DNA of 64,000 nucleotides from Cloeon dipterum. Its lineage: Eukaryota; Arthropoda; Insecta; Ephemeroptera; Baetidae. The DNA is taken from NCBI RefSeq assembly GCF_949628265.1, contig NC_088790.1, positions 8,808,545 through 8,872,544 of the forward strand. Reading direction: 5' to 3'. Made by a program: the position numbers and the translations under genes. This document shows, in pieces, positions 1 through 64,000 of this stretch (positions are counted from its first letter, which is position 1; each line of letters starts with the position of its first letter). Under the pieces are notes generated by a model that had not been told where the DNA came from, ran no database searches, and saw only the letters and a list, made by a program, of their open reading frames with translations.

Positions 1-3000
1 TTCAAGGACTCTCGAAGTATGTATTTTCCCAAGGGTGACGGGAGATGCAAATGAAGAAATCGTCCGAAACCCGATTTTGCCTTTTGCGTCGACGCGACGA
101 TAATAGCCACTTTATTTACATTCAATTAACTGCCCATTAAACCCGGCATATAAACTACACATAACTAATGAGCGTGTTTGTTTAATATATGAAAACGAGC
201 AGCCGCAGTTTGCCTATAGCTCTCGATGGCCAATTAATGGCCATCAATTTCAGAGCGCGGAATACTAGAAAAGCCAGCAAATCGTAAATTGCGCGCTTGT
301 TGATTGCCGACCGTGTGAGCCCACGCACTTGGCACAAACCGCGAGTCAAGAGCTTTGTGCACATTATTCAGCAGCTGAAGACCGAGAAAGACCGAGACTT
401 CCTGCACTCATTCATCCGCCGCGCACGAGAAAAGCAGCTTTTTGTTCCGCGCGCGCCGAAAAGTTATTTGTTTGCATTAGCGATGGTCGCGCTTCAATGG
501 CTTGTTATGCAAGAAGGACCTTCTTAAATGGCTCGGATGCCGTTGCTTTTTACTCAAACAGGCCAACGTCAAGGAAGCAAATTTAAAAAGTGCACAGACT
601 TTCTTTAAATCGCATGTTCATTGAGTGAAAAACTATCGTTTTTCTTTGATACCATTTTTAAATGAAAATTTTTGAATTTAATCACATCCTCATATCCTGA
701 ATTTAAACTTAACCGTGCCTGGCAGAATTGGAAGTATTTGACTCTAGAACTGATCTTATATTGAAGGTAAAAGTTAATATTCATTTTGCCATGCAATCAA
801 GTCAAGAAGTACTTTAACCATTGCCACCGCATATTTAAATTTAGTTGTGTCCTTGTTAATTTTAAACGAGCAGGTATGACTCGCGACTTTGATTCGCGGA
901 CAGTCGAAATTGAAGCGTTTTGTGCGGAAGAGTGCAGCGCATGCACTATGGGAACCAAGGCCGCCTGGCCGCCTTAGATGGCCAGCGGCCCCCTGGGCGC
1001 TTTGGCCGCGCGACCCACGTGCTCGTTAGGCGAGAAAAATGCTGCCGATGATTGATATCCAGCAGCAACATTTTCATCCTCTTTTTCACTGTCTCGATTA
1101 GAAGTTTTTAATAATTAACTAGCATTAAGAAGTATTTAAATTTATCAACAAGATAGGATGTTTGGTCTATTTTTGTTCAAAATGAAACAGCATTTTTGAA
1201 ACACTACCTTAAAAATCTTCTTAGAACGATGAATTTCGGAGAAAATGAGTTTGTTGGCCGATTTAATCGGTCTTAAATTATACGAAACGGTTCGACGCAG
1301 AAGAAAAAATTCCCATCGTTAAATTTTCCACTATATTATTTCTCCGAAGCATGATGTGTCTATTTGTACCCAAGCCATAAATTTCCAAACATGATAGCTC
1401 GTCATTATTGACGTCATTATGAATGAGTTCCAGCATGTCAATTGAATTGGTTCGACGGCGGAAAGCCAAGTTTTCGGCCGATTAATTAAACCGGTCTCGA
1501 ATCGAGGCGACCGCAATGATGAAAAGCTGCGTGATTGTTATTATTGTTTCCTCGTCGCGCACACAGGATGCGGAGGACAAAGGGTCCAGAGCGAACGGAT
1601 GAGTGGTGCTTTAGCTGCAGCTCAGTGGGAGCGGCCCCGATAATCTGTCAAAACGTAAGCGAGGGGCCCCTGCTCTCTGGTCTGCGGCTAAATCCGTTCG
1701 TTATCTGTGTCTAAGCTGTTTCGAAGAGTTTTGTCCCTGCCCATTATCTCATTCACAAACAATAGAAAATGACCAGATATTTCAAAAGTTGGTTTTGTTT
1801 TTAAGCCTTTTCGAGATACCCATGTACAAGTTACGAAACGCTCGACCATAGTGCACTCTTCGATGTTTAAAACAGACTGTGGATTTTTAGAACAATATCA
1901 TGAAAAGCTCTAAACAAGAAATAAATAGATAGATTACTACTGTAATATATTCAAACAAGGACCAATTCTTCGGATGCCAGATTGAAATAAAAAGAATGAT
2001 GAATATTGTTTATGGACAGTTTTAAACTTGGAAACAATAAATGGTTACGCGGGGGATCTACGAAATTAATTTACTGTCTGCTCACGACCCAGGAATTCCA
2101 CTTTTTCGTTGAATTTTGGGAGATTAACAAAAATATTATGTTAAATGGAAGGCAGCAATTCCCATCCTTCACCTGAGGCGTAGAAAAATTATTTTGTTAT
2201 TTAGGGTCGGAAGGAAAGGTCATGATTGTGGCCACCCGCATCGGACACGCAGCACCTGCGCCTTTGATAATCAGGTGGGAGTGTGTAAATCGCAATATTT
2301 TGAGCAGCGTGCGGCTTCTCGGAAATAAAATTGAAAGACAAAAACGCACGTTAAGCGCTCGATCGATAAAGGCCACGAGAAAATCATACCTGGAAGAAAC
2401 AAGGCGAGAACATTGTATATAAACTACTCTGAGTGAGAGTGTGTGTGTGTTTTATTGCTGCAGCGAAAAGCCGAGTGGCAATTACATTTTATGGGGCGAC
2501 ACATTACATTATGCAAATTTCGGCCGGCGCGGATTAAAAATTAGCAGACGAACGAGGGACAAGCACTTTGAAATGCTGGTCTCGCCGCCCATGCACTTGC
2601 GCTGCTTTCAGAAGTTATACGAATTTCCATCGCGCATCCATCAGGCAGTGAACGAGCTGCTTCGCTCCTGAGGCCACCGAAATTAATATTTAGGTCGGAA
2701 TCCATCATCTACCAAGTTCATCTTGAGCACCAAAGTGGAAAAGTCTCATTAGCAGATGATTCGGCTAGATAACTCCGGCGGAGGCCGTTTCGCTTATGTG
2801 TGTTTATACCAAAGTTTAAAAAATATTCCTTTGTTTTTGCCTTATCCACAAAGCGGATCGAGAACATACATGTTTATTTAAGGCTCAAAGCAACGAATCG
2901 TGGATTTCAAGTTCATAATTTGTAATTACTATCGGTCTTGAAGGGCGTTGTTTATATTCTGAGGATATCACTAGCGGAAATTCTTTAATTGGCAATTTAG

Positions 3001-6000
3001 AACCAATAACCAGCCCGTTGGCTCGCATTGTTAAGGCACTCTCAGGAGTGTCAAAGCAATGTGAGGTATTTGAGCAGTTCGGAGATCTAATACTGGCTAC
3101 CCAATGTCAGAGATGGCAAAAAAGTGGTTAGTTTAGTGACTCGAAATGCTCAAATTGCTCAACGGGCTGGGAGGCGCGCCGGCGCCGACTCGCTACTTGC
3201 TGGTTTGCACCTTTCCAGCATGCGTGATTTGGCTTCACGGGACAAATGTCTAGCGTTTCATTGCAGTCCTCGGTGCGGAGGCAAGTGGCCCTTGAGTGGG
3301 CTGGGTCCCTGTGCGGCCTGGTGCGCCCATGTTATCCGTTCGCGGTGTTATTGGGACCCAGGTTTCAGCATTCGTGCTAGTGCTGTGTGCGCCCTTCCCG
3401 GCCCTCGGACAGGGATAAAAAGAGCAAAAAAAAAAATTACCAAAGAATTTGCAAAAATAATATTGTATTCAATTAAACTCGAAATTGATTTATTACATTT
3501 GCCTTCATTAAAAAAATATGAATTTTTATATTGCTAAACTGAGTTGGTGGCTTTTAATTTACACGCAGGATATGTCTTAATCGTCTTAATATTTCGTCGG
3601 AAAATGGAAAAATGCCATTTTGTCAAATTTATCATGAATATTTTAATTTCAATTCCTCTCGCTGTGTGATAGCACACAATTTAATATTTTGCCATTAATA
3701 AAAGCAGTTTTCAATCATATATACACAATAATTTCCTACTTAATATCTCGCAACGCTGGTTCAGTGTTGCTACAATGGATTTCCACCTTCTTTGTGGTCC
3801 TGTGCTCTACTTCAGCAAGGCAGATTATTCAAAAAGCTATATGTGCTGCCGTGCAATTTCTTTTCGCAACAAACGTTGCATTTCACGCTCGCAGGAATCA
3901 TTATTAATCTCGGCGCGAATGAATCTGCGAGAGGTGCTAACAATAACAAGGATGGGAACGCGCGCAAGTTTATTGTGCAGGCGAGCGACAAATAATGTAT
4001 ATGCAAGTGCCTAGGCATGTTTTGCAACGAGTGACACACTCACACGATAATAAAATCATATAATAATAACGCTCGGTGATTTCAGCAGCCGCCGGCAATT
4101 TCCACTCCATTTATGGCCGCGCACTGAGCAGGCGACACACGCGCACTCGAATATATATACTATGCAAAATTCGGCTCCTGTTTGCGCAGAGTTTTCACAA
4201 CCACACGTGAAATCAAAACTGCTAAATGTTTTTTTTATTTATTCTGCAAATTTGCAACAAAATCCATCACACTTTCCCGTGAAAACCAAAATGAAATATT
4301 CTGCCGGAATTAAATAATTTATAATCCCTGGATTTAAAAGTGTTTTAATTTCAGTTTTAAAAATTCAGGTTTAAGCTCCAGCTCTGATTTAAGTCAAAGA
4401 ACTTAATTGAGGGCTGGGAGAAGGGAGGTGCGTCTGGGTGTCGCGCCAACGCCGAAAATTGCAGACTCACTCACGAGTAATTTCGCCCATTAAATTTCAC
4501 GCGTGTGCTCTGCTTGCGTCCTTATCTCTGCGGCAGACAATTAATTTTACTTTCCTCCCGGCCGCAAATGAAGTGCTAAACACGCTCGTAAATAAACTTG
4601 CCGCCGCCGTCGCCGCCGATTTTCTCACAGCAACTCCAAAACGGACAGATGGACGGACAGAACGAGGCTAAAAAAGGCGCGATCGTTTCTAATTTGTATT
4701 GTGCTGTGGGAGTGCACTTATGCAAATACGGCAAAGGTAATTAATCCCGAAGCGAAGCATTTTTGAAAGCATTGCCGCGCCAAATTTACGACGAGCGCCT
4801 GCCATTACATTATTTCATCTCCCGCTGCTCCAGCATTTTATCCTCTGCTCCGAACTTGGTGAAACAGAACACGATTTTCGCGGCCGTGTAATTTATTTGT
4901 CAGCCGCGGAGTGACACCCAAATCGAGAAATCCTCGGTGTTCACAAAATGGCGTCTGTCAAATAATTTTGACGCAGCAACGAAATATTTTGAAAACGACT
5001 CTTTCTTATATTCTCATCTCTCTTCTTGAGGAGCATTGCGTCACCATTCGTGATTTTAAGATCTATCGATGCAACAAGCCATAAAAATAAAACAAGAATC
5101 CATTAGATTAATTTTACAGCTCAGAGTCATCAGTGCATCATATATGCGAAGAAGAAATTAAATTAGACGTAAATACGAATGGACTTGACAGGCATAGACG
5201 AACGCACACGTCGCACAGATTCATTTGAGCCACTTGACCTCCAACCTCGGGATCGTATAATATACACACGCTCCTAGAATTGTTTGACATATTGTCTTGG
5301 GCTCACCCTGCATGCCAATGTAATCCATTTGAGCGACATTTGAACCCCATAAATCAACAAGACTGTCTGGTAAGATTGACAATGGAATGAGCACTTTTTC
5401 ACGTCATCGAATAATCGAAATCGGTTTGATTTGCAATAAAATACGTGTGCAAAATATGCTATATTTATTTTAAATTGATTGGATCCGACCTTTTATGTGA
5501 TAATAAAAATTAACGTGAGCGTTGGAAACCGATCTCTTTGATTAATCTGACTTGACATCATCAGGCATGAAAAGTCAGTGTCAAATTAATTGCAATCGCA
5601 TGGGTTGTCAGTCGGTGATGCTAATTAGTTAATCAAGCTTTGCGTTAATGGCCGATAAAAACAACTGCATGCATGATGCATTAGACCTTCGAGTCGCTTC
5701 TTCGCCCACAAAGCAAAAAACGCGCCATAAAAACCAACTGACAAACACCTCACGCGCGCGCATGTGATTTCTTCTGCAATGCAATGCATTATTTTTACAG
5801 CGGCGTGCAGTTGCATAATGATCTCAATGGACGGGAGATGTGAAGCCGCGATCCGATAAGCAATAAAAAGTGCAAGCAAGTCGCTGGTGTTTGGGTCGCG
5901 CGCACGCTTTGTTTTATGAATTAATGGAGCACTTCCTGCTCTCGCAGGGGCCGTGCCAGATTTTCCCATGTCACAGTTTCTCATCGCACGCCCGCCCGCC

Positions 6001-9000
6001 ACGCCAGATAAACTAACACACAGATGCAACAATTATTATCATTATCCGTCAGCTGCTTTTACTTTTTCCGTGCGGCGTAATTGCTCCACGGCGCGTGATC
6101 TCGTTGCCCAATGTGCCGATTATTTTCAGTTTCTCTCAGCCCGAATTGTAGCAAGTGGTCTATTTCGGGATGTATACAGCTTGCACCGCGACTTTGGCAT
6201 ACATTTTTGCTTGCTGGATGATCGTAAGTCTTTGAGGACATTACGTAAAAATGAAATGATTAAGTTGTTGTCATCCACTCAAATAACGTTATGAAGCAAA
6301 TAATGATTGTATGATATTTTAGAATAATTCATGGCTGCACTAAGTGATTTTTTTAACGAAATACATATTATCGCATTTCAAATTCACAGGTTTCAACGAG
6401 TGTCGAGTGTTTGCTGTCGCAGGCGTTGAGCAGACGTGTGAAAATCCCCGAAATTGCGGGTTCCAAACAATTAGCGGAGAGACGAGTGTTTTTTTAAGTT
6501 TCTGCAGTGTTTGAAAGGCCGTCGTCTGCTGCAGAAACAGGCTCTCTGCTGCTCTGCTCAGGCAAATAAACAGTGTAAAATACCCTGCCGCTTCTCATAA
6601 ATTACGCTTTTTGACAGGTGACGTGTTTTTACGCGGAACGAAAGGCTTTTAAGCTTCGTTTTATCTCCGCACACTTGTCTCCTCCTTCGGAATTTCGTTT
6701 TAATTACCCACACACGGACGCGATTGTCGGCTTTTCTGCGGCAAAAGCCGGCTCCAGTTGAGGCAGGCCGCGCGCGTTTTCATAAATCGCACCGCCGACG
6801 GAGCAATTGAAAAGTTATTTCTTGCGCAGTAATTGATATATTTGAGGGAAACCCGAGCGGCTTGCGAATTCGCCTGCTTTTCTTCTGTCTATGGTCGCGG
6901 CACATGTGGGCTCGCTTCCTTCATGATCCGAGGACAAATTGCTGCAGAGAAAGTGCGCTTTCAATTCGATATGTACGGAGAGCAGGTTATAATAAAACTG
7001 TTGTTACGCCACCAACACTTTAGGCAGCAGCAGCCCATGGGAAAGGATGTCCGGCCACATGGGACAAATTTACGGCGCTGCAAAATAATGAGGATATTGT
7101 TAACCGTTTATGACATTCACAGGGATTTATAGGGGAGGCCTGCTATCATATTTTTCTTTCTCTCTCTCTCTCTTTCGGGATTTCACTTTTAGTTAACGTA
7201 TCTTGAAGAAAAGCTGCTTTGATGTATTCTAAAACTTTGCTCTCTTCTTGATTGAAAACTTTTCCCTTTCAATAAAAGTTCGTGCTGCAGATAATTTAAA
7301 AATAAGCAAGTAAATTTTCATCAGCTGAGAACATTCTGGTCGTCTTGAAGAAAAGAGGCAGGTCCGGGGGTTGGGTGGGGTTCGAGGCGCCTCCTGGGCC
7401 ACGTTTGACTCATTCTCTGAGCAAACACACACACACACGTACGGGTCAATTTGTTCGCGAGCTGCAAGGGTGTGTCCCTGGCTTCTCGGATCGTTTGTTC
7501 GTCCGTTCTTGGCTGGCTGGAGACCGGCTGCGGTGGCCGCGCGCGCGACTCCGCATGAGCGAAAGTGTTGCTTTTCATTCTCGCGGCGCCCACACAAACA
7601 CACGGGCCGACCTACGCGAAAAGGATTCGACCGCCGCTGCTGGTAGCACTGCTCTAATACATTTTAACGATCACGTGATTGCAAAGATAAATTTCAGTGC
7701 AGACGCGAGAACAACTAACTCGCCGACCTTTTAAGGCCTGCACTTATGCGCGCGTCCCGAATTCAATTGCGCCGCTTGATTCGGGTCACAGAGACTTAAT
7801 TTTGGCTCGATTTCGAAAGCATTGAATTCATTTTCATATTAAGTCGGCGTATAAAAATCGGAATAAATTGCTCATTCACATAGTCATGCACAACCACGCT
7901 CTTGTTCGCCGATAATTACCTTCATTGTAAATTAACAGTTACGTTCATTTGAGAAGCAGCAAAAATGCGTCTCTCAAGGGTCACCCAGTCAATAAAAGAG
8001 CCACCTTGACAGGTGTTTAGTGCGTTCGCACACACTGTAATCCTAATTATAGTAATTGTGTTGTCACCGAGTACTACTGGAAGTCGCCGCGGGCAGTCTT
8101 GTTTTCCACTTTGCATAACACAACTACTTTTGCTCTCAAAATATTCAATTAGCTAGCGCTTGCTCCGATTGTGTTTGGTGGTCGCAACAGTCGCGTGGGA
8201 GACTTTGAATAATTCACGCGGCCTGAGAATGAGTGATCGACTTAATGATGATCGGTGCGCGGCCTTGGAAGATGGGGAGATCTAATTGAACGACGACAAA
8301 AAGATGATCAAGCACAGCCTTGGCGGCAGAGTTGGCGCGCGCGGCTGCACATTGGGCGATTAAGTGAGATTTATTGGAAAGTCGAGCATCTCCGCACGCC
8401 GCGGAATCGCAATTAGACGCACACGAGTCTCGCCTTTTACGGCCAATCGCTTGACACGCCGGCAAATTAATTAAAACGCTAATTGGACGGCATCTCTGTG
8501 TGTCTACGCGTTTTATTGTTGCATTCGATATCTGACGCACGCTTGGAAAAAGCTGCTGGAAAATTACCAGACGCTCTAATTTACTGGCGAAATCAATATA
8601 TTTGCCCCCGCAAGAAGTGATTTTGGGTGGATTTGTCGGATCATGATAATGTGAGAAGCGACAGTGGCACCTTTAATAGCGATGAGCAGTGATGCGTCAG
8701 AGATGCAAAGACGATGCGCAGCATGATGAATGTCGCAACTTTTGAGAACTCAGATATACAATTTCAGACTTTAAAGCATTTTATTCAGTCAGTGTTTAGA
8801 GTGAATCACTTTTGGAATTTCATTCTTCGAGTGTCTGTAATTGCAGCTCCGAAATTTCCTCATTCAGGCAACAATTCAACCCTGTGTATTTGTTCCTCTC
8901 TGATAATCTCAAAAGGCCGTGAGTATAGAATTGTTTCGACCCGATCAGATTGCGCGGCGCTCATTAAATCCGACCTTTGCATACACCTCAAAACTGGCCG

Positions 9001-12000
9001 ATTTCGAATTGATTCCAGCGTGGAAAAGCGACGGGCAGGCGAACCAGAAAAGGCGCGAAAAATGGACGACCTTTCGCCATTGCCGGGTTACTTGCAAATT
9101 GATTGCGCCGGTACAGGTGAAATCCTCGCCTCCGAATCGCGCGTGGGCCTACATGTTTACCATACAATGCAAGCCGAAAATGAAGTGATTATTGAGCAAT
9201 TGGGCAATGCCGCATTTTTGGGCCTCGTTTGCTCATTATGCATGCACTCCCAATCTGTCAGCGCCTCGTGATTGATTCGACGCGAAAGCAAATTGTGCGA
9301 AACGGTCTTGAAGCCTCATTTTCGTTTCAAGGCGCGAAAGGCACACTTCTAGTTTTGGGATATCTCACCTGAAAACAACCGCGACTTACTAACTTGGTTT
9401 TGAGATTGAATCAAGGTCTTCACGACACATTTCTCCTGAGAAATAAAATAATTCTCAATTGCCATTTTCAAGCAACTCTATCTGCTTGCTCTCAGAATCC
9501 GTGTTCATCCTCTTTGAGAGAGCGAACCGAGCTTTTATAGATGACACAAAGATGCTCACCCACTCGGGGATTGAACGCGGATATAAATTCATGTCGGGAC
9601 GCGTGTCAAAGGCGCGGCGCTCGAGTATACATTTGCCACCCCAAATAATTTCAAACGGGTCGCACGTACGCCTGGGAATTGAAAAGGACGTGTGCCATAC
9701 TCGCACATTTTATAACATTTCGGAAAAGTTTTTGTTAGTGCTGTGCGGCTGCAGTGCGGCTTGGCAATGTGCCGACGCTGAGGACGCAAATGGAAAATCA
9801 ATTTGCCTACATTGTCTTTTCCCTTTTGTGTGTCGTCGGAGGCGGCAGCGACGGAGGAGCAAAACGGATGACGGCAGTAATGAATTTTCGATGTAATAAA
9901 TGCGGTGGAACGCGACTAAGCGATCCAGTCCCGGTGATTGCTACTCTTTTGTTTCGTAATTGGCCGGTGGAAGCTTCTCGGTCGGTTAATTCTGTGTGAA
10001 TGATAATGGAAAACGATTTTTGTAGCAAATGTAGTTGTAATTCGTGCCATTTTATGAGATGTAATGACACATGCACATAGTCATGGCATAGGACGCTATC
10101 TTTTTGCTATTCATGTTAATTAGGATAAATATGTTGACAGCAATTATTTTATCTTCTCTCAATGATATTAAAAAATGCTTAATTTCCCATTTAGCGAGGA
10201 ATTATGTAAAATTAAAAAAAAATAGAGTTCATCCATACTATACATAGCATAAAATTTTTTGAAACAGAAAATTTTAATGGGCGTTTAGAGCACAAATAAA
10301 ACCTTTAATCGAAAGTTTGAGGCTTTGTGCCAATCAAAGAGTGTTTGTGGTCGGCCGAAATCACTTTTCCGCGGGCAGTTTTTCCGGGCGTGCAGGTAGA
10401 ATTGGCTTGGGAGCGTTAAAGGGCGGCGCGCGGTTTGCGGAGGAATGCACCTGACCGCTCGCTGGCTCGGCCGCCGCAGCCCGATCTCGCCTTGGTCAGG
10501 GGGAGCCCACGCTGCCGCGCGCTGCCCACGTCGGCCGCCGTCGCAGCCACCTTTTTTATCCTCGGCAGGCAGGCCAGGCCAGGCAGGCAGGCAGCAGCAG
10601 CGCGCGCGAGAGTCTCCCAATCAAGGTTATCCACTCCCCGATGTACATATTTATTTCTGCGCGCCGCTCATGAAAATACACGCGCGTTTATTTTTCATTC
10701 CTTTTTATCTGCTTGCTGCCTCTCGAAAGCGGCGGCAGTCATCTGCTCTTTCTGTCGTCGACGACCACTGCTAACTCTGTAAATTGTCCGCATCGAGTGC
10801 ATTTCCTTCTGCTCTCCGTCCGTGGCGTTGTTCGCGTATTCTGCCTCTTTCAAAACCTGCTCTCTCGGCAGACGTGTCGCGAGGGGCAGCGCCGGCCGGC
10901 CTCAGGTCTTTCACTTCCACGAATAACTGCCGCGCAGACACGCTGCTTTATGAGCAAAAAGCCCTCCAAATAAAGGTTCCGCGTCTCGCGAGAGCAGACA
11001 AGCACTCAAAAAACAGTAGATCAACATAATTTGAAAATTCGGTAGGATATTGAAACTGTCTCCAACATCATTTTACCCCTTATATTAATTCCAAACTATA
11101 TTTTCGAATTTTAAGGGTCAAGATGGTTTTTGCAACAGCATTTATATCATTGCTATTTTAACGATTTATAACAATTTTACCCAAATATTCTGACTGATTT
11201 TAATTTGGGTGTGCTGGCAAAATTGTAGCTCTATCAATATCTGCAAGTAGATCAATTAATAGTTCCCCGGGGCCGTGATGCATTTTGTTAGTTTTATCAA
11301 GAAACGATCTCGCACACTTTCGGACGCAAAACTCGATCGAGCCATAAATTCGTCTAACCGGTCGGGCGGTGTGCACGGCAGTTTGCATCTAATTAATTTC
11401 GCACGATTCCCACAATGGCTGATTGTAAATTATAAATAAAGGCTGACGCCCGAGAGCGCCGCAAGCGACGAAAACCGCTACGGCTCCGACAACAAAACAA
11501 CAAAGCTCGAAAAGCGAAACAGCTTTTTCCGGCGCTTCGCTGCGACCGATCGATCAGCGATCTGCTCCGAAATCAAGATTTATTTGTAAGCCTGCCATTC
11601 CTTCTTCCTTTGCCGAGACAATCAAATTTGAAGACCATTGCCGGCCGAAATTGATTTCCAACAAGACACTCGTAATAAACATGAACTGAACAGAAATAGG
11701 GCATTGCTGAGTATATTATCCAATTTACTTCAAAGACTTTTGAATTTCGAATATTAAAGACAATATAAACCAACTTTTATTTTACCAATTTTTAATTTGG
11801 ACAAAAAAATAAAACTCTCTCGGTTAATACCTGCATTATTTAGTTTAAAAATTTATGATGTGTCATAAATTAGATTGTATGCAGTATCATTAGACCCAGT
11901 CAAAAATTAAACATTTTTTTATCTCGCCGCTGAGCCCGGAATTGATGCACGTCCGCTCCATATCTGACCGAAATGCACCGTTCCGTGCGTCAAATGCGGA

Positions 12001-15000
12001 TTTCCGCGCACGAGAGGACACTTTTTGCATATTTCACGCACGCGGTGCCTGTCATTACAAATTTTACTCTGCGGCTTGCATGACCGGGCTGAGTAAATCT
12101 CCAAAGAGTTTCGACCGGGCGTGTCCGCGAAACGATAATAACTGTTCTCTCATTAAACGTGCGCGGCACGGTCAAAGGCAACAATCGATGCTCTCTTTCC
12201 ATTTCTTCCGCGAGCGCGGGGGTGGATGCAAATCGTATAAGTGGACGCACCTACAACACGAATTTCGTACGCGTGTAAAAAGCTCCCGTTACAATTTTTA
12301 TTTGTTGTACGTGTTGGAAAATTCCACTCGGCACCCTCCATGGCACGTTTCCGAATTTAAAATATGTATAATCGTTTGTTAGCACGCGAGCAAAATTCTT
12401 CTTTTTAATGCCGAATCGATTGCACCGGCTGTAAATTATATCAGTGTGCGCTTTTAAACGACTTCTCGTGCGTGTTGGAGACCGTAAAAGTGATTTTTAA
12501 CGCGTGAGGACATTGAACCCTATTTGAAATTTTGCTTTGGAATATCAAACAATGAATTAGAAACCCACAATCTCAGGGGTCAAACGAAACGAGAGAATTC
12601 CATTAAGCAATCCCGAGCAATCAACGGCAGTCTTGCTGTGAGGTCTGTGTGAGAAAAGAATGCGCCTGCCTGCCTGATTTGTGCAATGCAGGGATCGAGG
12701 AACAGCATTTCCAAATCGACCGAAAGATGAAAAAGACCAGGGAATTGCTGGGGTACACGTACATTTCTGTCTGCAAATGTGCTCGAGAGGGTGAGAGGGT
12801 GGGTTCGTTAGTGTCTCTCTCGAGGGGGATGCTGCTGCTCTCGTGTGAATATTTCATGCACCGTGCGGTTGGAGCAGAGCAAAGCTCGAACAGATCATTT
12901 GCGGGGGAAAAACAAAAGGTTCAGCAGCAGCCCTTGCGATGTTGCTCATTTAACTTTGACTGCTCCACGTCGAAGCTGTTTTCCACAACATTTTTACATT
13001 GAAAATATTACTATGCCAAAATCTTGGAGTAAAAATTACGAAATTTTGACGCTTAAAAATTCAGATGGAAGTGAGCTGTCCGGTAAAGTTGAAAATGGGA
13101 CGTAAGTGATTACTTAACATCAGAAAAATTCGCAAATTTAAGAAATTCACCGAATATTTCAGGCACATCACTGGTAATTTGAAACTAAAGCCATACAGTT
13201 TGATAGAAATTATAATCTGAAAGCAGTCGATTTATATTATATAATCGGTATATTAATTGCGTCAAGCTGTTTAGATGGGATAAACATCAAAGCCGTTACA
13301 GAAAAAACAATAATTATAATCAGTTTTACTTTTAAATCCAATCTATAAAAATGGTGATCAAGATGAGAATATATGTTAGTGCAAGTTTACAATGGTTTGT
13401 TTATGAGCCGTTAACACAACTTGACCGAAAATAAAAATGTTTCCTGCCATAAAATCTGGTGTCAAGTTGAGCTTTCTTTCCACTCTAAGCCGTTATAATT
13501 ATAAGTTCGACTTTTACTACTTGCATTTTGTCAAATAGCTTAGTTTCCAGGGCGTCGAGCCAAATATTGTGATAATCCTCCTCTCGTTTCGCACGAGCTT
13601 TGATTTTTGGCCGACTGACAAAGCGAATAATCCTTTTGCTCCTTGTTCCCGCGCACGCCGCGCACACAGAACTTATTTTTTCACTCTATTGTTGGGGAGC
13701 AAATCGGGCCATTATTTGTTTGTAGAGAGCTAGAACGCTTCTCACACATTATGGTGTTGAGACAGGTGCACTTTGCGCAGTTTATTTTAGGAAAAAAGGC
13801 GTCTCTTTCGTGTCTCCTTGATCGGTCTCTATTTATATTTCGTGCTTTATTTCCATAGACAACAAAGCGTGAAAAATAAAATGAATTAGAAAGTAAAAAT
13901 AAACAAGACAAAATCTATTTCAACTACACCGCTAAAAAGGTCGGAATTTAATTTCGGCAAAAGGAAAATATTTCCTTAAGACTCCGCCTTACCTCCTGTG
14001 AAAATTATATTATTTTAAGTTTTGCTCAGCAAATTTTAGGAAAGTGGAAAAAATTAGATACCAAATTAATCGCCCTATGGAAGATTCAGTGCAGAAACTC
14101 GATTCCTTGGGGTTAATATATTAACTGACAAATTTGGAGGAAGTCGACGCAAAATATGAAATTGGAGCCTGCCGCACACGTGCATATTGCGTTTTGTCGT
14201 GTCGGACCGCGCGTGCGATCGATATTCACACGGAATCAATCTCAGGGCGACCGAGCGGCGAAGGAAACAAAACACAAACACTCTCCCATCTCATCTCTTT
14301 TATTCTGCTCCGATTTGAATTTCAGGAAGCAATCGATAGCGTTCGACTCGTGCTACGGGGTTGAATGAACGAGCCGGCACGAGCAGCAGATATAAATTGC
14401 TCGAATCGATTGGGGGTGCGATCGGCAGCACCACTCAAAAGAGGGTGCGGGGTGAATCATTGTCCTCGGAATCGAAATATCACGATTGATGAATGAGTCA
14501 AAGAATTTTATCGATCAATTAAAATTACAAAGAAATTTTAAAGATTTATTCCGTCTGAAGCATTCCTGATTGCAAGAAAAGCTGCAAATCACGACGGTCT
14601 TTAAATTTCCAGCACCTGACGCGGATACAACACACAATGTTCTTGCAGCTGTTTAATGCTTTAAGTATTATTATTATTTGTTTGTACCCGTGCACTCACC
14701 TGTCTGCTCGTGGGTCAGCGTTGTTTCCCCCGCGTCGGCACAAAAATCCCTTTCACGCGCCGGGTCACAGGTCACAACACTCTCTGTCAGGTCGGTCCGA
14801 AAGAAACCAAAGCTGCTTGATCGCACTGCTCGACAGGCACCGTGTCAGCGCGTTGACTGAGGCAGCCACCAGCCACTTGCTTGCGGCCGCCCGCCGCATT
14901 GTTCTCGACAGGCCCTGCCTGCCTGGCATGGTGTCGCCGCACGCCGCCAGGTGCCACGACCCACCGGCTGTGTCCGTCGTTGTCTACGGCAACTCAACAC

Positions 15001-17560
15001 CGAGAACCATAACCAAATCCGCAGGAGAAAGAAATTTTTCCACAGTGTAGCACACGGACTGATGAAAATACATATTATTTCCCGATACATAGAAGAGATT
15101 AGAGAGTCATTACTATTTTGATTTCGTCGTTTTCTAAATGTCATTTTTTTCAAAAGAGATGTTTTAAAATGCTCTATTATATTACATTTAAAGTAATATA
15201 TATATAAATGAATAAGGAAAAAAATCTGGGTTGAATTTAATTTATAAAATTGATTTTACTATGGTTATATACATAGAAAATATGGCTTAATTTTTAGCTC
15301 TCCATTCTTTGATGTTCGCCTATGAGAGCAGCCACAATAAAATCAATTTATTGATATATATTTTACGATAATTTTTGTTTCCTGTTTGAGGTTAATCCCA
15401 TAAAAATTACACTAACACGAATTAAAACGAACCCGGTTTGATGAGTAAAAAAAGTCGGCTCCAAAATTATGGTTGATGCTATAAAGCGCATAAGGCGCAA
15501 GCCTGGAGCGCAATCCTTCAATAACAAGGGGCTCCGCCTGTTGTCACCCTACATATCTGATGAACTTTTAGGGACATTTTTACGACGGTTCACGGCACTC
15601 CAATTTTTACATTTAGTGGCTGAACTTCCAATAATGAGATATAATAAAGGAGACTGGCTTTACATAGCATAAGTCTTTTTTTCATTTTTTCATTTACGGG
15701 ATTAAAACTCACTTTAAAAGGTGGCATTAATTTTCAACAAATTAAAAATAGCAACAAAATAAAAAATTAAATTAAATTTTAATTTTTAAAAGAATTTTTA
15801 AACTCAGAAAAAATGCTGATCGTTTTGCTATCCGCATTTCTCTTAATGTCTTGGTCACATTTATCAATTCAATTCAATTCGTTTTTATTTCTCCAAACAA
15901 GTCATATTATTTTACAAGCATTTAAAGTCAAGAAAATCACGCTAGGAGAAATAAGGCATTTGTAGTGCTAGCGAACAACTCGCTGAAACTCGTGAATAAA
16001 ATAGTAGCAAAATTATTCCCATCAATAATGGCAAATAAATTCTCCACAATGGTTAAAATTGTCATAAATTCAAATACAGTTACGAGGAAGGATATTGGCT
16101 ATTAGCTTCGTAGTCCATATTTATTCGTGTCAAATTTTCCCAGGAAAAATATTGTCATATGCTATTAAAAAATTAATCAGGACCCCAGTCCAGCACCAAT
16201 CTTATCTAGACAGGGTTTTTGTGGCTATTATTTATAAATATGTTAAATTAATTTTAATGCCACTTTTACACATTACAAAAACGTTGGTGTCATTAGGTAC
16301 GTCCCAATGATTGTTAATGATAAAATAATATTGGTGTCGTTGGTGGAAGATCATAAAATTGGAAACTATTTTTTAAAACTGTTGTTCAATCAAGGATACA
16401 GCAATACCAAAAACCAACTAAGTGTCCCAAAAATCACTTTATTTAATGACTGTGAGAAAAGTGAGACATTTTTGTCTTTTTTTTTGTAAATCCTTTTCCA
16501 AGCTTTCAATCGTTGTGATAGTGCTTGACGATTAACCATTTTTAAAAAATTAAATTCTCAAAGGAAATGTCGAAAATTCAGTCCTAACTTTAATAAAGTA
16601 CCATATTTGTAAGTTTCTAATTCATAATGCTTGGTAAAATTGTTTAAAACTTCAAGTTCATTTTAATATGATTAGCAGCAGCCACTTGCCCGCACCGACC
16701 TAAGCAAAAATATTTACGAGTCGGAATGGTAGGCCACCTGCGCTGAAATACTGTTTGGCGGCACAGTTTCCCTATCTATTCAAGGCGTTGTAACTGCAAG
16801 ATTTCAAAGTATTATTTTTTATGTCATTGACTTTTACCAGGGATTCGTCCTCTAAGGCAGGGTCTTGGTAACTTGTTTAACATAGGTGCTACCCTTTTAC
16901 GCATAACTTGAATTTGATATATTGTGAAATTTGAACGCATTTATATCAAATCGTGAAGAAAACGTAAGTTTAATTCAAGCAATATTATTGTCAAATCCCT
17001 TGATTTTACTTTGTACAGCATGTGCCAAAAATTAGGAAGCAAGGAAGCGAATGAATAGTCGGAGTGTGAATTTGGAGTATGTTTTTATTAGAAAATTTAC
17101 CCTTACACATTGAATGTAATTATTTATGTTCTTCTATTTGAAATAAAATACACGTCATTAAAATAAAAGGTAATAATATAATATGTGTATGCGTATAATC
17201 ATAATGGGCGTGGCGGCATTTAGCAATGGGCCACTGCAATAAAGTGTTACATTTATTTGCCTTATGTGTTCCATCACCAAAACAAATTAACCATGAGTGT
17301 GTGCGCGTCTTTTTTAACTCGACATATCGTATTAATTTATGCCATATAATCGTCGCACTCAATCTATCGACCGACTTCTTTCTTAAAACAGATCAGAGAG
17401 CGAGCATTTTTTCCTTTCAAACACGAAAAAAGAACAGATAGAGTGACATAATTTCTGCGTTATTATTGCTCAAGTTTTTCATGGGCGACTTAATGGACTA
17501 ATATAACGTAATAACAGCATAATTCGTGATAACAGTGGTGATAAAATCGACCATAATCAA
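1..17560. other. gene-poor region, no supported gene
   Basis: I see no open reading frame here with a recognisable domain and no run of exons with matching splice phases. Open frames reach 185 codons (8714-9271 plus) but look compositionally random. The stretch mixes AT-rich homeodomain-like words (TAATTA, TTTATGG), CpG-rich patches and simple repeats: a CT run near 7158-7175, a CA run near 7427-7438 and A/T tracts. It could be intergenic DNA or an intron or regulatory domain of a gene lying mostly outside the window. No tRNA or rRNA was recognised. Confidence 0.5.
7153..7176. repeat. CT microsatellite
   Basis: A short run dominated by TTCTTTCTCTCTCT in otherwise unique sequence. It is a simple repeat; on the other strand it is a GAGA-type tract, which in insects can act as a chromatin element, but nothing else here supports that. 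Confidence 0.6.
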
Positions 17561-17630
17561 CAACTTTCGGAGCTTTTTTATATTCTATTTACACCTGGTG
17601 ATGTTAAGTACTGTACACGTCTTGTTTCAG

Positions 17631-17756
17631 GCGCCAAACACTCCTCGCGGAATAAAATTAAGTATACCTCCTCAGGCTGGCGACATAATATCGAGACAAG
17701 AGCATGGAGAATTTACATACCAGCCTGGCACAAGAAAATATTTTTACTGTAAATAA
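17631..17756 (+). CDS. possible terminal exon of an unrecognised gene
   Basis: A good acceptor (CTTGTTTCAG) is followed by 41 in-frame codons ending in TAA. The peptide begins APNTPRGIKL and continues through PPQAGDIISRQEHGEF to a C-terminal YFYCK. Its polar, mixed composition is more protein-like than the surrounding frames. I do not recognise it and found no matching upstream exon in the preceding 17 kb, so it may be a chance frame or the last exon of a gene with distant exons. There is no clear poly(A) signal directly after it. Confidence 0.2.
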   Translation, partial: APNTPRGIKLSIPPQAGDIISRQEHGEFTYQPGTRKYFYCK

Positions 17757-17859
17757 TAATATTTCGCTAAAGCTAAGTGAGCACATATCGTCATCATTAG
17801 GGCTACAAAAATATTAATTAATTAATTAACAGACTTTGGGATAAAATACAATGCAATGC

Positions 17860-18165
17860 GTGGGACCAGCACTGTCTATCGGACTCTGATCCTATCTAAC
17901 AGATCAGAATTTAAATTCTCAAGAGAGGAAAAGGCTGCAAAAATTTAAATTCTAGACCCACACCTTGAGGGATAAGTTTTCCCGGTAACAGGGCTGCTAA
18001 CCCTCTTGTGTCAGACAGCATATACTTTTCCTCTTAACTAAAGGAGAGTGCTGGCCCCAGTTCGGCGGCTGCATTCAGCCGGGGCTTTCTGGGGAGGGAC
18101 CCTGAGGGTGGTGTATGTACAAAAGGCGCCCCGACATCGAGCTTCACTCACACATTCGAATGCTA
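17860..18165. repeat. repeat-like GC-richer block
   Basis: A sharply bounded stretch of about 300 bp, richer in GC than its flanks. It contains pieces such as GGCTGCTAACCCTCTTG and CAGCCGGGGCTTTCTGGGG and has no open frame. It looks like a SINE- or transposon-derived fragment just beyond the 3' end of PDSS1. No terminal repeat, target duplication or family could be established by eye. Confidence 0.25.
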
Positions 18166-18213
18166 ACTCATCTCACACGCAACTGAGGTGAACCAATCGA
18201 TTCAATGATATAA

Positions 18214-18223
18214 TTTATTTATT
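18214..18223 (-). terminator. PDSS1 polyadenylation signal
   Basis: On the minus strand two overlapping AATAAA hexamers (AATAAATAAA) begin 16 bases after the PDSS1 stop codon. This implies a very short 3' UTR. Confidence 0.6.
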
Positions 18224-18238
18224 TAAAGCTGTTGCTGT

Positions 18239-21200
18239 CTACTTCATCCTATTGATGATCATGTCGGCGGCCGTGACAAGTGCCTTCTGGAAGGGCGACT
18301 CGGCTAGCGAGTTGGCCAGTCTGGTCGCTTCCATGTTGTACTTGCGCGCCAGGAAGCGCGTCTGCTCCAGACCGTTCGACTTGTGCACCAGCTCGAAGGC
18401 TCGCTCAGGGTCACCAGGCTCCTCGAAACGACGCATGATCATCGGGTTTAACTCAGGGTACTGCAAAACAAATTGTTTCATTAGGGATTGGTAAAAAAAG
18501 ACAATTAAACAAAATATTTTCAGTGCTTATCAGTGCTCATTGTCAACACCAACCAATAAGTATAATTTGTTGTCACAATCGTTTAAAGATATTTGGCAAC
18601 GTGCCGCTAATCCTGCTTATACATTTTAAGATAAGAAGTATCATGATAGGATTTAAATGGCTGCAATATTCATAGTTTGAATATTATCGCGATTTAAAGA
18701 CTACTGAGAGGCTCTAACATAGCAATCTGACCACAGTGGCTTACAGCAGATTGTAGTTACACCAGGCCCAAAAAGATAGATTTTTGCAAAAGCGAGTGAA
18801 AATCATTACAGCAGGAAATTTAAATAGTCCTTGGTTGGATGAAAAATTGCAAAGTTGCCCTGCGACGCCGAGAAATGGACCGATTTGGATCTGATTATGT
18901 TGCTACCCAACCTAAAAAAGTATGAGTATTTAAATTCTAGGGTCGGATTTTTGCTTTTCAGCATCAGATGTGCATATACGATTTTATCTAATATTTTTTC
19001 TATTCTACAAACATTTTTTACGTTTTGATCGCGAATGAATGTAATCCACAAATTTCAACATATTTTGAAACTGAAAATTTAAAAGTTTTTGCAACGGGTA
19101 TCAATGCGTAATTGTACACTATTGTTATCTGTCAAAATCGGTGCAAATTCCAACAAGAATTCAATAATTTTAACTAATAACCTTTTCACAAGCAAAGAGG
19201 ACGGGTGCCGTGGCCAGACCGGCTTTGAGGTCGTTCATAGCCGGCTTGCCAAGCGTTTCTGTGCTGCTGATGAAATCGATGAGGTCGTCCACCAGCTGGA
19301 AGGCAAGTCCCACGTTCCTGCCGTACTGGAACGCAACGTCGGCGATCGACTCGTCCGCCCCTCCTAGCATCACCACCTGCGGAAAAGCAAATTAGAATTA
19401 GTCACCTAAACTTCTTTGTCTTTCTTAGGCTTGACTCACAGCTTTGAGCGAGTTGGCCGTCAGACTGGCCGTCTTGCGGTAGGTCTTGGTGAGGTAGTGC
19501 GCAAACCTCTCGTTCTCAGTCTCCTTGGAACCAAGCTGCATGAACTCGCCCTGCACCAGGTCGGTCAGCACCTTTAGCGGAAAAATGATGATTAGAAGAT
19601 CTTTTGACTTTTGCAATTACTAAAGCTAACTCACCATACTGAGCACTTGGGTAACGTCGGGGTTTCTGAGACGCGCGATCATCTGCGAGGCCACAGACAG
19701 GATGAAGTCTCCAGCGATCGTCACCTGCGACAGTCAAAGAAAAGGTCAAAATCGTTTGCCATGAACTGGAGTCGAGAGCCACTAAAATGCATCGCCTGGA
19801 AATTATGGTATTTAACATGGACAGGGATTTACGTGAACATGGGTCAGCATTAGGTGAGCTAATCGTGGAGAAAATGGTAATAAAACGACTGGGTTGGGAC
19901 CTGAAAGTTTTAAGTCGGCTGGTCCACGCCACGCGGGTCAAGGTTCGCTAATATTTCTATTGCCAAAGCGAGGAGTTTCGTGTCAAGCCTTTTTCGCAGC
20001 TCCTCATTGTTGATCGAGTCCTTCGACTTTATGTGTATGCGAAGAGTATGACTTGGGGCGAATGGAAAACGGCGGAGACAAAAGGCAACTGGGCCAGTCC
20101 GAAGGTTGTCGCGCAAAGACAAAGGCGGTGCGCTCGACAAAAACGCCGCTCTCAATTGCATCATAGGGAAAAATTAAACTGTAGCCCAGACAAATAAAAA
20201 GCTCGTCACTTCCTCCGCCTCTGATTTGGAGGACACCCACCAACTCATAGTCGCTAATGTATTTTTTCCTTCCATCTATTCGGTCAAGATTGAATTTTTT
20301 CAAGTAGACCATTTTTTTGGGGAGACGCCGTTTTTGAAAGCAAAGCTGATAGCTTTGAATATAATTAATACGGTGCTCTTGGACCGCTCTCATTTCGGAT
20401 CGAAGGACGACAGCATGTGTCAGCTGGCGATTGTGCTGTGCACTGGCCTCAAACTCGCGCGAGTTGTGCGCCAACTTTTTATTTCTGCGCCCGCCGCTCG
20501 ACAAAAGATGCGGTCTCTTTTTGCACTGAAAGTGGGCAGCAGCATTTCATTTGCGTGTCGCTCGCGTAATTACAAAAGCAAGCAAGCCAGCGATACTGCT
20601 TCATTTCGGCGGCTTGTGAGTGAAGTGGGAGCAGAGAAACCAACCGGCGAGCAGTAGCAGCCAATCGCTTCGGTATTGCATTCGGGGAAACTGCCAGCCA
20701 CTATATAGAAAGCCGCAAGTGTGCCAGCTGAGCCAACGGTTCATTCAATCGCCTCGATATTGCATTCCGAGACCGAATTCTATAAATCTTGGTCAGCCTA
20801 ATTTTTAATTTTGCACCAGTCCGAAAAAGGAATTGTATGAAATTTTCAAAAAATTCTGGGAATGATATAAGGCGACGAATAACTCGTGAGAAATTTCAGA
20901 AGGTGGGATTGCGGCCCAGGAACTATCAAAGACAGGCATGATCCGTGAGAATTTCGAAGAAAATGCGTGAAAAATTCGATTTTCTTGCGTCAAACCCGGA
21001 AAAATCGTTTTTTCAATTCATATATGTAGCGACTGGAAGACAAAGCGCTACGTTTTTTCCCGGAAAAAATGCAGCCTAGAACGGATGAGAGGCGATTGAC
21101 GTTTTTCCTACGGCACAACGACCGCGCCATTCACAAACACGAGCGCGTCTGTGGGTCAAGTTGTGCAAATTGTTACGCCAAACAAATCCTCGCACGGCAG

Positions 21201-24200
21201 AGAGGAGCATTTAGAGCAGGCTGCCTGCCACTTTTCTTTCTCCCTCGCGTGTCGGGCCGATTGACCCATTCTCTCGCTGTTGGTCCCTCTGTCGCGGCCA
21301 GACTGAGTGATTTTTGAATGAAACAAGCAACTAGCCCGCGGCCAGCCCACACCTATCCGCAGTGTGTGCCAATATTTACCTTATGGAACGCACGTGTGCG
21401 TGGCTGCACTCGCAAAACGCACCTGAGCTTCAGCTAATCGCGTTTGCTCAACTTTAATCTCTGCATTGCTACACATCCTCTCAAAACAAGCAACATTCCA
21501 AAGATATATTTTTGCAAAACTCAAAAGACTTGGTTTATTTTTCTAGTCGGCTTGACATACAGAGAAAAAAGGCACTGTGATGGCCTCAAAAAGCCAACAA
21601 GTGCCACTTTTCCGACCTAAGAATTTTTCCACACTTGTTAAGAAATAATTAATATACTGGATTTTTGTCTGTATGTGACACGAGTTTCGATTTCTTTCGA
21701 ATGTGAATTGCAACTTAGTCAAGAGTAATCTAGCTGATTTAATTATTCAGGAATTTGCCTTTTATCTAGAACTACGATGCAACTTTCGCGTACCCAAGCA
21801 TTAATTCGGGCCGCAGGACAGAACTCCCCAGTAGTTACCCTTCCGGTGGAGCCGTGCCCTGTCGGGATTATTTCTGACAGCACCAACTTTAATTAGTACC
21901 TAAAGTTGGAAATGGAAGATTTAAAATTTACGTTAAAAGAATTACTTATCAGAACAGAAGATGAATTAAATTATTATTAATATTTAATTTAGAAAACAAG
22001 GCCGAGGGTATGCGAGGGACCAATAGTTTCACAACACTTTTACAATGGACAAATAAATATCCTTTCAAAATCAAATCCAGGTGTCCGAAGATGCACTGCT
22101 TTAGAATGAAAAATTGTTTTGCCAACCAGGAAGATTACTTTGGCAATTGAAAATATTCTGACACAAAGAGCTTTGATGTATTTCTAGAGTAAACACGTTT
22201 TGCTCCCCGAGGAGATTACTTTTTGCAGGTGAAAAAATATTCTTAGAAATAGCGTGTTTAGCAATTTAGATTTAAATCCATTGTGGTACCATGAGGGATT
22301 ACTTAATGTGGAATGAGCAATATTCTTGAAAATAAAGTGTTTGGAAATTTCCACTCGTGTTGGTAGCATAAGGGATTCACACGAGTACACGCTGGTCCAG
22401 TCAGTGCGCTGTGACGAAATTTAGCGCGACAGCACGCACGTGCACACTGCCCGTTGGTGGTGAATGAGCAGAATCCGCGCGCCAGACAGCCGGCCAGTCC
22501 AACGAGAAAAGTGCGAAAAAGCCGCGCGACTATGACTCGCTGTGACCCAGTTGCTGATGGCCAATTAATCGGCGCGAATCTGCATCTAAATTAGACACAC
22601 GGCCACGCGCACGAAAAGCAAGCATTTTTGGAGCAAGGAAAACCAGCGCAGCGAATATCATCTGGGCTCTAAACCGGTGTTTGCTCACCGATTAACACCT
22701 CGAAAATCGAGCCGTTTTCTCCATTTTTGGGTGTTTGTCTCTTTGTTTGCTCAAATAATATTCAAGATTAGAGACTATTTAGAAAGATTTTAACGGTTCT
22801 TCAACGAGTTAAAATTTTCCCGCATATTTTGTAATTCTTGTGTGTGCCGGATTCGGATAATTAAAGAAAAGTATATACATTTCTGATAAGTATATTGCTG
22901 GTCTTTGCTCGTCGAGGACAATTACACGCTGGCTAATCTACGGCCGTGACGAGAAGACAATTTTTGGTCTTGCACCGAGAAATTAGATGTTTCCTTACTT
23001 CCTTTAGACTTAAAACTGGGCGAGAGAAGGGAAGAAGTCAAGCTTGCACATTGTCTTGCCGGCAAGTTCGTGGCTTCGTCCCGATTAATTAATCGATTCT
23101 TTCTTGTCGGTACACTCTCGGTTTCGCTCCTCTCGGTCCGTTTGCTTCCTCGCGGGCACAAAGCCCACCTTCGTGCGCCGACAAAACTTTCACGATTTGG
23201 TCCACATTCGGTCACAGTTTTTCAGTTCCAGGAACGTCCTCAAGGCGGTTCCTCAGTCGCACACGCGAGAATAGATGATGATTAAAATTTCATTACAAGT
23301 TGTTTGTCGCCGCACCGAGCTGGAGCAGCGTTGTCAAGGCCCCCCTCAATCGTGTTATGCAATTTGCTTTTTGGCTTAGGTGAGATGCCATTCGCAGATA
23401 AATAATACACGACGAGCGAGGCCAACAATTGAAAATCGCACTCGCAGCCGCCTTTTCATGCTCTGCTTCAAAGTGTCGAGTGAGGAATACATTCCCATAG
23501 CAGAAATAAATTAAATTACAGCGGTAATTGCAGACCAAAAGTGGCTTTGTTTCAGAATATTTTTTAATCAAAAGGAAGGACATTAGTGAAGAAAAGAGGC
23601 ATGAGTGAAGACGGACAATTAACTGTAATTAAAGTGAAAAAATAAATCTTACATTAGATTATCAGTAATTCCTTTTAGCATGCCGTAATTTCGTTAAGGA
23701 TGGACCCAGATTTAAAATTTAAGTGGTCTCAAATTGGGCTAAAAATTGACATATTTGGATTAAATTGGTCATGTAATGTGCTAATCAAAAGACGTTCCAC
23801 ATTTCCTTGCTCTGATTGGATCGTTTTGCGGCGGATGAGAACCAAGTCGAGCGTACTAATCGAGGAGATTCCGAGAAACTTGAACGCCAGGCAGGCTGCC
23901 GCTGCGTCCGTCTGAGAGGAGAGAAGGATAAAAGCGGCACACACGGATTTCGGTTCGTCTCGGGATATTAATAATAATGCGTCTGGCCGTGCACCACAAA
24001 CCTAGCTGCATTTCCCCGCCTAAGGGGAGCTAGGCAAAGGGCGCGCAGGAGAAGGGAGGGGAGAGGCGCGCATACCTCGCCAGAGATGCACCCACCGTAT
24101 CTACATTTTTCTCGTTCCTATATTATACGAAAAGTGAAAGGTACGCAAATCGATCTGCCGCAGAAAGAAACATGGAAAATGTACGGTGATGCACATTGTT

Positions 24201-27200
24201 GCCTCATTGTTGTCGGGTGCATCCTACAGCAGAGAAAGCAGCGCATTATATAACCTAAAGCCCAGTGCAACAATTGGTTGATTGAGCCGCAGACGCAAAG
24301 GTCGCCGCCAGCCAGCTTCTGTGGCGCAACTGACTTCCTTCATCCGGCTCAGGCCACTTTTACCGATAAACTACATAAAAACGTGATCAAAATTTCGTCG
24401 GACTAGGAAGTTTTATTCAAGAGATAATGTAGTATTGGGAGTAAGAAAAACAGAAAAGCCCTCTGATGTGCACAGTTGTCCCTAGCTTTAATTTATGGTT
24501 GAATTAATAGCTGTAAAAGTTGCAACTATCACATTTGAACAAACAGAGCAGAATCCGACAAATTACATCTAACTGTTATTTTCGACATAAAAATTGCGAC
24601 AATCTTACACTTCGGGGAGCTTAAGTGTGCACTAAAAATCAACTTTTACTTTTTCAATAATAAATTCAATTTCCAACTGGTTAAATTGCTCCCTCAGTTC
24701 TCTAGGGCTGACATTCTTGGAACTTGTAAACATTGCGCAAAAACCATTGATACTTTGCGGTATACTAAGCACTGCTAGAATTTTTTTAATATTTCTTTTT
24801 CCCACGCCGCGGCCGAGTTGTAAAAGACGTGATGTAATACGTATATATCCAGCTCCTATTGGGTCTGGTGAAAATTGCAGAAAATAAACATCCCCGGCGC
24901 GTCGTTTGATCGGCAGCAGCCGGTTACAGCACACAAGTTGTGACTGAAACGAGACAACTTTTACTTTCGTTCAAAGCCGCTTTAAAACGCCGCAACGCTG
25001 GATTCACTCGCCTTCGATTTTTGACACTTTTCCTTTCTTTCGTTGTTTGCGCGCTCAGACAGTTTTCTTTCGTAAGAAGAGCATTAAACCGACAAAGGAC
25101 AACGCCAAAAAATGCGGTCGACCGGGCCGCCGCTCTGGAGAAATGAGTTCTGTTGAAAATCGCTAGGTAGACGAAAGGAGTATTACATTACATTTGGGGA
25201 TGACGATTGTGGCGTCCTTGGCTTGCGTCACGAGAGAGAAAGAGCCGAGATTTCCACTGCGAGCAGATGCGAGAATTCGGTCGGGAGCAACGAGTAAAAA
25301 TGCATTGCACGTTGCGAGTGGCGTAATTATCGAGGAGAAAAACTGTATTTCATTTTTAAAGCCTACCTTCTTGTGGTCCCAGAGCGCGGGGGCGCTTGGC
25401 TTGCCCCGCCGCATGTCAGCCTGGTCTATCACGTCGTCGTGCACCAGGGACGCTGTGTGGATCATCTCAGCAATCATCGCAACGCTCCGTTGTGACGGTA
25501 GGAGTTTTCTGCACCAAAAAATACGAAAATTGCATTAATTTTTCCCCAAAGGAATTGATAAAAAATAATGCTACTGGCCAAACTAACAAATATTTCGTCA
25601 ATTTTTTCCTGTGAGATCCTTTTCCTTATTTTAGTAGCAAAGGCCTGTTGAATTTCTTCTTTAGATTCTCAAAAGAAATAAAGAGCTATTAGTTGGAGGA
25701 CTTACCCATTATGAACGTCCAAGTGGCAATTGACTGCTCTGGCCATGAGGATGGCCAGCATAGGCCGGAACGCCTTGCCCTGCCCGTCGAAATAGTACGT
25801 GGAAATGGTCTGGAGTAACTTTTGATTTGTGTTGATGGTGAGCTCCTGGCAAGACACAAGCAAACGCAATCATTAACCGCGGTACATACACAGGGCAGAA
25901 AAGATCACAACAATTGCCGCCGTCTTTAGCGTATTTTTCTGTCCTCCGCATCCACTGGCAGGCTGTAGGGCTGGCTACTTTCACCCGGCCGGTGGAATAC
26001 GAGTCTTTAATAAAGTGAAATCACGATTGAAACATAAGGCCAATCATCATCACATCGCGGATCCTGTTTCCTCCGCTCGCGGATCGCGCTCGTCCGCTTT
26101 TACCGACAGTGATTAAAATAAAACGCCCAAATGTTGCCGGAACTGGCTAATTAGTCTCCACGCGTCTTGCTCCCAATCGAATTATTTTTCAAAACGCACA
26201 TTCCAACTTGGAAAACGTAAATGAAAAGTTTCACAGGATTGGTAAATGTCCACAAAACGAAGGAAACTTTGTAAAATGAAAATAATTTAAAGCGGAAATA
26301 TTTTTATATTGGGCTTGGCATGTCAAGTCAAGCAAAGGTAAAAAATATTCTTTAGATTAGAAACTACGGACTATATTGCATTGAATTAAAAAGACAAGGG
26401 AGGCTGGGGGCGGTGGGGCTGACCTGCCGCATTCCGGCGTAGATCTCCTTGAGGTCATCCTCGAGCAGGCGGTAGGGGTCGACGGGGGCGTGGTCCTCGC
26501 GAGGAAGGGAGCCGGGGTGCTGCGTGTGCATCGTGCCCAGGGCACGCTTGGCCGTGTAGCTCTGCGCTATCGACGACGCAGAAGGCGCCACCAGCGGCGC
26601 CGCGGTCGCCGACGCTGACGAATTGCTGCTGCTACTGCATGCTTGTGTCTGTGGACAATGAGTCAATTATGAGATTTTTGAATTATCAAATTTGAAAATT
26701 GAAGGCTAAATAGATGTTTATTCAGTTATATGTTCCCCGAATACTTGCGAAATTGATTGCAAAACATGAGTTCAGGGTAAGCAGAAAATTGCAAATCGAT
26801 GATTCTTCCGGCTCAAGAAAAGAGCTACGGATGTATTCAATTTTAATTAGCCTCCTGGGTAGAAAAATCGCAACTCTTATCAGTCACAAGGTCGAATCGG
26901 CTCTCAATTTGCACTTGCGACTGCTTGCGACCGGGGGAAAATGAATTATTAATTTTCGCACTGATTTTATCTCTCGCTGAAAGTGCAAATCTGCAGGCAA
27001 TTAATGATGAATGGACGCGGTGCGCGAGGCCTGAATGGAATAGCTGCTATTTGCCGCGACCGCTGCAGACTGACTCATTAATCTAGATGAATGGCACGTG
27101 AGTATTTTGCCAATCAGACCCGTTTGTGTAGTGTTGCTCTGAGACAAAGTTCGCGCAAAGTTTTACGCGAAAATTAGGAAAGGCGGCGGAATTTGAACGG

Positions 27201-30200
27201 GGGTCAAGGGTCGACGCTGCATATTGGCCAACCGCTCACTCCAAGGTGAGCATCTGCCTTTTCAATTTGTGGGCCAAATCCTCTGCAGCTGACGCAATTT
27301 CTTTTGCACATCGCGGGGATTGTTTCCCTGCGAAAGAGAAAGAAAGTCGTGCCGCTCGGCACAATCATGTTCGCAGATAGATCGCAGACGAAAAGGGAAA
27401 ACGAAAGCTCACAGCGATTAATGGATTCGCCGGCCCAAAATTTTTCGCCGCTGTTGCTGGCATCGAGATTAATGCATCATTAATGCTAATGTCGATTTGA
27501 CAAATTGCACCTGAAGGCAAACTCACTTTCATTCGCGCAACATGCAGCTAACACAGATAACCGTTTGTTTTATACGGCATTTCTAAAATTTAATCAGGTA
27601 ATGTGCAATCGCGTTTTTTAGGCTTTTATCCATCAAAAAATAAATGTTGTCGACTAGACCTGTTCAAGCATTTAAGCTAAATTTTGACCAACAATTTCAG
27701 TAGGGAATAATTCAATAAAAAAGCAATTAACCCACTAAAATGAATCCAAATTACTTGTGAGATACTTTGTGATCTGACTCCAACAAATTCCTTCCCTAAA
27801 AAAACAGATCTCTATAATTTTATTTTGATTTTTCTGAGGTTCATGGTCAAATCTGTTAAATGTCTTGTCAGTTATTTTCACTGGAATTTTTTAATAATAT
27901 ATTTTATCTGGCACAATCTAACAAAAATACTTTCCAAAATAGAATCATATGATTTATTTCATTTTGCTGAAGCCAATCAAAATAATTTCTCATCGCATAT
28001 ATATAAAGGAGGGTTTTGTAAAATAGGTTTCGCGGTTTGCGAATTCCTCGCGCTGGTCAACGAGCCGAACGTTCTCGGACTGTGTGGAGATTATGATCAA
28101 TTAAAAAGGGCGGTAATTAGGTTTAGATGGTCATCGCAGCGCGTCTGTTTCGACTTTCACTGTGCATTCTGTGCATTCTTGCGGCCGATGCACCTGAATG
28201 GCCGCAACAATACAACAAGTAGTGTCAATTGGTCAAACGCACGCACGCACACACGCACTGGGTTCAAGGAGAGAAAGTGTGGAAAAGCGACGAGGAAGAA
28301 GCAAATGAAGGAACAAGGAGCCCGCATTCCTCTCCGCTTTTGTCTGCTTTTCTTCCTTTCAAAAGGGTCCAGAGAAGAAAGGCTGCGGCTTTTTGTAATT
28401 ATCGAGACGCATCAACCTTGCGTTTGGTAAAAAAAATAACTAATCATCAGGCAATCTCACAAATTCCGGGATGTAACATAGAAAAATCATTAAATGCTAA
28501 TCATGTAATTTTTAAGACTATAATTATTGCTTCCCTGGAAAGCACTTCTTGACAGTAAAATGTCAGATTAATTGATAAAGCTCCTCCAGAGCACGAAAAT
28601 AATACTGAATGGGAGCAGGAACAAAGCGTTTGTGTAATTTTTCGTAACAAAATTAATGCCGTATAAAATTAAAAGTCCGCGAGATAAATGAAATTAATAG
28701 GCGTTTACACAGGCATTGTTTATACACGTTATTCACACTTGTTGCGTTTGGCCGCAAAACGCGTGTGCGTGTGTAAATGTTATCCCACGTTCCAAAAATG
28801 CGACTGGCATGCGTGGCGCACGTGGAAAATTCGGATTAATCCTCGAGTAAGTGCCCGGGGCGTTAGAATCTCGAGTGTGTGTAATTCGAGCGCAAACTTT
28901 CTAACTCTCGGTTTCTCCTCTCTCATCCTCGGATTCACTGCCAATGCCGAATATGCAGCCGACCAAAGTGCGGCCAATAGAATGGGGTCAAGTTGCTGGG
29001 CGTTGACAAAATAATTGCACAAAAATCGCGGCTTTAGCCGATTGTGCAACGGTCAGATCATAAAGACCCACACACCTTTATTGGCCGTTTGTGCCAGATT
29101 TGCGTGTCTGCACATCCAGCCAAAGCAGGATAAAAATGTGCCGTGTTTCAAGAAAAGCTTCTTTGTAATATAATTCGTATTTGGATCTGCGTATTGCGAT
29201 CTTTAGAAGGCTTCTTCGAAGAAGATAAAATTTTAACGCAATAATTAAGAGCAAAATGCAAATTTTCAAAATCAGTAATTCAAGGTGTTATCAATATTCA
29301 TAATGGTTAAGAACTCAGATGGAGAAAGGTGCGTACACGTTGAAATTTTAAGTATAATTCTTTCAAGGCGATTCGTAACCACTTATACTGACAGCGAATT
29401 TTCCCAGGTGTTTAAACGGTGACCTAGGCCAAATTTATACCAAACGTGGGCCTCAAGGTTCAACGCAAAAAAATCCTAACCTCACTCAAGCGTATTCTTC
29501 AAGTGGTGTACGACATTCAGTTGAATGATAATCCTGCATGATCAAGGAAAACATTATAACCAGTACTTGAAATATACTACATTGAAATCGGGTAAAAACC
29601 AGTAAAAACTAAACTTATGAAGGTTTCTGTGTCAATTTTAAAGTGCTGCTTTTCAATTGGCGGGCACTGTCTGCCTAAAGAAAATCATAATGTTTTTCGC
29701 TAAGTGGAGAATTTCAAGAAGAATAATGGCAATATATGGATTTTGATTATCACTTGGACCTAATTCGATGAATTCACATATCACTGACTAATCATTTTCA
29801 GATTTAACTGCCGCAAAAAATTATAAGTGGATTGCAGACGCACCGATGCTTTGGTTTCATCCCGGGAGTGCCAATGAGAACAAAAGCGTCTCGCAAATCA
29901 GTTGTACAACTGTTCAAGATTTCTCCTGGGCTAATGTATGCACAAGGGCCCACACGGTTGCAATTAAATGGATTAACTAATTAATAGGCGATGATGCCGT
30001 GCGCTAGTGATGCCCGCGAGGTGCGAGCCTCGATTAGAAAGTCGTGCGCAAACTATGCGAACAGAGCAGTAGCGCGCGGACAAACAAATTTCGCGAACAA
30101 GCGTAGCAGGATGTCTCCGCGTTGAATTATTCAAGCCGGTCTTGGCACCGAAGCCCCTAGTTGCCGTGTTGGAAATTCAGTGTCAAGCGCAGAAAATCGC

Positions 30201-33200
30201 TCTTCGACGCCGCAGAGCGTTTGTTTGTTCTCCTCTTGAAAGGCTCAAATAAACTCCAGGTTTTACTGTTTCAAATTGCTCTTTTGAGCATTTTTAATAA
30301 GGCACAATCCGACGCCGCACACTTGCGGTAAAAGCAAGCAACAGCAAATAACGTTTTGAGCAACATTCTATTGGGCAACGCGCCGGGCGCGTTCGTTTCC
30401 CAAAGATATAAAACTTTAGTGCCTCTAATTAGGAATATATCATATTGATTCGGTCTGCTGCTTGAGTTATCGTTGAGAAAGTGAATTTCTTTCTGCTTTT
30501 GTGCGTGTTTGCACTATCAGGATGAGTGAGCAAACCCGTGTTGTGCGAGTTGGGTGTGTGACTGTGTGCGTATTCGAGAGTTGAAGCAGTGAAAGTCACT
30601 GAACGAGAGAGACGCACCTGCTGTCTCCGCCGCCATTCTGGACCATCATCCAAGCCGGAGCCGGAAAGGCGAATTAGCATCCGATTGAGTAATATAATGG
30701 CCGACAAAGAATTCCTGACAGAGAGTGCGGTAATTTCATGTTTAACGAAATTTTATTGGATTTCCAGTTAGCAAAAAAGTTGCAAATTTGACCTTTCTGC
30801 AGATTGACCATCACCCGTTCGTCAAAGAGAGTGAGATGAATTTGCGAAAAAGCACTTGTCTTGCTTTCTTCGGTCTGACATAACTGACGAAAATCGGCAG
30901 CCGGTTCTTTCTCTTAAGTGAAATCTGTGTTTTTCAACAGCGGCGGGGATAAACGCACTTGCATCCCATACCATAATTTCTCCTTTACGCAACACGAGGT
31001 GGAGGCAGCCGCACGAATTTTGCATAGATCTTCGGAGAAATGCCTGAGCGTTGGGCGCGGCCGGCCGTCAGTCCACGCACAAAATTAGATATTTGCACTT
31101 GCGAAATTCATATAAGCGATTCGGCGCGGTTGGAGCACAATTCGCTGTTAAAATCTCTCAGTGTTAGACTACTCAAGACACAGCAACAATTAACAATGCA
31201 AATTATTCAAAATCGTGACGAAAACGTTTTCTACTGCAATACTAAAGATAAAAACTTGTGCAAATTTTAACCGATTTGACGCTTCTTTAACTTTCAGCCA
31301 GAGGCATTGTTATTTGTGCTTCAGATAAGGAAAATGCTTAGGAATCACGTTCTTTTGTAACTCACGGTCCCTCAGATTTTTTTCGCTTGATTTATGGCGC
31401 TTTTGGACGAAACTACAAATCTCTAAATCGTTCATCTTCTTAAATTTTATTTCCTCGGTTTGAGCTTGAAGTTGTTTGCCCTGCTTTCAGCTTCTCAGCC
31501 TGCTTACCGAGTGAGACGCTATACTACAAGTGCGGTGGTCAAAATAAAAGCGCACGCGAGAGAGCTCGGCGGCGCGGAAAATGCGCGGACAATGAGCACC
31601 GTTATTGTTGTTGCAATTAGAGAGAAATTATTAAGTGCATGCTGACCATTTGCGCGTGCGGTCGTAACTGCTTTGGCAAATAAAACACGCTAACAGCAGA
31701 TGAGCAGAGTGAAAATGTTTGAGGAGAAATGCGACTTTTTTTCTCGATTTGCAGCGGGTTCTCATCGGCACCATTTAAAATATAGGAGGGCCGGGCCGTT
31801 TCGCAAGCTGACTGATCCGTTCCTCATATTACAATGAGCGAATTGGTGAGCGTGCAGATCTCCGCGACAGCATCTCAAGGCACACGAGAGTTGGAAATCC
31901 CAGAAGAGTGAGTCTGGCCCCCGGTTCAGCGAATATACCAGAAAAGCATCATAAAGACGAATGCCATCACCTAAGCTTGAGACAAGTATCACGGTGATAA
32001 TTTAAACTATGTTTAGGAAAACCACAAATTACCGCAGAAAATAGATACAAAATTTGCGTGCTTATGAGAAAGATAGACAAAAATGAGGATGGTAAAGATC
32101 CCACCATTCTTAGGTAAGAATTAAGCAAAAATAATTGTGATATTACAAAATCTGCATAATGTTTTTTTTACAATTTTATATGTTTTACAATATTGTCTCG
32201 AACAATAGACTGACTGCAAATGAATTAACTTATTAAGAAGTAATCGTTTGTCGTGAGCATAATACAAAATGAAAATTTGTTCTGTGAATGGTACACAACC
32301 AAATTCATTGTTGCCCAACCTTAATCCGCTTTAATTCTGCGGTTTTTACCGACTGGCATTGTTGACTTGACTCGCCTAATCAAATTTTGCACGCAAACAA
32401 CTTGCTGCGGTTTTCCCCCGACCAGAGACCAAAACTACGCGCTGCTCTGGCACGCGAGAATTCCCAAACGGACCGTCAAGATTTTTATGCGCAACCGACG
32501 CAAGAGCAGCTTCCTCATACTTTTCGTCACGTACGCGGAGCCTCCTGCGTCGCGCATCAAATCAGGCCTTTCCAAAGGGAAGCAAAGCAGAATTAACCAG
32601 ATCAACCAAACACGTTGACCTTGAGTGTGGGGCGAATTGGAATGTCCGTACAAAAATTTTATTGAGTGATCAATACGTCAGTCGCGAGACTTGAACGTTC
32701 GCAGAGATAATTTTCGTACTACTCCGCCGCCAGTTTCGAAGTAATGGACGAGTCATTCTAAATTTCACGAATTTGTCTCTGCCGTCGAGGCGAAAAGCAT
32801 TTTCATGTGAAGCAAGAGGCATTAAATCAGAACGCAGGTTACAATCAGAAGCAATTTGCAAAGTCGAGGCATTGCGCAGACGGACAGTTCAAGTTTGACA
32901 TCAATCAAAGGAGGTGCCAATTTGCGTGGGCGCTATGCGGGGCCGCTGGCTCGCGCGAATTAGCATTCCGCGAGTGCGTGGCACAGTGCAGGTTGGCCGC
33001 GATGCCTGCACCAAATGTTCGGCAAAGGCATACCTGCAGGTGCGTGATTTGCATCCTCATCCAATCGCCTCATCGGCTCGCTCCAACACGAAGCTCGAAT
33101 CGAAAAGATTCGAGCTCGTGTTGAAATTTCTTTGCATTGCGCATAAGCGGTGCAATTGGTCGTAAAAGCGGCGGGCAATTAGCGTTTTTTACGAAATTGG

Positions 33201-36200
33201 CCAACGTGCGCGGCGCATTCCTCCTTAAAATGCACACACACTTTCTTTCACAAACTGAACACTGAATGAAGCGCTAAATGCTGTCAAGGATTCTACCGCT
33301 GCGGAGAAATTACCGAGGCGTGCGTTACGTCACAACACACAAACCCAGGCGTTTGGGTTCGTTTCCTGATCGCATATACAACCCAGTTTTTCTTTCTTCA
33401 CGCGAGATCCAGGTCGGCGATAGTAATTCGTGTGAATCCTCGGCATGACGCAAAACACACGGACGGACGCATCTTTCGCACCTTGCACCGATGACGCCGA
33501 TCTCGCACCTCGTCAGTCATTCAAAGTTCACTGTCAACGCAGTAAAAAGAGACCCGCCGTCATTGTTAGAGTGCATTTTGTTTGCCCAAGTCGAAACTTT
33601 TCTATTGGCTTTGAACTTGCCAGTCAAGAACAGCATGTTTTTCGTTTGTTTGCGCGGACGTATCGTTTTACGCGGCGTGATTCAATTTTTAAGGAAATAT
33701 ATACTCAGAATCACAAGTTTCCAACCACGTTATTTTACCGGAGAAATATTATTATTTTTGGTTGAATGTGGCGAGTTTTAGAGGCCGAAACTCTCATGTC
33801 TATATTTACCCAACAATAAGCAGAGTTGCTGTAAGAAATTCGACTCAATTTTGCAACCTTCAACCTCGTGGACTCGGCGCAACATTTTTCGACGTGCTGC
33901 AATTACACATTGTTCCTTCAGAGTCGGGGGGCGAATTTGGCGCGTTGAGAAACGCTCAATCAATTCAGTTTTTCGCTTCCGCGAGCTGGCTCCCTCCCTA
34001 GTTCGCGTTGATTAGCATCCTTGAATGTTGGTTATTGTGATTCGGATGACATAAGCAAAGCGGCAGAGTGATTGTGCACTCTCATTGTAAAGGAGAACTT
34101 GACATTAGGGCCGAAAACATAACGTAATTAAATTGTCACCACGATGCAAATGGCGCAACATTGCTCTTTTCGCACTCGAGCGTGAATTCCCTCTCAAAAA
34201 GGTCCTTTCAATCTCAAATTGCGGGCTTGGCTTACGGACGTCACTCAACGGCGGGTTGTCATTAAACTTCTGTGCATTGTCCCGCGGATAGACAATGGCT
34301 GCGAAGGTTGCGCACGAATTTCTTGAATTATTCTTCACTCACAAGATACATTACTTGGTGGTTAACTTCCTAAAAAAAGAAACTTTATGCAAATAAGTAA
34401 AAATCGAGGGTCGACCAGCTCTAGAGCTAGGCCATTAATAAAGCTAGAAATTTGTCTGTTGACAAAGTGGTGATTTGGTGCTGGGTATTTTGTCCTTGGT
34501 GCCCGTGCCCGACGCGCTCACCTTTGCGACCTTTTCGCCAAACAGGATCCTCTGCCGAGCCACAAATCATAATGGCCGGGCCAGGTGGCCAAACACACGT
34601 GCAGAGGTCATGCAATGAATGGAGAACGAGATTGAAATTTCAAGCGATCCATTGCCCTTTTCGAGATTGAAGATTGCGCTGGGAAAGCCCGACAGGCGAA
34701 GAAAAACCAGACATAACGATGCAAATTACACAACGAAATTGCACTCTCTTGGTAAATACGAAATCACAGTAAAATACAATCACGAGAAAACCTAAAATTA
34801 CACAGCGTTGCGGAGAGGTCTGACCTTTGCGAATTGCCTCTTACGTAAATTAATTGCGGTCGGAGAGAGAAAAATTAATTTCATTTTATTCCCTTTGGTG
34901 GCTGTGGTCCGGATTGAAACACGGGCCTGGAAAAACCAAGAGTGGCCTTGGTGGGTGCTTCATCGAAAGTTTCCCAGTCCACTTTTCACGCTCCACTCGA
35001 ATAATAATTCAAAGAGCCTTCGCATTTGTCGCTTCCTACACAATCGAGGAAGAGCTTTTTTATTCAAGAAGCGACGCGATTCGACTCTTTATTACACGGC
35101 GCAACCTTTGCCTTTGATTAGCCTTAATTTGTGCGCGTATATTGTTTGGACGATCGGCATGTCAAGCATTTCGGCCTTCGCGGCCCACGGTTTTTCTTTT
35201 TTTCCAGAAGAATTTTCTCGCAGAACACGGATTCAAAATTCTTTGAACCTTCTTTGTTTAGAACTTTGAAATCAGGCCGCGTTCGGTTGCCAATTTGAAT
35301 GGGATCGGTCGGGGCCGTCACCTTGGCAGTGAACTTTTAGATTATCGAGAGTGACCAATTGTGTTATGACGTGCGTATTGAAACGGACCGAGCGAGCGAG
35401 TCTCTCCGTCGACGGAGCTATAGCGCGTCCCACATTCGAAAGAAAGTCTCTCTCTCGACATTCCTCACTCGCTGGCTGCGCGGCTCAAAGGAAGAGTCGG
35501 ATCGGCGTTTTGAGAAAAGCGGCTCGTCAAGGACGTCCTGCTTTTTTAAGGGAGAAAATGATTGAGGAGCGACCGTGAATACTCCGAAAATTAATTAATT
35601 AATTAATTTTTCTTGGTGCACACGCTAATATTCTGCTTTTCTGGCGACACGCACGCGACTTCTTTCTTGATATTCCGTCATTATGTCATTGTTGCGTGCT
35701 GCACTTGACTCGTCAGATTGTCTTTGTTCCTGCCTCGCCTCCAGGAGAAAGTGTGCATGAAGCAACTCCCCAAAACACCCGAGTTTTTGCGCGTTCATGC
35801 GAGCCGGCAATTCGTTTGGTATGCGGCTCGAGCAGTTCAACCAGGCCGCGCACAATGGATTTGCACTTTGCGAGGAAAACAAGTTCAATCAGCGGCATTT
35901 ACCGCTACTTCCTTCCCTGTTTCGAAATTAATTTCAATACTTTGTGGCTAGAAGAAAAATTGTAAATGTTTAAAACCAATTATTAAGAAATACAATTTTC
36001 TTATTTTCCCATTTTCTCGAGTGTAAGATTAAATGCCATCCCAATCGCAATTGTGGAGGCTCAGGATAGATTTCCCTCAACGAGTGAGCGCAGTTCGATT
36101 TCCTCTCTTGAGCGTTAGACAATAATTAGTCAGCCGCTCATTATGGATCTCTGCGATTTTGAATCGACGCGAGTTACGATCCGCTATTTACTTTCCCTGA

Positions 36201-37963
36201 TTGTCATTGTGCGCGCCGCGAGATGTTATTAGTGAAAGTTGTTGCTGCCGCGCGCGCGAGTGTGCCGCCGCCGCATCTCCTTCGCGCGAATAATGCACAT
36301 TACCTTCCGTCGCAATGATAATTACTGTAACACTCATACACACAAACAAACACACGCGGGTCCACCGAGCTCTGAAGACCTGCTCCACCATTGTTCGATT
36401 TCGTGAAAACCGCGTGCGTTTCAATATATATATCTTGGCTGCCGGTACGCAGATAAGATTCGCCATTTTTCCTTCTTCACGCTTTTTGCAGAGAAAGCGT
36501 CAGGTGCACCGATTTTGGCCCAGAATTTCGCAAAGTCACATCAAGAACAGGTGCAATTTTTCTAACTCTGTAATCGGAAAGAGCGGAAAAGTAGCCCATC
36601 TTTTCAGTTTTCGCACTCTCCAAACAAACATAGGCCGAATATGTATATTTGAAATGAACACACACGACCGGCGCTTTCTTTTCATCCGACTATATCATTA
36701 GAGAGCTTATGCTTGATCTCCTTAGATTTGGTTCCTCGCATCTCCGCACCTATTATTTGGGTAAAAATTTTCCGACCCTCAGGCTCTCTCTTGTTCCACA
36801 AATATTCAATTTTAAATTCAGACCTTGAAATCCGTGATTGTCCTTCCAACGATGACCGCACAACTAGTGCGTTGAATTATTAAATCTGAAGTTAGATTTA
36901 CTTGAACTGGTTTGTTCATCATATCCAAAATTTTAATTTTGTCATCACTTGATTTTTCTCTTTATGTGTAAAGTGGCTACAAAATAATAAATTAAATATA
37001 TGTTGAGAAAAATTAAAACAAACTAGAGTGGTCGTATATTTCATAATAAAAAACGTTTTAAATTCATGGATCACAAAAAAGAACATTTTTTCTTTGATAT
37101 GGATGAAAGCCGGATTGTTTTAAAAATATTTCCTAAAACAGAGTAATCAGTTTATTGAAGAATTGTTGATGCCACACTGTTAAAAATTTTCGACGTGGAA
37201 ACTATGCTCGAATTTGGTCCAAACTTTGTCGGTCAGCAGGCTGAGGGCTTTTTTGGCCTCTGGGCAGCCAAGGGGCCCACGCGGTCCCAGTGGGATGCTG
37301 GGCGCGGAATTTCAGCTCGTTCGCGTTCGCCTCTCGCGCGAGTCCCTTTCACTATTTTCACTCAGCTCGCGCGCGCGGCAGAAAGATATGTATGAATGTG
37401 CATTAGGTTTCTCTGAAAAGTTTCGCGCGCGCCTATCTAGGCCAGAATCGCTCTTTCTTCTCGCAGCACCAGCTGCCGCCGACCGTTCGCCACCAAATTC
37501 CGATCAAAAGTGTGTTTCCAGCAAAATTCTGAGTCGACCGAAAAAATTAAAATTTCCACTGGACCAATCCTAATATAATGTATTCATTTCAAGTTCAGTG
37601 AAAAAACAATAATGTATCAGGAATATTCTTTTGAAATATTGAAAATTCTTGAGTTTAGCTCACACGGAAGAGCCCAAAATTTAATTTTAACGTCAAGTCC
37701 TTCCCAAAACAAAAAAAAATATAAAAAAAATTAAAAATGAGTGCATTTTTATTTTAGAGAAAAAATATCGAAAGAGGTTCCAGGGAGCTTACCTTGAAGA
37801 AGGCCGCCCTTACAAGGGGGTCGACGACGGCAGCAGGGGTTTTTCTCCTGGCACTAATGTGTCCAAGGCGGGCGCACAGCCTCGCCGAGCCTAAGCACGC
37901 CATAGTCAGCACTGCAATGATCGCCTGCCCGCCAGCTCCATTCTGAAGCAGCCGAACGCACAT
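18239..37963 (-). CDS. PDSS1: all-trans-polyprenyl diphosphate synthase subunit 1
   Basis: Catalytic subunit of the mitochondrial enzyme that builds the long isoprenoid tail of coenzyme Q from isopentenyl diphosphate; in animals it works with PDSS2. Eight coding exons (5' to 3'): 37963-37793, 26648-26424, 25845-25706, 25508-25367, 19724-19635, 19571-19440, 19376-19182 and 18460-18239. All phases fit and give 438 residues; human PDSS1 has 415. Residues 1-57 are Arg/Ala/Leu-rich like a mitochondrial presequence. GKAFRP (155-160) is the substrate-binding basic motif. The two Asp-rich magnesium sites are DDVID (203-207, in LVHDDVID) and DDLID (330-334). FMQLGSKETENERFAHYL and MIMRRF closely match the animal enzyme. 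The start at 37963 was chosen because the more upstream in-frame Met (38071) adds an acidic, non-presequence stretch. The exon 1 to exon 2 link rests on matching phase 0 across 11.1 kb. The donor after exon 7 (GTTATT) is weak but the join is demanded by homology. Confidence 0.93.
18461..19181 (-). other. PDSS1 intron 7
   Basis: About 720 bp between the last two PDSS1 exons. It is AT-rich, with no second gene or repeat that I could identify. Confidence 0.7.
19725..25366 (-). other. PDSS1 intron 4 (5.6 kb)
   Basis: This intron separates the exon with the first Asp-rich motif from the one encoding AGDFILSVAS. It carries a diverged tandem repeat (22133-22380), CpG-rich patches and a 100-codon open frame on minus (24632-24934). 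No recognisable nested gene was found. Confidence 0.7.
22133..22380. repeat. diverged tandem repeat, unit about 80 bp
   Basis: The word GATTACTT recurs at about 22133, 22213 and 22297, with a partial copy at 22374 (spacings 80, 84 and 77). Each start is followed at similar distances by AATATTCT and then by GTGTTT-like and AATTT-like words, and preceded by an AGGA/AGGG lead-in. The copies are clearly related but old. It lies within PDSS1 intron 4. Confidence 0.55.
25846..26423 (-). other. PDSS1 intron 2
   Basis: A 578-bp intron; I see nothing else in it. Confidence 0.7.
26649..37792 (-). other. PDSS1 intron 1 (11.1 kb)
   Basis: Over half of the PDSS1 transcription unit is this single intron. 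Its ends are good splice sites (AAG|GTAAGC and TCCACAG|ACA, both phase 0). Inside are CpG-rich patches, CA/CG-rich simple tracts (near 28240 and 36340) and many A/T tracts. I found no exon series or RNA gene. Such a long first intron often holds regulatory DNA, but that is inference. Confidence 0.6.
35591..35609. repeat. AATT microsatellite
   Basis: A run of (TTAA)n-type repeats within PDSS1 intron 1; simple sequence only. Confidence 0.6.
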
Positions 37964-38793
37964 CGCCTCAGGTCCAGCCGCTCCGAAGGTGCCCACCTCC
38001 TTCTTTCTCTCTCTCCTCGCCTCCTGCTCGTGTGGTGTGCCCTGCCGAGGAAAGGGGGCAGGCAGATTCACGACTCACGCGCCGTCTTTTCCTGCAACAC
38101 ACGGTCCCTGCGTGTCAGTCCCGTCCGAATCCAACCCCCGTAACAACCACCCCCGGCCGAGCCGAGGGGTGCTACGAAATTAGGCCACTGGGAAAGGTTG
38201 AAGGACATTTACCTGTTCGAACCATGCCGCTGAGCACCAGCTGTTCGCCTGCCGAGTTCGCTTTTTCGCCACTAGAGGCATGCCAGCCCACCGACCGACT
38301 ACAAATTAATCTGCACGTCCGCCGACTCCACTAACCCGCGAATTTTTCTCAAAATTCTTCTCCCGAAAAATGATCCAAAATTTACGGATGATATTTAACT
38401 GATCTTTGCTGAATTCATTTTATTTACTGGCCGATATACGAAGATAAACTTTTTTAAGCGAATAAACTTCTGGATCCGAATTCACATCCCTTTGTTTTGT
38501 TCCCTGTGTCCTGAATGTCACGATAACCCTTTCTATAGCTAACTATCATGCTTGTTACTAAGGAATATTATATTAATTAATTAATAAAATGTTATAAATG
38601 GTTTATAATTATTAATTTTAATCAAGTTCAATAACAATAACAATTGCGGCACGTGACAACGTCGTTACAATTTATTGTTTCGGTCGGTTATGCAGTTCCT
38701 GCTTGTTCACTTTTTGCCATTGTTCATGTAACTTAATTTAATTTGACTTAATATGTAATGTACATGAATAAAGAAACAGATATATAATATTAT
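37964..38793. promoter_or_regulatory. PDSS1 upstream region and AK6 3' flank
   Basis: An 830-bp gap between the PDSS1 start and the AK6 stop, both genes on minus. The part next to PDSS1 is GC- and CpG-rich with no obvious TATA box, as expected of a housekeeping promoter. The AK6 end turns AT-rich and includes the candidate AK6 poly(A) signal near 38671. Confidence 0.4.
38671..38676 (-). terminator. candidate AK6 polyadenylation signal
   Basis: AATAAA on the minus strand, about 120 bases past the AK6 stop codon. It is the nearest canonical hexamer downstream. Confidence 0.4.
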
Positions 38794-39500
<707 letters not shown>

Positions 39501-40025
39501 AGACTTTGTAAGGCCAGGTGCTATCAAAATAAAGAGCTGTTGCCGGTGTAACTTCCACAAGAATTACGGTTTATCCAACCTTACTTAGGACGACTTATGA
39601 ATTCGGCGAAAATAGAAAAAAATTAAGATTAGCGCACAAAACGTGAGTTGTGTGATGAGCAGGATTCAGCTAGCTTGTCGCATGGTGCATTATTGTGGGT
39701 TGTGTGGGTCGTTGCACGCTGTTGATTACTTTGTTTTGTTGGTACAGTGATTTTTACTAAATTAAAATTTACTTTAATTTTGAAATTAATTCCTCAAATT
39801 ACCCAGTTTAAATTGTTAACTAAAATACTACTGTTAAAATATCATTTGAATGAGAATAATTGAAATTTATTATTAAAAAGTCATAGATCCTCCAGATTAT
39901 TTTTCACCTAAAACACTATTTGTTAGGTTGGCTTAGTTGGTGCTGACCAGTTAACCAGCAGTTAACGCCCCCTTCTTGTTGTTGTTTTGTTTCACAGCCT
40001 CTGGTTTTGCACCTTTTTGCTGGGC
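39501..40025. promoter_or_regulatory. shared divergent promoter AK6 / NAA35
   Basis: A 525-bp gap between two oppositely oriented housekeeping genes. No TATA box is placed correctly for either gene. Such head-to-head spacing commonly means a bidirectional promoter; here that is inferred from layout only. Confidence 0.45.
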
Positions 40026-43000
40026 ATGGCGGCGAACGAAGAAAGGAGTAGCTCACCTTTGAGCGAAGAGGAATTAAACAGATACGAGTAAGGATTTCCC
40101 TCTTAGTTTCCTTCTAAAATTAAATTCAGTTTTCTCAATGCAGCTACATAAATATGACCAATTTTATTGAAGTATTGTACTCAAATACATATTTTCAGTC
40201 AAATGCCCAACGCAGATGGAGGCTACACAGTTTCGTACAACTGGATAGACATCACTGCAGAGTTTACAAAGAACGTTAAAGGTTTGTTATTGTAATATAC
40301 ATATTATGTAATATTCAGCAACCTGTAAATTCGTCATCATCATTATGTACTATTAATTGCAGAGATGGAGTTGGGTGAGCTGCTGCATGATGAAATGTTC
40401 GGCTTGCTGGAGGCCATGTCCGCGATCGAGATGATGGACCCGAAAATGGACGCGGGCATGGTGTGCAATAGAGGAAGCAAGAAGGCACTGACCTTCGACC
40501 AGGCTGTGGAGGCAGGCGCGCTTAAGCTGAAGGAGCTAACCGCGTCAGAGCAGATCGGAATTATCGACTCAACGCTGGCGTGTTTAGTCTCATGGCTTGA
40601 GGGCCACTCGCTCGCACAGACTGTATTCACCAACCTGTACCTGCACAAGCCATACCAAATCGAGGACCGGCCAATGAAGGCCTTCAGCATTGCCGTGTTA
40701 AAGATCGTCGATCTCATTCGTGACTTCATCACTAAGTGCGCATATTTAACTGTCTATCTTGCTAGTGTAACATTGGTCTTGATCTCAGAGCGCTGGTTTT
40801 TGAAGAGGAGGACTTCCAGCTCATCACCTATGGCTTCCGGCTTGTGCCTGACATCACGGAAACCCGGGCTCTAGGCATGCTCAGGGAGGTTGAGGATGAG
40901 CTCAGCAAGAAGATGAAAGCCTCCAAGTCAAAGATCATGGAACAAAGTCCCAGAGACGAGCAGCTCATCGCTCAGGTACTTGAAAATCTATAAAGTGTTT
41001 AACATATAAATTATTAAAATACAAAGCATGAAGACACGCTGGCCCTGTACTCGAGGATAAAATTCACAAGGACATTCTACCTGGCACTCTCGGCCCTGGG
41101 AAAGCGCGACCAAACGCTTGAACAGGGTCGGTATCTTGGCGGCTGCTCAGAGCTGCTCGTCATTCTGCAGAAGACCGTGGACAGAGGCATCAAACCTGCG
41201 CCGCCCTGCACAACTTCCGGCTCCAACAGAGGTAGTAAAACTTTTAATAGAAAACATTGCAGCAATCCATTCTTTTCTAGGAAGATGCAATGTGATAAAT
41301 CAATATTAATTATAATATTACTAACATGAGGAAATTCGCGTGATAATTTTAATTGAATTTTTAGACATCCCGACGATAATGGGCTTTGATCCTCTGGTAA
41401 ACCAGCGTTTGCTGCCGCCTACCTTCCCGCGCTACACCAAAATCAAGTGCCGCGAGGAAGCGTTGGAGTACTTTGATGCGCTCGTGCAGCGACTCAAGAC
41501 AGTTACTAAGATAAGCAGCTACAGTTCCTTCCACGCAGCACTGGTATTTTTTGCGATTTTACTCAATCCGTGGTGGAAATTGACTCTCGTACGATGTGCA
41601 GGACTTTTTCATCGAGTTCAGTCGCAGCAGCCCATGCATCCTGTCGCGCTCGATTCTGCAGCTGCTGTACCTGCCGCACTATAACCGGGTGCTTGGCGCG
41701 CACAACTTCACCGACATACTCAGGGAGGCGGCCAAGACATTCATTTGCCCACCGGCCCTGATGCCCAAGTCAACGCTACTCAACAACCCACAGGCTAAGG
41801 AGTATGTGGACACGTTCTTTGGGCACTGCGTACGGCCGCTTGGCACTTTGATCCAGATATGCGGTAATAACAGAGCCAGGCAGCGGGACAAACTCGCACA
41901 TCTGCTGGAGGACTTTGCATCTCTCCAAGATGAGGTGAGTGGATTTCAATTAAGGCTCATTCAAGCCAACCTTTTCCTCGTCACAGCTGTTTTAGGTTGT
42001 TGAAAAGTATAAGTCACATAATACTTGACATCTGTGGTGTGTTTAATCCATTTGAACAATTTTTTAAAGTAATAGATGGTAAAAACCACACACATTAAAA
42101 TTAATGAGCTGACCAAATAATAAGTCATCCTTAAGTGGGGACAAATTATTCACCACTAGGGCGACTTATTATTTGGTCAGCTCAAAACGTTAACTCAATT
42201 ATTTGGCTGAAAAGTCCAAACTGGTGGCAAAACAAACACAAGAGTCTTGATGCTTGTAATTCCTTTCAGCAGTGAAACATATATGTGTACGAGGGAGTGG
42301 CTCTTATTTCTAACATAAAACTCATTAACCTTACATAACTGGTGGCTTTTTCAGAGCGAAATTTTGGGCTCTTTTAATTTTTCTTATGATTCTGTTGACA
42401 GGCAGAGCGAGTGGATGCGTTTTTGCACAACCTGTCATTAAAGTCAGACAACCCGCGGCCGCACCTCGCCTGCCTTGGCACTTGGATCCTGTACCACGCC
42501 CTGCGAGTCATGATCATGTACTTGCTATCTGGCTTCGAGCTTGAGCTCTACAGCGTCCATGAGTACCACTACATTTATTGGTAATAATCCCTCATATTTG
42601 TATTAAAAAGATAGATGAGGCAATGGTGTTTCAGGTATTTGTATGAGTTTCTGTATGGCTGGCTGGTATCGTCGCTGTCCAGGGCGGACAGCTTCATCCT
42701 CGAGCAAGAAGCGGCTAAGGACATGGAAAAAGCGTCTGGGCGCAGCTCGAAAAAGAGCAAGGCCAAGCGGAAGAACAGGAGCAGACCATACGGCCGCGAG
42801 ATCGCGATGGCGCAAGTGCTGCTGAACATGTGCGGTGGCTACCATAGGGCGATGGTGGCCCTACGGCTGGGGGACAAGCTGCAGACGCCACACTATGAAT
42901 TTGACGACGAGCGCGTGCGTTACGAGCATCGTTTCGCGCCATTTGCTAGTCTGATAACGCCGCCAATCATGCACTATCAGGAGTTCATGGAAATGACCTC

Positions 43001-43542
43001 CAACATCAAGGAGGGCCAGAACAGCGCCTACTTTTACATGCAGGGCGCCGACTTCTTTCACCAAGCCCGATCTTTTCTCGAAGGACTTCCCTTCCTTGAC
43101 ACAGAGGTGAGTTAGCCATTTTTAATGTATTAAAATAATCTATAATTATTTTCTTCAGAGGTTAGCATTGATTTACGCAAATAATTTTGTCACGCCCCTA
43201 CGTTAATTCAATAAAAATGATTTCAGAATTGGTTTTCCTTTTTTTCTGTCCATTCTTATTTATGTTGGCCTTTACTATTTTCTCAGAATCCATAAAATAC
43301 AATCATGTCTGCTCTTCAGACAATTTCACCTTCAAAAATTTCCCTTCAGCCACGCTCCCTTAATCTCCATTTCATTGCCTAATTTGTTGATGCCATTGAA
43401 TTGCTTTCAGGGCCAGGAGTTGTTAAAAATCTGCAAAACAAACTTTGTGGTGCTGAAACTGCTAGGGGGCGGCCACAAAAAAGAATCTCCAGTGGAGCTC
43501 GACTTCTCCAGCCACCAGCATTTTCCGATTATCAAAGTGTGA
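40026..43542 (+). CDS. NAA35: N-alpha-acetyltransferase 35, NatC auxiliary subunit
   Basis: Large auxiliary (Mak10) subunit of the NatC complex, which acetylates N-termini beginning with Met plus a hydrophobic residue while the protein is on the ribosome; it scaffolds NAA30 and NAA38. Ten coding exons: 40026-40087, 40199-40281, 40363-40735, 40789-40975, 41027-41231, 41365-41543, 41602-41934, 42402-42580, 42635-43106 and 43411-43542. Phases fit throughout and give 734 residues; human NAA35 has 725. Landmarks are [30 protein letters not shown] near 51-70, [11 protein letters not shown] (71-81), [59 protein letters not shown] and the C-terminal GGGHKKES with HFPIIKV. The start ATG is the only in-frame one before the conserved block. 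Intron 7 (41935-42401) contains a strong hairpin. Confidence 0.95.
42106..42183. repeat. perfect inverted repeat / hairpin in NAA35 intron 7
   Basis: Two 21-bp arms (42106-42126 and 42163-42183) are exact reverse complements, both built around GACCAAATAATAAG. A 36-base spacer separates them and can extend the pairing imperfectly (CCTTAAGTGG against CCACTAGGG). Transcribed, the 78 nt would fold into one stem-loop. It could be a miniature inverted-repeat element or an intronic small-RNA hairpin. No flanking target duplication was seen. Confidence 0.75.
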
Positions 43543-43639
43543 CCCGGCTCAGACTGTTTTGTTACTCGTGAGTAGTTTTTACCGTTTTACCATTGCCGCT
43601 CGTGACTGCTGTTTTGTTAACTCAAATCTTGTATTGGTC

Positions 43640-43645
43640 AATAAA
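43640..43645 (+). terminator. NAA35 polyadenylation signal
   Basis: AATAAA about 98 bases after the NAA35 stop, just before the convergent 3' end of gene A. Confidence 0.6.
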
Positions 43646-43747
43646 AACGCTAATTTATATGTTCAAAACACAACATTACCTCACTCTATTTTTACTCAAA
43701 TTGATCCAAACAAATTTAAGTTAACAAGCAAACACATATCAGGCCTT

Positions 43748-44693
43748 CTAGGATTGCGTTGAGTTGGCCAGTCCGGAAAGCGAAAAGTTGAGGTCCCACT
43801 GCCCGTTGTCGGACGGGGTTGGCGGGGTCGGCTTGTAGAAAATGACACCTGCCGGGCCAAGTTGGGCGCAGTCAAACGAGATCACAACCAACGGCCAGTC
43901 GTTGAAACGCAGCTCCATGTTCAGGCACGAGTGCAAATTCTGCTCGTCAGTGTGGATATCATACAGCTTGATGCACAGCGAGAGGATCGGCAGCTGTGGC
44001 AGAGGGATGCACAGTGCCGGCGGGTTCTTGCCTTTGAATACGAATTTTTAGAATCTTTGTGGGGACGTTTTTAACCAATTCTATTAATATTGTGTATTAA
44101 AAATAAAATACCTTTAGTCCTGAACGATATAAGAAAATCTAAAAAATATATTTCTTAACATGCTGTAAATTAATTCCCTTCATACCTGAAACTCTGGCGT
44201 TGAAAATTGACACGTTTGAGAGCAGCAAATTAAGCTGGATGGCGAAGTCACTAGGGAAGTAGGTGAAGTTCAGGCAACCTGGTTATACCGATTTTTAAAG
44301 TTGACATTCCTTACTACAATTTAATCAAACCTGTGTGGTTGAAGTTGAGTGGACTGATATCGTAGAGCGCGCAGCATCCGCACGCATTTTTCACGCACTC
44401 GCACTTGCCGGGCAAAGGCAGCAAGCCCTGTTGTGTTTGCGGAGAGTCGATCCGCGGTGCCAACAAATCGACTGTAAAATTTACAAACTCAGCGGAGACC
44501 AACAGCACTTTTTGTAAATGAAAATTATCAACCTCTAAAATCTCGACAATGCCAAATTGGTGAAGCAAAACATTTTGATAGTTAAAAAATGGAAAATCTT
44601 ACAAGTGGAGAAGGACGCAGTGTAGATTGGAATTTCGTTGGCGGCGGCAAAGCAACCAAAGGTGAGGACAATGGCGATGCAAGCAACCACCAT
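43748..44693 (-). CDS. secreted DUF4773 protein A
   Basis: Member of the arthropod cysteine-rich DUF4773 family; function unknown. Four coding exons: 44693-44603, 44471-44331, 44278-44186 (93 bp) and 44031-43748. All introns are phase 1, giving 202 residues. Residues 1-18 form a signal peptide (MVVACIAIVLTFGCFAA). The CxCx4CxCC motif is at C54, C56, C61, C63 and C64. Then come GCLNFTYF, KNPPALCIPLP, LCIKLYDI, HSCLNMELRF and ISFDCAQLGPAG, giving the family's ten cysteines. The tail is short and ends STQS. The start was fixed by a TATA box 50 bases upstream; a longer in-frame Met lies above that box. It is convergent with NAA35 (205 bp between stops) and the first of the cluster. Confidence 0.88.
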
Positions 44694-44742
44694 TTTTCCG
44701 TTTTCCAACTCGAAATACTGCGTTATCTGCCGTGGCCGCTCG

Positions 44743-44751
44743 CTTTTTATA
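44743..44751 (-). promoter_or_regulatory. TATA box of gene A
   Basis: TATAAAAAG on the minus strand, 50 bases before the ATG. Transcription would be expected to start near 44715-44722, leaving a 5' UTR of about 25-30 bases. This decides the start codon of gene A. Confidence 0.6.
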
Positions 44752-45736
44752 CCAAAATCACGCACATTTTAACAACTCGCGATGAATTTACAACTCGTCT
44801 CTTCCTTTTTACTTCTACGTCTATCTCTATTTTACAATTTGATTGCAAAATTGGACTCGATTGTGCGTAGTCGCGGCCCGACAGCCAATAACGAACACTT
44901 GACGTTGATAAAAAATAAAAAAGAAGGTGAAACCGTGTGCAGACAATGGGACATACAAGTTTTGTAGCGCTACACAGTGGAGTGTCGTAAAAGGGTCTCC
45001 TTAATTAGTTCGCTATCATTTTCCTTTTTTATTGGCCATCATATCCTCTTGTGCGTGGAAAAGCACACGTGTCGACATTAAGATTTTGGTATTTGGTCTT
45101 CAACTATTGCTATAACGTCGATCAACTACTGAAATTTGATTATTATTTTGGAATTAGAATAGGTCGCCGAGAAATGATGGCACCGATGGTCGATGTTTTG
45201 CATTTTATTTAACTTAATTGTTGTGGGTATAAAATTATAGATGTAAGGTTCAAATTGAAAACACTTGAAACATCATGAAATAAAAATATTTGGTTGCAAT
45301 TTTTAGTAACCTGAAAATGAATGAAACAAATAAGACTCAACTTCAGGAGTATTAAACTTTATATTTTTACGGAATAATAAATATCAATTTTTTAATTTTC
45401 AAAAACGCTCAAAGGTTTAGTATAATTTTTATGCATTTCTAAATAGTGACGTACTAAATTGGTCGTTCGGATTTAAAACATAATTTCCTTGAAGGAAGTA
45501 ACAGAGATGACGGAGCTTTCCAACTAGGAGGCCCTGGACGAGGATTGACGGCCAAGAGAAGGAGCACGCTTCCTTTTGGAGATTCAGCACTAAACTCGTA
45601 GCTGGTCGCCAAATTGTTTCGGAAAAAGTCTCTGCGCACCGGCTAAACCCATTCCAGTGGGGTGGGTCCAATTAAACCGCTTTGACTAGTTAAAAAAGTT
45701 CAACAACTAAAAATCAGTTCATTTTTAGGCTTAACT
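44752..45736. other. spacer between genes A and B
   Basis: About 1 kb of AT-rich sequence. Two overlapping minus-strand open frames lie at 45429-45671; neither has a signal peptide or the DUF4773 cysteine pattern. Nothing else was identified. Confidence 0.5.
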
Positions 45737-45742
45737 TTTATT
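45737..45742 (-). terminator. gene B polyadenylation signal
   Basis: AATAAA on the minus strand, about 25 bases after the gene B stop codon. Confidence 0.55.
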
Positions 45743-45766
45743 AATAAATAAATAAATAATTTAAAT

Positions 45767-46793
45767 TCAATTTTTGGGAGGCTTCTTCTTGGCGGGCTTC
45801 TTTTTGTTCTTGTTCTTATCGGGCTGCTCAGGCTCAAGTGGGTCGTAATCCTCGCCGACACCGGCCCCAGCGCTACCGCCCCCGCCTCCGCCGGCTCCGT
45901 AATCGATGCTGCCTCCTCCGCCACCGCCGCCAGGCGAAATCTGGCTGGGACCGAGGCCGCCACCGTCCTCAGGTTTCAGGAAGGCGAAGCCGTCGGCGCC
46001 CATGCGGAAACAGTCGAACTCAACGGCCAGCACAGGGTTGGAGTTCACCTTAGTCTGCCACTCAAGGCACGCGTGGAAGTTGCGTCCCGGCGTGAACACA
46101 TTGAAAAACTTGGCGCAAAAATCGAAGCGGGGGATGAGTGACACCAAGCTCGGAATCGGGAAGCACAGTGGCGGCGGGTTTTTGCCTTGTAGAAAAAAAT
46201 AAGACCTCTATTACAAAGATAATATACGATGGACTACAAAACATTATTATTTCTTCAATGACATGTTTTCAAATAGCTGCAAAGATTTTACAAATTTGTT
46301 AAGAGTAAATTACCAGAGACTTGCCGCTCCATCATGGTCCTCTCGTTCATCAGGAATTTAACGCCAAGTGCAAACTCGTCAGGGTCGTATGTAAAGTTCA
46401 TGCAACCTGAAATAGAAGATATATTTATTTTCCATTTTAAATTTTTCATTGTTCCATTTGGCGAGAGTTTTTAGTCGTACCAACTTGGGTGATGTAGATA
46501 GTTTGAAGGGCCATGCCGGCACAGCATCCGCACGTATAGTCCACGCAATGGCACCGCTGCTGGCGCTGCCTGATGGGGAAGATGCCAAGGCTCCACCAGG
46601 GTCGTCTGGTGGTGGTCTCGGCGTTGTCCTGCTTGCCCTCATTATTAGCGCGCAGCAGCGGCTCTTGCGTCGTCAGGGTGGTGACGTCGGCATCCTCGGT
46701 GGTGGTGGTCGTCGTCGTCTCCTCTAGGTCGTGAGCCGACGAGAAGAGCGCCGCCAGCGAGAGGAGCAGCACCGCCGGCCGCCACAGCTGCAT
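45767..46793 (-). CDS. secreted DUF4773 protein B, Gly/Lys-rich tail
   Basis: Function unknown. Three coding exons: 46793-46481, 46406-46314 (93 bp) and 46185-45767; phase 1 introns; 274 residues. Signal peptide 1-20 (MQLWRPAVLLLSLAALFSSA) is followed by a Thr/Glu-rich linker with a run of seven Thr, then the CxCx4CxCC motif at C81-C91. The rest of the domain reads GCMNFTYDPDEF, KNPPPLCFPIP, FCAKFFNVFTPGRNFHACLE and VEFDCFRMGADGFAFLKPED, the closest match here to the family sequence I remember from moths. The tail has two poly-Gly blocks and ends in KKKPAKKKPPKN. The usual intron between signal peptide and motif is missing, so exons 1 and 2 are fused. The ORF reaches slightly above 46793 only through a GTG codon, so ATG 46793 is the start; a 5' UTR intron ending TTTTTAG is possible. 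Confidence 0.88.
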
Positions 46794-47530
46794 CTTGATC
46801 ACTAAAAACCGTACACCAAAGTAAATACGAGTCTCTTTTGGCCTGCTTTATTCCTTTCCTTGGCGGCACCAGTGTGACGTCACGCATCACGGTGAAATAA
46901 AAAAGTTCAGGCATTTCGCGAGCCGACCTAAGAAAAGAAAAAGACACGGCGAGAGCGTTGACCTTTGCCGTACGTTTAGCATCTCGTTATTTGTTGTGCA
47001 AGCTGCGTGAGCGAGTGACACACTAACAATCGCATTGTGCGCTTTTGTATGTATGTGATTGAAGCCGATTTGTTTTTATCCGTGATTCGGTTTCATTGTT
47101 TGGGACATTAGCTTATTATTCTTTGCTCCACTCTCCTTAATTCTTCAGACTCCTTTCAAATTTTACGACTTTGCCCTTTGCATTCTCTTCAATGGTTTAC
47201 ATCTTTTTAGTACAGGCCGATGTTCTTAATTCCAGATGGTAAAATAACATCAACTTTCCTGGTGGCACAGAGCAATGAAATTTCTCCGTTTAAATTGTTG
47301 TATGCTAGATCCTTAAAATGTAACGCATGCGAAAGAAGAAAGACTTTTAAAAATAAATACTTGAATTTCATTTCTTGAAATATTTTTATTTCTCTTAATT
47401 TCACACAGCTGGAGAAATTTTAAAATAATTGAAAAAGTCACATTTTGTCAGTCATATTTATCGTGTTTACACTATTGTTATAAATATTACGGAAATTATT
47501 CTTGTGCATAATGAAAAAGAGAAATTAATT
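46794..47530. other. spacer between genes B and C
   Basis: Contains the promoter side of gene B and then AT-rich DNA. A 65-codon minus frame at 47207-47404 has a signal-like inner start (MKFKYLFLKVFLLSHALHF) but only about 54 codons and no supporting splice or promoter structure, so it is not called. Confidence 0.4.
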
Positions 47531-48898
47531 CTATTCTCTCGGTCTCCTGTTGGTTTTATGTATTTCTTCGATTTCTATAAAAGTTGTTGTTGGCAATGAG
47601 GGCAGATTCACTTTTCCTTCCACACGCATTGGTTGGATCCTGACAATGTGGGAATCAGAAGTCTTGCTCGCTGGTCTCGGCGTGGGTTTGGGCTTCTTTT
47701 TTGTTTTCTTCACCGGCGTAATTGGAGTAGGTTCATAACTGAACAAGAATTTAATCAAATTATAATGCCGATGAAAAATTGCTCTTAAACCAAAGTATAC
47801 TGCCAACGTTTTGCTGGCAATTAAATACCAGTCAAATGAATAAGGGTCTTGTATTATTTGGATTTCAAATTATTTGGTCTCTTTAAATCATTTGATTTAG
47901 AGTCTGATTGGCTATAGACTCAATCAAAACTAAGAATAACGAGACTCACACGTCCTCCTGGAGGTTATCGTTAGTGTAGTCCTCGGGGTCGAGCTGGTCG
48001 TAGACGTCATCGACGTTGGACGGCTTCTGCGGCTGCTGGTCACTCGTCTGGCCGCCGCCTGCGGACACGCCACCCTCCTCGGGCGACAACAGCGCTACGC
48101 CCTCCATACCGACCTTGACGCAGTCGAAGGACATCTCGAACATGGGCTCACCAAAAACGCGGCCCTCCATGTCGATGCACGTGTGGATGTTGGGACCGGC
48201 CAGGTACACGTTTGAGAACTTGGTGCACAGCGTCACGAACCGCAGACGCGGAACCGGTATGCAGACCGGCCGCGGATTCTTTCCTGCGAATTATTTAAAA
48301 TCTAACAATTTTCATTGATTCTTTTTGATCAGGATACCTGAGACGACCCGTTTGTACAGCATTTTGTTATTCATCGTGATGCTCACGGCCATTTCAAACT
48401 CGCTTTGGTCATACTGCATGTTTGCACAAACTGAACACCAAAAGAGTCATTATATAGGAATAGGAATATAAATTTCTTGTTTTAAATGTCTTACATTCTT
48501 GCCCAAGCGATGCAAACGACACGCCAGTGCAACATTTGCATATTCCCTCGAGGCATCTGCAAGGTCCTTTGCTCTCGGCTCTGAAAACGGTAGTGTCGGC
48601 ACCTTTTTCTTGCGCTATTTCGGCGAAAACTAGTCGAAAAAAATTAAGCAAATAATTTAATAAAAAATCTCAAAAGGAATTCATAATATGTAGTTTAGAG
48701 AAACTTAGTTTAGGTTAGTGAGAAACCCGATTCTTTTTAAATGTTTCAATCGGAAGTAAAAGCAATTCCTCTGACAAATAGCTCACCTTCAGGGGGCAAG
48801 GTGACGTTGAAAAAGTAGCCGGGCGGGTGGGTACGGGCACAGCTTGGAGTAGCCAGATTCAGCAGGACCAGAGCAATCAAAGCAACAAATTTCTCCAT
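47531..48898 (-). CDS. secreted DUF4773 protein C, with optional Lys/Pro tail exon
   Basis: Function unknown. Exons: 48898-48787, 48629-48495, 48430-48338 (93 bp), 48283-47950 and 47738-47531; 293 residues if all are joined. Signal peptide 1-22, then CxCx4CxCC at C61-C71, FCANMQYD, KNPRPVCIPVP, LCTKFSNVYLAGPNIHTCID and MSFDCVKVGMEGVALLSPEE, followed by an acidic tail ending DDVYDQLDPEDY. At the end of exon 4 the bases GACGTGTGAGT can be read as Asp-Val-stop (225 residues, stop at 47946-47948) or as a strong donor (GTGAGT). The donor joins in phase to exon 5, which adds 69 residues: PTPITPVKKTKKKPKPTPRP and a tail ending NRRPRE. Because exon 5 has a good acceptor (TTGTTCAG) and its phase closes, I take the spliced form as main; the short form may be a retained-intron isoform. 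Confidence 0.82.
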
Positions 48899-49665
48899 TC
48901 CTGTCGCTTCACAACCGCCGCACATCTCGGCGCTGAGTTTCTTTTCCGCCTCGTCTAGCGTAATTATTCCCTTTCCCCATCTCGAGGATTTTCAACGCTC
49001 CTTGTTCCCTCTTTTTATTCAAATGCACAAAAGTAAGCATCGCAGCTATAAATACACTTTAAGATGCGGAGGTAATTTAATGTACAAATAAAATATGGTG
49101 TACCGCTAATCAAGCGAGCGGCCGTGCAGTCAGTGGGTCAGTCCCGTTAGACCGAAGACGCTGCGATGGGCGGTGGCGAAAAGGGGGTCAATGGGTTTCC
49201 GACCTTCTCGTTTCTATCGAAAATGAAAAAACCAGCGTTGATTCTTAAGCTTTCTAGACTTTATTTATCATTATTATGGCAATAAATAGAGTATCGCGCG
49301 AGTGACATGGTGACACCTCCGTCTTTTTTATTTGGTGAAAATTTCAGACGCTGCCCGACCGTGGATTTTCCAAAATTTATATCAAACATTCATTGTTGTG
49401 CTGACATGGTAAAATGGGCAATAAACCTCAGTCTATTATCGATTAATGAGCGGAGAGCGTGTATTACATACAATAAATAATCAATCGTTTCGCTTGCGAT
49501 AGAAATTCAACAAAAACACTTTTCCTTAACAATTATATTTACATTGAGCAAATGCGGTGTTTCTTTCATTTTCGAGTATAGCCGATGGTATGTGCGGGCA
49601 CGGAGAAATAAATTAAATAAATAAATAAATAAATTATTAATAAATTAAGTTGCGTGGCGGCAGGG
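48899..49665. other. spacer between genes C and D
   Basis: Holds the gene C promoter side (CpG-rich near 48900-48960, no clear TATA) and the gene D 3' flank. An (AAAT)n run lies at 49609-49634, and further AT-rich sequence. No gene seen. Confidence 0.5.
49609..49634. repeat. AAAT microsatellite
   Basis: Consecutive TAAA units just beyond the gene D stop codon; simple sequence. Confidence 0.7.
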
Positions 49666-52608
49666 TTACAAGCCCGTGGCCCTCGTGTTTCTGCGTTTCA
49701 CGATGACGGACGCGGTGGGCTTGGCCGCCATCACCTTGTCCTTGGACTGCTCTTCCTCCTTGACGGGCTTCGAGCTGCTGCTGTTGTCGTCGTCCTCATC
49801 GTCATCGTCCAGACTGACCTCACCCACCTCGTCGACAAACTTCTCCATCTCGTCGATGATGTCAGACGAGTCGTCCTCGGTGGTTGTGTTGCTCACCGGC
49901 GCCTTGGTCGTGTCCGGCTTCGCAGTCGTTACCTTCTTCTTGTCGTCACCGTCATCGATGTCAGCCACCTCCAGCTCGCCGATGCTCTCCACCTGCGAAA
50001 AATATAATTTTAGTTTTAAAGGAAAATCTAAAGAGTAATGGTCTCTTCCCCAAGATTAAAAGCGATTGGAACCTACCTCTTGGACGACTTCGTTGATGGC
50101 GGCTTCTAGCTCGCTGCTAAAGCTACCTGGCTCCTCAGTGGCGTTTTCCTCCTCTTCGTCATCCTCATCCTTCTCATCCTCGTCATCCTTTTCCTCCTCA
50201 TCATCTTCCTCATCGTCCTCATCATCGTCCTTTTCCTCTTCGTCGTCCTCCTCATCGTCGTCATCATCATCCTCCTCCTCCTCGGAAGACTCCTTCACGG
50301 GATCCGGTACTCTTTCAGGCTTGGAGGTGGTTGTGGTGGAGACGGAGACCTGGACAGAGGTTGTGGGTGATAAGAGGATGGTGGTGGGGGACTTTTGCGT
50401 TGTCGTCGAAGGGCTACTCACGGTCGCCTCAGTGGTGCTGGCGGGCTTAGCGGGTTTGGAAGGTTTGGCGGGTTCAACAGCCGGTTTAGCAGGCTTGACA
50501 GGCTTGGCGGGCTCCTCGGCATCCTTGGCTGGCTTCTTCTTCTTGACTGGTGTTTGCTCAGCCTCCTCGGACGCAGTGACGTCAGACGTGTTGGCGTCAG
50601 ACGTGTCGGCGGCGGCGGCCTCGAGCTCCTCGTCAGAATCATCTCCAAACAGGTCGGAGAGGAAGCCGAACAGACCACCGCCCTCCTCCTCGTCCTCGTC
50701 GGTCTCCTCGCCCTCTGCAACGTCGTTTTCCTCGTCATCACCGTATTCAATCTCGATGTCATCGTCGTCATCCTCCTCATCATCGTCCTCGGCGTCCTCA
50801 TCTTCATCGTCATCATCGTCCTCCTCCTCAGTGACGGCGCCCTCCTCGGAAGTGCCCTGCTTTCCCTTGTTGTTAGCGCGGCGACGGAACTCAATCTCGT
50901 CATCGTCGTCACCGGCGTCGTCGCCGAAAAGGTCGCCAAAGAAGCCACCATCATCGTCATCATCATCATCGTCATCTTCGTCGCCCGTGGAAGCGGGCAG
51001 GGGTGGCGCGGCGGTCAGACTCACGCCGCGCTCGCTGAACTTGAAACACGACACTCTGAGTGAGGCTTCCAGGTCGAGCACGGCGCGCAGCTCTAGACCA
51101 AGGCAAGCCCGGAAATCATCGCCTTCGCGGGCGATCCCGTACACGCGGCCGCAGAACTGGCTGAAACCGCCCGGCATGTCCAAACACGCGCGACGTGGTT
51201 TCTTCTCTGCAATTCAAATCCAAAAAATTAGAAGTATACATAAAGTATATGAAAGAATGGAAAAAATGTATACAATCTTTTTATGTAAAGCAGCAGGTGA
51301 TTTAAAAATTTTTTATTTATATTAAATTTAATTTTTAATTTATTCAGTGAAACATTAAGTTAGATAAATATTTATGTTCAGATTCTTTTTTTCATTTGCT
51401 AGCTAAGCGCGTTGAACTTCAAATTTTCACAAGAAAAGATCCAGTTATTCTAAGCAGTACTGACACAGAGGACATGAAAGCTTGTTTTTTTAGTCTCTGT
51501 GCGGATGTTGCAAACAAACGCGACAATCAATCAATTTTCACGGCCCACTTACCATCGATGGTCATGGTTCGCACAATGACGTTATCTCCGAGCTTCATGT
51601 TGAGAGACAATTTATCACCTTTCTCGTACTTTAGGGACGCGCAACCTGCGAAAAGAATAATTATTTTTTTGCGGCAGAGCAATTTGTGGCTTTTTTAAAG
51701 TGGCGAATTAAAAACGAGAGGAGCAAGCAAACTGGTTTTGGGTGGCTGAGAGTGCTTGTTAGCACACTCTTGGACGCGCCAAAGTACCGTTCTGTAGAGA
51801 GGAACGGGCGTTAAAATCGCCACATAATCGCCTCGTGCTGAATTCCTTTTGTCCTCTAACAGCTCAGAGAAACAAGCCCAGATTTTGCTGGCAGATTGTT
51901 TTACAAGGACAAGGAAGTTTGAATGAATTTTAATTTCCCAAGAAAAAAAATGTGCCGCCATTATTCCTTTGCAGCATTAATACAAATATGGAATTTTTGG
52001 ACCCATATTTTTGAATGTCATTATAATTTATTATGAATCGTACCCTTGCTGCTGATGGGCAGGATGGGGAGGGCAAAATTGCGGCAACAGTTGCACTCGA
52101 GCTTGGTGCACTTGCAGAAGCGGTCCGTCGTGTTGAGTACTTCGTTCTCCACGGCAGCCGGGGTCACTTCAGCGACGGCAGCGGAGGTCACCTCGGCCAC
52201 TGGTGCCGCGGTCGACGCCACTTCGGCGACAGCAGCCTCGACGGCCTCGATGACATCGGTTGTTGCCTCAGCATCTTGTCTCGATTGGATCACTTCAGGG
52301 AAAAATCAGCAAATATGATTTAAAATCAGCTACTTCATAAAAAAATACAAATTAAAATTGCTCAAAGTAATTTGATACTGAAGAAAAAAATATGTTTAAA
52401 ATATTTCAAAAACGGAGTAATTTTTACCAATTAGTTTACAGTATTACAGTAGTACTTGAATCCTCGCATATCAAGTAATGTAGACCGTCTCACAGTGGAT
52501 TTTTGAGCAAAGTCCTTTAGGAAAATTTTGCAAAAAAAATAGCTCACCTGATCTGGCGGAAGCGGAGGCGAGGAGCAGGGAGAGAAAGAGCGCGATTGTC
52601 AACCTCAT
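49666..52608 (-). CDS. secreted DUF4773 protein D with very long acidic tail
   Basis: Function unknown. Exons: 52608-52548, 52292-52044, 51645-51553 (93 bp), 51206-50077 and 49992-49666; 619 residues, far longer than its relatives. Signal peptide 1-18 (MRLTIALFLSLLLASASA). An Ala/Val/Glu-rich linker of VAEVTSAAVAEVTPAAV type precedes CxCx4CxCC at C80-C90. The domain continues with GCASLKYEKG, ACLDMPGGFSQFCGRVYGI, FRACLGLELR and RVSCFKFSERG (C142, C153, C169, C188), so all ten cysteines are kept although the NPPxC motif is replaced. From about residue 209 on, the tail is dominated by Asp/Glu runs, interrupted by a KPAKPVKPAKPA repeat and Thr/Ser-rich parts. The last exon (512-619) is acidic with a basic end (VKRRNTRATGL). 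The long complementary plus-strand frames here (Ser-rich) are shadows of the GAx codon repeats. The first three introns are phase 1, the last phase 0. Confidence 0.86.
52421..52504. repeat. dispersed repeat, copy 1
   Basis: Starts TTTTACCAATTAGTTTACAG and later has CATATCAAGTAATGTAGACC followed by GTCT and CACAGTGGATT. It matches 54572-54655 with scattered substitutions and small gaps. It sits in intron 1 of gene D. Confidence 0.55.
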
Positions 52609-52864
52609 CTTCTTGTTGTTTTGATTGCGGCTCGCGGAGAGTGGACGGCTGGCTGGTGGCTAAGCCGCGGATTGGGACGTGTCGGCCGCACCTGGCGGAG
52701 CAAACAAATCAAGGATCGCGCACTACGAACGGACACAGGCAAAGGCCGGCCACCGACTGCACTGCCCGGCACCACTTTTGTGCGTGTGAAAATTGATAGA
52801 GGAGAGTAGAAGGGGTTTCTTAATAAAGCACGCACACAAACGCACCATCCACACGCGGTTTCGT

Positions 52865-52931
52865 TATAAAAAGGCCAGCCCAGGCACGGACTGTCCTTGG
52901 AGAGTGGAGATTAGCACGAATTGTAGACTTG
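52865..52931 (+). promoter_or_regulatory. orphan TATA promoter with a possible noncoding first exon
   Basis: A canonical TATAAAAA (52865-52872) on plus is followed about 60 bases later by a consensus splice donor GTGAGC at 52931. No ORF starts between them. It points away from gene D (whose ATG is 257 bp to the left) and toward gene E (ATG 56981). It may be a distal 5' UTR exon of gene E or the start of a noncoding transcript. Confidence 0.35.
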
Positions 52932-54571
52932 TGAGCATTTAAAAACTGATTATGTGCGGTGGAATGCAATTGATTCTAACGGAGATACCCGGAAATTTAT
53001 GACTGTCCAGATCCGAAGCGGTTTGGTTTTAGCAGTACTTTTTCAGTTTTGCAAAAATGTAAGTTTATTTAGTCTGCATTGCTGTTTTTTTATATGTCTG
53101 CAACATTTTTTTATTAAATTTTAACCAATTTCTTTTTGTAAACGTTTTAAAATATAATCTGAAAGGACAGAAAATTTGAGGGTCTTGAAGACTAAGAATT
53201 GTTTTTCAAAAATCAACAAGAATCCTTCAAATTAAAAAAAAATGTCAGAAAATAGCTTTCAGAAACCCAACAGCAATAAAAGCCTCTTGTGAAGAAAATG
53301 CAACCATTCGTTTAAATTCAAGAGACAGAGTAGAATTTTAATTTTGAATACCGGTTAGGTATCGCGAAACGGAAATTAATATTTGCACATCACAGACTTC
53401 CGAGTTGAAGTTTGAGCTTGGGACATGCCGGGCCTGAGTGGCTAAAAGAAGCAGATTTTGAGATCGCCGCGGCGGCCAGAATAAATAAATAAATAAAGTA
53501 CGCGGTGCACGCGGTTTGCTGGCCTACATTATCAGAAGCGGTTATCGACCTGGTTCAGATCGCGCGTTTGACACGAACTTCCCAAAACACAGTTAGGGGA
53601 CTCTTTGGAAAAGTGCCGGGAAATACCTGGTCTAGGAAGATGCTTGGCAAGTGGGCACTGACGGAGCCGCTTGCTTTTCGTTCCGTTTGCCGTGGCTCCT
53701 TGGGCTCTTCTGATGAGCAGGAAAATGAACAAGAGGAATGTCGGTCATCAGGGGGCGTGCGGCCCCTCCATCCTCCCAGCGCTGCTCCTCTGGCTCCTCT
53801 GGCCAAATTTTGAGCGTCCAATAATTATGTCACTCGCTGGCATTCCGATCGGCCGCCAATTTCGTCGTCTCTTCCGAACAGTTACGCGCGCACACTTGCT
53901 TTGGTGCGGCCGTGACCCGCGTGGCCGCCGGCCGCTGCATTATTACCGTTCTCTGTTGTCTCCGTCAAGGCTGCGTGCGTGCCATTCGATTCCTGCTGAT
54001 GATGCACGCGCCTGCCTCGTCCTTTCCGTGATTCCGATTTGACACGCAGATCGGAATGCTAATTCGTCTGCCCTGCCGAGAGTTTTAATTAGGCTGCAGG
54101 TGGCTTTGGCCATGCATTTCAAATCAAATTTCATTTTTGGAAACTTATAATGAGACCAAATCGTGCAATGTAAATTATCTTAAATCTCATTAATTATAGG
54201 AGTTTTAAATCTATTTTGCAATGAAATTACACAAGGTTTTGGATTGATCATTTCAGATAGATTTTTTTCTTTCCGTTTTATCTTCTCTAATCAGAAATTC
54301 AACATTTATCTAAAAAGCATCGTTCGTTTAAAAAAAATATCCAGTCTAATATGCGAATTGGCACTGATTTTTTTAACGAGTTGTTTTAAGATGGTTCTGT
54401 CGCGGGGACTGAAGCATATATTAAATTCAAGCCAAACAGGTTCTTAGTCCTCTTATTAGTTTCTCAGAACCTTTGCTATTTGGTCAACAGAATTTTGACA
54501 GGAAGCCTTTTTGCCACGCCTGTCGCAATGTTCATAATATTTGCAAAGAGTGGAATATAAAATCAAAATAA

Positions 54572-54655
54572 CTTTTACCAATTAGTTCACAGCATTAATT
54601 TATTACTTTAATCATCATATCAGGTAATATAGACCGTCTTAGATCACAGTAGATT
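54572..54655. repeat. dispersed repeat, copy 2
   Basis: Related to 52421-52504: both share TTTTACCAATTAGTT, an ACAG-ATTA core, CATATCA-GTAAT-TAGACCGTCT and CACAGT-GATT in the same order. The two copies are about 2.1 kb apart in the same orientation. Confidence 0.55.
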
Positions 54656-54971
54656 CTTCATCTTGCAAGCAATTCTTGCGTGCTTGCGAATTTTTAACAA
54701 TCGAGTCAATATTTGCTATTTCTTCAACAATCAAAAGCACTGTCTCAAACCTGCTCTTCCGAATTTGTGTACAAAGAGGTAAAAAGTGTTTGAATATGTT
54801 TCTCAGAAAGTGTGAAGAGTAATTCTGTGGCATTGCACCGCGTGCTCCCTTGGTAATAATTTTTGGCTGTTCCAAGGATTGCTTTCGGAATTCACCTGAA
54901 AATTTCATATTTATTGCAACCTTGTTGGCTCGCGTGACCATTTTTGAACACGTGTTTACTGCATAATTCAT
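54639..54971 (-). CDS. unrecognised 110-codon open frame
   Basis: Starts at ATG 54971 and ends inside dispersed-repeat copy 2. The peptide is mixed polar and hydrophobic, with stretches such as SHFLRNIFKHFLPLCTQIRK and ETVLLIVEEIANIDSIV that could be helical. It has no signal peptide and no DUF4773 cysteines. It could be a chance frame, a mobile-element remnant (given the repeat at its end) or an exon. I do not assign a function. Confidence 0.2.
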   Translation of the reverse strand: MNYAVNTCSKMVTRANKVAINMKFSGEFRKQSLEQPKIITKGARGAMPQNYSSHFLRNIFKHFLPLCTQIRKSRFETVLLIVEEIANIDSIVKNSQARKNCLQDEESTVI

Positions 54972-56980
54972 AAATTGGCAGACGCGGCGAGGAGGAATTA
55001 AATTAAGGAAGGGGATACGCGCGTCGAAAACGAACGGCGTGCGGAATTTTGCTAATGATGTTGCGGTGTTCTATTGCTGCGGCGCTGCGCATAACGGTTC
55101 AACCCACCGATCACGGCTGCACAGAGCAAACGCGAGATTAAAAGAGAGAAGAAAAAATGTCAAGTCGTGTCCTTCGAAAGGTTTCCCCGCGCGTCGGCCC
55201 CAAAGTAGAGCGTTCAAACAATGCGTCTCGCAGCTCATTTTCATACATTGCCCCCTTGGAAACGATGACGTCAGCCCCCGTGCTCCGGGATGATGCATAC
55301 ACGACTTTCTTTTTGCGTCTTTTTAACGCTTCTTCGGAATGATCTTTTAGCTTCCTGCAGCGAGAGCAGGATGGGGAAAAACTGCGACGATCGCGTTTAA
55401 GTGTGTTTGGTTTACACAATGTGTGCGATTAACCCATTAGCACTGAAAAGAAGTAGAATGACGAACAGGGGCACACTCGTCGAAAACGATTTCCTCCTCG
55501 TCGCGCACAGCTCGGCACAACAACAATTTTTTCGTTTTGCACGAAGCAGAACGAGCAAGAAACTATTTCAAGAGCTATTTTCTTGTGAAAATATTTTAGT
55601 GAATTTACCCTCCAATTAATAAAATAAACTGTTTCACTATGTATTTTCTACAACTAAAAACTATTCTGCGGTCTCGATGAAATTGCTCATTAAGCTTAAT
55701 CAACTAATTATGCAAATCGAATTTGTTGCAAGAAGAGGGTAAAAATAAATTCTACAGTAAAAATTTGGGTTTTTCTTAACGTAATAGTACTTAAAAAAGT
55801 AAGGGGAAGGAAAATAGTTTATATTTCACTGCAAGAAAGGCTTTCTGTGTTGTTTTAAAGTATTAAAGAAAAAATCGTAATAGAATAGTGAAAGTCTCGT
55901 GGTTGGCGTGACTTGGGAAAAAGATGAGTACTTTTTTGGTGTTTAAAAGTCTGATTTGATGAGGTTCTTCTAGTCAGCCATCGTATCATATATAGGGGTG
56001 CGACAACTCTAGAATGGAATTAACTTTAAATATTTCTAAAGCCCATTCCGAGCAAATTTTCTGTGCTTGTAGCAGAAATTTTGAGCAAAAATAAACATTT
56101 TGTCAAATAAGTTCATGCCAGCCTTGATATTAGCCTTGTTATTTATTTAATATTTGATGCCGTGCCAATTTTGATTTAAAACTAATCCTAATTTTTAATA
56201 GAGTCACATACTGGCAAGATTATTTTAATGGTGCTGCCAGAATGTTTTTAAAATACAGGTTTATTTCCTGAAATTCATCATCAGTGACTTAATTTGAATA
56301 AAAATATTTTTGCTATGAGTGGTAGCGTAAGTTAAATTTTTCTTTGTGTGTTTAAATAACAATTTTGCTAATTTAATTTCAAAAGAAAGAGTTTTTAATA
56401 TTAGTTATTTTTATTGTTTTTAAGGATTTAATTGAAAAACGACGAAGAAAATTATCAAGTTGAATTTTACAGTATTTCTGAGAAAAGATACGACATTATG
56501 AATAAATGAACTAACAATAATAAAATTGTTTTCATTCAGGTGATCTCAAACGGTTTTACCGTTCCAAAAGTGTTTCAGTAAATGGATAAAAGCTGCTCGT
56601 TCAACGTTAATTAAATTATTTTAGGACATCCCCATTTTTGCTAGTTTATCCGTTTTCTTTTCAATTTATGGCTTTAAAAGTGATTTCTTCTCGAAGCTTC
56701 GGCTGCAAACTGAGAACTGAAACTGTAACGTCGCGATTTGCAGGGGATTCGACTCGAGTGGGGGCGCAACAATGGGCAACAATCATCATAAATCGCGTGG
56801 AGGAGTGAAAATGTGTTCCACCTTTGCACGCGCGAGCAATAGTCGGGCGAGGCGTGAGTGGCTGCTTTTTGAAATGTCGGTCAGCAGGTAAAGGGTTTCG
56901 AGAGAGCGCGAAGTGTGTCGTCCTCGCGCTGAGCGCCGAGTGCCGAGAGTTAGACGGCAGCCGACAGCGCAGCAGCCAGC

Positions 56981-59817
56981 ATGCGACTCGTGCTCCTCGT
57001 GGCCCTTCTCGTGTCGGCCGCATCGGCCAAGTCCTTCCTCACCCGTGAGTGCCCAAATCCCAACGAATTCGATCATTCCTCTCGAGCGCGCCTAACTGTT
57101 CTCCGCGCAGTTACTTTTCTCTCTCTCTCTCGCTTCTCGGCCACCAGCGAAGAGCCTCTTTGAAACGGTTAATTTTTTGTGAACCCAAGCTAGGGGGCTA
57201 TTCATTATATTGACTCGGGAGACTTGGTTATTCTTTTTCCTTTTCCTGATGCGATGCCCCTCCGCACAGGCACTATTATTCGTAGTTCATTTACAGGTTT
57301 CGTCGAAATCAAAAGTAAAAAAGCCGCTAAAGAAAGGTCGCTCTCTACCCGCATTTTTTCTTCGCTCACAAGGAAATTACCCTGTATTTTACAAATGTGT
57401 CAGATTGAAAATGGCAAATTTTGTGTCTTTTTAGAATAAATAAAACTTCCATTCTTTGGCATTCAGCCAATTAAAATACGCAAATCGCATTTCAAATCTT
57501 CTATTTTTCTCCAACAACCTTTGAAAATAAGCTTTTCTTAATAAATTCATATGGATGGTTCTAACAAATATGTCATCGTACAACATTTTAAAACTGAGCA
57601 TTGTCTAATTGTTAAATATGTATATAGGTCAGAAAAAAAGCCATAAAAACTGTGCCATGAACCTCTGTAAAAATTGACAGTTCCAAAAATAATTACAGCC
57701 ACACTCATTTTGGTTGAATTTTCTTGACCTTTTATATGTTTTTGTGTGCAGAGCTGCTGGGCTTGGACTTTGGCGTAAGTAAGGGCGGCCCAAAGGCGGA
57801 CGCGAAGCAGGACAGCAGCCCCATCAGCAACTGTGTGTGCAACGGCCCCGGATGCGTGTGCTGCAACGACTTTAATCTCACCTACATTGACCTAGGCGGA
57901 CCAGGCAAGTTTAAAACCCCATTTTTTATCGCTCTCTTTATTCCTATCCCGCGGCATGACTAATTTCTAGATCAATTTGTCTTGAAAAGTGGACTAACAG
58001 GATCTTGGCTGTACAATGAAAATAGAGCTGTAGCGGTTCCCGCTTATTGGCGTTAACTTAGTTTGTAACCTTTAGATGTCACTTGTAACTGTATGATAAG
58101 CTTTTCTAATTTACCCTGTATAATACACCTTCACTGACCGCTCACCTACGCACGCATACGGTCATGTCGCATTTACCTCTCCGGCCGGGAGTATAATGTC
58201 GTGCGCATAATATGACGCTTGTAATAACTTATAGACCCGAAGATAATACCGGGGTAAGCATTGTATTTAACTGTGATAATAATTATTGTTATTCTCGACT
58301 CGCATATTGATGCGTTAATTAATTGTTTATATATTGACTTTCCTTTGAGATTTTATTGTGAATATTTATTATGTAAAACTTTACAGTCTTATTTATGGAT
58401 TAAATCTACGTCTACAAAGGAACCAGATGCATTTCCTTTTGGCTCGAACCGAGTACCCCACAGAGCAATATTCCTCGAACAATATGCATTTGTATGGAAA
58501 TTAATCGCTCTCGTCATGCTCCCAACTTGGAAATGAAATTGAGTTGCACTTTTTTATTACTTTCTCTCTTTCTTGCGTTTTTTCTCTCCTTGCCTTGTTG
58601 GTCGCCGCAAAGCCGCTTTTTACGCTTTTACTCCTTTTATTCTCACCTGCTCACTCATTGTTGTGATTTCCCTTTTGCACGCAGGCTGCGTGAGTCTGAA
58701 ATACCTTTCTCCTGAGGAAGGAATGGCTGTGAACGTCTCCTACGGTGACAGCCTGCTTCACAGCGAGGTCGTCAAAGGTAAGTTATCATTTGATCGCTTT
58801 CTGAACTGCTTCAAATAATAACATGAACTTTCATAAAACGTTTCTAAAAATATCCTTTTGAGCAAAAGCGTCCCTTTTATTTCTGTGAAGCCATGTAATT
58901 TTATTTCGTCATAATTTTTAAATAATAATATGCGTGATAGATTAAAGAAAACGTTTGCAATTATGCAAATTAGAAATGCCAGTCTTAACAACCTTCTTTG
59001 AGCGATTCATTGAAATTAAAACTAAAAATACACTGGCATTATCTTTCATTTGTACGATAACATTTCAACTCAAGATGCACAAGAAGCAGCTCTATCTCTA
59101 CTTTAATTTAATTAGTAAGGTTCTGATTAAGTGAATATTTTGTTACGTTTTGTTTCTCATACCTGATTTCTCCTTATTTATTTTTTTTTTGTAGAATTCT
59201 TTTACTTAGAGTTTGAGACCCCTCAATATATTATTTTAGTTTAGTAATATTTTTCGTTTCTGTATAATATTACTAACGCACAATCTGTGGCAAGTCCCGT
59301 TGCAATTTATGGTGTAAATTATACAGGCCCGAACCCTGAGCCGACGTGCATGAGCCTGCTGACGGACCTGGCGCAGGTGTGCGCCCGCATCCAGGACCTG
59401 CAACCGACCTCAGATGGCATGCGGGGCTGCGTGAGCATGGAGCCGCGGCTGCTGGGCGAGTCGACGGCCGAGTACGACCTAGGCTGCTTCCGCGTCGGGC
59501 CTGAAGGCATGACCTTCGACCCTCCAGCCAACAACACGAGGCCCGCCACCACCCAGGGCGAGGCCGGAACCGCTCCTGAGGAGGAGGAAGGCGAGGGCCC
59601 GACCGAGGAGGAGGTAATCGCGGCTGTGAACGAGACCGCTGAGCAGGGCCTCGCCTTCCTCGGCAGCCTTTTCGGCATCGACTTTGCCAGCCTGGCCGGC
59701 AACGCCACCGAGACCCCGGACGCTGCCTCTGAGGCCCCCGTCGCTGAAACCAGCACCACCGAGCGCGCCGCCAGGGCCATGGTCGTGGCCAACAACCCCC
59801 GCCTCAACGAGGTCTGA
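56981..59817 (+). CDS. secreted DUF4773 protein E
   Basis: The only plus-strand member of the cluster; function unknown. Exons: 56981-57044, 57752-57904, 58685-58777 (93 bp) and 59327-59817; phase 1 introns; 266 residues. Signal peptide 1-16 (MRLVLLVALLVSAASA). CxCx4CxCC is at C49, C51, C56, C58 and C59, followed by GCVSLKYLSPEEG, PNPEPTCMSLL, VCARIQDL, RGCVSMEPRLLG and YDLGCFRVGPEGMTFDPP. The Glu/Ala/Thr-rich tail holds a possible amphipathic segment (AFLGSLFGIDFASLAG) and several N-glycosylation sequons (NNT, NET, NAT). Intron 2 begins with GC (CAG|GCAAGT), the usual form of a GC-AG intron; no GT at this place keeps the frame. Introns of 707, 780 and 549 bp are longer than in its relatives and hold nothing I recognise. 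It is convergent with gene F. Confidence 0.86.
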
Positions 59818-60184
59818 TCTCCCGAGCCAATGAGAATGAGTGAAAACCGGTCTTCAAGGGTGCAAAGCCCACGTAGTGTGCTTATTTATTGCTCTTTTCT
59901 AGTGTCTTTCCGCTTTTCTGTATACTTTTTACAAAATATATATTATTAATTGTAACAGGATTAGCGTTTTTTCTTTTTGAAGCACCCTATCAAACCCCAC
60001 ATTCACAGTCGTCAAGGGTGCCCCCACCCCCTCAAAGACTGGAGTCAAGGGGGGATGACGTCTAAATATTTTACTAAAATTAACGCTCCTGTGCTGCAAA
60101 AGGAGGCTAAGTGAATTGAACCGATTAATTCAAGGAGTTTCGTTGCTTTATTGAAGTAAACAATATTTTCCCAAAGTAAAATTT
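59818..60184. other. 3' spacer between convergent genes E and F
   Basis: Both genes end here. A C-rich/G-rich patch lies at about 60018-60056. No AATAAA was found soon after gene E; for gene F one lies at 60147-60152 on minus. Confidence 0.5.
60147..60152 (-). terminator. gene F polyadenylation signal
   Basis: AATAAA on the minus strand, about 33 bases after the gene F stop codon. Confidence 0.55.
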
Positions 60185-60986
60185 TTAAACCAAGATGACG
60201 CTAATCAGATCTTTGTATGGCTCAGTTGGCTTTGGACCGATATTGACACAACCGAGGTCGTAATGGGCGACGCGAACCCTCTTCAGCCTGGCTTCCGCCT
60301 CGACGCAGCCATGAAATTTGTGTCTGGTCACGTCCAGGTCAAACATTCGCAGACACACTTCAGCCCACTTCTTCAGGTAAGGCATACCAATACAAAAAGG
60401 CGGCGGATTCCGGGCTGAAACGATCCAGGAAAAATAGCCCATGAGGTTAAAGTGATTTGGACGTTGTGCTAGATTTCGACACTATATAGTTATTATTTTC
60501 AAGTGTTTTGAGGAAATTTCCGAATAAAGTTTTAAAAATCTGATCTATATTGTTTTGGCATTCTTTTTTTTTAACGGAAAACCTAAAATTTAATTTAATT
60601 TGTTACCGGAGACAGTTTCGTTGAAAAGAGTATGGTGGTTCAACGTGATGGTGTAGGATAGGCCGTAGTCGTCGCTCAAGTACGTCATGTTCGTGCAAAC
60701 TTTATGAACAGAGAGTCAAGTAAATTAGTCATTTCTTATTTCCGCTAATTTAAGTCCTCAACTTGTGCTGTTTAGCTCAATCACGTCCACCTGCATGTGG
60801 GAGCAGCATCCGCATGTGTAAGTGCTGCAAACGCAGCTTCCTAGGTTTAGGGCTGTATTTTTTTTTAAATTTCAAGATTGAATCTAAACATTAAGAAAAT
60901 ACTTTACCATTGATCGTATAAATTGCCTCCGACGCTTGGACTGTCACCAAAAGCACAAGCAAAATTCCAAAAAATGTAGTTTCCAT
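60185..60986 (-). CDS. secreted DUF4773 protein F, minimal form
   Basis: Function unknown. Exons: 60986-60908, 60852-60763, 60699-60607 (93 bp) and 60414-60185; phase 1 introns, the first only 55 bp; 163 residues. Signal peptide about 1-20 (METTFFGILLVLLVTVQA). CxCx4CxCC is at C33, C35, C40, C42 and C43, followed by VIELNST, ICTNMTYL, RNPPPFCIGMPYL, VCLRMFDLDVTRHKFHGCVE and YDLGCVNIGPKP. The protein ends soon after the last cysteine, so it is close to the bare domain. The donor of exon 2 (GTTGAG) is weak but is at the position used by all relatives. Gene G lies 250 bp upstream on the same strand and is its closest neighbour. Confidence 0.86.
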
Positions 60987-61200
60987 AATGGTTATAGGAA
61001 AGAATATAATAAAGCAAAACAGATAAAAAAATCACTGCGGAGATTCTCAATAATATTGTTGTTGACGCAAAGAGAAATTATCAGTAGAGTTCCAATATAA
61101 TCATTATCAGGAGGTTGATTACAGTCGAGTTAAGTTGCATTGGCGCGCTTTCTCGTGGCTGATGGTGGAATCTAAGGCGGCGATAAATTCGTTAAATATA

Positions 61201-61210
61201 TTTATTTATT
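61201..61210 (-). terminator. gene G polyadenylation signal
   Basis: Two overlapping AATAAA hexamers on minus, about 26-35 bases after the stop codon of gene G. Confidence 0.6.
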
Positions 61211-61235
61211 TCTACAGGTATACACGGTACACAAA

Positions 61236-62086
61236 TCACTCATATGTTTGCATGCTAGTTAAGTAGCCCGCCACATACCTCTCTTTGAGATACCTGAGAA
61301 TGGAAATTGAGTCGTCTCCTGTGAACTTTGCAGGCACTTTGAAGCAGCCGAACACGGCACGCGCGATTCGGTCATTTTTAACATTAAGGATAGCTTCCAG
61401 GCAGCAGCTCAACTGATTATTGCTTTCCTGCACTTTGTAGAATCCGACACAGATCTGCACCACCCTCTTCGTCTCGGGAACGTTGTAGCATTTGTGTGAC
61501 AGTTCCTCCACTGTGAAAACGCATTTTAGCTTAAAAGTGTTGGGGTAAAATACTTTTGAATTTAGATTTCACCGGTAGCAGTTTCATTAACGATGACTTT
61601 GTCGTTCAGGTCCAATATGAAAGAAATTCCGTAGCTCTTACTTAAATAGGTTACTTGGGTACATACTGTAAATAATAAGATTTTAGTATATGGGCGATGC
61701 GATAAAAAAAGTCGGTGCTTCCCCTGTTTGAGTATGCATGTTTCTCTAAAATTCTTTACTTGAATTTTATAAATTATACTCTCAAACATTTCAAATAAAA
61801 GAGATTGTATTTCCCATAAATATAAGATAAAGATATCTTAAACTCTCACATGTGCTGTTCAGTTCAATGATATCTGCTTCCAAATGGACGCAACAGCCGC
61901 ATGAGTGATGGGCACACTCGCATTTTGAGTTATTGTCGTGCGGATCTGTGGATTTGATGCTATAGTTATTTGGATTTTTAATTTTAATATCCACGTACTC
62001 TCTACAACGTACCAAATGTAGCAAACGGTTGCAATCAAGCCGATGGCGCCGACCGCGAGCAGACACACACAGGCTAACTGACTCAT
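61236..62086 (-). CDS. DUF4773 protein G, possibly membrane-anchored
   Basis: Function unknown. Exons: 62086-61999, 61945-61850, 61665-61573 (93 bp) and 61510-61236; phase 1 introns, the first 53 bp; 183 residues. The N-terminus (MSQLACVCLLAVGAIGLIAT, then VCYIWYVVE) has a hydrophobic stretch of about 22 residues and no clear cleavage site, so it may be a signal anchor. CxCx4CxCC is at C38, C40, C45, C47 and C48, followed by IIELNST, CTQVTYLSKSYG, KCYNVPETK, ICVGFYKV, LSCCLEA and FGCFKVPAKF. NPPxC is lost and an extra Cys is present. The donor GTACGT at 61998 was chosen because the other GTACGT, 14 bases upstream in the gene, would create a stop at the junction. VIELNST in F and IIELNST in G point to a close relationship. 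Confidence 0.83.
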
Positions 62087-62149
62087 ATTACACTCTGTGA
62101 GCTTTTGATCCAGAATTTACTAATCCAACGAAATGGAATAAAGCACCAA

Positions 62150-62163
62150 CCACTATATAGTGG
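62150..62163 (-). promoter_or_regulatory. TATA box of gene G in a perfect palindrome
   Basis: CCACTATATAGTGG is a 14-bp perfect palindrome with TATATA in its centre, 64-77 bases before the gene G ATG. The position suits a TATA box with a 5' UTR of about 35 bases. Confidence 0.5.
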
Positions 62164-63452
62164 CCATCAAACAAACAATCTGCGATTGATAATAACAATT
62201 TTTGATTAAAACAATTTATAAAGAGACTCTTATCAAACTCATAAAAGTACCAGATTATGTATACCAATAAATTTATTAATGTAATTTAATTTTTAGCTGC
62301 GATGCACGGCTTCTACCTGTATCTCTTTCCCTCTGGCGAAGAACGACCATCATTCAGAATAATTGCAAAACCATCACACCCTTAAACTAATCTTGACATT
62401 CCCTGACCGACTAAAAGGGTTTAAGGGGTGCTTAAACCCCTAAACGGCTATATTTCAACCCCTTGAAAATATTAATAACTTTATCATGCTGGAATTTTCT
62501 ATTCTCTTGCTTAAAAGATAAAAATGTTCTCTCAGAATTTTGAAAAAGCCATAGGGTGGTAATTTAGAGTGAGTTTAGGACAATTCAAAATAATTAATTA
62601 AGTGCTGCTGGTAAGCATTTTTAGTAGTACGTTTTTTGCTATTAAAATTATAGGATGAGGATGATTGCCTACTGATATTTTGCAAATTGAAAAAAATTAC
62701 GTGGTTAGATATCATATCATTGACAATGAGTGCGTAAATTAAGTTGCAATTATATACATAATATATGTCAATGGCTAATTTAAAGATGAATGAAATATTT
62801 ATTATTAATTTGTAATTTAAAGATGCAAGATCAATTTTGCTTAGTATGTTCCTTCATTAAATACATATAGGGAAAACCAAAGAACTTCATACAATTTTTA
62901 TTCCGTTACTTTCAAAATATATATGACATGGGATCTGGTGAGGAAATATGAAATCACCTGAAATCACCTGAAAATCACTAATACACATTTTCATGCTAGT
63001 TAATTGTAAGTAACCAGATATGTTATCTGCGATAGCTGTTATCAATTTTTTAATCAAAAATACAATTTATGAAGAGTATATCTTATCAAACTCGTAAGAA
63101 CAAAATCATACTTAAAACGTTTAAAACCAAATTTTTAGCTCATTCGCGCATGACTCAATTCAATTAATTTATTTGTCTTTCAGCATAGCAGTAAGTTCAT
63201 AGTTCATATTCATAGATGATGATCTTCTCACAATGCACCCTTTCTGATTGCAAAATATGTTCTTCTACTGCTCAAAGTGCATAACAATTTCCGGAATTTC
63301 CAATCATCAAATTGATTAAAAATCCAAATAAGAATTAATGTAGAAGAGTATCTACATGCAATGACAATGCTGACGTTTTGGCTGATTTCCCGCTTCCCCC
63401 TCGCCAGGCAGCATTTAAATTTACAGCGCGAAATTCGAATTTGTAAACAAAG
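62164..63452. other. spacer between gene G and MTIF3
   Basis: AT-rich. It contains a small hairpin (62417-62439, arms GGGTTTAA/TTAAACCC), a short GAAATCACCT tandem near 62948 and a likely remnant of a gene G copy (62974-63115). Just before MTIF3 the sequence is less AT-rich and TATA-less. Confidence 0.45.
62974..63115 (-). pseudogene. likely remnant of a gene G duplicate
   Basis: Two pieces match gene G and its flank in the same order. Bases 62974-63004 (AAATCACT, then CATGCTAGTTAA) resemble the end of gene G's last exon (61233-61263). Bases 63022-63115 (ATCTGCGATA, CAATTTTT, CAATTTATGAAGAG, CTTATCAAACTC) resemble the region upstream of gene G (62178-62260). The gene body between them, about 850 bp in gene G, is gone. 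The upstream match is good; the exon match is short. Confidence 0.4.
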
Positions 63453-63793
63453 ATGGCAGCGGCCGGTCTGTCGCACGCACGTCAGCTGCTTCTGCAAACC
63501 TTTGTCAGGACCAGGGGTGTGTTATCGGTGGCGGGTATCGCACCGAGGGTGACATGCGGTCGTACGGGTCCCACGGCCCTCTTCTGCTCGGAACGGAGCC
63601 AAAAGGGTCCGGACGGCAAGCCACCTGCACGGCCCAAGACGGTGCCCAAGCCGCTGGTGACCCTGCTTGGACCGGAGAAGGGCAGCATGACGGTAATGCT
63701 ACTTGAGGAGGCCGAGAAGATTGCAAGGAGACGCAGCTTGCAGCTCGAGTATGTCTCTGACCCTGATGCCAAGAGCAACAGGGCCACCTACAG
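63453..63793 (+). CDS. MTIF3: mitochondrial translation initiation factor IF-3, first coding exon (partial)
   Basis: Binds the small mitochondrial ribosomal subunit, keeps the subunits apart and checks initiator tRNA pairing. Only the first coding exon lies in the window: 113 codons plus two bases, ending at the donor AG|GTAAAA; the rest is beyond the right edge. Residues 1 to about 45 are Arg/Ser/Ala-rich without acidic residues (MAAAGLSHARQLLLQTFVRT), like a mitochondrial presequence. TLLGPEKGSMTVMLLEEAEK and RRSLQLEYVSDPDAKSNRAT match the IF-3 N-terminal domain pattern (GP..S..VM.LEEAEK.A......L..V). The start is the first ATG of the frame. Confidence 0.75.
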
Positions 63794-64000
63794 GTAAAAA
63801 TATATCCATGATTGCTATCATTTTTACTATTTATTTATGTATTTATACGGAAATAATCGAAATAATGAACAAAATATTTAACATACATAATGGAATAAAA
63901 TACAGTTTCTGCCGGGTTAAACATCTCGCGGGTGGCGATAACTAGTCATGACAAGAAGTGTAATTTTCCATAATGTGTAAAGGATTTGTCAAGGATTTTC
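63794..64000 (+). other. start of MTIF3 intron 1
   Basis: AT-rich sequence after the MTIF3 donor, running to the window edge without an acceptor followed by an IF-3-like frame. Confidence 0.5.

Follow-up and report, generated by a model that had tools for sequence, protein, structure and literature searches.

Proteins annotated with DUF4773 have been listed in a locust, an oyster and an octopus, and the passages of open-licence PMC full text that name the domain assign no function to it. The locust transcript SgreTa0002988 is 601-fold higher in pleuropodia than in legs and occupies the third row among the most abundant transcripts up-regulated in the secreting pleuropodia, organs that act on the serosal cuticle; that table also has lysozymes near its top, and the row for SgreTa0002988 carries neither an immunity nor a cuticle-digestion mark (PMC6966819). 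In the oyster, G14414 is a listed gene of haemocyte cluster 1, which is macrophage-like, and 34% of the cells not belonging to that cluster show it as well (PMC12064177). A further DUF4773 protein is reported from octopus skin mucus (PMC11431876). The three sites, each recorded as one line of a table or one entry of a list and coming from distantly related animals, fit a reading of the proteins as secreted or acting in haemolymph.

The window, the whole 64-kb stretch of Cloeon dipterum DNA analysed here, contains seven DUF4773 gene models (D1 to D7) at 43748-62086. All seven splice cleanly, six on the minus strand and one on the plus, which upholds the cluster of seven paralogs proposed in the initial annotation. 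The array is a tandem set of seven intact PF15998 gene models built on one common plan, in which a short exon for a hydrophobic leader (fused with the next exon in D2) is followed by an exon with CxCx4CxCC, a 93-nt exon and a four-cysteine exon that runs on into a free tail. Exon 3, in the middle, has a length of 93 nt and phase-1 borders in all seven genes, and in 12 of 12 once the relatives on contig C4 described below are added; exons 2 and 4 differ in length. The plan is departed from in D2, where exons 1 and 2 are joined, and in D4, which has a fifth coding exon. All splice sites are GT-AG except for a single GC-AG intron in D5, located after exon 2. D3 very probably also has a longer form of 293 aa, in which exon 4 would run to 47950 (GTGAGT donor) and be joined to a candidate exon 5 at 47531-47738; the donor and acceptor match in frame. 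An alternative acceptor is possible further upstream for exon 2 of D1.

Table 1. Gene models of the DUF4773 array and adjoining features (positions in the window; Pfam scores are for PF15998).
Feature	Position	Strand	Structure	Basis
D1	43748..44693	-	4 coding exons 44603-44693, 44331-44471, 44186-44278 (93 nt), 43748-44031; 202 aa	splice model; 110.6 bits
D2	45767..46793	-	3 coding exons (1+2 fused) 46481-46793, 46314-46406 (93 nt), 45767-46185; 274 aa	splice model; 113.5 bits
D3	47531..48898	-	exons 48787-48898, 48495-48629, 48338-48430 (93 nt), 47946-48283; 225-aa form	splice model; 113.6 bits
D4	49666..52608	-	5 coding exons 52548-52608, 52044-52292, 51553-51645 (93 nt), 50077-51206, 49666-49992; 619 aa	splice model; 96.7 bits (first 213 residues)
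D4-D5 gap	52609..56980		4.4 kb separating the head-to-head pair D4 (-) and D5 (+)	
D5	56981..59817	+	4 coding exons 56981-57044, 57752-57904, 58685-58777 (93 nt), 59327-59817; 266 aa	splice model; 104.2 bits
D6	60185..60986	-	4 coding exons 60908-60986, 60763-60852, 60607-60699 (93 nt), 60185-60414; 163 aa	splice model; 107.3 bits
D7	61236..62086	-	4 coding exons 61999-62086, 61850-61945, 61573-61665 (93 nt), 61236-61510; 183 aa	splice model; 72.1 bits, weakest of the seven
NAA35, NatC auxiliary subunit (left neighbour)	40329..43112	+		matches in three open frames
MTIF3, probable first exon (right neighbour)	63447..63794	+		no Pfam match for this exon

The left neighbour was correctly named as NAA35, being matched by the Mak10 and TPR_NAA35 profiles and also by solved NAA35 chains. 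The right neighbour is probably MTIF3, whose putative first exon gave no Pfam match. No additional DUF4773-like open frame (≥20 aa) was found in the D4-D5 gap with hmmsearch at E up to 1, and the window gave no match to Rfam or in a tRNA scan. Pairwise identity among the seven paralogs is 19-38%, and their branching order is unsettled, with branch supports of 39-76 in the tree.

Whole proteins were scored against PF15998, for which the curated gathering cut-off is 27 bits, with D4 entered as its first 213 residues and D3 as the 225-residue form. All seven spliced models exceeded the cut-off (72.1-113.6 bits, E 7e-20 to 9.8e-33), each match beginning at position 1 or 2 of the 118-position profile and ending at 114-118. 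The DUF4773 assignment was thus borne out; the arthropod scope given with it was too narrow, since oyster and octopus members are annotated (PMC12064177, PMC11431876). The array is best read as members of a known, uncharacterised family. Matches below the Pfam cut-offs to NS3_helicase_C (D5), RLAN (D7, E 0.00095) and MetallophosN (D12, E 0.003) were taken as chance, as was the single match, under its cut-off, from NCBIfam on D2 and D6.

The six frames of the window contain CxCx4CxCC exactly seven times, every time inside one of D1-D7, and 60 windows simulated with a first-order Markov model do not contain it at all. The initial annotation had described this motif in every paralog, together with a middle exon beginning [GFIL]C-x-[NSQ]-x-x-Y, and both descriptions agree with all seven models. 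It had also described four further cysteines ending in F/G-C-x-x-x-G; the four exon-4 cysteines are present in all seven genes (D7 has a fifth, extra cysteine beside the third), but the C-x-x-x-G ending holds for five, the residue at +4 after the last cysteine being Ser in D4 and Pro in D7 in the alignment. The aligned residue preceding that cysteine is Asp in D1-D3, Ser in D4 and Gly in D5-D7. Across D1-D7 only the ten cysteine columns and a single tyrosine are invariant, which is what a disulfide scaffold would be expected to show; no acidic, His or Ser position is invariant in the alignment.

All 12 proteins, D1-D12, have a hydrophobic N-terminus by Kyte-Doolittle hydropathy and a crude -3/-1 rule, and D1-D7 are probably secreted, although the leader of D7 might be an uncleaved anchor rather than a signal peptide. 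Among later 19-residue segments of D1-D12 mean hydropathy never exceeds 1.55, so no clear membrane anchor is present; the segment of D1 that reaches 1.55 lies near the customary limit for a membrane span. The tails are varied. That of D4 has 431 residues, 38% of them Asp or Glu, that of D2 is first Gly-rich and then Lys/Pro-rich (29% Gly), and the extended form of D3 has a Lys/Pro-rich stretch; the tails of D6 and D7 are 20 and 35 residues long and those of the contig C4 relatives 6-26. AlphaFold2 models of the exon-4 half consisted of strands only with D3 leading (mean pLDDT 89.5) and of four strands with D6 leading (mean pLDDT 80.9). A fold search with this half in the PDB and in BFVD (viral proteins) gave no match at E up to 0.001; what it did bring up, SnoaL-like, VirB8 and phage proteins with E of 0.65 and 0.24 at best, was dismissed as generic curled sheets, and the single match of a sequence-profile search of the PDB, a thioredoxin-family chain at E 1.3, was judged to be chance.

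Contig C4 of the same genome harbours at least five more intact DUF4773 relatives (D8-D12) and two decayed copies, in which stops are present and parts have been lost. At the default limit the PF15998 profile gave six matches in the whole genome, all within the cluster; a lowered limit and queries with new members gave the five additional intact genes, which rules out that the family is confined to the cluster here. Genome searches from D10 and D12 yielded no further intact gene, the D12 query adding the second decayed copy, and those from D2, D4, D5 and D7 yielded nothing certain beyond the cluster. A profile match at C2:24434217 (E 4.4) had the look of an exon 2-3 fusion and was attributed to chance, as the surrounding DNA contains no matching exons. 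Paralog profile scans of the DNA at C2:19419009 (E 0.12) and C4:9018159 (E 0.018) were empty, and the DNA around C3:31210009 (E 0.89) gave matches only at E >6. Candidate matches at C1:17864504 (E 0.018, three internal stops) and C4:33268552 (E 0.8) came from the D12 query. A generic COX1 probe gave two short matches, on contigs C1 and C5. On bacterial and archaeal contigs a query with the D2 domain found seven stretches matching a pattern, none of which encoded a relative.

Three of the five contig C4 genes reach the PF15998 cut-off (D8 51.4, D9 37.4 and D10 27.0 bits); D11 falls below it at 21.5 bits, and D12 gives no match at E up to 1. D12 is nevertheless intact and 43% identical to D11 across 138 columns, and Pfam therefore undercounts DUF4773. 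With the framework cysteines numbered Cys C1 to Cys C10, and C0 denoting a new one (contig C4 is a distinct label), all ten are present in D1-D7, and on contig C4 they are shifted or lost in even numbers, giving counts of 10, 6 and 4. Cys C3 is replaced by Tyr in all five contig C4 genes, and D8, D9 and D10 have Cys C0 7-8 residues before Cys C1 (with a one-place shift in D10). D11 has six cysteines, being without Cys C0, C2, C7 and C8, and D12 has four, having additionally no Cys C1 or C4. Cys C5, C6, C9 and C10 are kept in all 12 proteins; one stray cysteine lies outside the leader in D7 and in D10.

This even-numbered loss suggests a disulfide map. We tentatively propose, with a little less than even confidence, that this genome contains a natural disulfide-dissection series of DUF4773: if all cysteines are paired, Cys C1 would be bonded to C4, C3 (or its replacement C0), C2, C7 and C8 would form two more bonds, most simply C2-C3 and C7-C8, and C5, C6, C9 and C10 would be the indispensable core, the reduced branch being a distinct subfamily whose last member lies beyond Pfam recognition. 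Seven full copies in one array, together with a diverging branch that loses framework cysteines in even numbers, provide natural variants for work on the fold and its disulfides.

The sequences and predicted models slightly favour the view that these proteins are secreted, mainly-beta, disulfide-locked, probably non-catalytic extracellular scaffolds diversified by tandem duplication. Each would be secreted and fold as a compact mainly-beta domain with about five disulfides, which would serve outside the cell as a stable scaffold for binding a ligand or matrix and is probably not an enzyme. Where the domain is located or what it coats would be set by the tails, which are acidic in D4, Lys/Pro in D3 and, in D2, Gly-rich before turning to Lys/Pro. 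Duplicate copies would have been retained to serve different tissues or partners, with epithelial secretions or haemolymph as the most likely setting. Like the initial annotation, we infer that the paralogs may have diversified extracellular functions. That the models are chance open frames or decayed copies is scarcely credible; they are based on sequence alone, but the Pfam matches in all seven, the constant 93-nt exon, the phase-matched splice sites and the empty simulated windows argue against it, and the decayed copies on contig C4 look different, with their stops and missing parts. In our view this reading is already refuted for the domain parts, the tails appearing less secure.

The composition of the long tails in D4, D2 and D3 would also suit proteins with a structural or coating role in cuticle, eggshell, serosal fluid or glue, the domain forming cross-links and acidic or Gly-rich tails binding mineral, chitin or other proteins, and the high level in locust pleuropodia points the same way (PMC6966819). 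We consider this unlikely, however, given the short tails of D6, D7 and the contig C4 relatives, an oyster haemocyte gene that does not point to cuticle (PMC12064177), and Pfam tables of D1-D7 (D4 as its first 213 residues) with no chitin-binding family. Humoral immune effectors, antimicrobial or pathogen-binding and diversified by an arms race, are quite unlikely: a tandem array of such divergent paralogs, the macrophage-like oyster cluster (PMC12064177) and the lysozymes in the locust table are consistent with them, but the DUF4773 row of that table has no immunity mark (PMC6966819). Probable secretion, richness in cysteine, tandem duplicates and strong divergence outside the cysteines could also describe secreted protease inhibitors or disulfide proteins of the venom or saliva type. 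This appears very unlikely, as the Pfam tables of D1-D12 contain no inhibitor or toxin family, their other matches being under the cut-offs, no solved relative was found by sequence (best E 1.3), and other members are annotated in oyster haemocytes and locust embryos (PMC12064177, PMC6966819).

Set against PF15998 itself, D1-D7 share the near-full profile and the differences seen are in their varied tails only. The locust SgreTa0002988 has its domain annotation in common with D1-D7 and is strongly expressed in a secretory organ (PMC6966819). Oyster G14414 and the octopus protein, recorded as a table line and a list entry, come from molluscs and likewise share the domain annotation with D1-D7 (PMC12064177, PMC11431876).

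The initial annotation had proposed seven paralogous genes encoding DUF4773 proteins in the window, and each of the seven (D1–D7) gave a complete ATG-to-stop frame once the DNA had been read, splice sites set by hand and exons joined. The introns used were all GT-AG, with the single exception of a GC-AG intron in D5. This intron, the second of D5, has a good splice consensus apart from its GC donor. Intron phase was 1 throughout, except in the last D4 intron, which lies within the tail, and the middle exon measured 93 nt in all seven genes. The motif CxCx4CxCC occurred exactly seven times in a six-frame translation of the 64 kb, once per gene, and was absent from 60 simulated first-order Markov windows.

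Comparison with PF15998, the Pfam profile of DUF4773, had been suggested as a check; all seven spliced proteins passed the 27-bit cut-off, scoring 72.1–113.6 bits (D4 was entered as its first 213 residues). Their matches began at profile position 1 or 2 and ended at 114–118 of 118, and matches were obtained even with single exons. Pairwise identity was 19–38%, and the invariant columns in the alignment of the seven domains were ten cysteines and one tyrosine. A closing motif, F/G-C-x-x-x-G, had been described as general and did not hold as such, C-x-x-x-G being present in only five of the seven (D4 has Ser and D7 has Pro). These data show that the cluster consists of seven intact PF15998 gene models arrayed in tandem, in which the exon plan is rigid and the cysteine framework is the conserved element; the original finding was correct and its interpretation sound.

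Coordinates of features in the window and on contig C4 of the same genome
Feature	Location	Strand	Remark
DUF4773 cluster, D1–D7	window 43748-62086	D5 plus, others minus	seven intact models
D3 fifth exon	window 47531-47738		likely, predicted
Ser-rich open frame	window 50060-51325	plus	421 residues
D5 intron 2	window 57905-58684	plus	GC donor
Polyprenyl synthetase match, open frame	window 25166-25534	minus	profile match
Second DUF4773 array	C4:271804-284363	plus (intact genes)	
D11	C4:271804-272423	plus	intact
Decayed copy	C4 near 273.4 kb		
D10	C4:280142-280820	plus	intact
D8	C4:282330-282950	plus	intact
D9	C4:283783-284363	plus	intact
Inverted duplication	C4:1428642-1446485		
D12	C4:1432272-1432859	minus	intact, four framework cysteines
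Second decayed copy, of D12	C4 near 1441.9 kb		

The D4 tail, encoded by two exons, extends 431 residues past the last cysteine, is 38% Asp+Glu and has a net charge of -123. Opposite its acidic-tail exon, the Ser-rich frame appears to be a side effect of GAC/GAG-rich repeats and does not merit gene annotation. In D3 a strong donor, GTGAGT, overlaps the stop codon, and a downstream acceptor keeps the frame into a 208-nt exon; because the phase fits, this fifth exon is likely, and the extended predicted protein would have 293 residues with a Lys/Pro-rich stretch resembling that of D2. The left neighbour of the cluster is NAA35. The right neighbour is presumably MTIF3, from the resemblance of a frame at 63447 and of frames past the window end, and its putative first exon gave no Pfam match. 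The open frame matching polyprenyl synthetase is one that we take to resemble PDSS1.

The genome (190.1 Mb, 10 contigs) yielded six matches in a first PF15998 search, all within the window cluster. A looser limit and searches seeded with newly found members identified further genes on contig C4, at least five intact (D8–D12) and at least two decayed, these counts being lower bounds as only the best candidates were scored. Four intact genes and one decayed copy form a second array, while D12 and its decayed copy are flanked by the two arms of an inverted duplication (97.7% identity across 3548 columns). All five intact genes have the 93-nt middle exon with phase-1 borders, making 12/12 with the window genes. 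Sequence identity links D12 with D11 (43% over 138 columns) and D11 with D8 (37% over 149). A maximum-likelihood tree of the twelve placed the contig C4 genes together (support 100) and D11 with D12 (99); branching order within the window cluster was poorly supported (39–76).

The framework cysteines, numbered C1–C10 along the domain with leader cysteines left out, were compared in an alignment of the twelve. C5, C6, C9 and C10 are kept in all, and C3 is Cys in the seven window genes and Tyr in the five on contig C4. D8, D9 and D10 have a new cysteine, C0, located 7, 7 and 8 residues before C1, which is displaced one place in D10. D11 is without C0, C2, C7 and C8, and D12 additionally without C1 and cysteine C4. 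Totals are therefore ten in ten proteins, six in D11 and four in D12, all even; one further cysteine each in D7 (beside C9, the third exon-4 cysteine) and D10 (in the tail) counts against strict evenness. PF15998 scores drop along the same path, from D8 (51.4 bits) through D9 (37.4), D10 (27.0) and D11 (21.5) to D12, which had no PF15998 match and whose sole Pfam match was MetallophosN, below cut-off (E 0.003). If every cysteine is bonded, the joint loss of C1 and cysteine C4 in D12 suggests that these two pair, and the losses shared by D11 and D12 suggest two bonds among C0, C2, C7 and C8. The simplest pairing would be C0 with C2 (earlier C3 with C2) and C7 with C8; two others would account for the losses just as well.

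Two structure predictions from the seven window paralogs covered the exon-4 half of the domain. With D3 leading, the model had five strands and no helix (mean pLDDT 89.5, pTM 0.65), and with D6 leading four strands (80.9, 0.58); strand tables place each of the four exon-4 cysteines on a separate strand in both. The D3-led model matched no fold in the PDB or viral models at E <=0.001, and no fold is claimed, since modelling half a domain gives a poor basis for assigning one. We infer that D1–D7 are secreted, disulfide-bonded and mainly beta. Our best guess, from leader hydropathy, the lack of invariant catalytic-type residues and the expression sites of distant relatives, is that they would act as non-catalytic extracellular scaffold proteins, with the tails setting placement in secretions or haemolymph.

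In a full-text literature search three papers mentioned DUF4773, and none mentioned PF15998 or IPR031941, presumably the DUF4773 identifier. Among distant relatives, a locust embryo DUF4773 transcript (9112 RPKM, 601-fold over legs) takes third place in a table of those up-regulated transcripts that are most abundant in secreting pleuropodia, its row tagged neither immunity nor cuticle digestion (PMC6966819). An oyster gene is listed for haemocyte cluster 1, 'macrophage-like' in the figure legend, with detection in 34% of the remaining cells as well (PMC12064177), and an octopus skin mucus protein is among those down-regulated in one comparison (PMC11431876). The excerpts of these three papers give DUF4773 no function. 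D1–D7 are members of this already known family; what is new is a second, cysteine-shedding branch on contig C4 and the disulfide map that it suggests.
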